The translations under genes and the position numbers were made by a program. Shown piece by piece: positions 1 to 37,873 of a stretch of 37,873 nt of DNA. Source of the stretch: a virus. The stretch is taken from positions 1-37,873 of IMG/VR virus record IMGVR_UViG_3300042368_001293. One strand, written 5' to 3'. The notes beneath the pieces were generated by a model that was not told where the DNA came from, did no database searches, and saw nothing but the letters and a program-made list of their open reading frames with translations. The first letter of the stretch is position 1. The number at the start of each line of letters is the position of its first letter.

Positions 1-131
1 GCGGCGAAGCGGTAGCCGTCCGAAAAGATGGACGGTGGTGCGGTTGTTGTGATGTCGGCGGTCCCGGTCGTCATGACGGTCGAGGTCGCAGCCTCCCCCG
101 TCGGCGCAATCGTCATGGCTTCCTCGCTCAT
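1..131 (-). CDS. Probable capsid scaffolding protein, N-terminus only (cut by left edge)
   Basis: An open frame starts with ATG at 131 and runs off the left edge after about 43 codons (starts MSEEAMTIAP, ends at the edge ..FSDGYRFA). The start is well supported. It overlaps the stop of the preceding gene as ATGA, and a good Shine-Dalgarno sequence (GGGAGGA) lies about 8 nt upstream. The visible part is acidic and rich in Thr and Ala, with no recognisable domain. The scaffold assignment comes from position only: in T7-like and related podoviruses the scaffold gene lies between portal and capsid, and here it follows the portal while the capsid gene sits at the opposite edge of the window. The rest is not in this sequence. 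Joining the two edges directly gives no convincing continuation. Confidence 0.5.
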   Translation of the reverse strand, partial: MSEEAMTIAPTGEAATSTVMTTGTADITTTAPPSIFSDGYRFA

Positions 132-445
132 GGAATGGTCCTCCCTTTGTAACGGGCTTCAAATTCCTCGGGACTGAGATTGGCTCGCGCCCAGGCGACG
201 ACCACCGGCGTCTTGTCCCCGAAGGTCGGATCGGCGTGCGCTTCAAGGAACGCGAAAAACTCGGCCATGCGGCTCGATGCGGGCGCGGCCTTCTTCGCGG
301 GCGCGGCCTTCAGCTCCTCGACCGTCTCAACCTTGGGCTCGGGGAACTCCTCGGCATACATGCGCTCGATGAGTTTGTCGGTCGCATTGCTGCGGACTTT
401 GATTCCCGCCTCCTCAAGGGCGGCTTTCTTTTCTTCGGTGGTCAT
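128..445 (-). CDS. Small head-region protein of unknown function
   Basis: A 105-residue protein, mostly charged. It has a Lys/Glu-rich helix at the N-terminus, an Ala/Pro/Lys linker around residues 47-57, and a C-terminal part (about 60-105) with aromatic residues that could be a small fold. It contains no signal peptide or membrane segment. Its ATG overlaps the stop of the upstream gene as ATGA, and its own stop overlaps the start of the probable scaffold gene in the same way, so it is translated as part of the head operon. Small proteins between portal and scaffold are common in podoviruses and their roles are mostly unknown. I do not recognise the family. Confidence 0.75.
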   Translation of the reverse strand: MTTEEKKAALEEAGIKVRSNATDKLIERMYAEEFPEPKVETVEELKAAPAKKAAPASSRMAEFFAFLEAHADPTFGDKTPVVVAWARANLSPEEFEARYKGRTIP

Positions 446-735
446 TGGTGGTGGTAGTCGTCAGGCTTGGAAATGGCGAGATTGGTTCCTCGGGTCACCA
501 GCATCGAAACGACATCCGCCTGACCGTCCCGGTAGGCTGCCATCTCCGGCGTCGATCCCTCGCGGAACCGGGGAGCGAACGGGTTTCGGGCGTTGATGAG
601 GAGGTTGATGAGGCGGTGGCCGTCAACATTGGCAAGGACGTTTCGAAAGATGCGCTCGGAATCGGCCACCCTGTTGGCGTGGGCCTCGTCGTCCTCCCCC
701 GGTCGGCGGGCGAAGATGATGTCGTCAATGCTCAT
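442..735 (-). CDS. Small protein following the portal gene, unknown function
   Basis: A 97-residue soluble protein starting MSIDDIIFARRPGEDDEAHA. The middle has a predicted helical stretch followed by residues resembling a short ankyrin-like helix-turn-helix (GHRLINLLINARNPFAP.., then PEMAAYRDGQADVVSMLVTRG), but one unit is too little to call a repeat protein. The start overlaps the portal stop as ATGA and the stop overlaps the next start, so it is coupled to the portal. Comparable small genes follow the portal in other podoviruses. No enzymatic motif is visible and the function is unknown. Confidence 0.75.
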   Translation of the reverse strand: MSIDDIIFARRPGEDDEAHANRVADSERIFRNVLANVDGHRLINLLINARNPFAPRFREGSTPEMAAYRDGQADVVSMLVTRGTNLAISKPDDYHHQ

Positions 736-2366
736 GCGGCGGCCTGGGCAAGCTTGGCGACACCCTCCGCCTCATCCAACATCGACATTTCCCGCTCGGC
801 CTGCGCCTGCGCCTGCGCCCTCGCCATCCGCATCTGATCGCGAATGCGCTCGGGGACGATGGAGGATTCAAGGACGCCGAGGTTGCGGGCGTAGTTTCGG
901 AACCCGTCGTCGATATTGAGGTTGTCGAGGACATCGGGCCGCACGTTCGCGATGTTCCCCGCCATGGTCATGGCATCCACAAAGGCGTCATTGTGGATGG
1001 TCTGGAGCGCCAGAGCCATGCGCGAGGAGTAGACGATGTTCGGGTCTGGGATGAAGACCTCCCCGTTGCCAAGGTTCTGCATTAATTGACGCGGAGCGGG
1101 CGGGAATGCCCCGGCCTTGGCCAGCACCGAGAAGACCTGGCGCATGATCGGATCGCAGATCTCGCGGGTCTTTCGAGCGAAGGTCGGGGAGAAGTTCGGG
1201 AGCCGGTCGTTGCGGCGCTGGCGCACCTCCTCGGCGGTCATTTGCTTGCCGATGGGAACCGAGGCCAAGGCTTGGAACAGCTCGACATGGAAAGCGTTGT
1301 TGATCTGCCGCTTGCGGAACTCGGTTCGGTCCTCCCCGATCATGTAGTTGCCCGGCTCCCCGAAATACTGAGGACGGGAATTCATGTCGGGCGTGTAGGT
1401 GATGCCGCGAGCCCGCAAGTCGATGGTTCCCTCGAAGTTGGCCGGAGCGATGACCGGCGGGGAAACCTGCTTCTCGACCAAGGTGTCGAGCTGCTGCTGC
1501 ATGTAGTTCAGCGTCCTGGTGTCGTAGAGCGACTCCATTCCGGGGCTTCGACCGTAGGGCGTGCGTCCCCACGGGAGGTGTCGGTGGACGCAGAAAGGGG
1601 GCTCGTAGAAGCCGCTTTCCCGCAGGATCTTCTCGGACGCTTTGTGAATCCAGACCGAGGCCCACGGCGCGTTCTGCACGTTCTTGCGGTATCGGTCGCG
1701 GTCCTTGCGCTCGGAAATGCAGTGGATGACCTCATGGTCCTCGTTGCGCTCCTTGAGCGGGTAGCCGAGACACTGCGCCACTTCGTGCGGCAGGTTCTTC
1801 TCCCCGAAGTCATCGGCCATCTGGCGGGCAGAATACTTTTTGACCCGGAACACGGTGTCCACATCCCCGAGGTGGTTTTCGAGGATGGAATACTCCGAGA
1901 TCTGCATGGACTCGAAGTGCAGGCCGTAGCGGACGTTCTCGCGGACAAACAGCCCCGAGGTTCCGTAGATGCCGTCCTGCATGTAAACATCGTGGACCTG
2001 GCTGTAGAAGTTGGTCCCGGCCAGCACCTCGGACGCGATGTCGGAACATTCGGAATACCAGCTTTTCGCGGCGTCATCGCCCCGCAGGAATCGCGGTGCA
2101 GTGTAGGCAAACCACTTCGTTTCCGCCGGAGTGATCCACGACATGCACCCGGCGGCGTAGGTCATCGCAGCCTGCCGAAGGGTCGAGTCAAAAATCTGCG
2201 CCTGACCAGCCAGGGACGGCGACCAGCCTACGGTCGCGGTGTCCATGCCGATCTGCCGGTTGAGCGGATCACCGTAGGCTCCGACATCGCGCCAGATCGA
2301 ACACATCGCCAGGCGCACCGATTCGGCGGCCTTGTAGCGTTGCAAGATTTGGGCGGCATCGGTCAT
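732..2366 (-). CDS. Portal protein (podovirus head-tail connector, T7 gp8 type)
   Basis: A 544-residue protein, close to the usual 500-560 for this family. The portal forms the dodecameric ring at the capsid vertex through which DNA is packed and ejected and to which the tail adaptor binds. The sequence follows the head-tail connector family: an N-terminal helical part (AESVRLAMCSIWRDVGAYGDP), a long central wing/stem region with many aromatics, a segment near residues 385-405 (IGKQMTAEEVRQRRNDRL) typical of podovirus portals, and a Gln/Ala-rich helical C-terminus (residues about 510-544) suited to a crown or barrel. The start overlaps the preceding stop as ATGA. It sits between large terminase and the scaffold/capsid genes, the expected place. 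Confidence 0.92.
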   Translation of the reverse strand: MTDAAQILQRYKAAESVRLAMCSIWRDVGAYGDPLNRQIGMDTATVGWSPSLAGQAQIFDSTLRQAAMTYAAGCMSWITPAETKWFAYTAPRFLRGDDAAKSWYSECSDIASEVLAGTNFYSQVHDVYMQDGIYGTSGLFVRENVRYGLHFESMQISEYSILENHLGDVDTVFRVKKYSARQMADDFGEKNLPHEVAQCLGYPLKERNEDHEVIHCISERKDRDRYRKNVQNAPWASVWIHKASEKILRESGFYEPPFCVHRHLPWGRTPYGRSPGMESLYDTRTLNYMQQQLDTLVEKQVSPPVIAPANFEGTIDLRARGITYTPDMNSRPQYFGEPGNYMIGEDRTEFRKRQINNAFHVELFQALASVPIGKQMTAEEVRQRRNDRLPNFSPTFARKTREICDPIMRQVFSVLAKAGAFPPAPRQLMQNLGNGEVFIPDPNIVYSSRMALALQTIHNDAFVDAMTMAGNIANVRPDVLDNLNIDDGFRNYARNLGVLESSIVPERIRDQMRMARAQAQAQAEREMSMLDEAEGVAKLAQAAA

Positions 2367-2719
2367 CCCAGCTTGCTCGGGGAACCTCCGAGGCCACTGC
2401 CCATGGGACGGGCGAAACCGTAACCACCACCACCACCGGCACCTGCTCCTCCTCGACGGCGGCGCATGGCCTCCTCGTCCTCGATGAAGTCGGTGCGGAC
2501 ATCTTGATTGTCCTTCATCGCCGCAAGCGCCTCGGCGGATCGCCGCTCGACCTCGCTCATGCGCTGGTTCTGCTGCGCCTGGAACCGCCGGTCAGCGGCT
2601 GCTGCCTGTTGCGCAATCCTTTGCGCCTGTCGGTTGGCCGCCGCCTGCTGTCGGATGGACTGCTGCGACAAAAGGTTGGCCTTCGCCTGCTGTTTCGCGA
2701 GTTTCTGTTTTCCGCCCAT
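2363..2719 (-). CDS. Gln/Ala-rich coiled-coil head-region protein
   Basis: A 118-residue, low-complexity, basic protein. Residues about 1-70 are almost entirely Gln, Ala, Lys and Arg and should form a long helix or coiled coil. The C-terminus (residues about 86-118) is Arg/Gly/Ser-rich and probably disordered. Small coiled-coil proteins before the portal gene are common in podoviruses and may act in assembly, but I cannot name a family. The ATG at 2719 lies 11 nt downstream of a CTTTG-ACG-CAAAG dyad that also precedes the holin start. The first 128 bp overlap, in another frame, the end of the upstream gene. The stop overlaps the portal start as ATGA. Confidence 0.75.
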   Translation of the reverse strand: MGGKQKLAKQQAKANLLSQQSIRQQAAANRQAQRIAQQAAAADRRFQAQQNQRMSEVERRSAEALAAMKDNQDVRTDFIEDEEAMRRRRGGAGAGGGGGYGFARPMGSGLGGSPSKLG

Positions 2720-3056
2720 AAAGAACTCGGCTTTGCGTCAAAGGTCTGACGCGCAAGCGGTTTTTTCGGACATAGGAAAAAAACGGCAGGTCGAACGGGA
2801 CAAACTGATGGAACTGGGTCAGGTCACCGGCGGCCAAATAGCAGTGCCATGTGTCGCACTCGGACTCCTCGAATTCATGCCATGGGTCATCGAAAAGGAA
2901 GGTGTCGGCGCGGGAATCGACTGGCCGGAAAAGCAGGAAGACCTCGGGCGTTGCAATGACATACCCGCAATGCAGATGCGCTAGCAGCGCCTCGCTGAAC
3001 GGTTCGCACTCGGGTTGTCGGGAATGCCAATCAGCAGCTCGAAGGACTGGAGTCAT
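2592..3056 (-). CDS. Conserved-looking protein downstream of large terminase, unknown function
   Basis: A 154-residue reading frame whose ATG overlaps the terL stop as ATGA. Residues 1-115 look like a real globular protein: aromatic-rich, with several acidic/aromatic clusters (VFLLFRPVDSRADTFLFDDP; EESECDTWHCYLAAGDLTQF). A protein of this kind often sits between terL and portal genes in podoviruses; some are annotated as acetyltransferase-like, but no acetyl-CoA motif can be seen here. The last 43 codons overlap the next gene out of frame and have the composition of a shadow frame. The true C-terminus may therefore be shorter, or the frame may carry a sequencing or natural frameshift near 2720. 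Confidence 0.65.
   Translation of the reverse strand: MTPVLRAADWHSRQPECEPFSEALLAHLHCGYVIATPEVFLLFRPVDSRADTFLFDDPWHEFEESECDTWHCYLAAGDLTQFHQFVPFDLPFFSYVRKNRLRVRPLTQSRVLYGRKTETRETAGEGQPFVAAVHPTAGGGQPTGAKDCATGSSR
2731..2766 (-). promoter_or_regulatory. Repeated promoter-like element, copy 1 (upstream of the coiled-coil gene and portal)
   Basis: Read leftward, the element has an A-run, then CGCTTG (2759-2754), ten bases, then the perfect 13-bp dyad CTTTGACGCAAAG (2743-2731) followed by CC. The same parts recur in the same order at 15687-15724, with identical 10-bp spacing between CGCTTG and the dyad. In both cases the dyad ends 10-11 nt before an ATG. This fits an internal promoter, operator or mRNA structure. 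No good -10 box is evident, so the role is open. Confidence 0.45.
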
Positions 3057-4663
3057 GACAGGATCTGGACGTTTTTCCGCACCGGGCGCTCCTCACCCCG
3101 GAACCCGTCTACGACCGTCGCCTTCTTGAAGCGGACGGCGGACCCGCGAACCAAGTCTCGACTGAGCGCCTCCGCGTAGGTGCGGACGGAATCCGCAAAG
3201 TGACTGCACAGGTCATGCACCGGGACCGAGCGCAGAATGCCGGTGGATTGGTCGAGCTTTTTCCTGTATCCCTCGAGACGCCCCACCAGGCTCGGGAGCT
3301 TCGCGCCGGTCTCGGAGTAGATGGGCTCGTCCATCCTTGCGTGGAACCAGCAGTTTGGCAGGATGCGGCGGACCTCCTCGATGCCGACCCAGAGGTCGGG
3401 AATGCGCGGGACGACGACAATGCTCTTCCTCGGGATCCCGGCCTCGACCAATTGCTGGAGGTAGGTCTTGCCACTCCCCTTGTCGGTGATCTCGCAATCG
3501 TGCGGGAGGAAATGCGCGAGAATCTCGCCATGCGTCCGCTCCCATGACCGAATGACCTCGGCCACACCCCCGGCTCCGGCGCCCTCGCCCACGGCTCCGT
3601 CGAGGAAGTTGTGGGCCTTCCCGGCGGGCTGGATCAGGCAGCCTGCCATGTTGTCGGAGGATCCGAGATCCCATGCGGTGAACATGGGATATCCCTTTTC
3701 GGGAGAAAAGATGCCGACCTGCTTCTCTGCGCGGATCCGCTTCATCTCCGGGTAGATCTGGCCCGGCACGACCTGGCGATCCACCTCCTCGATGACGCTC
3801 GGGAACTGTTGCCACATTTCCTCCCCTTGCTCCGACTTCCGGCGCTCGTAGAACGCCTGGCGGTCGAGCGGAATCTCGATGCCGTAGCGTTCGCGAAGCC
3901 CCGCAAAATACTCGACGGTTTCGGCCCGCGCGGGCTTGACGCCGGGGAGGACGTAGGACGGATGCCCCCACCATGGGAAAAAGTGCAGCTTCCAATCCAG
4001 AGCAGTGAGGTGGGCGAGCTTTGCGGCCTCCAGTGAGAGCTGGAAGATGGCATAGCACTCACCCCACTGCCCTCCTTCCATCGTGGTTTCGATGTCGATG
4101 ATCCCGCCCGGAGGCAGGGAGTTGAACGCGCCCCGCTTGATCCCGGTCGCCTTCGCCGGAAACTTCGCGGAGATCGGCCCAAACTCGGAAATGTGGAGCC
4201 GCTGCGGCGTCCGGCCCGTGAACGCCACGCCCGCGGTGATCTTGCTGCCATTGGCCCACGCCATCTCCCCACCCGCATCCTTCTCCAGCGGGTTGGCCTT
4301 GCGAATCCACCGCCAGAGCGCACCAATGGCAGGATCGGGATGAAGGTGTCCGTTCTCCCATGCAAACCTGGCCATGGCGAGCTTGGCAAAGGCATCGTCC
4401 TTGGTGAGGTCGATGATCCCGGCGGCGAGGTTCGCGTTGAACAAACAATCGTCCAGGTTCGCCAACACGATGGCGGTGGACATACCGAGCTTTCTCGCCT
4501 TGGGGATGAAGTTCCGGTTGTGCCGCTCGCGCATGAACTGCTCCTGCTCGCCTCGCATTCGGAACGGAATCGTCTTCCCGTCCTCGTCGAGGATGAGATA
4601 GAGATTCGCCATTCGCCATGCTTTCGATGCCAGAAGGGCGCGGAGCTGGTCGAGGTCGGTCAT
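3053..4663 (-). CDS. terL: Terminase large subunit (packaging ATPase and nuclease)
   Basis: A 536-residue protein, a usual length for large terminases. It powers DNA translocation into the prohead through the portal and cuts packaged DNA. Visible motifs: a deviant Walker A at residues 55-63 (KARKLGMST, compare the usual KARQLGIST); a Walker B at 156-160 (LHISE, with E160 as catalytic glutamate); a coupling-type ETT at 192-194; and the C-terminal RNase-H-like nuclease with acidic residues in AWDLG (D332), PHD (D389) and HFADSVR (D491). The ATG at 4663 lacks a Shine-Dalgarno sequence and lies 11 nt after a set of alternative hairpins. Small terminase is not adjacent: a methyltransferase and two small genes intervene. 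Confidence 0.95.
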   Translation of the reverse strand: MTDLDQLRALLASKAWRMANLYLILDEDGKTIPFRMRGEQEQFMRERHNRNFIPKARKLGMSTAIVLANLDDCLFNANLAAGIIDLTKDDAFAKLAMARFAWENGHLHPDPAIGALWRWIRKANPLEKDAGGEMAWANGSKITAGVAFTGRTPQRLHISEFGPISAKFPAKATGIKRGAFNSLPPGGIIDIETTMEGGQWGECYAIFQLSLEAAKLAHLTALDWKLHFFPWWGHPSYVLPGVKPARAETVEYFAGLRERYGIEIPLDRQAFYERRKSEQGEEMWQQFPSVIEEVDRQVVPGQIYPEMKRIRAEKQVGIFSPEKGYPMFTAWDLGSSDNMAGCLIQPAGKAHNFLDGAVGEGAGAGGVAEVIRSWERTHGEILAHFLPHDCEITDKGSGKTYLQQLVEAGIPRKSIVVVPRIPDLWVGIEEVRRILPNCWFHARMDEPIYSETGAKLPSLVGRLEGYRKKLDQSTGILRSVPVHDLCSHFADSVRTYAEALSRDLVRGSAVRFKKATVVDGFRGEERPVRKNVQILS

Positions 4664-4674
4664 TGGTCAATTTG

Positions 4675-4712
4675 TTTGTGGACGAATCCGATTCGGCCAC
4701 AAATTTTTGTGG
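4675..4712 (-). promoter_or_regulatory. Three-segment alternative hairpin in the terL leader
   Basis: Read leftward, the leader contains CCACAAA (4712-4706), AA, TTTGTGG (4703-4697), then an imperfect inner stem around CGAAT/ATTCG, then CCACAAA (4681-4675). The middle segment can pair perfectly with either flank: a tight hairpin with a 2-nt loop, or a 13-bp stem with one A/G mismatch. The two structures exclude each other, as in attenuators. The methyltransferase stop codon (4715-4713) abuts the first segment, so ribosomes finishing that gene would disrupt the first hairpin. No U-run follows on the leftward strand, so translational control is more likely than termination. On the opposite strand a T5 run follows the long stem. 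Confidence 0.5.
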
Positions 4713-5456
4713 CTATCGCGTGTTCTGCCCAAGAAACATATCGCCCTGGGCTGTGGCGGCGCGGATTCGTTCCACCGCGCTTTTGAAGTATTCGGGGTCT
4801 TGCTCGATGCCGATGAAGCGGCGTCCCATTTGCACGCAGGCGATTGCCGTCGTGCCGCTTCCCATGAACGGGTCGATGACAATTTCATTCTCCATCGTGT
4901 GCCGTTGGATGACCTTCTTCATCATATTGAGAGGTTTCGGGCATGTGTGGATTCCTTCGGCCTTCATTCGCACGCTTTCAGACAGCTCCGCGCTTCCTCC
5001 GCTGATTGGCAGCACATCGCTTTTCGTGATTCCGTTCACGTTCCCGAATCCTGCCACATCCGGCCCATAGCACAGCAGCGGCGTCCATTGGTTGTATCCC
5101 CGCTTCCCGAATGTTCCCGTGGTGTTCCATGTCACGCATCCAACCCACTCAGGTTGCGGATATAACCCTATTTGAGTTGGCCCAGGCATCACCACGGCAC
5201 GACCAGCGGCGGCGAGGATGAGCGGCATCACTTCATCCAGCAGGGTTGCGAGATTCTCGCGGGTGTCGTCGTAGCTTCGATACGGATATTCGAGGCCGTA
5301 GGGCGGATCAGTCACCACGATGTCACCCATAATTTGCGGCAGGATTTCCCGACAATCACCGTTGTAGAGCGTGACCCCACAAGGCAGAACAAGGCGCTGC
5401 ATGGAACGCCGAGGAGCGTCTATCGTGGATTCGGGCGGTAATAGGTCGGCGTCCAT
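4713..5456 (-). CDS. DNA methyltransferase, DPPY class (adenine-N6 or cytosine-N4)
   Basis: A 247-residue S-adenosylmethionine-dependent DNA methyltransferase. The catalytic motif IV DPPYGLEY is at residues 50-57 and the SAM-binding motif I DPFMGSGTT at 195-203. Motif IV before motif I is the beta-class order, shared by HinfI/CcrM-type enzymes. The short region between holds the target-recognition part, but the recognised sequence cannot be read from the protein. No restriction partner is present, so it is an orphan enzyme. It could protect phage DNA from host restriction or mark DNA for packaging, as its place between the two terminase genes might suggest. ATG at 5456 is chosen as the longest start; M19 is an alternative. 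Confidence 0.9.
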   Translation of the reverse strand: MDADLLPPESTIDAPRRSMQRLVLPCGVTLYNGDCREILPQIMGDIVVTDPPYGLEYPYRSYDDTRENLATLLDEVMPLILAAAGRAVVMPGPTQIGLYPQPEWVGCVTWNTTGTFGKRGYNQWTPLLCYGPDVAGFGNVNGITKSDVLPISGGSAELSESVRMKAEGIHTCPKPLNMMKKVIQRHTMENEIVIDPFMGSGTTAIACVQMGRRFIGIEQDPEYFKSAVERIRAATAQGDMFLGQNTR

Positions 5457-5460
5457 GAGC

Positions 5461-5709
5461 TTATGCGTTCGGCTTAATGAAAATTAACCAGTCGCCCCGC
5501 TGCATCATTCTCAAATCATCCCCGAAATGCTTCCCGAGACCGTCAACAACTTTACTCAGTGCCGTCACGCCCAACGGAAGCAGCACCCTCGCAACCTCGC
5601 CGTCCGGCAGACTTCCCGCCCGGAGCCCGGCCTCGTATCCGATGCGATGACCTTCCGCGAACTCGTAGTCTTGCGGGTTCATTGGTTCAGTGTTGTTGAT
5701 TTCAGTCAT
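5461..5709 (-). CDS. Small protein of unknown function
   Basis: An 82-residue soluble protein (start MTEINNTEPMNPQDYEFAEG). The ATG at 5709 lies 4 nt after the stop of the previous gene. A longer in-frame extension upstream reads through that gene and is Arg-rich, typical of a shadow frame, so the short start is preferred. The protein has a helical N-terminal half and ends in a predicted beta hairpin (GDDLRMMQRGDWLIFIKPNA). I do not recognise it. Its neighbours, small terminase upstream and the methyltransferase downstream, place it among packaging and DNA-modification genes. Confidence 0.65.
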   Translation of the reverse strand: MTEINNTEPMNPQDYEFAEGHRIGYEAGLRAGSLPDGEVARVLLPLGVTALSKVVDGLGKHFGDDLRMMQRGDWLIFIKPNA

Positions 5710-5713
5710 GCTC

Positions 5714-5923
5714 TCAAAACGGTCCCTTCCTGTCCTTGTCGATCTCCCACATGGACAGGAAACCATTCCACCCGGTGACCGGAAGGCTCTCGATCTTGAT
5801 GACCGGTCTCCCGTGATCGTCCTCCAGAACGATTCCGCAGTGAACGCGGCGTTTCTTTTTCTCACCCGTCTCCTTGTCGATGTATTCGCCAATCGTGGCG
5901 GTCAGGTCATGTGTCTTTTTCAT
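5714..5923 (-). CDS. Small conserved-type phage protein, unknown function
   Basis: A 69-residue basic protein beginning MKKTHDLTATIGEYIDKETG. It looks like a compact all-beta fold: alternating hydrophobic strands with a KKKRRVHCG turn and a closing strand containing GWNGFLSMWEIDK. Similar short proteins starting with a K(T)HDLTA..G.Y pattern occur in many phages of diverse hosts, mostly unannotated; this is from memory and not a named family. Its ATG lies 17 bp inside the end of the small terminase gene. No enzymatic residues can be assigned. Confidence 0.7.
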   Translation of the reverse strand: MKKTHDLTATIGEYIDKETGEKKKRRVHCGIVLEDDHGRPVIKIESLPVTGWNGFLSMWEIDKDRKGPF

Positions 5924-6308
5924 CTTTGTTTTTCAATCCAACCAGTGAACGGATCAAATCGACCGCCGAGGACTCAGCCGAAACCTCGACCTTCTCGGCA
6001 CCATAGAAACCTTCCATTCGGCACACCTCCTTCGCTGCGGAAATGCGATCCCTCGCGGCCTCAACCGGGGAGGTGGCGATTTCGTGGAACAGTTGCAGCA
6101 TATCCGCCCGCTTCACCTCGAAGACTTTCTCGGCCTCCTTCGAGAGTTTCGCTAGCTCGGCCTTGATGTAAGCGTTCGTAAGCAGACGGCACCCATTCGC
6201 CTTGGCAACATCGGGCTTCTTCACCCCATAGACTTCCGCATACGCCTCGGACGCATTGCCGCTCAGATGGTAGAGCTTCACGAACTTGAGTTGTCGAGGG
6301 TTGAGCAT
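5907..6308 (-). CDS. terS: Terminase small subunit
   Basis: A 133-residue protein that recognises phage DNA and recruits the large subunit for packaging. The N-terminus LNPRQLKFVKLYHLSGNASEAYAEVYG is the hallmark of the Terminase_2 family: a helix-turn-helix with the (L)xxxQxxFxxxYxxxGNAxxAYxxAYG pattern. A helical middle and a linker follow, then a polar C-terminus (..LKNKDEKDT) that would contact the large subunit. It starts 4 bp after the stop of the helicase-loader gene with no Shine-Dalgarno sequence. Its separation from terL by three genes, one a methyltransferase, is less common than direct adjacency. Confidence 0.88.
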   Translation of the reverse strand: MLNPRQLKFVKLYHLSGNASEAYAEVYGVKKPDVAKANGCRLLTNAYIKAELAKLSKEAEKVFEVKRADMLQLFHEIATSPVEAARDRISAAKEVCRMEGFYGAEKVEVSAESSAVDLIRSLVGLKNKDEKDT

Positions 6309-6312
6309 GGCG

Positions 6313-6990
6313 TCACATAGCGTAAAACCGACAAACGTCCTCGCGCAAGCGATTCACAATCGGCTTGGCCCCGGTGGCGCTCATCATCGACTCCAGCTCG
6401 CCCCCTCTCGCGTTGACCGTCACGAACATGGGCCTCATCGCCCTCCGGCGTTCTTCGATCACATGGAATAAATCGGCCTCAACCCGGTCGGTCAGCTTCA
6501 TCTTGTCGAGGTCGTCAAGGACCAGCACATCACACCGAATGCTCCGGTCGATCATCCGGCGGCGCTCCGAGCCCTCCGGTGATCCCGCGGCATAGGCAAA
6601 GCCCGTTCCGGTCAGGAGGCTCACCGTGCGCCCCTGTTCGTGCTGACGGCGGGCGAGTTCGTGAATGACGAACGTCTTACCGGCTCTGGACTCACCGATC
6701 AACCCGACACCCCGAGGTGACCATTGCCACTCCAGCACCGTTCTCGCGGCGGCCTTGGACGAATCCGGGAGTCGGTCGAACTCGAAGCCCTGGTAGGCGA
6801 GCGGACAAAAATCGGCCCAGAGCATGGCCGTGACCCGCTTCGGCTCGATGAGGGCCGCCTCCTTCACCGCCTGACACGCTTCGCAAAAATGCTCCGCGAC
6901 AGTGACGCTGCGACCAAGCAGCGTGAACGTGGCCGAGGCCGAGTCGAACAGGTCGCCGCACTGGCGACAGGATGCGGGGCGGGTGATCAT
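6313..6990 (-). CDS. DnaC-like helicase loader (AAA+ ATPase with zinc ribbon)
   Basis: A 225-residue protein. It probably brings the host replicative helicase to the phage origin opened by the initiator encoded just upstream. Residues 8-39 carry a CxxC...CxxC set (C8, C11, C36, C39) that should bind zinc. The AAA+ core shows Walker A GESRAGKT (99-106), Walker B VLVLDD (155-160), a sensor-1-like TVNA (191-194) and a late arginine (RLRED, about 214). DnaC/DnaI-type loaders have this arrangement. ATG at 6990 is preferred over longer starts: it has GGGAG about 9 nt upstream and lies 1 nt from the previous stop. The pair with the preceding gene mirrors lambda O/P or DnaT/DnaC. Confidence 0.88.
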   Translation of the reverse strand: MITRPASCRQCGDLFDSASATFTLLGRSVTVAEHFCEACQAVKEAALIEPKRVTAMLWADFCPLAYQGFEFDRLPDSSKAAARTVLEWQWSPRGVGLIGESRAGKTFVIHELARRQHEQGRTVSLLTGTGFAYAAGSPEGSERRRMIDRSIRCDVLVLDDLDKMKLTDRVEADLFHVIEERRRAMRPMFVTVNARGGELESMMSATGAKPIVNRLREDVCRFYAM

Positions 6991-6991
6991 G

Positions 6992-7723
6992 TCAAAACTC
7001 CCTCCCCCCCGCCGTGACCGCCCTCGCGTCCTCATCCTCCCAGCCCGCCCGGTCGATCCAGGTCGCCGGATGCGGGATGAACTGGCCGCCGTCCTTCAGC
7101 CACTCCCTCGAACGGACCTGCCAGGCTAACGTCGCCAGCACCCGGTCGATGGGCGGCCTCGCCCCGCACCAAGATTTGATCGCGTCGTTCTTCGCCACCT
7201 TCTTCGGGTAGGCTTCCCAGAATTCGACAAAGCCATGCATGGGAGACACCCCGTCACCCACGGGTGACGAAGAGACTTGTTCCCTTCCTTTCCCTTCCTT
7301 GTTCCCTTCCTTTCCCTTCCTTTCCGCTTTCCCGGCGTGGGGCACGCGTGGTTCACGCGTGGGGCACGCGTCAAGATCGTTGCACTGCAAGGGATCCGGC
7401 AGTTCAGACTCCCGCTCGCGGTTGTTGATGACCTGATGCGTCAAAAACGTCGGAATGACCCCAAAAACACCCGTGAGTGACGCGTATTTTTGAATGAATC
7501 CACGCGTGGTCAACGCGTCGAGCACGCGTGAAAAGTCGATTTCGTCGTATGGACAGATCTGGACTCCGAGCCGTCGAGGCTCCCACTTGAACCGACCCTC
7601 CCGGTCAGCGGCACACCACAAACCGACGAACGAAAGCCGGATCGGAAGCCCCGTTTCGCGCTCCAGATCGAAGAGTTCCTCATGCGTGAAAAACTCCGGT
7701 TTGATCGTACGAATTCTCATCAT
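6992..7723 (-). CDS. Phage replication initiator / replisome organiser (lambda O-like role)
   Basis: A 243-residue protein. The N-terminus (MMRIRTIKPEFFTHEELFDL..) is typical of phage replication proteins that bind the origin with a winged-helix domain (residues about 1-110: FSRVLDALTTRGFIQKY, VFGVIPTFLTHQ). A highly charged Gly/Lys/Glu linker follows (about 134-150), then a C-terminal domain of the primosome type (FVEFWEAYPKK.AKNDAIKSW......IPHPATWI, about 163-235), the usual helicase-loader contact. The gene contains iterons and a polypyrimidine tract, so it probably carries its own origin as lambda O does. An AGAGGAG sequence precedes the ATG. The start overlaps the previous stop as ATGA, and the helicase loader follows 1 nt after its stop. 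Confidence 0.85.
   Translation of the reverse strand: MMRIRTIKPEFFTHEELFDLERETGLPIRLSFVGLWCAADREGRFKWEPRRLGVQICPYDEIDFSRVLDALTTRGFIQKYASLTGVFGVIPTFLTHQVINNRERESELPDPLQCNDLDACPTREPRVPHAGKAERKGKEGNKEGKGREQVSSSPVGDGVSPMHGFVEFWEAYPKKVAKNDAIKSWCGARPPIDRVLATLAWQVRSREWLKDGGQFIPHPATWIDRAGWEDEDARAVTAGGREF
7276..7319. repeat. Tandem 22-bp polypyrimidine repeat inside the initiator gene
   Basis: Two perfect 22-bp copies (7276-7297, 7298-7319), almost pure pyrimidine on the + strand with a single G per copy. The pyrimidine run continues to about 7325. The tract encodes the Gly/Lys/Glu linker of the initiator. It lies next to the iterons and could serve as an easily opened or triplex-forming part of the origin, in the position of the AT-rich segment in lambda. 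Confidence 0.75.
7332..7375. repeat. Iteron cluster A (11-bp repeats) within the initiator gene
   Basis: Four head-to-tail 11-bp units starting at 7332, 7343, 7354 and 7365. The second and third read CACGCGTGG plus two bases; the first is degenerate (CCGGCGTGGGG) and the last keeps CACGCGT. An 11-bp period is one helical turn and not a multiple of three, so protein sequence does not explain it. Initiators of the lambda-O type bind such repeats. Confidence 0.65.
7468..7533. repeat. Iteron cluster B (11-bp register) within the initiator gene
   Basis: Six 11-bp slots starting at 7468, 7479, 7490, 7501, 7512 and 7523. Slots 7501 and 7523 hold CACGCGTG, 7512 holds AACGCGT, 7479 holds GACGCGT and 7468 holds CACCCGTG; slot 7490 has no match. 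The core is the same as in cluster A, about 100 bp away, with an AT-richer stretch between 7480 and 7500. Together the clusters look like an initiator-binding origin. Confidence 0.6.
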
Positions 7724-7962
7724 TTTTTCTCCTCTTTCCCCCTCGTAAAATGCACGAACCGATAATAAAGCCGCCCTCCGATCCGCCTCGACCGGAGCCG
7801 AAACGTCTCCCTCCTCGCCACCTGTCTGGTCATCGCGGCCTCAAGGACGTGGTGAATCCGGGCGCTCGGCGGAGCGTCCACGGCCACCCGGATCTCCTCG
7901 ACAGTGCGCTCGATGCCGTCAGCGAGAAGGTCGAGAATGGCGTCTCGGTAAGGGCTGATCAT
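7720..7962 (-). CDS. Small winged-helix-like DNA-binding protein
   Basis: An 80-residue basic protein. The pattern ..YRDAILDLLADGIERTVEEIRVAVDAPPSARIHHVLEAAMTRQVARRETFRLRSRRIGGRLYYRFV.. reads as helix, helix-turn-helix, then a two-stranded wing, typical of winged-helix DNA-binding domains. It lies directly before the replication initiator and overlaps it as ATGA, so it may regulate replication genes or assist at the origin. Seventeen bases separate it from the previous gene, with no clear Shine-Dalgarno sequence. No closer family can be named. Confidence 0.65.
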   Translation of the reverse strand: MISPYRDAILDLLADGIERTVEEIRVAVDAPPSARIHHVLEAAMTRQVARRETFRLRSRRIGGRLYYRFVHFTRGKEEKK

Positions 7963-7979
7963 GCGGAGTTGGTGTTCGA

Positions 7980-8258
7980 CTAAAGGCGGGAATTTCTCTC
8001 CGAGATGATCGCCAGATCGATGATGCCCTCAAGGTGTCGGGACTGGCTATAGTTTCCGAGCTTTTCAATCGCCGCCTCCGCAATCCACCTGATTGCGACA
8101 TTTGCTTTCCCGACCACCTCAATGTCTGGAGCCTCAACGACGAGTTCGGCGAATTTCCGCCAGTCTTTTGAAATTACCGCACCGGAGATTCTCGCGATCA
8201 TTTCGGCGTCGTCCTCGTTGATTTCGCCTGGAAGGAAAGAATTTGGGGTATCACTCAT
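7980..8258 (-). CDS. Small acidic protein of unknown function
   Basis: A 92-residue protein, mostly helical (NEDDAEMIARISGAVISKDW..., then WIAEAAIEKLGNY...). ATG at 8258 is preferred: it has a strong GGGAGGGG about 4 nt upstream, and a longer in-frame start lacks support. It overlaps the end of the membrane-protein gene upstream by 8 bp. No motif is recognised. It is part of the early replication/recombination operon. Confidence 0.65.
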   Translation of the reverse strand: MSDTPNSFLPGEINEDDAEMIARISGAVISKDWRKFAELVVEAPDIEVVGKANVAIRWIAEAAIEKLGNYSQSRHLEGIIDLAIISERNSRL

Positions 8259-8451
8259 GACCCCTCCCTTCCTCAAACCGCTCCCATTCCGCCATGACGC
8301 GCATGGCATTCAGCTCCCCGCTTAGTTCCGCCACCTGGGCCTCGGCGGCCCTCAGGCGGCGCTCCTGCGCTATGTGTTGCGCCCACCCGAAGGCGAGCCC
8401 GATGGTGAGGCCAATGGCCATGGACGCGATGGTCCCGTAAACTTCTCTCAT
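8251..8451 (-). CDS. Small single-pass membrane protein with coiled coil
   Basis: A 66-residue protein with one membrane helix (residues about 5-25, VYGTIASMAIGLTIGLAFGWA) followed by a charged heptad-like helix (QERRLRAAEAQVAELSGELNAMRVMAEWERF). The topology resembles inner-membrane spanins or small exclusion proteins, yet it sits in the recombination/replication operon, far from the lysis genes. The start overlaps the nuclease stop as ATGA. Function is unknown; superinfection exclusion or membrane anchoring of early proteins are possibilities. Confidence 0.65.
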   Translation of the reverse strand: MREVYGTIASMAIGLTIGLAFGWAQHIAQERRLRAAEAQVAELSGELNAMRVMAEWERFEEGRGHE

Positions 8452-8831
8452 GTCAGGTAATCGGTGATAATTTTAATTGCTTCGTCTTTTCCGTAGGCGA
8501 CCTGCGCCGAATATCCCCTCGACCGCATCGCGGCGATCCACTCGCACTGGAGATCGGACAAGCCGCCCTTGCCGCCTCGAACCGGGCGACTGCCCTCGGC
8601 CTTCATTTCAAGGAACAGGCCATGGAACCCCTTTCGGGCGACCGGAAGAAAGATGTCAGGCACCCCAGGCTTCACGCCCTCGGCCTTCATCTTTCGAGCG
8701 ACCAGAAGGTTCCGGTGGCCGCCGTTTGGAATCGCGAACATCCACTGAAGGTCCGGGAACTCCAAACGGCTCCACTGCGCCCACACAAAGAGCGCAGCCT
8801 GCTCGTCGTGTTCAAGGCGGTATGTTTTCAT
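8448..8831 (-). CDS. VRR-NUC domain nuclease
   Basis: A 127-residue protein made of one VRR-NUC domain, a branch of the PD-(D/E)xK nucleases that in phages is thought to cut branched DNA. Visible signatures: E10/Q11 near the start, NGGHR (about 36-40), GVPDIFL with D59, and LEMKAEG with E75 and K77 as the ExK pair, then a C-terminal helix (..CEWIAAMRSRGYSAQVAYGKDEAIKII). ATG at 8831 overlaps the upstream stop as ATGA; longer in-frame starts lie in the neighbour and are rejected. Next to recE- and recT-like genes it likely resolves recombination or replication intermediates before packaging. Confidence 0.88.
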   Translation of the reverse strand: MKTYRLEHDEQAALFVWAQWSRLEFPDLQWMFAIPNGGHRNLLVARKMKAEGVKPGVPDIFLPVARKGFHGLFLEMKAEGSRPVRGGKGGLSDLQCEWIAAMRSRGYSAQVAYGKDEAIKIITDYLT

Positions 8832-9229
8832 CGCTTGATCCGCACCGCCATTGCCAGCGCCTCCTTGGTTGGCAGGTGGTCGATGCTCGGCTCGATCCCC
8901 TTTTGCGCCGGAATGAGTCTGCCCGGAATGACTATCCTTGGAGTCGCTTTGCGCAAAGCGCCGCGCACCATGCGCTCGGGCCTCGCCTTCTGAATCCTTG
9001 GGTAGCTCATGCGCTCGGGCTGAGGTGGCACTCCGCATTGAAGGTCAAGCTTTCCACCGAGCTTCACATATCGGTCCAAACGCCGTTGCAGTTGAGACCG
9101 TTGCGCCTCGGACAAGTCGAAGTTTTCGATGCTGTCCTCGGGAAGAAGGTCGCGAACCGCGCGGAGGTTGAGCCGAATGACTCGCGCTCCGTTCAGCTTT
9201 TGCAGGTGATATATCGACTTGTCGCTCAT
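8828..9229 (-). CDS. Protein of unknown function in the recombination operon
   Basis: A 133-residue basic protein (start MSDKSIYHLQKLNGARVIRL). ATG at 9229 overlaps the RecE-like stop as ATGA. Residues about 35-60 form a charged helix (LSEAQRSQLQRRLDRYVKLG), and the C-terminal half is rich in Pro, Arg and Lys with a short hydrophobic strand (RIVIPGRLIP). No zinc or catalytic motif is seen. Between a RecE-like exonuclease and a VRR-NUC nuclease, a role in DNA metabolism is likely, but this rests on context only. Confidence 0.6.
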   Translation of the reverse strand: MSDKSIYHLQKLNGARVIRLNLRAVRDLLPEDSIENFDLSEAQRSQLQRRLDRYVKLGGKLDLQCGVPPQPERMSYPRIQKARPERMVRGALRKATPRIVIPGRLIPAQKGIEPSIDHLPTKEALAMAVRIKR

Positions 9230-10029
9230 GCCCACTTCGGGATGCTGATGACGCGGATCTCGTCATCGAACGGATTGGGGAAATTCCCGGTCTTGTGGCT
9301 GTGGCACCACTTCTCCAGAGCGGTCAGATACCACTCCCGGCCCTTCGCAATGCTGTCGGCATCCAGCTCGACCACGGCAATTTCGTAGGGGGATTCCGAC
9401 TCCTGGAAGATGAAACCCCACCGGGTCCGGTTCTCGCCGCTCGCGGCGTTGAACATGTCGAGATACCACGCCGCCTGGGCATGATACCCGAATTCCGCGA
9501 TGGTCGCCGGGAGCTTCGAGATCGACTGCGTGGTCTTGAGATCGACCAGCCAATCCCCGAAAGCCCCGGCGGCGTCCGGCACAATGTCGATCCGGCACTT
9601 GCCACTGAACCGCTCGCCGGTCTTGTCCTCGATGCCCTCGACCAAGGCCGAAACCTGCGCCGCGGCGCCGTCGAGGATCGCTCCAGCAAAGTGATGGGAG
9701 CGGATCAGTTCCGCCGCCTTCTTGGCCTCAGCCACCTGGGCCAAGGTGACGATGGGGACGGTCTGCGAATCCCGCCACGACTGCGCTTCCTTGGTCCGAA
9801 AGTCGGGAAAGGAGGACACCGCGAAGCATTGGGAAAGTTCCTGCGGCTGCAACAGGCAGCAATCGACCAAGCTTCCCCAGTTCATGCTGGCGGTCGGAGC
9901 CATGGGCTCGTCTTTCGTCAGGAGCCACTTGTGCGGGTTCTTGGCGAACTTCCACAGGGTGGACTTCGAGACGGCAGGGAACGCGTGGTAAGCGGCCTCG
10001 GGGACGTTGAGGTTGATGCCCTCGATCAT
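9226..10029 (-). CDS. RecE-like exonuclease (PD-(D/E)xK, DUF3799 type)
   Basis: A 267-residue protein of the phage RecE-like exonuclease family, which degrades one strand of double-stranded DNA to expose a 3' tail for the annealing partner. The beginning (AAYHAFPAVSKSTLWKFAKNPHKW) is the family's usual entry (..YH....lSkS.L....~sP..y). The catalytic core shows D148 in GKCRIDIV and the DLK motif (D163, K165) in WLVDLKTT, followed by the helix with EFGYHAQAAWYLDM that closes the active site. ATG at 10029 overlaps the RecT-like stop as ATGA and has a near-perfect AGGAGGTGAT ribosome site. Confidence 0.88.
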   Translation of the reverse strand: MIEGINLNVPEAAYHAFPAVSKSTLWKFAKNPHKWLLTKDEPMAPTASMNWGSLVDCCLLQPQELSQCFAVSSFPDFRTKEAQSWRDSQTVPIVTLAQVAEAKKAAELIRSHHFAGAILDGAAAQVSALVEGIEDKTGERFSGKCRIDIVPDAAGAFGDWLVDLKTTQSISKLPATIAEFGYHAQAAWYLDMFNAASGENRTRWGFIFQESESPYEIAVVELDADSIAKGREWYLTALEKWCHSHKTGNFPNPFDDEIRVISIPKWA

Positions 10030-10862
10030 GCGATCACCTCCTGCGCCCTGAGTTGCCCCGCGACCTCCTCGACCGTGGACCAATCGCTGGCCACCTTCTC
10101 AAGCGTGGCCGGGTCCATCTTGCTGAACGGCGTCTTGCCGTCGCCGATTCCAAGTGTAGCGAGCGCACCGAGCGCCTCGCTCACCTTGAGGCCGGACTTG
10201 GTCAGCTTGGCCTTGATGACTTCGAGCGGATCGGGAGCTTTCTCCTCGACCACCTCGACCGAGGCGACCACAGGAACGGGCTCCGCCTTGGCTCGCGCAA
10301 ACGGCGTCTTCGGCGTGATGTCGCGGACCTCCCGACCCATCCCACCCGTGTCGATGACCTCCTCGGTCGTCGGCAGGCCCAGCGAGATTTCGGGAGCCGT
10401 GACGCGGATCATGAATGCAGCGGCCCGGTAGGAGCGCATCAGCTCCGGCATCGTCTGCCACTTCGACCCGTTCTTGGAGAGCCAGCCCTCGGCCTTGGCC
10501 ATGTTCATCGAAACCCACGGCCCGAGGATCTCGCGACCGGTGGCCAACTCGGTGGCACACGCACGGGTTCGACCACCGTCCTGGTCGTCGTGTTCGTAGC
10601 GGATGGCCGAGAATCGACCGCACGAATTGAAGCACCCGATGAGGAACTTCGAGGAGAAGCCGGGCTTGCCGTGGATGATGTCCACGTTCTGCATGACGAG
10701 AAACGGGTCGGCCTTCATTCGGTCGGCCAGTTGGATGGCGATGAAGCAGTTGCCGAGGTTCCCTTGGAATGCCTTCGGGACAATGTCCGCATTGGCGAAC
10801 AGCTCTGCGGTTTGGCGCATGATGGCGAAACCGCCTTGGTTTTGGATGGTAAGTTCGTTCAT
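10026..10862 (-). CDS. RecT-like single-strand annealing recombinase
   Basis: A 278-residue protein matching the RecT-type annealing proteins of phages. Residues about 30-190 hold the typical string: IQLADRMKADPFLVMQN, IIHGKPGFSSKFLIGCFN, a G-rich turn, MAKAEGW, then GSKWQTMPELMRSYRAAAF and PEISLGLPTTEEVID. The C-terminal third is Pro/Lys/Glu-rich and may bind single-strand-binding protein or the exonuclease. ATG at 10862 is preferred; an upstream GTG at 10907 would add 15 basic residues without support. The next gene is the RecE-like exonuclease, so the two form a Red-like pair for recombination, repair or genome circularisation. Confidence 0.88.
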   Translation of the reverse strand: MNELTIQNQGGFAIMRQTAELFANADIVPKAFQGNLGNCFIAIQLADRMKADPFLVMQNVDIIHGKPGFSSKFLIGCFNSCGRFSAIRYEHDDQDGGRTRACATELATGREILGPWVSMNMAKAEGWLSKNGSKWQTMPELMRSYRAAAFMIRVTAPEISLGLPTTEEVIDTGGMGREVRDITPKTPFARAKAEPVPVVASVEVVEEKAPDPLEVIKAKLTKSGLKVSEALGALATLGIGDGKTPFSKMDPATLEKVASDWSTVEEVAGQLRAQEVIA

Positions 10863-10909
10863 TTTGTTCTGTGCGCGTTTCCGTCGCGCCCCGGTTGTTT
10901 GCGACACCG

Positions 10910-11116
10910 TCAGGACTCAAGGAATTCCACTTGAGGCTTTTCGCCGCGAAGGTCTTGGTATTTCATTTGCAACGCTGCGGATTGAAGGATTTTCCCCGCC
11001 GCAGAAACCTTGGCGCGAACCTCGCGAAGGTCCGCGTCGCCATTGACCAAGTCGTTAAAGACGTTAATGAGTTCTCCGCGCAACTCCTCGTTGCTCGTAA
11101 TTTTCGATTTTTTCAT
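10910..11116 (-). CDS. Small helical protein upstream of recT-like gene
   Basis: A 68-residue charged protein, all helical by appearance (NEELRGELINVFNDLVNGDADLREVRAKVSAAGKILQSAALQMKYQDLRGEKPQVEFLES). Short proteins with a ..LR..L......l..G..d...a......aGKIl.saklql.Y pattern occur before recombination genes in phages of several hosts; the function is unknown. It overlaps the previous gene as ATGA and has a weak AGAGAAA ribosome site. It sits in an A+T-richer patch that extends upstream. Forty-seven bases separate it from the RecT-like start. Confidence 0.72.
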   Translation of the reverse strand: MKKSKITSNEELRGELINVFNDLVNGDADLREVRAKVSAAGKILQSAALQMKYQDLRGEKPQVEFLES

Positions 11117-11733
11117 GGTTTTGTTTCTCTTTTGGTTTTGTAGTTCGCCATCAATCCGATGGCAAAAATCAGTCTTGCGATTGCCAAGATTTCAACAGTC
11201 GCGTCTTTTGCTAAAATGTTAAACCGGACAAGGACGGCAGAAGGGCTTAACTCGGCGGCTTCTTGAAGAAACGAAATGGCGGCGATCTGTGCCGTTTTCA
11301 TTTTTCTCCTCGTTTTGTATTCGCGATACAAAAACCGACCTTGCGGGATTTGCTCAAAGTCGGAAATTATTTTCAGCATGATCCCAGGAAAAACCCGATA
11401 ACTCCCGTCGCTGAAGAAAAATTCCCCTTTGGAATATTCAATTTTCCAAACATTCCAATCGGAAAGCTTGAGAAACCAACCGTGAGCGAGTGCCGCGAAA
11501 CCCGCTCGGCGATTATCGGAAAAACGCCACCGGTTTCCGTCGAGGTAGACTTGCTGCCCCATGAATTTCTTCGAGATATGAACAAGCTTTCCTTCACTGA
11601 ACGCCCATGCCAAAATCGCCCTCCTCACATCGCGGTCTTCGCAAAAATACTTGACCTCGGAATGAAAAGCCTCGGCAAGACCAAGAACAACCTCGGTAGA
11701 AAGGTCTCGTCGAATTTGTTCTGTGACGGTCAT
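11113..11733 (-). CDS. Protein of unknown function, possible nested second product
   Basis: A 206-residue protein rich in aromatics (..KYFCEDRDVRRAILAWAF; RWRFSDNRRAGFAALAHGWFLKLSDWNVWKIEYSKGEFFFSDGSYRVF). The middle looks like a small beta-rich fold; no known motif. The last 62 codons, from an in-frame ATG at 11301 preceded by a strong GAGGAG six bases away, could be made separately. That part is hydrophobic (ILAIARLIFAIGLMANY) and might be membrane-associated. By eye the base composition is lower in G+C than in neighbouring genes, which suggests a different origin. The ATG at 11733 directly follows the upstream stop. Confidence 0.6.
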   Translation of the reverse strand: MTVTEQIRRDLSTEVVLGLAEAFHSEVKYFCEDRDVRRAILAWAFSEGKLVHISKKFMGQQVYLDGNRWRFSDNRRAGFAALAHGWFLKLSDWNVWKIEYSKGEFFFSDGSYRVFPGIMLKIISDFEQIPQGRFLYREYKTRRKMKTAQIAAISFLQEAAELSPSAVLVRFNILAKDATVEILAIARLIFAIGLMANYKTKRETKP

Positions 11734-11934
11734 TTAAATCCGTTCGTTGATGCGGGCGATCACCCGCTTACGGTCTTCCTCTCCCACCGCCGAAAGCGGC
11801 AGGATGTCGCCGGACTCCATGTCGAGGACTGAGACGACCTCAGCCCGCTCGACCTCGACCCAGACATACCGGTCTTCGTAGTCCCCGTTGAGCAGGTAGA
11901 GTTCGACAGCCCCATCGGAAAGTGCCTCGCTCAT
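11734..11934 (-). CDS. Small acidic protein, unknown function
   Basis: A 66-residue, strongly acidic protein (start MSEALSDGAVELYLLNGDYE), probably a short beta sheet plus a C-terminal helix (EEDRKRVIARINERI). ATG at 11934 is chosen because it overlaps the upstream stop as ATGA and has AAGGAG nearby; a longer in-frame extension is an Arg/Gly-rich shadow. I do not recognise the family. It belongs to the small early genes downstream of the control region. Confidence 0.65.
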   Translation of the reverse strand: MSEALSDGAVELYLLNGDYEDRYVWVEVERAEVVSVLDMESGDILPLSAVGEEDRKRVIARINERI

Positions 11935-12164
11935 GCCCTGCTCCTTTCCCTCGCACGCTCGATGTCGCGCTTGGCCCAGAAGTTCATGCCGGAATCGACG
12001 CTCGGGCGGATCCCGGCCTCCTTGGCCCAGGCGCGGAAAGCCTTCCGGCTCTTGTATCCCGCCCAACGCGCAGCCTCGTTGTCGCCTCGCAGCCACGGCG
12101 AGGTTGACACCGTGACAGCCGCCTCGATGCGGTCGAGGCGCTCGATGATTTCCGAGTCACTCAT
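11931..12164 (-). CDS. Possible excisionase / small helix-turn-helix DNA-binding protein
   Basis: A 77-residue basic protein. After a short leading helix, residues 22-70 (SPWLRGDNEAARWAGYKSRKAFRAWAKEAGI...GMNFWAKRDIERA) match the general form of excisionase/MerR-like winged-helix domains: W(L)...EAA...GY.S...F..W....GI.P...G...W....I. Excisionases of this size bend attachment-site DNA to direct excision. It lies in the leftward early operon starting about 1.2 kb from the attP candidate. The start overlaps the previous gene by 8 bp. A role as a regulator of early transcription cannot be excluded. Confidence 0.6.
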   Translation of the reverse strand: MSDSEIIERLDRIEAAVTVSTSPWLRGDNEAARWAGYKSRKAFRAWAKEAGIRPSVDSGMNFWAKRDIERARERSRA

Positions 12165-12393
12165 CGTGGCCTCCGATCAGTTCACCGATGAGGCTGCCCG
12201 TTTTGGGCCACGCGACCACATGGGTCTCGGGCTCAAGGGTGAACTTCATCGCTTTGTAGTTGACGATCCGGGAGCATGGCTTGCTGGCAATGTGCCTCGC
12301 GAACTCCATGCACTTTGAGCGGGTCGGGAAATGACCGACGCCCAGGAAGGATTCGCCGTCGTTGGTGAGGTAGCGCGGAACCCAGATGGTCAT
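12157..12393 (-). CDS. Small early protein, unknown function
   Basis: A 78-residue protein (start MTIWVPRYLTNDGESFLGVG). It has alternating beta-strand and helix character, with one Cys in RSKCMEF and one in SKPCSRI, and a hydrophobic strand THVVAWP. No known motif. The ATG overlaps the preceding stop as ATGA. It is the third gene of the leftward early operon. Confidence 0.65.
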   Translation of the reverse strand: MTIWVPRYLTNDGESFLGVGHFPTRSKCMEFARHIASKPCSRIVNYKAMKFTLEPETHVVAWPKTGSLIGELIGGHDE

Positions 12394-12596
12394 GCGGCAC
12401 CTCCCACTTCAAGGATTGCGTCCCACGGCACGAACGAGGACACCCGCTTGCGGCCCACCACCCGCACCCCCTCGCCAGAGACGAGAACGATGCGACCGGA
12501 TCGCGTTCTCAGGGTCTTGTGAGAGCGAAACTTGATCCGCGTGCCGATAGCGTGCCGCACGGGCATGTCGAGGATGAGGGAGGCGTTAGGGTTCAT
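12390..12596 (-). CDS. Small basic early protein, unknown function
   Basis: A 68-residue basic protein that looks all-beta (..GTRIKFRSHKTLRTRSGRIVLVSGEGVRVVGRKRVSSFVPWDAILEV), resembling a small SH3- or KOW-like barrel in pattern. That is an impression only. A good GAGGAGG ribosome site precedes the ATG, which overlaps the stop of the first early gene as ATGA. It might bind nucleic acid or polymerase. Confidence 0.65.
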   Translation of the reverse strand: MNPNASLILDMPVRHAIGTRIKFRSHKTLRTRSGRIVLVSGEGVRVVGRKRVSSFVPWDAILEVGGAA

Positions 12597-12769
12597 TGGG
12601 CCTCCTCGGGTTGGGGTTCGCGGTCGCTTTCCAGCTCGTCAGACACGACCAGTTCCAGCGCGTCGAGGAACAGCTTCGTCGCTTGCGCCCGACGACTGCG
12701 GCGCTCCCGACGTGCCAGCTCGTCGAGCCGCTCGCCGTGGTGATCGTCGATTTCAAAGTTCAGGATCAT
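12593..12769 (-). CDS. Small ribbon-helix-helix protein, first gene of the leftward early operon
   Basis: A 58-residue protein starting MILNFEIDDHHGERL and ending ..QPEEAQ. The pattern (short beta strand LNFEI; helix HHGERLDELARRERR; turn SRRAQ; helix ATKLFLDALELVV; acidic tail) fits the Arc/CopG-type ribbon-helix-helix fold, in which paired strands of a dimer read DNA. The ATG at 12769 has no Shine-Dalgarno sequence, and the expected leader from the predicted promoter is about 30 nt. The gene lies opposite a second ribbon-helix-helix gene with three operators between. It may be a Cro-like early regulator. Its short length means it is easily missed. Confidence 0.6.
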   Translation of the reverse strand: MILNFEIDDHHGERLDELARRERRSRRAQATKLFLDALELVVSDELESDREPQPEEAQ

Positions 12770-12803
12770 TGATTGTTAATGTTGAGTGATTGTTTCAAAG
12801 CGC

Positions 12804-12872
12804 GGTATTAAACACCGGGTGTTAAACACCGCAACAGAAAAATTGCTATTCTTGAAAAAAATGTTAAACACC
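12804..12872. promoter_or_regulatory. Three operator copies (GGTGTT-A-AACACC) between divergent ribbon-helix-helix genes
   Basis: Operator 1 is 12804-12816 (GGTATTAAACACC, one mismatch). Operator 2 is 12818-12830 (GGTGTTAAACACC, a perfect dyad around a central A). Operator 3 is 12860-12872 (AATGTTAAACACC). Start-to-start distances are 14 and 42 bp, so all lie on a 14-bp register. Operators 1 and 2 together form a larger dyad (GCGGT...ACCGC). Operator 3 ends 5 bp before the rightward ATG. The arrangement suggests cooperative binding of a small dimeric repressor. Confidence 0.7.
12806..12834 (-). promoter_or_regulatory. Predicted leftward early promoter
   Basis: On the leftward strand TTGCGG (12834-12829) is followed by a 17-bp spacer and TTAATA (12811-12806), a good sigma-70-type pair. 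Operator 2 occupies the spacer and operator 1 covers the -10 box, so a bound repressor would block it. Transcription would start near 12799, some 30 nt before the ATG at 12769, and could run through the whole early and packaging region. Confidence 0.6.
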
Positions 12873-12877
12873 CTTGG

Positions 12878-13069
12878 ATGCCAGCGCAGAGGAAAGAGGG
12901 CAAGCGCCTGTGGGGAGGCTACTTAGAACCGGACGACTTCGACCGGCTCGATGCCGATGCGAAGCGCAGAGGCTTCGCGACCAGGACCGACTTTCTGGCC
13001 TGGTTCGCAAAGAACTGCCAGGGTCTGGTCACCCGAGGGACCAAGTCAGGGAACAGCGAAGAGAAGTGA
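12878..13069 (+). CDS. Ribbon-helix-helix DNA-binding protein, candidate lysogeny repressor
   Basis: A 63-residue protein, rightward, opposite to almost all other genes. Residues 9-15 (KRLWGGY) can form the DNA-reading strand. Residues 18-31 (PDDFDRLDADAKRR) form helix A, then a GFATR turn, and residues 37-46 (TDFLAWFAKN) form helix B, followed by a basic tail. This is the Arc/CopG-like pattern. Operator 3 ends 5 bp upstream of the ATG, consistent with autoregulation. There is no Shine-Dalgarno sequence. It is the only other rightward gene besides the integrase, as expected for a repressor expressed in the lysogen. An antitoxin is an alternative, but no toxin gene is nearby. Confidence 0.65.
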   Translation: MPAQRKEGKRLWGGYLEPDDFDRLDADAKRRGFATRTDFLAWFAKNCQGLVTRGTKSGNSEEK

Positions 13070-13160
13070 TCGCCATGCGTAAAAATACTGAACGCGTGAA
13101 CAGCGTCAAGAGCGATCTGTGAGGAGCCGGAAAACGGCAGTGCCAATGGCCTCAAAAAAC

Positions 13161-13182
13161 CGAACCGCCACCGAACCGCCAC
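13161..13182 (+). repeat. Integrase arm-type repeats, left arm of attP (2 copies)
   Basis: Two perfect head-to-tail copies of the 11-mer CGAACCGCCAC (13161-13171 and 13172-13182). The same element appears three times on the far side of the putative core, in the same orientation. Tandem direct repeats on both sides of a core are the usual layout for arm-type binding sites of tyrosine integrases. Confidence 0.65.
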
Positions 13183-13232
13183 TTCTCAAAAAAAAGAGCC
13201 CGGAACCCTTGCGGTTGCTCAATCTGCACACA

Positions 13233-13254
13233 GGTTCGACTCCCCTCACCTCCA
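13233..13254 (+). other. Candidate attP core matching the 3' end of a tRNA-Ala or tmRNA gene
   Basis: GGTTCGACTCCCCTCACCTC followed by CA reproduces a T-loop (GTTCGAC), the 3' half of a T-stem (CCCCT) and an acceptor 3' strand CACCTCC with discriminator A. U at position 70 would pair with G3, the identity element for alanine charging, so tRNA-Ala or tmRNA is the likely target. The left half of the T-stem is absent here (ACAGG cannot pair with CCCCT), so this is not an intact RNA gene. That is what a phage-borne copy used for integration should look like. It lies between the two arm-repeat clusters and 127 bp before the integrase. Confidence 0.65.
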
Positions 13255-13296
13255 CTTTTTCGGACCCCGAAACCACGGTAGAATAAGGGTTCCAGC

Positions 13297-13325
13297 TTCT
13301 CAGGTTGTGCAAAATAGGGTATTCT
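13297..13325 (+). promoter_or_regulatory. Weak candidate promoter for the integrase gene
   Basis: TTCTCA (13297-13302), a 17-bp spacer and TATTCT (13320-13325) match the sigma-70 consensus at four of six positions each. The expected start falls at about 13331, at the edge of the right arm repeats, so integrase bound there would repress its own gene. The match is modest. Confidence 0.35.
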
Positions 13326-13333
13326 TGTGCCAC

Positions 13334-13366
13334 TGAACCGCCACTGAACCGCCACCGAACTGCCAC
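13334..13366 (+). repeat. Integrase arm-type repeats, right arm of attP (3 copies)
   Basis: Three head-to-tail 11-mers: TGAACCGCCAC (13334-13344), TGAACCGCCAC (13345-13355) and CGAACTGCCAC (13356-13366). A degenerate unit precedes them (13323-13333, sharing only GCCAC). They end 14 bp before the integrase ATG. Confidence 0.65.
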
Positions 13367-13380
13367 TCTGGGGAACAAGA

Positions 13381-14565
13381 ATGCCCGCAAATCCACAACG
13401 AACGAGAGCCGGAACCGTCCCCATCGTTTACCTCCCCGACCGGGACCGGTGGCAGTTGACCACCCACTCAAACGGCAAGCGGAAACGGACCTTCTACGAA
13501 ACTGAGAAGGACGCCCTCACTGCCTGGTCGAAGCACTGCCACCGGGTGAAACGATTCGGCTCCGGGTCCGGCGACTACTCCCCCGAGGATCACGCGGAGT
13601 TCCGGGAGGCGAAGCGGATCACCGGCGGCGAAGACCTTCGTCAGGTGGCCGCATTTTGGCGAGCGCACCACCCGGAGGGTCAGGACAGCGCCACCCTTCC
13701 CGAGGCCGCCAGCGCGTTTCTGGAGGCTCAGAAAGGGAAGGGGCTGTCGGTTCGCCACATGGCCGCCCTCACTCAGCACGTTGAGACCTTCGCTTCCTGC
13801 TTCGCCTCCCGCGAGGTGGCCGCCATCTCAGGCAATGACCTCCTCGATTGGCTCCGCGAACTCCGCTTCGAGCCGAGGACGGTGCGGAACTACGCCGGGA
13901 GCCTTCGGGCTTTCTTCAACTGGTGCAAGCGAAGGAACCTGATCACCGTCTCGCCGGGCGATGCGATCCATGAGGCAGACCTTCCCGCCGCGAGACCGAA
14001 GGCCAAGGGTGTCTTGTCGGTGGACCAGTGCGCGGCCATGATGCTCTACCTCGAAATGGAGCGCCCGAAGTACATCCCCTGGCACGCGCTCCAGCTCTTC
14101 GCCGGGATCCGGCGGGCGGAGGTGGGCAGACTCCGATGGGAGTGGATCGACCTCGACGCCAAGACAATCACCCTGCCGGGCTGGTCCGAGGGAAAGCGGG
14201 TTGTGAAAACGGGCGACGATTGGGCGCTGCATGACCTACCCGCGAGCCTCTGGCAATGGCTTCAAGCGTACCCCGGAACCGGAAAGATCCGCGTCCCCGG
14301 CAATGTCACAGTCGAGGCGATGCGTCAAAAAGACTTCCCCAAGCTCGGGATCCCGGAATGGCCCCAGAACGCGATGCGCCACACCTTCTGCACCATGCTC
14401 ATGTCCCTGCATGGTGACGCGGCGAAAGTCGCCAACTGGTCCCGGCACACCAACGCGGCCCAACTTTACCGGAGCTACGTTGCCAAGCTCGTCAGTCGGG
14501 ATGAGGCGGGGAGGTTTTGCAGGATCGCTCCCGCTATATCTCCTCGGCCTCAAACAGCACCCTGA
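13381..14565 (+). CDS. int: Site-specific tyrosine recombinase (phage integrase)
   Basis: A 394-residue tyrosine recombinase that should join attP to the host attachment site. The N-terminal region (about 1-60) would bind arm repeats. A SAM-like core-binding domain spans about 105-200 (..SVRHMAALTQHVETFAS...WCKRRNLI) and the catalytic domain about 210-380. Catalytic residues: R244 in AGIRRAEVGRLRW, R333 in NAMRHTF, H356 in SRHTN, and Y366 as probable nucleophile (LYRSYV; Y363 is the alternative). The usual His of HxxR is Asn (N330), a change I associate with integrases of Verrucomicrobiota and relatives. The gene lies beside the attP candidate. A GGGGA about 8 nt before ATG could serve as ribosome site. 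Confidence 0.93.
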   Translation: MPANPQRTRAGTVPIVYLPDRDRWQLTTHSNGKRKRTFYETEKDALTAWSKHCHRVKRFGSGSGDYSPEDHAEFREAKRITGGEDLRQVAAFWRAHHPEGQDSATLPEAASAFLEAQKGKGLSVRHMAALTQHVETFASCFASREVAAISGNDLLDWLRELRFEPRTVRNYAGSLRAFFNWCKRRNLITVSPGDAIHEADLPAARPKAKGVLSVDQCAAMMLYLEMERPKYIPWHALQLFAGIRRAEVGRLRWEWIDLDAKTITLPGWSEGKRVVKTGDDWALHDLPASLWQWLQAYPGTGKIRVPGNVTVEAMRQKDFPKLGIPEWPQNAMRHTFCTMLMSLHGDAAKVANWSRHTNAAQLYRSYVAKLVSRDEAGRFCRIAPAISPRPQTAP

Positions 14566-14863
14566 TCGCCTCGACGAGGTTCCCGGCGTTATGCTCCTCG
14601 GGCGTGACCCACTCCTCCCCGTCGTAGCCGTCCTGGTCCGCTCCCCGGTAGCCGAGCCCTTGAAGATGCAGCGGGAGTTCGTTCACGTTCCAAGGGCAAT
14701 GTGCGGAGCTGCTCCGCACTGTTCGTACCTGATCTGCACATTCTGAAATTTCGACCGTCTCCGGCGGCGGCGACTTTGCTTTCCGCTCGCACCAGACGCA
14801 CACCCTGCCGAGGGAGGGAATGCACATACAAATGTCGTCGGGCAGTGGGATCGCCCTTCTCAT
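14534..14863 (-). CDS. Small protein at the end of the lysis cassette, unknown function
   Basis: A 109-residue protein. Its ATG overlaps the stop of the tiny membrane protein as ATGA. Five Cys residues in the first half (CMCIPSLGRVCVWCERK, then SECADQ and AHCPWN) could bind metal or form disulfides. The acidic C-terminal half ends in a helix (NAGNLVEAIRVLFEAEEI). No signal peptide or lipobox is seen, so a spanin role is not supported. The stop lies 32 bp inside the convergent integrase gene. It is the last leftward gene before the integrase, and the coupling to upstream genes is the main support. Confidence 0.5.
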   Translation of the reverse strand: MRRAIPLPDDICMCIPSLGRVCVWCERKAKSPPPETVEISECADQVRTVRSSSAHCPWNVNELPLHLQGLGYRGADQDGYDGEEWVTPEEHNAGNLVEAIRVLFEAEEI

Positions 14864-14943
14864 GGGTCGTAAAGGCTGAGACCGACCACCATGGAAAGCA
14901 AATAGACTGCACCAAGCGTTCCAAAAATGACCTCGGGAATCAT
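14860..14943 (-). CDS. 27-residue single-pass membrane peptide in the lysis cassette
   Basis: A very short frame encoding MIPEVIFGTLGAVYLLSMVV plus GLSLYDP, essentially one membrane helix. Support comes from its signals: the ATG overlaps the endolysin stop as ATGA, a strong GAGGAGGAAAAGG lies just before it within the endolysin's last codons, and its stop overlaps the next ATG as ATGA. It could help holin function, act as a pinholin or antiholin, or be a lysis accessory peptide. Confidence 0.55.
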   Translation of the reverse strand: MIPEVIFGTLGAVYLLSMVVGLSLYDP

Positions 14944-15506
14944 GCCTTTTCCTCCTCGTTCATCTTTCGCCCGATCATCATCGACCGGTCCCAGCGGTTG
15001 ACGAGCCCCTTCCAGAGGTTGGTCCGCACGCCGACCTTCTCCCGCTCGTAGAGTTCCCGCATCTGCCGCAGGGTCGTGAGCAGGCGATTCGGCCCCTTTC
15101 CATCTGCGGCCTCCAGAGCCGCCCTGGTTCGCGGCCCCCACTGGGAGTCGATGAGGACGTGGATGCCAACCCGACGCAGTGCCTGCTGCACAATCCACGC
15201 CGATCCACCTGGCCCACGGTTGAAGGTCGTGTCGAGGACGTAGAACCGGACTCCGGGAGACAGGTCGATCCGGTCGAGGCCGGTCCCCTTCAGAGTCCAC
15301 TCCTCGATGTATTCGGCGCAGAGCGCCTCGCGCTCCTCGGGCGGGGCGGCCTTGATGCGTTCCAACGCCTCCGGGTGGTATCGCTCGTTGATGCCTGCGA
15401 TCTCGAAGCGTCCACCGCCGTCGTTTGCGGGCAGTTCGTAGAGGATCGGGTGCCCGTTGTTGTCTCGGCGGGCTTCGAGGTTGACGATGGCCAATCCGGC
15501 TGTCAT
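14940..15506 (-). CDS. Endolysin, glycoside hydrolase 108-like N-acetylmuramidase
   Basis: A 188-residue lysis enzyme that would cut peptidoglycan between N-acetylmuramic acid and N-acetylglucosamine. The N-terminal half contains an early acidic residue in NLEARRD (E11, likely catalytic) and the conserved glycine-rich stretch NDGGGRFEIAGINERYHP (about 28-45), typical of the GH108/ZliS family. The C-terminal part from about residue 85 (RFYVLDTTFNRGPGGSAWIVQQALRRVGI....DSQWGPRTRAAL) is the peptidoglycan-binding domain 3 found in the same proteins. There is no signal peptide, so release depends on the holin. The start overlaps the holin stop as ATGA. Confidence 0.85.
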   Translation of the reverse strand: MTAGLAIVNLEARRDNNGHPILYELPANDGGGRFEIAGINERYHPEALERIKAAPPEEREALCAEYIEEWTLKGTGLDRIDLSPGVRFYVLDTTFNRGPGGSAWIVQQALRRVGIHVLIDSQWGPRTRAALEAADGKGPNRLLTTLRQMRELYEREKVGVRTNLWKGLVNRWDRSMMIGRKMNEEEKA

Positions 15507-15676
15507 TCGCGGCGGCGCTTTTTGTCGAAGATCGACCAGAGGATCCCGCCGAGGCCGAGAATGGAGCCGACGAGAACTTCCTGCTCATTGGCGGCGATGG
15601 CCCCCTTCGAGGCGAGAGCCCCGGCGACAAGGGTGAGAACGTGACGAACCAGACCGAAGACAATGGGTGCTTGCAT
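15503..15676 (-). CDS. Probable holin
   Basis: A 57-residue protein (start MQAPIVFGLVRHVLTLVAGA) with two hydrophobic helices (about 5-23 and 35-50) separated by a short polar loop, and a strongly basic C-terminus (FDKKRRRE). This is the form of small class II phage holins, which permeabilise the inner membrane to release the endolysin. ATG at 15676 is preferred over a TTG at 15712: it sits 10 nt after the CTTTG-ACG-CAAAG dyad, matching the second copy of that element. The endolysin overlaps its stop as ATGA. Confidence 0.75.
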   Translation of the reverse strand: MQAPIVFGLVRHVLTLVAGALASKGAIAANEQEVLVGSILGLGGILWSIFDKKRRRE

Positions 15677-15686
15677 GGAGGCATGG

Positions 15687-15724
15687 CTTTGCGTCAAAGC
15701 CGGAGCCGTCAAGCGTAACTTTTT
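15687..15724 (-). promoter_or_regulatory. Repeated promoter-like element, copy 2 (upstream of holin)
   Basis: Read leftward: an A5 run (15724-15720), CGCTTG (15715-15710), ten bases, then the perfect dyad CTTTGACGCAAAG (15699-15687) and CC, ending 10 nt before the holin ATG. It matches the copy at 2731-2766 in order and spacing. TTGACG occurs twice here, 17 bp apart, and could serve as a -35 box, but no clear -10 follows. Confidence 0.45.
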
Positions 15725-15733
15725 GGCGAAACC

Positions 15734-16159
15734 TTACGCTTCGAGAGCGTCGAGGCGGGCGTCGAGCACGACATCAGCGTCGAGGTAGTCCCTCTCGATT
15801 TCTTGAAGGATCAGCACGATTCGGTCGAGCCCGGACTCCAGCGCCTCGGCGGAGAGCCGCGAGCCCTGGACCAGGTTGACCGTCTGGGTGCGGGGAGTGA
15901 CCCGCTTGAACCTGATCTTGGAGCTTGTCGCCACGGCGGCGGCTGTCGTGGCCGATCCCCCGGTGATCCTGCCGTTGCCGTCCACCGTGGCAGTGAACGT
16001 GAACTGGTTGCTGTTGAGGGTCGTCGTCGCGCCCGCGTTGGTTGTGACGGTGACGACCAGGTGAGCTGCGTCGGCCAGAGGGAAGTTTGGGAGCTGGTAG
16101 GCGGTGACCGTCGAGTTGTTTCCGTCGAACGTAAGGGAGCTGGTGGTTTGGTTGATCAT
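15734..16159 (-). CDS. Free-standing T7 fibre (gp17) N-terminal-type anchor domain
   Basis: A 141-residue protein resembling the N-terminal virion-attachment domain of T7-type tail fibres. The beta-rich first part (LTFDGNNSTVTAYQLPNFPLADAAHLVVTV...) leads to IRFKRVTPRTQTVNLVQGSRLSAEALESGLDRIVLILQEIERD, which aligns by eye with the T7 gp17 segment ..LRRVTSTTDRLVDFTDGSILRAYDLN...HVAEEARD. In T7 this domain binds the tail adaptor/nozzle junction and continues into a shaft and receptor-binding tip. Here it ends after a short coiled-coil tail, so no fibre shaft is attached. It overlaps the giant internal protein as ATGA and precedes the holin, the same place as gene 17 in T7. Confidence 0.8.
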   Translation of the reverse strand: MINQTTSSLTFDGNNSTVTAYQLPNFPLADAAHLVVTVTTNAGATTTLNSNQFTFTATVDGNGRITGGSATTAAAVATSSKIRFKRVTPRTQTVNLVQGSRLSAEALESGLDRIVLILQEIERDYLDADVVLDARLDALEA

Positions 16160-19100
16160 GGGGTGTTGGGAATGAAGTTTCGGATGAGGGATTCCGCATC
16201 GCGGAGGACGTGAGAGAAGGAGGCGAGACCGGCGACGGTGTCGTTGAACAGTCCGCCCGCCATGAGCATGGTTTCGAGGTCGCGGAGCGGTTGCTCAAAG
16301 TCTCCCTCCAGCACCATGCCAAAGTTTTCCGGCGCTCTCACGATGGCTGCGGGAGCCTTGACGGGAGCGTCGAGGATGGAGCCGCTGGGTTTCCATTCCC
16401 CGGCGGCGGCGAAGATTGCGTCCTGCGCGATTTCCCCGAAGCCGGGGAACCCGTAGAGCGGTTCCGACGCCACGCTGAGAAGGATGCGGCGCATACCCCA
16501 CTCGTCCTCGCCCTCCTCGTCGTCGCGAAGATCGCGCCACGCCGTTCGGATCAGCGCCGAAAGGACGCCGTTGAAGACGATGACGTAGAGGAGCGCCCTG
16601 GCCAAGTCGCCGGAGGGCCGCTTGCCGCCCGTGTACGCGACGAGGGCCATGTTCTTCCGAGCCTCGGACGCGAACGCCCAGGCGACCCGGCCCAGTGGAT
16701 TGGTCGCGGTGGCCTCGAACAGGCTCCGCGTCCCCTGCCGCGTGGGCTGCGCGATTTCATCCACGATTCGCTCGGCCTCGTTGCGGGCGATCTCGGCGGC
16801 GGTCACGGGATCGACCCCGGCCTTGGTGGCCTTGGTCAACTGGTAGTCGAAGACCATGGCATAGGTTCCGGCGGTGAAGAGGGCGTCGGTCCCGGAAAGG
16901 AGTCGGCCCACGCGCTGCGCGGCGTGCTTGATCATGTTGGGCTTCCCGGCCCTGAGACCCTCCATCGCCACTTGCACCGAGGCTGGCATCTGGGCCAGAC
17001 GGCGTTGAATGTAGGGAGAGTTGAGAGCCTCGCCCCACCCGAGGTTCCCGGTGAGGAGCTTGGAGAGTCGGACGATGTAATCGCGGACAGGCATCTTGGC
17101 CGCCGCCGCCCCGAGCTGCGTCGTCTGAATTGCGAGCGTGCCGAGGCGACCGACAAGCTGTACCGCAGAGGCGCGACCCATGGCCGCTCCCAGCGCCTTC
17201 GTCAGGGCCAGGTGGGAGCCCGCATCGCGAACGCCACCCTGTGCAAACAAGTCGAGCCACGAACGCAACACCTTGGCCGCCTCCTGTCCGCTTGCCGCCT
17301 CGATGGCGTTGCCAACCTCCCGGTTGCCGAGGATCGCCTGCGCGTCACGGGAGAACACGGCGTAGGCTTTCCAATGGGCGAGCTGCTTCTTGTGGCCGAC
17401 AAAGACCTCGACGGCATTGCGGAAGTCCGGCTCGGCCACGACCTGCGCCCGCGTGCGGAGGCTGCCCGGCGTCATGCTTCCGTTGCTCATGGTCGAGCCG
17501 GTCACCGGGTCGGTCGTTTGCCCGCCGGGAGCCTGCTGCGGCTTGACGGTGAGCGGGGAGTATTTGTCGTTTCGCGGGAGATTGATCCCGTTGAGTTCGC
17601 GGAAGATGGGGTTGAGGGTCTCGTATTCCCCCGCGTATTGATCGGTGAGGTAGTCCATCACCGCCAGCGCCTCGGTCGAGAGGTTCTTTTCGATCTCAGC
17701 GATGAAGGTTTCGTCGTAGGACCAGGCCGAAACGATCTTCCCGTTTTCATCACGCTTGCCCCGCATGTGCCGCTTCCCGTCCTCCTGCCGCCACATCAGC
17801 AGGGCGGTGACGCCTTCAAGTTCGGACATCTTGCCGCCTGCCTTGGTCTCGAAGGAGGGCTGTGACAGCTTCCACTGGAGCTTCTCCCCGCCGAGACGGG
17901 AGCCCCCGAGTTCGCGGAACAGTTCGTCAAGCCCGTCGAGGACGGCCTGCACTTCGTCGAGCTTCTTGGCCTCGGCCTCGCGTTGTGCGTCGGAGAACCA
18001 AAGGGTCCACTTCGATTCGGCTCCCATGGCGAACCCGGCGACCTGCTCGAAGTTGAAGAGCGAGAGGAACCACTCCTTCCACTGGCCGGACAAACCGGCA
18101 TCCTGCTGGGCCTTCACGACCCGCTCGGGGCGGCTCCCGAGTTTTCCGGTCCCGGCGATGATTTCCGCACGGACCTCCGCCCGCCGTTCGCGCTCTTGGG
18201 CGATGCGCTCCTTCTCGGCCAGGTAGCCAACACGCCAGACTTCCTCCCCCGCATCGACTGCGGCGGTTCGCCGGGCTGCGTCCGCGTTCTTCCAATCCGA
18301 GAAGAGCCGGACTAGGTTGGCCTCGATCTTGGCGTGAGCCTCGGCCTCGGCGCTGAGTTCACCCTTCCCGATCCGGTCTTCGAGCATGGTTGCCCACGCC
18401 TCCGCCTGGTCGCCGTCCCACAGGAGCGCCTCCTTGAGCCGGTCGAAGAGGTCGTGGATGTCAGCGCCCGCCTTGCCTTTCGGTTTCTTCCCGGCGGCAT
18501 CTCGAACCGGCTCGGCTTGCTTGAAGAGTTTCTTCCGCCGGGTCTCCGCTTCCTTCCGGAGCCACTTCTCGACCTCGATGTCGATCTTTTTCACCCGCGC
18601 CTCGATCTCATCGAGCATGGCATCGGGATCGGTGAGCTTCGCGATGGCGACAAACCCGCCGATCTTCCCGCGAACCTCGGCAGGGAGCGCACGCAGGATC
18701 GCGTCGAGGGTCCGGAGGTGACCGATCATGACCTCCTTCGGTGCCTTCTTCTTCTCGCGCACCTTCTGCGCCTTCCACTTCTCAGCCAGGGACTGAGCCT
18801 CCGACCGTGCCGCCTGACGATCCACCGGAGGAAGTGCCTCCTGCTCCTCGGGTGAGTTCGCGTTGAATGTCTCGCGGAGGAGACGGTCATACTCGAATGC
18901 CTCGATGCTCCGCGCCTCACGGTCGATGCTCGCGATGCTCCGCTTCGACTGGAGGATGTAGGGAAGCACCTCGCGCAGCACCTTCGCTCCACGCTCGCGG
19001 GCCATTTCGCCAAGCTTCGGGCGCAGTTCCGGCGAGCGGACGAAGGGCGAGAACATGCTCGCGAACCGGGTGTCGATGTCCCCGGTGGTGCGGACTACGG

Positions 19101-22100
19101 AGAAACTCCCTCCTGCTCCACGATCTCCGCGCGACCCGTCTTGTCGAACTCCAGATCGAACACTTCCTGCGGCGTCAGTGCCTTGCCCAGAAGTGCCTCC
19201 CATGCCGCCTTCGAGTCGCGAATCACCGGAAGCCACTCTGGCCCATTCGGGGGGAGTGATTCCCAGTCCAATGATTTGAGATCTTGCAGAGTCAGCATCG
19301 CTTGCAGTTTGCCAGATTTTAGTGATTTGAGCAATGAAATTCTTGTCCCGCTTCCTGATGTCAGTGAAGAGACCTCTGATCGCTTCCCAGGTGATGGACT
19401 GCATCTGTCTGGGCATGACACCCCTCTCTGCTGCCGCTTCTCGGAGAGCTTCGTGGAAAAGCCAGTAGAGACCGGAATTCCCGCCACCGGCAACACCCGC
19501 CCCGCCGAAGTTCAACCCGACCAAGTAGCCCTTGTTCCCCATCGGATAAAGGACCGCAGCATTCACGGCATGGGTGTCCACCGTTGCGTCTCCGTAGGGG
19601 GATGTCGGCGAAACGATGTTGTTGTAGAAGTTGCGGATCTTGTGTTCCGTCCCAAGGACGCGGGAGATGTTTTCGAGGCTTCCGTCCTCGAAGATGGAGA
19701 TCGCTTTTTCGATGAACGCATACGACTGCCAGACGAGCGTCTTGTTGCTTCCGTCGAGGTTCTTCCTTGTCCCCATTGACTCTCCTTCCGGTGAAAGAAC
19801 ATCGTGATCGAGACCGTGAACGTGCGTTGACATCAGGCGAACTGCGACCGATGCAGTCTTCCTTCCTTCGGGCGATCTGTCCTCCAAGAGTTGAGTGATG
19901 GAATTTCCCTCGATTGCAGCAAACGCGACCCGGATCGCGTCTGGATTTTCCGCCGCGTTGAGCATGGTCTGCATGGCCCCACCCATCTCTGATTCCAGGA
20001 TCGTCGTGTTCCGGTGGTTTGCCATGACGTCGGCAAATCGTTGTCCCATTGCGACGTTCTGGAACCAGTCCTTCATCGGACTGAACACTGCGATGATGGA
20101 AGAGGCTTGCTCTACCGTGACGGAAAAATTGTCCCGGATCCCTTCGGCGAGCAATCGCGCCCCATCATACCAGTGGGTGGATCGGATGACGTAGTCCGCA
20201 GACAGGTCATTGAAGGCATCGTAAAGTGCGAGTAGGTTCTTCTTTTGAAAGTCGATGAACGCTCGCATCCGCTTTTCGGGATTGCGAAACTTCGTGATGA
20301 ACTTCGGGAGCGGCACCTCATCGACAAAATGAGTGACCATTGCCATCTGCTTCTCCAGTTCCTTCGGAGAAACCGTGGAAATACCGTCGTTCGTGTCCTG
20401 AGTGGTCGGCTTTACTTTTCCCTGCCACGCAGTGCCGACCCTGCTTCCGTCGTTTTTGGGATCCTCCTTTGCGATCTCATCGAATCGAAGAGTGGAAAAC
20501 GTGATCTCATCCCTCGTCTGGTCGAACCGTTGCGATAGCGGGATGACGTTGCCGGATTCGTCGTAGGTTACGGGATCGGCGGATTGATGCCACTTTGCAT
20601 ACGCCACAACTCCTCTACGCATTTCCCGTGAGCTTTCGTTGTCTGGGTATCCCGGCGGAATAGAAACGTCATCCAATGTATTGATTTCGGCGAGTATTCC
20701 ATTGGTGTCCCACAACCAGTCGGCAAGCTCTTTTCTCTGAAAATCACTAAGATCTGCGGGCATCCACGGATGCGCTCCGCCGAACCGATTTTGGTAGTCC
20801 CAGATATCACCTCCGTTTTCGATAACTTTTTGGACAGACCTCCCATTTAAAAAATCATCTGGGTCTACGATCTCATTATTGCCCCACATCAAAGTAGAGA
20901 AAACTTCTCTCGCCAGACCGCTAGACGGTTTAGCCGCCTCATCCACCATCCGCTGCAACTCCTCGCGGTTCGCCTCGGGGTCTTTCGCGAGTTCCAGGTA
21001 TCTCCGGTCCTGCTCGCTCAGGCGCATGGTCGAGAACGTGACGTTTTCAACGCGACTCCGCAGCATCGCAGTGCGCCGACGTTCGTAAATCTCTGCCGCC
21101 TCTTTTGCGGCATCCTCGATCTGCTCGTCGGTGATCCCTTCTTGAATCGCCCAGCTCCCGTATTCGCCGCCGGTGTGATTTTTCGCGTAAGCACCGAACG
21201 TCCCATACGTCTCTCGAAGTTCGTCAACCATGCCTCTGCTCGACCGAATCTTCCCGGTCCACTCATACCATAGGGTGACAAGTTCGGATTCCGGGAACGT
21301 GGGATCCTCCTCCTCATCGCGAGAAATCACGGGTGCCCCTTTGTAGGGCAGGAACGTCTGTTCTGAATCATCACCCTCGTCCATTCCGTCGAGGTCGGAT
21401 TCCGCCCGCTCCAAAAGGATTTCAAGCTCGGCCTCCAGGTCGGCGACACCTTCGGTTTGCCCCGCCTCATACATGCTGTCGATGCGTTGCATGAGTGCCT
21501 GGATCCGCTCCACAGGAACCGGAGACATGGTCGAGAACGTCTGCTCATCCAGAAACTCAACGCCCATGTCCTTGGCGATACCTTCGCCCTCCTTGATTAC
21601 AGTGCGCTCGAACTGCCCTTGCTCGGTCACGCCGATGGACTTCGCGAGGAACGTCTCCAGATCCCCGTCGAACGTCTTGTCCCGGCGGGCCTTCTCGATC
21701 ATGGCGGCGCGGCGATAGACGGCCTCGAAGAGGCTGGCATACCCGGTCAGCACCGCCCCGAAGTCGCCCCGGAGGGCGTCGGCAATGCTTTTTCGGAACC
21801 GGCTGGAGAACACCCTGCCCTGATCGCCAGACTTCGACCGGCCCGCCAGGTAGCCCTGCACCATCTTGCTATAGGCTTCGACGATGTCCTGGTCCTTGAT
21901 CTGCGATTCTTCCTTGATGCTGGCGCGGAACAGGGTGTCCCCGCTCGTCGCCTCCCATTGCCGGAGCGCCCCGATCATCCACCGCCGGAGGCCCAGCTCG
22001 CGGATCATGAACTTCGCGTCTCCCTCGGCGGTTTCCTCAAAGAGGGTGAAGGGTGTCGCGCCTTGGTAGAGCCGCACCGTGTTGCGAACGACCCGGTCCC

Positions 22101-24540
22101 CGAAGGAATCCGGCGCGGCCTCAGAGGTAGTGGCGGATCCGAGAATGTAGTTGACCGCCGTCCTCGCCTCCGGCGAATTGGCGACCATGCCCGCCATGGC
22201 CTTGGCCTTTCGCTCCTCGGTCTTGGGCGTGAGCGCCTTGTCGGCCTCGGAGATCTCCATGCGCTGGGCCATGTCCTCGCCGGTCGCCACCCCTTGCGCC
22301 TCCATGTCCTCGGTCGTTGGACGCAGGGGAGAAACGATGAACTTCACCTCCCGGCCCCGCTCGATCTGCGAGGTGGTCATGCGGGCGGCGGTGATCATGT
22401 CCTCATGGAGGGCGGCGACCGCACTGGAGGCCACCGCCTCGAAGCGTGCGAACGCCTCCGCGTGGGAATCGTATTGGACCGCCTCCCCGCCGGAGTAGCG
22501 GAGCGTGTATTTCTCGCCCTCGCGAAGGATGGCCGGGAGGATGTCCAGCTCCCCGGCCTCGTTCAGCGCCTGCTGCATGGCCTCGCGCTCCGCGATCATT
22601 CTGGGGATCGCCTCGGCCCGCGCCTCCTGCACCGACTTCTGGTCCTGGCCGAGGGTCTTGAACTCCTGCCGCAGGAGAGTCTGCGCCCCCTCGACGTTGC
22701 CCTGGCTTGCCAGCGCCCGCACCTCGGAAGCCGCCGCCTCGGACAGGCCGGTGGCTCGGAGGAGGTCGTAGGAGGTGAGAAGTTCCGCCCCGCCCTTGAA
22801 ATCCGAATACGTCCCGGCCCCGCCGCCGATCACCGCCAGTGGCAGCACCGCGAAGAACAGTTCGGGCTGTTGCTTGAGCAGGTCGCCATAGACCGGCCCC
22901 CAGGGAACTTCCGGCATATCCTCGTCGAGGGCCGAAAGGAGCCCTTGCAGCACGAAGGGCGTCAAATCCTGCACGTTCTCTTGAACCATTTCCAGACCGG
23001 CTGTGGCGGCGGTGCGGGTGAGGAATCGCGAGGCGACCGCGCCCTTGGTCCGGGTGATCTGGTTGAAGAAGCGGTTGACGGCCTTGAACTGGCCCAGTGC
23101 CAGTGTGGTCTGGCCCTTCTCGATGAATGCCTGGAAGGGACCGGAAAGCATGGAGAGCGTCTGCGCCTGCTCTGCGGTCATGGTCGGATTCGCCGCCCGA
23201 AGGGACCGGTAGGAATCCCCGGCCAAGGCCATGGCGTTGATCGCCCATCCGCCGCGAGCCATGGAGGTCATCATGTAGGGGACGGACTCGGCGGCGGCGT
23301 AAAGCCCGCGCACGGGAAGGAACTCCGAAGTCACCGGATCAATGTCGTTTTCTGCCGCGAGCCGAAGCTCGTCCCGAAGGTCGATGGCGTCCTTGTTTTC
23401 TCGGATCATGGCCAAAGCCTGGTCCTTGACCTCGTCCGAGGGCTTGTCGAAATCCGCCCCGGCCACCGCCTTCATGACTCCAGCCCGGACCTCATAAGCG
23501 TCACCACCGGCTACGCGCTGAAGCACGGCTTCCATGTATTCCTCCGGCGTTCCGGCCTTTTCGGCGGGAACCTCGACACCCTCGGCAATGGCCCGCTCAA
23601 CGGCGATGGCCTGACTGCGCTCACCGATGGAGACGACAGAATCCATTCCGCCGCGCAGCCCCCGGTCGAACTTCTCGACCAGCCCCTCCATGACGCTCTT
23701 CCTCCCGGCCTCGTCGTTGGCGCTGGCCGCCACCGCCGCAGCGATGACGAGCTTGCGGTCTTCGGCGGGGACCATCATCACCATCTCGGCCAGCTCCCGA
23801 TAGCTCGCAGCATTGTCGATCTCGCGCCGCTGGGCCAGGGCTTCGTCCATCGTCGTGGGATCTTCCACATCGACGCCCTCCTTGGTCATCAGGGCCGCCG
23901 ACAGCAGCTTGACCGTCGAGCGATGCGGAGCCAGCTTTTGGTCGAACCGGTCCTTGAGGGATTGGAACTCCTTGTCCCACTTCTGCTCCCGCCCCACATA
24001 GGAGGAGTTCTCGCGGAACCGCTCCTTGAAGGCCAGCTCGGAGCGGAGGACGCCCAGGTTCTGGAGCGAGGTTTCCTTGGCGGCGTTGGCGACCTCCTCG
24101 CGGGTTTGGTAATCCCTCGCGATGCGGTCGAAGAAATGCTTGTGGGTCGTGGAGGGAGTTCCCCACTCCCTTTCCGAGTAGATCTTCATCAGCTCATCGG
24201 CCTCGCGCTCGACGCGCTCCCTGGGGACTCCGGCAGCCTCAAACCACTTCCGGTTGAAGAGCTTGAACTTCTCGTCCGGGGACTCGCGGAAGTTTTCATT
24301 GAGGGAAACAAGCGTGTCCTCATCAAGGCCGTGATTGGGCTCGGTGAAGAACGACCGGAGGGTCGATGCCTGCTCGTCTCGGCGGCGCTCCTGCTCGGGG
24401 AACATGGAGAGACCGGCGGCCTCCTGCTGGGCCTGATAGGCACGGGTGAGCGCCTGCGCCTTGGCGATGACGGCAGGGTCGTTCGGGTTGGCCTTTGCGA
24501 CGGCAATGGCACGAAGGGCGTCTTGTTCTGGGATGGGCAT
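16156..24540 (-). CDS. Giant internal virion / polyvalent protein (T7 gp16 position), about 2,794 residues
   Basis: This protein occupies the place of T7 gp16, an internal core protein ejected into the host, but is about twice as long. Residues about 1-1000 are helical. Residues about 1165-1347 hold an ART-PolyVal-type shell, from RRYLELAKD...MVDEAAK (about 1176) to SADPVTYDESGNVIPLSQRF (about 1320-1340). Residues about 1380-1800 resemble a phage domain with IIAVFSPMKDW..N, KIRNFYNNI and ATVDTHAVNA motifs (DUF7178-like from memory). A charged coiled-coil region follows. The C-terminal 700 residues resemble other large polyvalent proteins, with a hydrophobic helix near 2650. Another lies near 565. 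FS motifs (TFSTM, TFSTM, TFSTL, SFSVV) near 1000, 1167, 1347 and 1812 mark junctions. No lysozyme-like domain was recognised. ATG at 24540 forms TGATG with the previous stop. Confidence 0.82.
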   Translation of the reverse strand: MPIPEQDALRAIAVAKANPNDPAVIAKAQALTRAYQAQQEAAGLSMFPEQERRRDEQASTLRSFFTEPNHGLDEDTLVSLNENFRESPDEKFKLFNRKWFEAAGVPRERVEREADELMKIYSEREWGTPSTTHKHFFDRIARDYQTREEVANAAKETSLQNLGVLRSELAFKERFRENSSYVGREQKWDKEFQSLKDRFDQKLAPHRSTVKLLSAALMTKEGVDVEDPTTMDEALAQRREIDNAASYRELAEMVMMVPAEDRKLVIAAAVAASANDEAGRKSVMEGLVEKFDRGLRGGMDSVVSIGERSQAIAVERAIAEGVEVPAEKAGTPEEYMEAVLQRVAGGDAYEVRAGVMKAVAGADFDKPSDEVKDQALAMIRENKDAIDLRDELRLAAENDIDPVTSEFLPVRGLYAAAESVPYMMTSMARGGWAINAMALAGDSYRSLRAANPTMTAEQAQTLSMLSGPFQAFIEKGQTTLALGQFKAVNRFFNQITRTKGAVASRFLTRTAATAGLEMVQENVQDLTPFVLQGLLSALDEDMPEVPWGPVYGDLLKQQPELFFAVLPLAVIGGGAGTYSDFKGGAELLTSYDLLRATGLSEAAASEVRALASQGNVEGAQTLLRQEFKTLGQDQKSVQEARAEAIPRMIAEREAMQQALNEAGELDILPAILREGEKYTLRYSGGEAVQYDSHAEAFARFEAVASSAVAALHEDMITAARMTTSQIERGREVKFIVSPLRPTTEDMEAQGVATGEDMAQRMEISEADKALTPKTEERKAKAMAGMVANSPEARTAVNYILGSATTSEAAPDSFGDRVVRNTVRLYQGATPFTLFEETAEGDAKFMIRELGLRRWMIGALRQWEATSGDTLFRASIKEESQIKDQDIVEAYSKMVQGYLAGRSKSGDQGRVFSSRFRKSIADALRGDFGAVLTGYASLFEAVYRRAAMIEKARRDKTFDGDLETFLAKSIGVTEQGQFERTVIKEGEGIAKDMGVEFLDEQTFSTMSPVPVERIQALMQRIDSMYEAGQTEGVADLEAELEILLERAESDLDGMDEGDDSEQTFLPYKGAPVISRDEEEDPTFPESELVTLWYEWTGKIRSSRGMVDELRETYGTFGAYAKNHTGGEYGSWAIQEGITDEQIEDAAKEAAEIYERRRTAMLRSRVENVTFSTMRLSEQDRRYLELAKDPEANREELQRMVDEAAKPSSGLAREVFSTLMWGNNEIVDPDDFLNGRSVQKVIENGGDIWDYQNRFGGAHPWMPADLSDFQRKELADWLWDTNGILAEINTLDDVSIPPGYPDNESSREMRRGVVAYAKWHQSADPVTYDESGNVIPLSQRFDQTRDEITFSTLRFDEIAKEDPKNDGSRVGTAWQGKVKPTTQDTNDGISTVSPKELEKQMAMVTHFVDEVPLPKFITKFRNPEKRMRAFIDFQKKNLLALYDAFNDLSADYVIRSTHWYDGARLLAEGIRDNFSVTVEQASSIIAVFSPMKDWFQNVAMGQRFADVMANHRNTTILESEMGGAMQTMLNAAENPDAIRVAFAAIEGNSITQLLEDRSPEGRKTASVAVRLMSTHVHGLDHDVLSPEGESMGTRKNLDGSNKTLVWQSYAFIEKAISIFEDGSLENISRVLGTEHKIRNFYNNIVSPTSPYGDATVDTHAVNAAVLYPMGNKGYLVGLNFGGAGVAGGGNSGLYWLFHEALREAAAERGVMPRQMQSITWEAIRGLFTDIRKRDKNFIAQITKIWQTASDADSARSQIIGLGITPPEWARVASGDSRLEGGMGGTSGQGTDAAGSVRSGVRQDGSRGDRGAGGSFSVVRTTGDIDTRFASMFSPFVRSPELRPKLGEMARERGAKVLREVLPYILQSKRSIASIDREARSIEAFEYDRLLRETFNANSPEEQEALPPVDRQAARSEAQSLAEKWKAQKVREKKKAPKEVMIGHLRTLDAILRALPAEVRGKIGGFVAIAKLTDPDAMLDEIEARVKKIDIEVEKWLRKEAETRRKKLFKQAEPVRDAAGKKPKGKAGADIHDLFDRLKEALLWDGDQAEAWATMLEDRIGKGELSAEAEAHAKIEANLVRLFSDWKNADAARRTAAVDAGEEVWRVGYLAEKERIAQERERRAEVRAEIIAGTGKLGSRPERVVKAQQDAGLSGQWKEWFLSLFNFEQVAGFAMGAESKWTLWFSDAQREAEAKKLDEVQAVLDGLDELFRELGGSRLGGEKLQWKLSQPSFETKAGGKMSELEGVTALLMWRQEDGKRHMRGKRDENGKIVSAWSYDETFIAEIEKNLSTEALAVMDYLTDQYAGEYETLNPIFRELNGINLPRNDKYSPLTVKPQQAPGGQTTDPVTGSTMSNGSMTPGSLRTRAQVVAEPDFRNAVEVFVGHKKQLAHWKAYAVFSRDAQAILGNREVGNAIEAASGQEAAKVLRSWLDLFAQGGVRDAGSHLALTKALGAAMGRASAVQLVGRLGTLAIQTTQLGAAAAKMPVRDYIVRLSKLLTGNLGWGEALNSPYIQRRLAQMPASVQVAMEGLRAGKPNMIKHAAQRVGRLLSGTDALFTAGTYAMVFDYQLTKATKAGVDPVTAAEIARNEAERIVDEIAQPTRQGTRSLFEATATNPLGRVAWAFASEARKNMALVAYTGGKRPSGDLARALLYVIVFNGVLSALIRTAWRDLRDDEEGEDEWGMRRILLSVASEPLYGFPGFGEIAQDAIFAAAGEWKPSGSILDAPVKAPAAIVRAPENFGMVLEGDFEQPLRDLETMLMAGGLFNDTVAGLASFSHVLRDAESLIRNFIPNTP

Positions 24541-26462
24541 CACATGGTGGCTTGCGCCGGGATGGTGTAGCTGTTGAGCCACTCGAGGTCTTTTTCTGGA
24601 AACAGGGCAGGGTCAATTTGGCCGCTCTCCCCTGCGGGTGACATTCCGAGAGGGTCGTCGCCGCTGAGTTTCTCATCGACCATCTTTTCGGCGGCCTTCG
24701 CTCGGGCGGGCTCGGTGATCTTGCGCTCGACCTCCGGCGCGTTCTCCCGCGTCATCTCGCCGGTGTCGGCCTGGCGCTGCATTTCAAGGAGAGTCTTCGC
24801 CACATCCTCATCGACGGCCCGCTTCTTCCGTTGGTCGGTGACAAACTTGGCCTTGCCTTCAAGCAGATCTTCGCGATCCGCCTGGCTGACCTCGACGATG
24901 CGACCGACTTTCTGCCTCGGCCCCCGCCACCAAGGATCGACCGTTTCCTCGTATCGCGCCGCGTCACCCTCGTCGGGCTGCTGACTGAAGTCGATGAAGA
25001 GCGTCTTTCCCGAAACCTCTCGCTGTTCCAGCTTCCCGGCCTCGACGCGATAATCAGCCCCGGCGTGGGCCATTTCCTCCATGGCCTTCTTCCTCGTCGC
25101 AAGGATGTCCTCCCCAAACGTCAGCGGCTCCCCGTTCTTGCGCTTTTCGAGGATGGTTCGAGCGCCCTCCGCCCTCGGGTCGTCGCCCATGGTCTGACCG
25201 ATAGCCAACTCCAGAACCCCGGCGGCAACTCCTCCGACATCCTTGGCCGGGTCGTAGGCAGCGGCCTTGGCCATGAGGTCAACGATGCCGGCCTCGGTCT
25301 TGACGAATTCCTCCTTGAGCTTGGCCGTCAGGATCGACCGGTTGAGCGGGTCGATGGGCTTGCCGTCGAAGAACGCGTCGAGATCCCCCTCGGTCTTGAT
25401 GTCACCGTTGCCAATGTAGATCTCGGCGGCCTCGACCTGGGACGCGTATTCGTCGTTCTTGGCCTTGTATAGCGGCTCCAAAGTCTCGGCCCGCATCATG
25501 GGTGAAAGTTCCGGGTGGTTGACGTAGTTGCCCTCGGCGTCCTTGGCGGTCAGCTCCGCGATAAGGTCGTCCGGGTCCGCGCCGTCACGCGCACGCTCGA
25601 TGACCTCGAACTGAATCTGCCGGGACACGACCTTGCTGTCGAAGTTGGCGACAGCATTCTGGCGGTCGTCCTCGGTTTCCCACGGCGCGTTGGCGATCTC
25701 GTCCCGCCCCTCCTGCCACAGCCCGCGAAGGGCGAAGGTCTCGCTCCTGAGCTTGGCCCCGTTGAGAGCATCCTCGCGGATCTTCTCGCTCGCCTCCCAC
25801 CGTGTCCGCTCCGCCCAATCCGCCCCCTGCCACCCTTGATCGACGGCATACTGGGTGAGGTTCTCAACCGTCGCCAGGTCTCCGGCCCGCATCGCCCGCA
25901 TGATCTCCGCGTTGTTCGATTCGTTCGCCAAGCCGATGACCCGCTTCGCCGCGTCGAGGCCCACCCGGAGGCCGTGCCGGTTGCCAAAGCTGATGACCCG
26001 AGCGGAGATTTGGTCCTTCGCCGCCGGGGAAAGATCCTCGCCGGAAAGCAGGTCGTTCTGGATGCGCTCCATGCGGCCGTTCCACTCCGGCTCCCACCGG
26101 TTCGGGTTGGGCTCGGTCAGCTTCCAAGCCTCAAAGTCAGCCACCTCCCGGTCCATCGCCTCCCCGGCCTCGGAAACCTTGCGGAAGTTCCACGCCTCCG
26201 CGATTCGCTGGCGCACGTCGAACATGGCCTCCCCGAGGTTGCCGACGCCCTGCCCCAGGTTCTGGAGCCCTCGGGCGCTTGCCTGACCCAGTTCTGGCGA
26301 GACGTTGGCGACGGGCTGATTGATTTCGCCCAGCGCATCCGCCAAGGACGCGATACCGCGCAGGGCGGTGGACGCATCGACCCGCAGACCCTGCTGGGAC
26401 TCCATAGCCGGAGCCACCGGCTGGGCCGGTCCCTCTGCTCGATATTGTGGAATGATGGGCAT
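24540..26462 (-). CDS. Internal virion protein (T7 gp15-like position)
   Basis: A 640-residue soluble, highly helical, charged protein (start MPIIPQYRAEGPAQPVAPAM) lying between a gp14-like and a gp16-like protein, the order of T7 genes 14-15-16. In T7 gp15 is part of the internal core and forms a tube across the cell envelope during DNA ejection. Sequence identity to T7 gp15 is not evident; the Pro/Ala-rich start followed by long helices with LADALGEINQPVANVSPELG and QNLGQGVGNLGEAMFD is common among gp15-like proteins of other podoviruses. ATG at 26462 is 1 nt after the previous stop; an Arg/Ser-rich upstream extension is a shadow. Confidence 0.7.
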   Translation of the reverse strand: MPIIPQYRAEGPAQPVAPAMESQQGLRVDASTALRGIASLADALGEINQPVANVSPELGQASARGLQNLGQGVGNLGEAMFDVRQRIAEAWNFRKVSEAGEAMDREVADFEAWKLTEPNPNRWEPEWNGRMERIQNDLLSGEDLSPAAKDQISARVISFGNRHGLRVGLDAAKRVIGLANESNNAEIMRAMRAGDLATVENLTQYAVDQGWQGADWAERTRWEASEKIREDALNGAKLRSETFALRGLWQEGRDEIANAPWETEDDRQNAVANFDSKVVSRQIQFEVIERARDGADPDDLIAELTAKDAEGNYVNHPELSPMMRAETLEPLYKAKNDEYASQVEAAEIYIGNGDIKTEGDLDAFFDGKPIDPLNRSILTAKLKEEFVKTEAGIVDLMAKAAAYDPAKDVGGVAAGVLELAIGQTMGDDPRAEGARTILEKRKNGEPLTFGEDILATRKKAMEEMAHAGADYRVEAGKLEQREVSGKTLFIDFSQQPDEGDAARYEETVDPWWRGPRQKVGRIVEVSQADREDLLEGKAKFVTDQRKKRAVDEDVAKTLLEMQRQADTGEMTRENAPEVERKITEPARAKAAEKMVDEKLSGDDPLGMSPAGESGQIDPALFPEKDLEWLNSYTIPAQATM

Positions 26463-26463
26463 T

Positions 26464-26850
26464 TTAGGGTCGTGCTTCGAGTTTCTTGACGGCTTCGAGG
26501 ATGAGGGCGCTCTGCTCCTTGATGTCCGCAAGCTGGTCCTCGGTGCGGTCGAGGCGCTTGTCGATTTCGTGGAACTGCGCCTGCGAAGGAGGCGGCGCGG
26601 CGTCGAACTTCACCGCCCGAGTTTCCAACTGCGCGACCTTGGGCTGCAGCTCGGCGATCTCCTCGCCATGCTCCGCCTGCACCTGGTTGACGGTGAAGAC
26701 CCACCCGGCCACCGCCAGCCCCGCCGCAGCAAGGCCGCCCAGAGCCCATGCGATGACCTTGAGAGCGGATCCCGCGTGGTTGATTCGCTCCAGCGCCTCA
26801 AAGAATTCGTGCTGTTCCTGTTCGCTCATGAGGTTGAGTTGTAGGCTCAT
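26464..26850 (-). CDS. Small membrane-anchored coiled-coil protein among virion genes
   Basis: A 128-residue protein. A polar N-terminal helix is followed by one membrane segment (residues about 33-51, IAWALGGLAAAGLAVAGWVF), then a long coiled coil with heptads (EEIAELQPKVAQLETRAV...IDKRLDRTEDQLADIKEQSALILEAVKKLEA). ATG at 26850 is chosen because it overlaps the gp14-like stop as ATGA; M8 is an alternative. Its place between gp14-like and gp15-like genes suggests an ejection-related or virion-internal role. A spanin-like role is possible from topology but less likely from location. Confidence 0.65.
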   Translation of the reverse strand: MSLQLNLMSEQEQHEFFEALERINHAGSALKVIAWALGGLAAAGLAVAGWVFTVNQVQAEHGEEIAELQPKVAQLETRAVKFDAAPPPSQAQFHEIDKRLDRTEDQLADIKEQSALILEAVKKLEARP

Positions 26851-27665
26851 CGCCAAATGGGTGATCCCGCCGGACGCGCAGTCACGCCGGGGAGGTTCAT
26901 GCCGAGGTAATCGCTGGTGTAGTTCTGCTGGAGCAGGCCGCCGACGCCGGTGAGGGCCGATGCGAGGGCCGAGGTGGTCGCCCCTTGGGCGGCGTCCATT
27001 CCGGCGAGGCGCTTCATCTCCGCCTGCTGGAGGGCCATCTGGTAGGCGGTCTGGGCTCCGATGCGACCGAGCTTGTTGGCAGCCATGGAAAGAGCCGCTC
27101 CCCGTTGCCCCATTTGGTAATCAGCTCGGGCGCGGGCGGACCCGAGGGCGGCCCCGGCCTCCATCATGCCTGCGCGGGCGAGGGTGTCGTTGCGCTCGAA
27201 ATTGGCCGCATCCTGCGCGTCCTGCACCTCCAGGGCAAATTGGGCTGCGGATTCGGCCATGACTTCCAAGGGGCTGCCGGACATGAGGATGCCGCTCGCC
27301 GCCGTGGCCGCCTGCTGCCGCCCTTCAAACTCATCGAAGGCACGCATCTTCCGGCGGATCGCCTCCCGGCTCGATGCCGTGCGGGCCTCGGCAAAGTTCC
27401 GCAGCCGCTCGGCGTTTCTCTGCTGGGCCTCGTTCTCGGCAAGGGCGAGGCGCAGGTTGGTGCGGTTCGCGCCACGCTGAATGCCGATACCAACCCGCTC
27501 AAGGCGGAGCTGGTTGAGGGTCGTCGCCCGCTGCTGGGTCGCGTTGGCGGCGTCAATCGACGCGTTGATTGACGCGGTCTGTGCGTAGCGGTTCGCGCTC
27601 CCCAGTTGCCCGAGAACCCCGAGGCCGCCGCCAATGGCGGAAATGAGTGTGGGGAGAATCATCAT
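26847..27665 (-). CDS. Internal virion protein (T7 gp14-like)
   Basis: A 272-residue protein with a hydrophobic, Gly-rich N-terminus (LPTLISAIGGGLGVLGQLG) followed by long Ala/Gln/Arg-rich helices, and a segment AATAASGILMSGSPLEVMAE near residue 120-140. The S/AGV-M-SGSPL.V type of motif is common in gp14-like internal proteins of podoviruses. In T7 gp14 inserts into the outer membrane during DNA ejection. The order nozzle, gp14-like, gp15-like, gp16-like matches T7. The start overlaps the nozzle stop as ATGA. Confidence 0.8.
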   Translation of the reverse strand: MMILPTLISAIGGGLGVLGQLGSANRYAQTASINASIDAANATQQRATTLNQLRLERVGIGIQRGANRTNLRLALAENEAQQRNAERLRNFAEARTASSREAIRRKMRAFDEFEGRQQAATAASGILMSGSPLEVMAESAAQFALEVQDAQDAANFERNDTLARAGMMEAGAALGSARARADYQMGQRGAALSMAANKLGRIGAQTAYQMALQQAEMKRLAGMDAAQGATTSALASALTGVGGLLQQNYTSDYLGMNLPGVTARPAGSPIWR

Positions 27666-30600
27666 GTGCCGAGGACTTCAATTTTTGGAATCACCGCAAG
27701 GATGTTGCACGGGAGCGGGAGGGTCTGGCGGAGCGTGAAGTCGATACTGGTCTTGTGTGCGCCAAGATTGGTGATGTCAACCATTCCGGTATACAAAGGC
27801 TCGGCCTCGCCGCTGTTGGTTTCGGTGGACCGGCCAAGCACCTCAAACCACTTTGAATCGGTCGCGGACGGGTCGTCGGCATACTGCGCCCCGAAGGTCT
27901 TCCAGAGGTTTAGCGTGGCCCGCTTCGCCACGAAGCGCCGCCCCTGCGCCGTGCCGTTGCCCATGCCCACTTCGATCTTCGAGGGTTGGAGCCGCGAGAC
28001 GTAGGGGATCCCAGCGATCCGCACCGACGCCGCCGTTCCGATGGAGACTTGGCCGGAGGAGACGACCTTGGACTCCTCGACGCCGGCGTCCGCAAGGATG
28101 GCCACCGTTGAGCCGTTGAGGTGGCTAAGGCCGGAAATGGTCGTGCTGGGCGAGCCGGAGACAAGGACCGCCGAATCGACGTAGACCAGTTCGTCGGCGT
28201 TGTCCTCGTCGAGCTTCGCGAAATGGTCCGGGTCGAACCGCTCGATGAGGCGAGTCCCTCCCCGGTTGACGACCAGCCAGACCTGGTCGGCGTCCCCTTC
28301 GTCCCCGTAGATCACCGCCACGGATTCGACCAGCCCCGTGCCGGAGGTGTGGCGAGCCCAGGCAATGACGCTCTGGTCGGGCTCGTAGGTGAGGGAGAGC
28401 AGGACGCCATCGTTTCGCACCGCCCAAATGATCGGGTCGGGCTGTTGCTGGAAAGCCATCTGCCGTATCCCGGAGCGGGTGATGTGTTCGGCCAACAGGG
28501 TCAGGTCGCTGGCGACACCCTCCCCTCCCTGTCCGTAGCTGAACTGGCGCAGCTTCCGCGCACCCCGCTGGAGGAAGAGCAAGTTGTTGGCCGCTACGAA
28601 CGCCTGGCGGTGCGTTGAGCCAAAGCGCGATTGACGCCGGACGAAGATGTTGCTCGGCGTGATCGCCGTCTGCTGCGATGTAGCCGCGGTCCACTCCTCA
28701 CTTTGCGTGAAGATGACGAGGTTGGAATGCGACACCAGGCTTTGAATCGCGGAGCCCTCCTGCGCGGCCAGAGTGAAGGCGAGCGCATCATTGTCGAAGG
28801 CACCCCGGCGGAAGTTCTCGTAGTCACCGGTGGCGGAGGCCCAGATGGTGTTCGGCTGGAGTTCCGTCCCGCCAAACCAGAGACGCTGTTCGTGGAAGCA
28901 GACGGCCCGAGGCCACCCGGCGTATTCAGCCCATGCCTCAATGGCCCATTCGGTCGTTGCGGCGGTCGAGTCGAAAGGAAGCTGCACGGCACAATCAACC
29001 ACTGGGAGCGATTCGTTAAACCCAATACCGTCACTGATTCGTGCGTAGCCGACGCGGCGGGAGTCTCCGGCTTCGAGGTAGGCAACGGGTGACGCCCCGG
29101 AAGGCGTTGAGGTGTGGGTCACGTCGAGGCGAAGGTCGGTCGCCTCCTGAGTTGCCGAGCTGAACACAATCTGCCGTCCGCCGGTTTCGGCGGTGAACTC
29201 AAACGAGCGCAGGGTCGTCCATGCTCCGGCCTTGTCCTTGGCCTGCACCCGCAGCGTTCCGGTGAAAGTTCCGTAGGTGAAGACCTGGTAGGCTCCGAGA
29301 ATGTTGACTGCACTGCTGCTTGCGGTCGATCCCAGAGCCTGCTTCACATGGCTCGCCGCACGCCGTTGCGACAGCATGATCCTTGCCCCGGTGTATTTAT
29401 TGTATTGGAGGGTTTCGACAAACGGATCCGCCGTAAAGCTGATGTTTATGGAACTTCCCGATGTTGCCGAAGGAGCGGCGGTGACGCCGGAGTTGTTGGT
29501 GTCTCGAAAGGCGGGGAAAGACCAGTTGACCCGCGACCACTGAAAGGTATTCGCGTTGAATCCGGCGCGGAAGGATCTCTCCAGTTTTTGGGGCGGATAC
29601 TTGGGGTGCGCGAAATAGGCCAGGTTCCCCAACTGCGCGATCTGAACCTCGAAGAGGTCGTCGGCCAGATAGGGTGTGGCGAGTTGAAGCGGAAGGTTGT
29701 TGGGTGAATTGACTTGGTCGATGAACGGAGTCCCGTCGTCGTTGTAGATGCGGACATACCCGTCCCCGAAGGCGAGAATGTAGCGGGTCGTGGCCGATAC
29801 GTTGAAGTCGAAAAGGCGGATCGGTTCCTGGTTGGTGAGCGAGGTCAGTTCCCATGCGCGGTCTTCGTCTTCCCAAACCCAGAAATCCCCAATAGGATGC
29901 CCGATGTCTGCGCCGGAAGGGGGGCGGGTCGCGGTCAGGTTGCTGGTTCCGGTCACGTCAGTCCAAACGAGGATGCCGGAGTTTGTTGAATTTCGTTTCC
30001 AAAGTTTCCGGTTGTTGCGGACCCAATACGATTCACTCGTGTAAGCTCCGGCGCTTGTGTAGCCCTGCGACGAATTGTTGCTTGAAGTCGGGATGGTGAT
30101 CCCGTCCAGATTATTTTTCGCGGTGGACAAAACCCAGGTTGCCGAATTGGCGCTGGACGCAGTGCATACATAGACCGCCCTGCCAGGCTCATCAACCCAC
30201 ACTGAGTTCACGACGAACCCCTGCGAGTTATTATCCGCCGACGTTGGCGGCCCGTTTCCATCCAGCTTGTTCTGAACGGTGACCAAGGTCCATGTCCACG
30301 GTGACGATGACGTCACCTTGTAGACCGTCTTGCCATCATCCTCGAGGTAGAGCGAATTGGCCGAGTAAAAATTGCCCATGCTAAACCAAAGAGAACCGAC
30401 TTGATAACCATCGCCGGAGTCGTCAGATGGGATCGGGAATGTGGTCGAAGTCTTGTTGTGCTGCGCCGTCGAAAGCACCCATGTCGCGGTGCTGCCGTCG
30501 GCGCTGGAGCAGGTGTAAACCGCGCCAGTGGAAAGATTCACCCAGACCGATCCAGAGGAAAAGCCCTGTGTCGTGTTTGCGGCACTGGTCGGATTGGAAG

Positions 30601-30934
30601 CGGTTGAATATTCCACCTTGGCCGTGACCACGACCCAATCCGCGTCGTTCAATCCCACTCCATTGGCTCGAAAAACGGTCGGAGGAGGCGGAGAATTTCC
30701 ATCGGGGAACAATAGCCTGTGGTCGGGATTCACATTCTCCACCCAATCCGCCAAGGCGTGCTGGGTCGCGAGATACATGGTCCCCGGCCTGCGAAAGGCT
30801 CCACCGTAAATCTTCGGTATGAAGTTCTCCATGATCCGGCAGGAGAACGGGTGCTTGGCCTCGTCCACACGGGCGTCCATGAGCGGGGAAAGTTCCCCCG
30901 CGTTGAAGCTGTTTCGATGGACGTGGATGCTCAT
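27662..30934 (-). CDS. Tail nozzle protein (T7 gp12-like tail tubular protein B) with repeat insertion
   Basis: A 1,090-residue protein; T7 gp12 has about 794. The N-terminus (HVHRNSFNAGELSPLMDARVDEAKHPFSCRIMENFIPKIYGGAFRRPGT) is the conserved start of gp12-like nozzles, which form the lower tail tube and the gate closing it. The body after about residue 370 has the expected features (YILAFGDGYVRIY; PRAVCFHEQRLWFGGT; LVIFTQSEEWT; WLVVNRGG). Residues about 112-365 hold an insertion of four to five imperfect copies, roughly 50 residues each, with TSA.N.SQGF..NSVWV......VY.C......ATWVLSTA. ATG at 30934 is preferred: it forms a TGATG overlap with the upstream stop, and 54 codons of His/Arg-rich extension are a shadow. 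Confidence 0.9.
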   Translation of the reverse strand: MSIHVHRNSFNAGELSPLMDARVDEAKHPFSCRIMENFIPKIYGGAFRRPGTMYLATQHALADWVENVNPDHRLLFPDGNSPPPPTVFRANGVGLNDADWVVVTAKVEYSTASNPTSAANTTQGFSSGSVWVNLSTGAVYTCSSADGSTATWVLSTAQHNKTSTTFPIPSDDSGDGYQVGSLWFSMGNFYSANSLYLEDDGKTVYKVTSSSPWTWTLVTVQNKLDGNGPPTSADNNSQGFVVNSVWVDEPGRAVYVCTASSANSATWVLSTAKNNLDGITIPTSSNNSSQGYTSAGAYTSESYWVRNNRKLWKRNSTNSGILVWTDVTGTSNLTATRPPSGADIGHPIGDFWVWEDEDRAWELTSLTNQEPIRLFDFNVSATTRYILAFGDGYVRIYNDDGTPFIDQVNSPNNLPLQLATPYLADDLFEVQIAQLGNLAYFAHPKYPPQKLERSFRAGFNANTFQWSRVNWSFPAFRDTNNSGVTAAPSATSGSSINISFTADPFVETLQYNKYTGARIMLSQRRAASHVKQALGSTASSSAVNILGAYQVFTYGTFTGTLRVQAKDKAGAWTTLRSFEFTAETGGRQIVFSSATQEATDLRLDVTHTSTPSGASPVAYLEAGDSRRVGYARISDGIGFNESLPVVDCAVQLPFDSTAATTEWAIEAWAEYAGWPRAVCFHEQRLWFGGTELQPNTIWASATGDYENFRRGAFDNDALAFTLAAQEGSAIQSLVSHSNLVIFTQSEEWTAATSQQTAITPSNIFVRRQSRFGSTHRQAFVAANNLLFLQRGARKLRQFSYGQGGEGVASDLTLLAEHITRSGIRQMAFQQQPDPIIWAVRNDGVLLSLTYEPDQSVIAWARHTSGTGLVESVAVIYGDEGDADQVWLVVNRGGTRLIERFDPDHFAKLDEDNADELVYVDSAVLVSGSPSTTISGLSHLNGSTVAILADAGVEESKVVSSGQVSIGTAASVRIAGIPYVSRLQPSKIEVGMGNGTAQGRRFVAKRATLNLWKTFGAQYADDPSATDSKWFEVLGRSTETNSGEAEPLYTGMVDITNLGAHKTSIDFTLRQTLPLPCNILAVIPKIEVLGT

Positions 30935-33210
30935 CAGGTCTTGATGATGTAGTTGAGGATGATGGTGGGCTGGAGTGATGACGCGCCTCCGGTTGGAGTC
31001 GTGACGGAGGTGACGCGAGTCGCGCCGCCGCCAGTGGTTGTGGTGTTTGCCGACGAGCGCGTGATCGAGTGCGAGTGAGTTTCTACCCCGCCCCAATTCC
31101 CAAGAATGTCACCATCGAGAGATGCGGCCGTGAGTCGCCCAGCGTCCCCTCCGCCCGTGCCGACGGAGTTGTCCATGTTGTCGCGCCCCGCGACCACGCG
31201 ACCACGAAGGTCGGGGAGGGTGAAGGACGACGCATCGACGGACCCATAGGTCGTGCCGATGGCGGTGAAGAGGTCGGCATAGGTCGTGCGCGAAACGGAC
31301 GACCCGTCGCACCAGAGCCACCCGGCAGGAAGTGCCATTCCGGCATAGGGGGTCACCATCCCGGTGAGGATTCCGAATCCATCGTTTCCTCGCTTTGATA
31401 CGGTGAACCCATGCGCGGCGTTGATTGAGCCGAACGACCCCTGGATATTTTTCGCACTGACTTCAATTGCCCCGGTGCCTGTGTCAAATGTTGATACCAC
31501 CTCAAACGAGATGTGGGTCGTTGCCGAACTGGCGTTGACGTAGTCGCCCGCTGCCAACTTGATTGCGGGTATGAACGTGGCACTGTTGAAAAAAATGTTG
31601 AAGCTTATTCCTGGTGCCGGACTCCCAGATGATACGGAAAAAATCGTCCCGAACGGATTCGTGTTCCCGTCCGTTGTTCTGGTCAGTTGAATACCAGAAG
31701 ATGGGCCTTGAACTCCCGCCGGACCCGCATTCCCCTGCTGTCCTTGCGCTCCGACTTCCCCCTTGTCCCCCGTCCGGCTGAAACCCACTTCAAGGACATC
31801 CCCGGCGTTGATCGTGCCGACGCTGGACACTGGCGTCACCGAGACAATCCTGCCTCCGGTGATGCTCGTCGTCGCCCCGGTGATGTTGAAGAGGCGTTGC
31901 ACTCCGGGTTGATTTTTCTTGATGATGCGGATCTGCCCCCGAATGGCACTGCTGCTGTCATCGAACGAATCCAGCCATGCGGACTGGTCGATGAGATAGT
32001 CGTCGGTCGTGCTGAGTAGGATCGCGGTGATATTCGCGAAGGTTGCATTGTTGAAGATCAAGAACCGATTGAACGCAGTGGCAGTTGATGTGCCGCTTGA
32101 AAATTGATACTGCGCCCCGATGGGGCCGGGAGGTCCGCTCGGAAGCACGAAGTTTAGCTGTTGAGCTGGAGGGGCTCCACTGATGGTCACTCCGTAAGCG
32201 TTGGAGTCGTAGGACACCGCTGAAACATTTCCGACGTTTAGGGAATTCGCCGGACCCGCCGGTCCCTCAGGCCCGATCTGACCCTGGATTCCTTGAATCC
32301 CTTGCTGCCCTTGCGGTCCTTGCGGACCAGCCGGTCCTGCCGGTCCCTGCTGACCCTCGGCAATATTGAAGACCACACCTCCCCACCCGCCGCCGCCCTT
32401 CGGGCCGTAGATGTTGCCGCTGTTCGTGTCGAGCCAGAAGTCACCCTCCCCTCCATCTCCCGAGGAAGGCGCGCCTTCGCCTTGTAACCAAAGCGAGCCC
32501 ACCCCCGCCGGTCCTTGCGGTCCCACTGGTCCCGCCGGTCCTTGCGGTCCACCCGCTGGTCCTTGTGGTCCCACTGGTCCCGGAGGTCCGGGCGGGCCGA
32601 CGACCGTCCTGACGTGGTCGAAGTCGCCGTTCATGGGGCGGACATTCCGTCCAATGGCCCCGCGCTCAAGCGGGTCCGGCGTCCTCAAGCCTTGGTTGGC
32701 ATCGACCATGCGGGCTTCCTTGAGGCGGCGCTCTGAATGGCGGTCGAGGTTCTGCTTTCGGCCATCGCTGCCCGTGATCTGAACGCACGCCGCGGCGGCG
32801 AGACGGTGCGCCAACACGTCCGCGAAGAGGGCGTCCCATTGGCCCGGATCGGTGACCCTTGCCACATAGGTGATCTGGGCCGAGGAGGAATTGGTCACCA
32901 GCATCCCGCCTTCGACGGCGAAGGACGATTGACACGCCCCGGCCTCGACCATGTTGAAGGTTTCGAGGCGGAGGAAGTCTGCCGGGAGCGGGAACTGGTA
33001 TTGCCACCCGAAAGGCGGATCATCAGCGGCCCTCGACAGCTCGACCCGCTCGATGGCGAAGTCCCACGCGTGGGATCGCAGGAGCGAATCCCGGACCTGC
33101 TCGTAGTGGATTCCGAGCGCCCGAGCTGCCGCAGTCCCGTCGTCCAGTGACAGGATAGCCGGTTCCCCGAGGAGGGAGAGGGCTCGGTTGGCAATGTCGG
33201 TTTCGGTCAT
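30934..33210 (-). CDS. Tail adaptor (T7 gp11-like) fused to collagen-like stalk and tail-collar tip
   Basis: A 758-residue fusion. Residues 1-175 are a gp11-like head-tail adaptor ([18 protein letters not shown]....[23 protein letters not shown]...[16 protein letters not shown]), homologous to the start of the gene two places upstream. Residues about 204-237 and 286-321 are collagen-like Gly-X-Y repeats, followed by beta-rich segments and a third short Gly-X-Y run. Residues about 617-758 are a phage tail-collar type domain ([20 protein letters not shown]...[15 protein letters not shown]...ETHSHSI...), common at fibre tips. The adaptor part would sit in the ring under the portal, projecting a fibre from it. 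The start overlaps the upstream stop as ATGA and the nozzle follows by TGATG. Confidence 0.85.
32503..32600. repeat. Collagen-like (Gly-Pro-X) coding repeat
   Basis: Short 9-bp-type units (variants of GGTCCxxxT) encode the first collagen-like segment of the second adaptor-fibre protein. Such runs change length easily by slippage and recombination. Confidence 0.85.
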
Positions 33211-33626
33211 GCGGACATAGCTTCAATGCCTGCTCTCATCGTTGCCTTTGTCGCGGCGAAAGTCGCGATTTGATCAGAGGTAAAAGAGGATGGCGAATCG
33301 GCATATTCAATAAGCGCGATTGCCGCCGCGTCGTCGCCCTCGTCGAGAAGCCTTGAGGCTGCTTCGAATTTATCCCGGAATGGGCCACGGATGAAATCGG
33401 GAAGAGCCTTCCAATCAGCTCGGAGTTGCGCGAGCTTGGAGCGTCGAAGGCTAGCCTGTTGTTGCGCCGCCGCTAGCGATTCTTCTGTTGCTTCGCGATG
33501 CGCTTCGATTTCGGCCATGGATGGGACTGGCCCGCCATCCCCGGCGGTAATGTCATCTCCGAAAACTCGCCACCCACCTCGATTGGGCCATGCGAAAGAA
33601 AGAATATCGTGGGTTGTTGCTGTCAT
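33207..33626 (-). CDS. Protein between the two adaptor-fibre genes, possible fibre assembly factor
   Basis: A 139-residue protein. A short N-terminal part ([27 protein letters not shown]) is followed by a helical region ([62 protein letters not shown]) and a helical C-terminus. Small genes directly after a fibre gene often encode assembly chaperones, and the early-helix pattern resembles such proteins. No family can be named with certainty. It is coupled on both sides: TGATG with the first fibre gene and ATGA with the second. Confidence 0.65.
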
Positions 33627-36211
33627 CAGAATCGGAAAAGCTGAAGGGTAAAGCCCTGGTAGAGGGTAAAGGTGACGCCGTTAGTTTCGCCGCCCATGCG
33701 AAGTTGAACCGTTCCCGCGCTGGCACCATTGACCACGTGCAGGTGGATTGTCACAGGCAGGTACAGCGCGGTATTACCGCTCACCTCGACGAAGGCAGTG
33801 CTGAATGCAGTCGCTCCATCGCCCGAACGGAACGCGGTCTGCGTGATTCCGTGCGCGACGTTGTAAAGCACATAGGTCGGCGATGCTGGCCCCGTTATAT
33901 CATAACGGAATCCCGAGTTCGTCGTTTGCGTGCCCCACAATCCCGAAAAGATTGCGGTTACACGCTCGTTTGCCGCCAAGGAAAAGGACATTCCGGTGAC
34001 GTTCCCAAGCGTTCCGGTCGAGTCAGTATAGTTCGAGGTAATTACTCCGGTTTCGACGGGAACGGAATTCCAGGATGGATTTGCCGCTGCTCCATTCGTT
34101 CGAAGAAATTGGCCGGAGGTTCCAGCGCCCAGTCGCGTCCAGGTCGATGCACCGCGGTAGAGGATGTCCCCTTGGGCCGCACTGCCGACAAAGTCGAGGA
34201 TTTCCGAAAGCGTGCATTCCTCGGCATCGCCAGAGCCGCTGCTTTTGCGACCGATGACTCGTGAGGTCGCGGAGATGTTCTGGATCTTCGCATAGGTGAC
34301 CGCGTCGTTGTCGATGGTCCAAGTCGCCCCCGAAGCCGAGACGGTGATGTCGCCCTTGTCGCCGTCCGAAACCCCTCCCCCGGTCGGAGGAACCGTCCAC
34401 GTCCCATCCGCGTCGAGGTATTTTCCAGCCACCGCATCCCCGGCAGCAGGAGCGGGAACGAAACCCGCAGCACCACCCGAGCCGGAGTCTCCGGTGAAGG
34501 CCGAGTGAGTGTGGTTTCCTTCCGCGAACTGTCCCGCAGAGGTTCCGAAAGCGCCGGCCTCAAGCACTCCCGACGCGCCGGTCTTGATCGGCAGCCCGGA
34601 GGTCGAACCAATCGCGCCCGCGTTGGTGATGTTCCCATGAGCGTGCGAGGTTGGCGTGCGGGAGTCGGAAAGGCGCGAGTCGTTTGTGGCAATATAATCA
34701 GTCCCGGCAATAGCTTGAGCGACCGATCCGCTAGCCCCCTTGAGGATGCCGGAAATATCGGTGGACGTAGCAGTTGAAACTTGGTTCGGTCCCGCAGCAC
34801 CCGCCGGTCCCTGATTCCCCTGCACACCCTGATCCCCCTGCACACCTTGCAAACCCTGCTCGCCCTGCGCTCCCTGTGCGCCAGCAGATCCGCGAATGTC
34901 AACGGCACTTCCGATGGATGTCTCAAAGCCCGTTGACCCCACCCATACATTGATGTCAGGCTTTGCTCCCTGCCCGCCAATCCAATCGACGACTTTCAAA
35001 ACGCGCCTTTCAAGGTCGGACTCCACGGAAAAAACGGGAGTCCACCCATCTTCTCCTGCGTCACCCACCGGGCCAATCAGCGAGTCGAGCCACTCCTCTT
35101 CCGTTCCGACAAAACCGTTGGCAACCGCGACCTCGTATGCACTGTCCCCATCCGCTCCTGCTGGTCCGGCTGGTCCTGCTGGTCCGGCTGGTCCGGCTGG
35201 TCCTGTTTGGCCGGTGATCGAATTCCCCGATGGTCCCGACAACCCTTGCGGCCCGCGAATGTTGACCGCAGACGCGATGCTTGTCACGAACCCGCTCGCC
35301 CCCACCCATACATTGATGTCAGGCTTTGTTCCCTGCCCGCCGGTCCAATCAACGACTTTCAAAACGCGCCGCTCGACATCGGACTCCACAGCAAAAACTG
35401 GAGTCCATCCGTCTTCTCCCTGACTCCCGGACAATCCGTCAGGGATGAGGGTCGCGTCATTGATGCTGGAAACGATGCCATTTGCGCCAACATACCCGGT
35501 CGAAGGCTTGTCGCCACTCCCTCCGATCCAGTTGATGATCTGCAACACTTTGCCGTTGTTGTGGGAGACGGAGGCAAATACCGGCGACCATCCGTTGGTC
35601 CCGGCTGACCAAATCGGGCTCTGGAGGCAATCCCCCACGGTCCCGTAATGTCGCATCCTCACGCTTTCGAGCCCGTCGACGAGCTGGACGCGGCGCTCTC
35701 CGGCATCCACAAACGTCGCGCCTCTCATCCGTTGATCGGCCAGCACCTCCATGGCGTCCCGCTTCTCGGTCGAGGAGGTGACATCCAGGGCGATGGCCGA
35801 GGCGAGACGGAGGACCAGCACCTCGACAAAGAGCGGGTCGAAGAGGGTCGGGTCGGTCACCCGACGGACGTAGGTGATCTTGGCCTCCTCGACGTGGGCC
35901 AGCAGCTTTCCGGCCTCGATGGTGAAGTCGGCGGCGCACATGGCCGCCTGCACGCCGTTGAACGTGAGAACCCGCAGAAGGTCAGCGGGGAGCGGGTAGG
36001 AATACTCCCAGCCGAAGGGAGGAGCGGCCCCGGCGGTGAGCGTGGCCCTACCCATGGCGAAGTTCCACGGGTGAGAGCGCAGGAGCGAGTCGCGGACCAG
36101 TTCGATGTTCTCGCGGCAGGAAATCGCCGCAGGAGAGTTTTCGGCAATGTCCGTAATGCGGGGCTCCCCAAGCCGGGAGAGCGCCATGTTCGCGAGATCG
36201 GTGTTGGTCAT
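33626..36211 (-). CDS. Tail adaptor (T7 gp11-like) fused to repeat modules, collagen-like stalk and beta-rich tip
   Basis: An 861-residue fusion. Residues 1-175 are a gp11-like adaptor (TNTDLANMALSRLGEPRI...[20 protein letters not shown]...PFGWEYSYPLPADLLRV). Three modules of about 50 residues follow (207-255, 268-320, 388-440) with the common phage-fibre pattern GWTPVFAVESD.ERRVLKVVDW.GGQG.KP....VG..GF. Collagen-like runs lie at about 330-356 and 440-475, and between modules is the frequent fibre motif DSAYEVAVANGFVGTEEEWL. The C-terminal 140 residues are beta-rich, like a C1q/TNF-type or other trimeric receptor-binding tip. The ATG lies 12 nt after the tRNA 3' end and has no Shine-Dalgarno sequence. 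Confidence 0.87.
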   Translation of the reverse strand: MTNTDLANMALSRLGEPRITDIAENSPAAISCRENIELVRDSLLRSHPWNFAMGRATLTAGAAPPFGWEYSYPLPADLLRVLTFNGVQAAMCAADFTIEAGKLLAHVEEAKITYVRRVTDPTLFDPLFVEVLVLRLASAIALDVTSSTEKRDAMEVLADQRMRGATFVDAGERRVQLVDGLESVRMRHYGTVGDCLQSPIWSAGTNGWSPVFASVSHNNGKVLQIINWIGGSGDKPSTGYVGANGIVSSINDATLIPDGLSGSQGEDGWTPVFAVESDVERRVLKVVDWTGGQGTKPDINVWVGASGFVTSIASAVNIRGPQGLSGPSGNSITGQTGPAGPAGPAGPAGPAGADGDSAYEVAVANGFVGTEEEWLDSLIGPVGDAGEDGWTPVFSVESDLERRVLKVVDWIGGQGAKPDINVWVGSTGFETSIGSAVDIRGSAGAQGAQGEQGLQGVQGDQGVQGNQGPAGAAGPNQVSTATSTDISGILKGASGSVAQAIAGTDYIATNDSRLSDSRTPTSHAHGNITNAGAIGSTSGLPIKTGASGVLEAGAFGTSAGQFAEGNHTHSAFTGDSGSGGAAGFVPAPAAGDAVAGKYLDADGTWTVPPTGGGVSDGDKGDITVSASGATWTIDNDAVTYAKIQNISATSRVIGRKSSGSGDAEECTLSEILDFVGSAAQGDILYRGASTWTRLGAGTSGQFLRTNGAAANPSWNSVPVETGVITSNYTDSTGTLGNVTGMSFSLAANERVTAIFSGLWGTQTTNSGFRYDITGPASPTYVLYNVAHGITQTAFRSGDGATAFSTAFVEVSGNTALYLPVTIHLHVVNGASAGTVQLRMGGETNGVTFTLYQGFTLQLFRF
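34939..35056. repeat. Direct repeat within the first adaptor-fibre gene (copy nearer the fibre tip)
   Basis: About 118 bp that recur, with roughly ten to fifteen differences by eye, at 35302-35419, exactly 363 bp (121 codons) away. They encode the third and second GWTPVF modules. The high similarity suggests a recent duplication or gene conversion. Confidence 0.8.
35155..35210. repeat. Collagen-like (Gly-Pro-Ala) coding repeat
   Basis: Six or more 9-bp units alternating GGTCCGGCT and GGTCCTGCT encode a Gly-Pro-Ala run between fibre modules. Slippage-prone. Confidence 0.85.
35302..35419. repeat. Direct repeat within the first adaptor-fibre gene (copy nearer the adaptor)
   Basis: Partner of the repeat at 34939-35056, 363 bp apart, in the same orientation. 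It encodes the second GWTPVF module. A recombination event between the copies would delete one module and the collagen-like run while keeping the frame. Confidence 0.8.
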
Positions 36212-36223
36212 TGCCGGAAGGAT

Positions 36224-36294
36224 TGCGGGAGCAGGATTTGAACCCGCGCCGCCTGGTTATGAGCCAGGTATCCTGCCAGGCTAGACGATCCCGC
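36224..36294 (-). tRNA. tRNA with CAT anticodon (elongator Met, or Ile2 if modified)
   Basis: A 71-nt cloverleaf read leftward. The acceptor starts GCGGGAT and ends CTCCCGC plus discriminator A (36224), with the seventh pair T/C mismatched. The anticodon arm is CCTGG-CTCATAA-CCAGG, with CAT. The T arm is CGGGT-TCAAATC-like and pairs with ATCCTG. CCA is not encoded. It is not an initiator: pair 1-72 is G-C and the anticodon stem lacks the GGG/CCC run. It lies between the head and tail genes, 12 nt before the adaptor-fibre ATG. Confidence 0.85.
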
Positions 36295-36309
36295 GGTTGA
36301 AAGGAGAAA

Positions 36310-36341
36310 GCCCCAGGCCGGTGGTCGTTCCGGCCTGGGGC
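36310..36341 (-). terminator. Strong hairpin, probable intrinsic terminator after the head genes
   Basis: A perfect 12-bp stem (GCCCCAGGCCGG with CCGGCCTGGGGC, 8-nt loop), read leftward and followed by TTTCTCCTTT. The U-run is interrupted, so termination may be partial. It lies just after the second head gene and before the tRNA, much as T7's main late terminator follows its capsid gene, and would reduce tail-gene relative to capsid transcripts. Confidence 0.7.
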
Positions 36342-36351
36342 GTGAGGTGGG

Positions 36352-36825
36352 TCAGACCGTCTCGTCGGTCGAGAAGGCCAGATACAGCTCGACCGTGTCG
36401 GTGGCGGTGAGCGCGGAAGCTGCGGTGATGAGCAACCGGAGGTAGTCGGTTGCTTCAAAGTCCGCTCCCGTTGCGGCTCCGGCCTTTCGAGTGAACGCAA
36501 CAGCAGTCTCATCCACTGAGATTGCTGCCGTCCCGGTGATGTCGGTCGCGGTTCCGGCAGCATTGACCTTTTGGACCTTGAACGTCCCGCCAACGGTTCC
36601 AGCCGTGCCGACGATGCGGCAAAGCTCGGGAATGATCCGCCCGCCGCAACCCAGGTTGCCAAGGGTGATCGTGTCGTTGACAGCGTCCGAATCACCGGTG
36701 AGGGTGATCGTCCCAAAGGAAGCGATCCGCAGCGGAGCTTGCAACGCCCGGTAGGACGGAGAGACGTTTCGCTTGTAGGTGCTTTCGAGTTGAGCGGTGC
36801 GCTCGGCAGTGTCTAGGTTAGCCAT
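36352..36825 (-). CDS. Small virion protein after the capsid gene, possible head decoration protein
   Basis: A 157-residue protein, beta-rich and very low in charge. After a basic N-terminus (MANLDTAERTAQLESTYKRN) come repeated Thr/Ala/Val/Gly strands (GTITLTGDSDAVNDTITLG..., GGTFKVQKVNAAGTATDITGTAAISV, ...TATDTVELYLAFS). Composition and size suit a structural decoration or head-fibre protein, and genes directly after the capsid gene often encode these. No family recognised. AAGGA lies about 10 nt before the ATG. Next downstream are the terminator and the tRNA. Confidence 0.7.
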   Translation of the reverse strand: MANLDTAERTAQLESTYKRNVSPSYRALQAPLRIASFGTITLTGDSDAVNDTITLGNLGCGGRIIPELCRIVGTAGTVGGTFKVQKVNAAGTATDITGTAAISVDETAVAFTRKAGAATGADFEATDYLRLLITAASALTATDTVELYLAFSTDETV

Positions 36826-36856
36826 AGAATTGGTGTCCTTTCAGCGTTGAGGTTGA

Positions 36857-37771
36857 TCAGTCGCGGTCACAAGGGATCATGACGACACCCTTCTCGAACC
36901 GGCGCATGAACCCGAGGGTCGCGTAGGCCGAGATCTGGAGGGCGTGCTGCTGGGTCGGCAGGACATCCATGTGGATTTCGAGCTTCTCGGGGGCCATGTA
37001 GATCCCACGCTTGGCCGAGTAGGCGAAGCACTGGTCGATGTTCCCGGTCGTGTTCACGATGCGGTTGGTGACGATGGGCGTGAAGCCGAAGAGCTTGGCG
37101 TCACGACCTTCCAGCCAGCGGGCGATCATGTTCGCCCACACGTCGTTTCCGGCGGCCTTGACGTAGCTGATCAAGTCCTGCTTCGCTTTCGGGTTGATGG
37201 CGAGGATCAGCTCCTCCTCCTCCGGGTAGATGTCGTTCTCCTCGAAGATCTGCATCGCCTTGACCAGCTTGTCCGGCGTCAGGCCGATGTTGGCGGCTGG
37301 CGAGGATCCGAGTTGCACGTTGACCTTCTGGTCCGCAGGCAGGTCGATGGCGGTGACGTAGGGCTCTTCACCCCCGTAGACCGTGGCATCGGCGGCCTTG
37401 CACACCTCGGTGTCGATGAGGCGGGCGTAGGCGGCCTTCATGGCCTGGATGGTCTCGGAGTCGGGGAGCGCGAGCTTGCCGAGGAACTCGGCGTCCCACT
37501 TGTCGAAGATCGCCTGGTCGTAGAACGGAACCTTGACGAGCTTGCGGGCGTGCAGTTCGGCCTCGGTCGGAGCGGACTGCTGGAGTCGCCCGGTGCGAGT
37601 CTTGAACGAACGCGGTTCGAGCGAGTTGTAGATGTTTTCCTTGCCCTCGAAGCCCTCAACCTTGATGCGGCTGGAGAACTTGGACAGGAGCTGCTGGACC
37701 TCATGTTCGAGGTTGTTAGTGAATTCGCGACGGAATTCTTCGGGGATACCGTGAGCAACGGAAAGTGCCAT
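36857..37771 (-). CDS. Major capsid protein
   Basis: A 304-residue protein of the podovirus capsid family with HK97-type fold. The N-terminal helical part (EEFRREFTNNLEHEVQQLLSKF) leads to an extended loop (SLEPRSFKTRTGRLQQSAPTEAE). The body has the usual conserved stretches (VPFYDQAIFDKWDAEFLGK; AMKAAYARLIDTEVCKA; LTPDKLVKAMQIFEENDI.....LILAINPKAKQDLI; GYMAPEKLEI-like YMAPEKLEIHMDVLP) and ends with ATLGFMRRFEKGVVMIPCD, the C-terminal pattern typical of these proteins. The ATG has no close Shine-Dalgarno sequence. The 102 bp upstream to the right edge (37772-37873) show no gene I can support; they probably contain the end or the downstream spacer of the scaffold gene. Confidence 0.88.
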   Translation of the reverse strand: MALSVAHGIPEEFRREFTNNLEHEVQQLLSKFSSRIKVEGFEGKENIYNSLEPRSFKTRTGRLQQSAPTEAELHARKLVKVPFYDQAIFDKWDAEFLGKLALPDSETIQAMKAAYARLIDTEVCKAADATVYGGEEPYVTAIDLPADQKVNVQLGSSPAANIGLTPDKLVKAMQIFEENDIYPEEEELILAINPKAKQDLISYVKAAGNDVWANMIARWLEGRDAKLFGFTPIVTNRIVNTTGNIDQCFAYSAKRGIYMAPEKLEIHMDVLPTQQHALQISAYATLGFMRRFEKGVVMIPCDRD

Positions 37772-37873
37772 GATGGTGAAATGGGTTTGAGAGGTGGATT
37801 GCTCCGCCGCTTCGGTTGTCCGGGATCGGGCCGCGCTTGAGATGCGTGCCTTCGCCAGGTTGTCCCCATTTCA

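Follow-up and report, generated by a model that had tools for sequence, protein, structure and literature searches.

Phased ACGCGT Iterons inside a Phage Initiator Gene as a Probable Self-Embedded Replication Origin

Replication origins that lie inside the gene of their own initiator are already known from lambda and the Stx phages, from phage L, from RepA_N plasmids, and from repABC plasmids. In lambda and the Stx phages, the origin is located within the initiator gene (PMC5043065, PMC7466680), and nearly all purines of the lambda unwinding element are found in one strand (PMC5043065). In gene 18 of Salmonella phage L, 11-bp iterons within the initiator gene, followed by a candidate unwinding element, have been predicted, and its authors draw the inference that initiators related only distantly recognize different iterons, each in its own coding region (PMC8022706). 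Among the RepA_N initiators, of which pSK41 Rep is an example, the N-terminal domain binds Rep boxes situated centrally in its own gene, and the origin encodes the linker (PMC5703833), and in the repABC plasmid p42d, silent mutations of an AT-rich region showed that oriV lies inside repC (PMC3155836).

The locus considered here belongs to a temperate phage, and the window (the whole stretch of DNA analyzed, 37,873 nt) is the entire virus record; its minus strand also contains, at 16156-24582, a single open reading frame of 2808 aa, a remarkable size in a phage genome of only 38 kb. The initial annotation had proposed a lambda-type origin inside the initiator gene. Our main reading, to which we assign a probability of roughly 0.86, is that this gene carries the theta-replication origin of the phage, in the form of a lambda-like, self-embedded iteron origin that is not a lambda O homologue. 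The features on which this reading draws, in window coordinates, are as follows:

6992..7723, minus strand: initiator gene (243 aa), with a predicted N-terminal winged helix-turn-helix (wHTH), a linker and a C-terminal domain
6313..7035, minus strand: gene for a DnaC-like helicase loader, next in the operon after the initiator (Pfam IstB_IS21, 5.2e-7; PHROG 50 "DnaC-like helicase loader", 7.1e-13)
7505..7534, minus strand: predicted third (recognition) helix, codons 64-73 (AlphaFold2 model residues 63-72), overlapping cluster 1 (codons 65-74)
7502..7529, minus strand: iteron cluster 1, ACGCGT at 7502, 7513 and 7524 (gene positions 217, 206 and 195), codons 65-74 reading S-RV-L-DA-L-T-TR
7480..7485, minus strand: a further, fourth site of cluster 1, set apart by two steps of the register (gene position 239), codons 80-82; several relatives have a copy at the same position
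7344..7371, minus strand: iteron cluster 2, ACGCGT at 7344, 7355 and 7366 (gene positions 375, 364 and 353), linker codons 118-127 (DAC-P-TR-EP-RV)
7280..7325, minus strand: polypurine tract of GGGAA/GGAAG units, 18 bp past the last iteron (gene positions 399-444), a candidate unwinding element; it overlaps the perfect tandem pair of 22-bp units at 7276-7319

In gene-strand order, cluster 1 with its extra copy is followed by cluster 2 and then by the purine tract. In a PHROG profile search, the initiator protein matches PHROG 16167 ("replication initiation protein") at 5e-42 over residues 1-113, which correspond to the N-terminal domain, as well as PHROG 12556, PHROG 1408 and others; a Pfam search assigned it to no family, the RepA_N domain included. 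At 133 related loci with 1.5 kb of room downstream, our own profiles identified a DnaB-like gene in 46, a DnaC/IstB-like loader in 22, and neither in 65.

Exact copies of ACGCGT occur seven times in the initiator gene (7344, 7355 and 7366; 7480, 7502, 7513 and 7524), with all spacings within either group being 11 or 22 bp, and the gene holds 7 of the 13 copies in the window, a total that is itself ordinary (shuffle mean 10.7). The initial annotation had described two groups of 11-bp repeats, at 7332-7375 and 7468-7533; the register is real, but the outer units at 7332 (CCGGCGTGGGG) and 7468 (CACCCGT) are degenerate, and the second group comprises four good copies and one weak copy, the unit at 7490 being a blank rather than an iteron. 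Its argument that protein repeats cannot cause the pattern, 11 not being a multiple of 3, is correct, as successive units of the array fall into each of the three reading frames in turn (S-RV / DA / TR), and the tandem 22-bp polypyrimidine repeat it had reported is a perfect pair on the plus strand (7276-7297 and 7298-7319). The GC-skew check it had suggested gave no turning point at 7.3 kb in the window, and GC skew is uninformative as an origin marker here.

A protein search of viral contigs returned 47 relatives of the initiator, 37 of which have arrays that include pairs spaced by exactly 11 bp and that lie at matching gene positions (about 192/203/214 and 350-400). Three further relatives (L039, L040 and L041) have looser copies only, and seven of the 47 protein-selected relatives (L042-L048) have no ACGCGT array. 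The question of whether the repeats persist where the protein does is thus answered in favor of conservation by these relatives, and likewise by a DNA-only scan and by the codon tests discussed below. In this blind scan of viral and genome contigs for ACGCGTN5ACGCGTN5ACGCGT, the array was located inside an open reading frame matching an N-terminal wHTH profile, built from 20 relatives that are mostly array carriers themselves, in 102 of the 118 viral loci among the matches listed. The corresponding figure for the genome contigs was 37 of 117 listed loci, the other 80 being off-profile.

Seven of the 16 off-profile viral loci (among the matches listed) were scanned against PHROGs and Pfam: three (L052, L073 and L101) match PHROG 9474, two (L085 and L132) match DUF1376, and L080 and L090 gave no PHROG match, with two weak Pfam helix-turn-helix matches below the cutoff in L090. 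The protein of L146 is identical to that of L073, and in L135 the array overlaps the edge of a profile-matching open reading frame. At least 5 of these 16 loci among the matches listed therefore fall into other replication-gene families, and, judging from these matches, the ACGCGT iteron is also used in PHROG 9474 initiators and in DUF1376 primosomal proteins; in wider sets, the DUF1376-type relatives L312 and L315 keep the array, and the PHROG 9474 relatives L398 and L399 are without it. We note that L080, L090 and L124 each have three ACGCGT copies at 11 bp in a phage gene that no family clearly matches, that L090 and L124 share the peptide DACATRVRRV, and that these genes are not initiators by the libraries (PHROG/Pfam scan of L080 and L090).

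Two layouts account for most of a partly DNA-selected set of 112 non-redundant genes, with 77 showing both clusters, 26 only the linker cluster, and 9 falling into neither class. In a separate protein-selected set of linker-only relatives (80 of 120 kept, 62 non-redundant), 51 of the 62 genes have a pair at 10-12 bp, and the 226 sites found compare with 41.8 expected; the helix-3 residues of these relatives differ from those of the bipartite type. The spacings between clusters in the 77 bipartite genes clump near multiples of 11-11.5, but we do not read this as helical phasing between clusters, as an 11-bp array that loses copies at its ends would show identical clumping. The same bipartite array (195, 206, 217, 355, 366 and 377) is present in a circular Bradyrhizobium record of 46.6 kb, a phage-plasmid that has genes for portal, capsid and integrase, and no other replication initiator is annotated for it in the PLSDB gene table, which is incomplete; this array fits autonomous replication, and the record could be an excised phage. 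In VvAW1, the sites are at 206, 421 and 432, which is not a run of three.

A number of further loci are recorded here for their linkers or repeats. Judged by eye, the initiator linkers of the viral contigs L336 and L394 contain an HNH-like endonuclease insert, with the ACGCGT array of L336 displaced beyond the insert to 620, 630 and 651, and that of phage Mx8 p19 contains a GIY-YIG/T5orf172-like stretch; these inserts are possibly homing endonucleases inside origins. Distant initiators of phages F10, Louie, Fyn8, LESphi2 and MD-2021a have GATTC-based linker repeats at 7 and 14-15 bp, several of which read as DSLNLIPDSLNLIPD, with strong synonymous-shuffle support for F10 and LESphi2 only, and these are perhaps another origin type. 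Finally, the Isosphaera sp. PR.3.33 metagenome-assembled genome contains many dispersed copies of a long REP-like palindrome, GGTTAGCGACGCGTCG...CGACGCGTCGCTAACC, which was seen in L188, L190, L193, L196, L205, L210, L225, L232, L238, L239 and L244.

Among the relatives without ACGCGT, L042 and L044 have runs of TCCAAG/CTTGGA instead. Across 13 loci with this sister-clade N-terminal domain (three of them contigs identical to L042-L044), TCCAAG is above expectation in 12, and it occurs on an 11-bp register at the same two places as the ACGCGT clusters; L309 and L310, for example, have it at 332, 343, 354, 365 and 376, and again in the wHTH codons. L042 and L044 share 46-47% identity with the window protein in the C-terminal domain and 36% in the N-terminal domain. 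In a domain-by-domain comparison of 16 relatives, 11 (L010, L011, L012, L013, L017, L018, L026, L037, L038, L039 and L040) have 63-76% N-terminal identity and no C-terminal match; ACGCGT arrays keeping the 11-bp register are present in 9 of these, and looser copies only in L039 and L040. With TCCAAG accompanying a window-like C-terminus and ACGCGT a window-like N-terminus, the iteron type thus tracks the N-terminal and not the C-terminal domain. Evidence to the contrary comes from ACGCGT being common to divergent wHTH families (linker-only, PHROG 9474 and DUF1376), which a pure coevolution model does not predict; the site is thus not strictly tied to the wHTH sequence.

An AlphaFold2 model of residues 2-131 of the window initiator, based on 59 sequences, has a winged helix-turn-helix fold (mean pLDDT 88.5), with helices at 27-37, 48-55 and 63-72 and a wing, where model residue n is protein residue n+1. 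The third of these helices would, from its place in the model, be the one that reads DNA. In the model of the sister-clade protein L310 (pLDDT 85.6), the third helix spans 60-70, and TCCAAG is found from gene positions 172, 183 and 194, corresponding to codons 58-67. A sequence search of solved structures gave nothing beyond two d chains of ATP synthase (E 0.007), which we take as chance, and a Foldseek search with the N-terminal model gave nothing below E 0.001. VIA-align returned many tied wHTH chains at Z of about 6-7, plasmid initiator structures included, none of which reaches Z 8; 4pt7, 5kbj and 4pql, at Z 5.9-6.5, are tied with unrelated wHTH proteins. We take 4pt7 and 5kbj ("Structure of Rep-DNA complex") to be RepA_N initiators.

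The conserved neighbor of the iterons is a tract of GGGAA pentamers, a candidate unwinding element, and not an AT-rich segment. At 20-60 bp past the last cluster 2 iteron, the 77 bipartite genes have a purine fraction of 0.84-0.86 and an AT fraction of only 0.44-0.50, and in the family profile the stability minimum of the tract is equaled at -100 and -60. The motif GGAAGGGA is present in 20/21, 58/62 and 12/13 genes of the protein-selected, linker-only and sister-clade sets, respectively, compared with 6.1, 14.2 and 3.7 in synonymous shuffles; GGAA spacings peak at 5, 10, 15 and 20, and the sister clade, with its TCCAAG iteron, carries the same purine tract. The initial annotation had offered either AT-rich 7480-7500 or the purine/pyrimidine tract as the melted segment. 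The former does not stand out in the family, and for a triplex formed by the latter there is no specific evidence, as perfect purine mirrors of ≥15 bases are absent from the window; purine mirrors are found in 53/62 linker-only relatives compared with 1.6 expected, as a pentamer repeat would give. Canonical G-quadruplex motifs are present in 8/21 genes (3.2 expected) and 22/62 (11.5 expected), and the G-run spacing in the window, by inspection, misses the canonical loop length.

To separate DNA from peptide, the protein was held fixed and the initiator gene recoded synonymously, 20,000 times each with codons drawn at window frequencies, with codons drawn uniformly, and with the codons of the gene itself shuffled. 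The recodings reached at most 4, 4 and 6 ACGCGT sites and 2, 2 and 3 11-bp pairs, respectively, compared with the 7 and 4 observed, such that 0/20,000 reproduce the array under each null; the gene-codon shuffles average 1.8 sites. In the protein-selected non-redundant set (21 genes at <85% DNA identity, window included, 500 synonymous shuffles each), there are 94 ACGCGT sites compared with 14.3 expected and 49 exact 11-bp pairs compared with 0.41, and site number beats all 500 shuffles in 14 of the 21 genes. Across 14 gap-free aligned protein-selected genes, the mean modal-codon fraction is 0.965 for the 8 iteron codons of cluster 1 and 0.563 for 36 other conserved codons, none of which (0/36) reaches 0.99. 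In the protein-selected non-redundant genes, arginine is CGC at one place and CGT at the other, serine is TCA, alanine GCG and threonine ACG, each in 13/13. As the iteron codons are near-invariant while equally conserved neighbors vary, selection is therefore on DNA and not on the peptide alone, and the phased repeats in the initiator coding sequence are under DNA-level selection. Both clusters do encode recurring RV, DA and TR dipeptides, and a common peptide raises the chance of ACGCGT, such that the repeats could be viewed as a by-product of conserved peptides (SRVLDALTTRG, DAxxTRxxRV) in GC-rich codons. This we consider extremely improbable: other conserved residues are spread over several codons each, while the iteron codons are fixed, and the recoding nulls, the 21-gene shuffles and the modal-codon comparison together rule out the peptide as a sufficient cause.

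DNA-level selection could also act on an operator, with the initiator or a phage repressor regulating its own operon through the ACGCGT arrays and replication starting elsewhere. The arrays do lie within a gene for replication, and autoregulation by a wHTH protein is conceivable; however, they lie 195-380 bp into the coding sequence and not at the promoter, the neighboring strand-asymmetric tract is conserved along with them, and both location and layout match the lambda and phage L origins. We therefore regard a purely regulatory role as unlikely, while noting that operator and origin functions are not mutually exclusive. Similarly, a common host factor, rather than the initiator, might read ACGCGT and recruit the initiator, as the same 11-bp array accompanies divergent wHTH types (linker-only, PHROG 9474 and DUF1376) at loci from several bacterial phyla. 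Against this stands the sister clade, which swaps the entire iteron to TCCAAG with the layout kept, the iteron type following the N-terminal domain; moreover, we know of no bacterial factor that reads phased ACGCGT, and we consider such a factor very unlikely.

Judged from these comparisons, arrays and tract are held by DNA-level selection across many initiators with unrelated C-terminal domains, and we infer initiator binding, melting and initiation at this site. In an origin of this kind, initiator molecules would bind the ACGCGT sites through the wHTH domain on one face of the DNA, the 11-bp register being about one helical turn, and the two clusters would load a nucleoprotein complex, the strain of which would open the adjacent purine tract, with one strand of its pentamers held single-stranded. 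Helicase loading would then fall to the C-terminal domain together with the DnaC-like loader, whose place a phage DnaB often takes in relatives. Since the gene of the reader itself contains the site, wHTH domain and iterons would travel as one cassette, the far edge of which would be the purine tract, where C-terminal domains exchange. We offer a further extension tentatively, as possible but doubtful: that the origin is bipartite, with half of it written in the recognition-helix codons of its reader, such that helix and recognized DNA can change only together and clades escape by wholesale iteron change (ACGCGT to TCCAAG) or by loss of the helix cluster (linker-only), and that initiator or loader reads the GGGAA pentamers as a single-strand code, much as with DnaA-trios.

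The analysis turns a loose lambda analogy into a testable origin family in phages and prophages across many groups of bacteria, and the simple signature of this family, three ACGCGT at 11 bp, can direct attention to origins in phage genomes that lack annotation. It also provides a natural case in which the same codons serve a folded DNA-binding helix and the putative target of that helix, which is useful for studying the evolution of initiator specificity, as well as a compact replicon for use where vectors for a bacterium are scarce. The GGGAA tract raises the question of how opening proceeds at an origin that has no AT-rich element.

Compared with the described systems, the lambda-type reading holds for the architecture, namely an N-terminal DNA-binding domain, iterons in the linker, a strand-asymmetric tract just 3' and a helicase-loader gene next, and fails for sequence relation to lambda O and for the iterons, which are 11-bp and not 18-bp units. 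As in the lambda origin in gene O (O/P/DnaB, with its Stx-phage versions), central initiator codons hold iterons (codons 117-145 in lambda; codons 118-127, cluster 2, in the window), a purine-asymmetric tract, here a candidate unwinding element, lies directly 3' in the gene sense, and the helicase-loader gene is next; in our lambda control, the purine maximum of gene O falls directly after iteron 4. As comparison of lambda O with the window initiator gave no sequence relation (BLASTP E 0.92; hhalign probability 0.2), we do not file the protein as an O homologue, and the C-terminal parts of some relatives match PHROG 345 ("O-like"). Lambda differs in having 18-bp iterons with internal dyads 20-24 bp apart, in contrast to 6-bp palindromes every 11 bp, in having no cluster annotated in DNA-binding-domain codons, and in having an AT-rich element where the GGGAA tract is about 50% GC.

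Phage L gene 18 has TCCAACG at 399, 410, 421, 465 and 476 on one register, and its initiator does not match the window-family wHTH profile; it differs in being linker-only, with a different iteron, an 85% AT element and not a purine tract, and a DnaB-type helicase next. In RepA_N plasmids, by the account cited above, the origin codes for a dispensable linker, whereas in the window one half of the array forms codons of the predicted recognition helix, and the fold match to 4pt7 and 5kbj (Z about 6) is not distinctive. In p42d, the initiator is a different one, and the available sections of PMC3155836 report no iterons in the repC origin. Our searches of open-access literature gave no paper on ACGCGT iterons in phage initiators or on iterons in recognition-helix codons. 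As far as these searches go, the family with ACGCGT iterons and its wide occurrence, the location of one cluster in recognition-helix codons, and the GGGAA tract appear to be new.

Follow-up and report, generated by a model that had tools for sequence, protein, structure and literature searches.

A divergent ribbon-helix-helix gene pair as the probable lysis-lysogeny switch of a temperate podovirus

The window analyzed here, a complete IMG/VR record of 37,873 bp classified as a virus, carries a locus that is probably a lysis-lysogeny (immunity) switch in which two divergent ribbon-helix-helix (RHH) proteins replace helix-turn-helix (HTH) repressors, with the rightward protein (RHH2) as the repressor and the leftward protein (RHH1) in a Cro-like role. 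The cI/cro-type layout built from two RHH proteins, as proposed by the first-pass annotation, is supported by five further pairs with operators at the same promoter elements, by replacement of the pair and its operators between near-identical phages, by the absence of RHH2 from relatives that lack an integrase gene (int), and by the presence of one pair in a bacterial chromosome.

The gene pair and its genomic setting

The element is a temperate podovirus, and the proteins closest to its portal protein are those of HTVC010P-type Pelagibacter podoviruses (approximately 29% identity). The 58-residue leftward gene and the 63-residue rightward gene described by the first-pass annotation were both found as open reading frames, in the following setting:

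6313..12596, minus strand: leftward early operon behind RHH1 (family and profile matches)
12593..12769, minus strand: RHH1 (58 aa), which heads the leftward early operon and occupies the Cro position (open reading frame and translation)
12878..13069, plus strand: RHH2 (63 aa), the rightward regulator, which occupies the CI position and precedes attP and int (open reading frame and translation)
13151..13367, plus strand: probable attP (direct repeats at 13159-13183 and 13321-13367)
13381..14565, plus strand: tyrosine integrase, 394 aa (Pfam PF00589 and phrog_1)

The early operon encodes small proteins together with RecT, an exonuclease, a VRR-NUC protein, a replication initiator, and a DnaC-like loader. 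On the opposite side, the attP repeats are units of the ACCGAACCGCC type, about 11 bp in length, which flank the core on both sides between RHH2 and int. The core, near 13208-13257, weakly resembles the 3' end of a tmRNA (E = 0.9, below gathering) and is possibly tmRNA 3'-end-like. As attP lies outside the regulatory module, the switch would stay attached to the early operon after integration.

RHH_1 is the sole profile match of either window protein, and both scores (E = 0.0069 for RHH1 and 0.23 for RHH2) are below the cut-off. Among the related elements described below, the Pfam RHH_1 (PF01402) cut-off is passed by the RHH2 proteins of L024, L106, L112, and L118 and by the RHH1 proteins of L024, L112, and L118. 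RHH1 of the window has alignable homologues in L011, L020, L024, and L027, while RHH2 of the window occupies the same locus as its counterparts; its QRKxG start recurs in L024 and L106, and its SG..EEK end recurs in L024. These aligned relatives remove most of the doubt, and the RHH fold first assigned to the two window proteins is probable on the basis of the relatives and of helix-helix models. AF2 modeling placed helices at residues 9-23 and 26-48 of RHH1 (mean pLDDT 72) and at residues 18-31 and 36-47 of RHH2; these models are monomers of modest confidence, and the RHH strand forms only in the dimer. The RHH2 model gave weak matches in VIA-align to the RHH domains of NikR, CopG, and MazE9 (Z 3.7-4.1), and a Foldseek search with the RHH1 model returned no matching chain.

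Operators and promoters

The region between RHH1 and RHH2 spans 108 bp, is AT-rich (GC 0.36), and contains the following predicted elements:

12804..12816, no strand: O1, predicted operator GGTATTAAACACC, a dyad overlapping the leftward -10
12818..12830, no strand: O2, predicted operator GGTGTTAAACACC, a dyad overlapping the end of the leftward -35 and the spacer
12860..12872, no strand: O3, predicted operator AATGTTAAACACC, a dyad overlapping the rightward -10 and ending 5 bp before the RHH2 ATG
12807..12834, minus strand: probable leftward early promoter, TTGCGG (12834-12829), 16 bp, TTTAAT (12812-12807) (sequence; a -35/-10 pair likewise surrounds operator 2 in L024, L027, and L106)
12843..12870, plus strand: probable rightward promoter, TTGCTA (12843-12848), 16 bp, TAAACA (12865-12870) (sequence; TTGCAT-16-TATGAC at the equivalent place in L024 and L106)

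Three copies of a dyad had been claimed for this region, and three were located, each 13 bp in length, but only the middle copy (O2) is perfect, the other two departing from it at 1 and 2 positions. When the intergenic sequence was shuffled by dinucleotides, 5 of 2000 shuffles scored as high as the observed dyads, and no second 110-bp stretch with three such sites is present elsewhere in the window. The 14-bp register attributed to the dyads holds in the window, where the starts are 14 and 42 bp apart, but does not extend to the relatives, in which the corresponding distances are 24-26 and 44-48 bp. The third dyad does lie directly ahead of the rightward ATG, as had been described.

The leftward promoter was initially read as a well-formed TTGCGG-17-TTAATA. 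A promoter site with two operators is indeed predicted there, but the -10 in that reading is weak, and TTGCGG-16-TTTAAT, one base over, is better, with 3/6 and 5/6 matches to consensus. The window promoters, leftward and rightward, have only moderate consensus matches, and a simple sigma-70 scan, which demands A at position 2 of the -10, reported no promoter at the leftward site. No Shine-Dalgarno sequence was found ahead of RHH2, which, together with the spacing of the rightward promoter and the location of the ATG 5 bp past the dyad, suggests that the RHH2 mRNA is likely leaderless or nearly so. The near-identical contigs L003 and L004 have no substitution between the RHH genes; their differences cluster elsewhere, and they therefore carry no information on constraint in the intergenic region.

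In the window phage, the strand predicted to read DNA is LNFEI in RHH1 but LWGGYL in RHH2, and this difference leaves recognition of shared operators by both proteins without support. Moreover, RHH1 has an acidic residue at a predicted reading position, which is odd for DNA binding. In L024, L106, L112, and L118, the predicted reading strands of both proteins are of the T-x-T type, which supports the use of shared operators. In the window phage, RHH1 may act as a protein antagonist of RHH2. A possible, though rather doubtful, explanation is that RHH1 is a protein antirepressor, which pairs with RHH2 via the RHH dimer interface and strips it from the operators. Glu or Asp at the usual base-reading positions would suit this role, both in RHH1 of the window (MILNFEI) and in its L011 and L020 homologues (MKILIEI and MKILIDI), and these homologues occur without RHH2 and without GGTGT operators. 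However, their retention where there is no RHH2 to antagonize argues against an antirepressor, and RHH1 of L024, L106, L112, and L118 has an ordinary T-x-T strand like that of RHH2.

The same layout in other elements

Divergent RHH pairs were identified in five further elements, namely L024, L027, L106, L112/L113, and L118. The six pairs have intergenic lengths of 100-118 bp with dyads at equivalent promoter elements. As in a cI/Cro-type switch, the window has divergent regulators with shared dyads over both predicted promoters, and the same is true of L024, L118, L106, L112, and L027; in addition, one regulator of the window heads the early operon and the integrase is on the opposite side. 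The dyads of L024, L118, L106, and L112 are GGTGTNNNACACC (one L118 copy has GGCGT), and the L027 dyad is GCCGTNNNACGGC. Between the operator in the promoter spacer and the last operator, the starts are 42, 44, 44, 45, 44, and 48 bp apart in the six pairs, and the gap from the end of the last operator to the RHH2 ATG is 2-5 bp in all but L027 (about 21 bp), whose dyad pair is by itself statistically weak (89 of 2000 shuffles). The leftward promoters of L024 (TTGACG-16-TATTAT), L106 (TTGACA-17-TAGAAC), and L027 (TTGACC-17-TATTCC) each have an operator in the spacer.

These elements were reached by several routes. When the integrase or one of the two window proteins served as the IMG/VR query, only two near-identical contigs were returned, and the search with the terminase was the source of useful relatives, including L024 and L027 (78% TerL identity), both of which have int and a divergent RHH pair; no comparable early region was seen in L039 and L042. 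A search of IMG/VR with the operator pattern by itself returned ten stretches, three of them in known records (window siblings and L024). One of the others was L106, a contig of 52 kb whose divergent RHH pair was reached by its operators alone, whereas the matches in L102, L103, L105, and L108 were discarded as lying in tandem repeats or coding repeats. L118 was reached by a search with the RHH2 protein of L106. Among 388 Verrucomicrobiota genomes, the operator pattern had one match, the divergent RHH pair L112/L113 in a 489-kb chromosomal contig, and the reversed pattern had none. Genes for RecT and exonuclease VIII belong to the leftward operon that the L113 pair heads. Searches of annotated phages gave no match for either window protein or the L106 RHH2 and one weak match for the integrase; L024 RHH2 had no match among plasmids, and a scan of genome contigs found no named prophage with the switch.

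Two further operator triples of the GGTGTNNNACACC type were left out of the pair count because each lies beside a single RHH or RHH-like gene. The gene in L101 (7097-7400) passes Pfam RHH_1 and also adjoins a tyrosine integrase, and that in L104 (6983-7236) has no Pfam match. Both suggest that the GGTGT-type operator is used more widely. In L119 (1-1800), an integrase gene is followed by an RHH2-like gene (MANQRKKG...) and other RHH-like genes in tandem, and the dyad GGTGATAATCACC lies ahead of more than one gene, representing a third half-site class in a tandem layout. A related small gene with no family match follows RHH2 in both L106 (4408-4689) and L112 (1835-2227).

Replacement of the pair and its link to the integrase

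The early genes behind RHH1 and the gene behind int are 91-99% identical between L024 and L027, and int is 81% identical, whereas identity falls to 26% for RHH2, 35% for RHH1, and 45% for the intergenic region, which is the level of shuffled sequence. The operators also differ, with GGTGT in L024 and GCCGT in L027. This comparison indicates that the RHH pair and its operators are replaced together, as in heteroimmune phages, which gives indirect support for a repressor that would maintain lysogeny and confer immunity. At the place of attP, L024 and L027 have what looks like the 5' portion of a tRNA-Val gene, and the integrase and its target site thus appear to have been replaced as well.

Although most genes behind RHH1 in L011 are 97-100% identical to those of the window, its 14-kb contig carries another RHH1 and lacks RHH2, GGTGT operators, and an integrase. 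The 37.6-kb relative L020 has a leftward-type RHH gene, and no RHH2, GGTGT operators, or integrase were found in it. RHH2 therefore follows the lysogeny genes, while an RHH1-like gene can remain without them.

RHH2 directly adjoins the attP-like region upstream of int, as might be expected of an excisionase-like accessory factor for the integrase, placed at attP and regulating its own expression. Such a role is very improbable, as the predicted RHH2 operators lie in the RHH1-RHH2 intergenic region and attP contains no copy of the dyad with two or fewer mismatches. Furthermore, the RHH2 gene is not directly beside int in L106 and L113, and the better excisionase-like candidate in the window is a 77-aa protein (11931-12164, minus strand), which by eye resembles an excisionase or a winged-helix DNA-binding protein and has no family match. 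RHH2 is most likely the lysogeny repressor, a CI-like role assigned from position only.

Searches for another regulator

The first-pass annotation saw no HTH repressor, and HTH_3 searches agree, with no match in the record of the window or in those of L004, L024, L027, L106, or L118. Had the segment absent from the window encoded a conventional repressor, this would have argued against the switch reading. In related contigs (L012 and L030), the two window ends are joined through 771 bp that hold a single plausible gene, a 274-aa open reading frame with portal-side genes on one side and capsid on the other, which by its position probably encodes the scaffold protein. No repressor is thus hidden in the absent segment, and the switch reading stands. 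No antirepressor family (ant) was present among the 25 of 26 Pfam families listed for 30 window proteins.

These results bear on the quite unlikely alternative that the pair is a secondary module like immI of phage P22 (Arc/Mnt), tuning an accessory operon or antirepressor while an unrecognized primary repressor acts from elsewhere. The P22 region, the best known divergent RHH pair, is described in the cited passages as a secondary immunity region (PMC11016777), several small genes of the window have no family match, and L113 encodes a 104-aa protein (9813-10127, minus strand) with a weak YdaS-like HTH match, which may be a second regulator, so that the RHH pair may not be the sole regulator there. 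Against a secondary module, the window record has no HTH_3 protein, the 771-bp gap contains one open reading frame in relatives, the presence of RHH2 tracks int, and RHH1 is followed by the main recombination-replication operon and not by an antirepressor gene.

Many RHH proteins are antitoxins or centromere binders, and the relatives score weakly against antitoxin models. However, a toxin-antitoxin or plasmid-partition module with autoregulating RHH proteins is extremely unlikely here: Pfam and PADLOC scans found no toxin or ParA family beside or behind either RHH gene, the operators are common to two divergent RHH genes and overlap the early-operon promoter, and, again, RHH2 accompanies int.

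Proposed mechanism

In the preferred reading of the locus as a primary switch, the genes, operators, overlap with predicted promoters, conservation, module replacement, and lack of RHH2 in relatives without int are visible in the sequence itself, and DNA binding, the identity of the repressor, leaderless translation, and autoregulation are inferred. RHH2 dimers would bind O2 and O1 and block the leftward promoter, keeping RHH1 and the recombination-replication operon silent. At higher levels, RHH2 would also occupy O3, on its own -10, and limit its own synthesis. On entry into the lytic program, RHH1, as the first product of the early operon, would most likely act in a Cro-like manner by binding O3 and turning RHH2 off; alternatively, it could act by competition or pairing with RHH2.

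Comparison with known systems

The locus resembles the lambdoid cI/cro switches (lambda and P22 immC) in its divergent regulators, in the multiple shared dyads over both promoters, in the early operon behind one regulator and the integrase near the other, and in the replacement of the module between similar phages (heteroimmunity). The lambda cI mRNA is leaderless, which parallels the predicted leaderless mRNA of RHH2. On the other hand, the predicted fold of the window proteins is RHH and not HTH, and both proteins (about 60 aa) are too short to contain a LexA/CI-type self-cleavage domain.

In P22 immI, Mnt represses arc and ant, and Arc inhibits mnt, according to the cited passages (PMC11016777; PMC7549136). 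As in the window, whose fold assignment rests on relatives and models, two RHH repressors are described there around one control region. The P22 region, in the same accounts, exerts its effect on the HTH repressor C2 by way of the antirepressor Ant, whereas the window pair, next to attP and int, heads a recombination-replication operon, and searches gave neither an HTH_3 repressor nor Ant. Among archaeal viruses, the RHH protein F55 of SSV1 keeps the integrated virus silent and binds repeats that lie at early promoters and at the F55 promoter itself (PMC5569661). These sites are tandem repeats and not dyads, and the cited sections describe no RHH counter-regulator (PMC5569661). AvtR (gp29) of the archaeal filamentous virus AFV6 is an RHH regulator that binds approximately 100 nt between its own promoter and that of the predicted RHH gene gp30 (PMC5569661); it differs from the window proteins in having two fused RHH motifs, and the same sections attribute no lysogeny function to it (PMC5569661). 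A search of the open-access literature found no account of a bacterial phage whose primary switch consists of two RHH proteins.

The chances seem evenly balanced that these elements represent a temperate phage lineage, with at least one member in Verrucomicrobiota, in which a divergent RHH pair is the only lysis-lysogeny switch. If so, the RHH reading strand, together with the half-site that matches it (GGTGT, GCCGT, or perhaps the GGTGA of L119), would define the immunity groups, and induction would have to proceed without a repressor that cleaves itself in the LexA manner. In the lysis-lysogeny switches that are best studied, the repressors are of the HTH type, and P22 Arc/Mnt, the model RHH switch, is accessory; a primary switch of two RHH proteins of about 60 residues would show the same logic built on another fold. 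The natural variation in protein and operator among the six examples could serve to derive a specificity code, and parts of this size could be rebuilt as a reporter in E. coli. A prophage without a cleavable repressor also poses a testable question of induction, and the layout provides a handle for recognizing temperate phages that have no HTH repressor.

Other features of the window

Two large proteins encoded on the minus strand (30934-33210 and 33626-36211) have similar N-terminal sequences (one is MTNTDLANMALSRLGEP), and the pair is possibly a duplicated structural gene. A tRNA-Met gene (anticodon CAT; 36223-36295, minus strand) is located directly ahead of the capsid-side genes.
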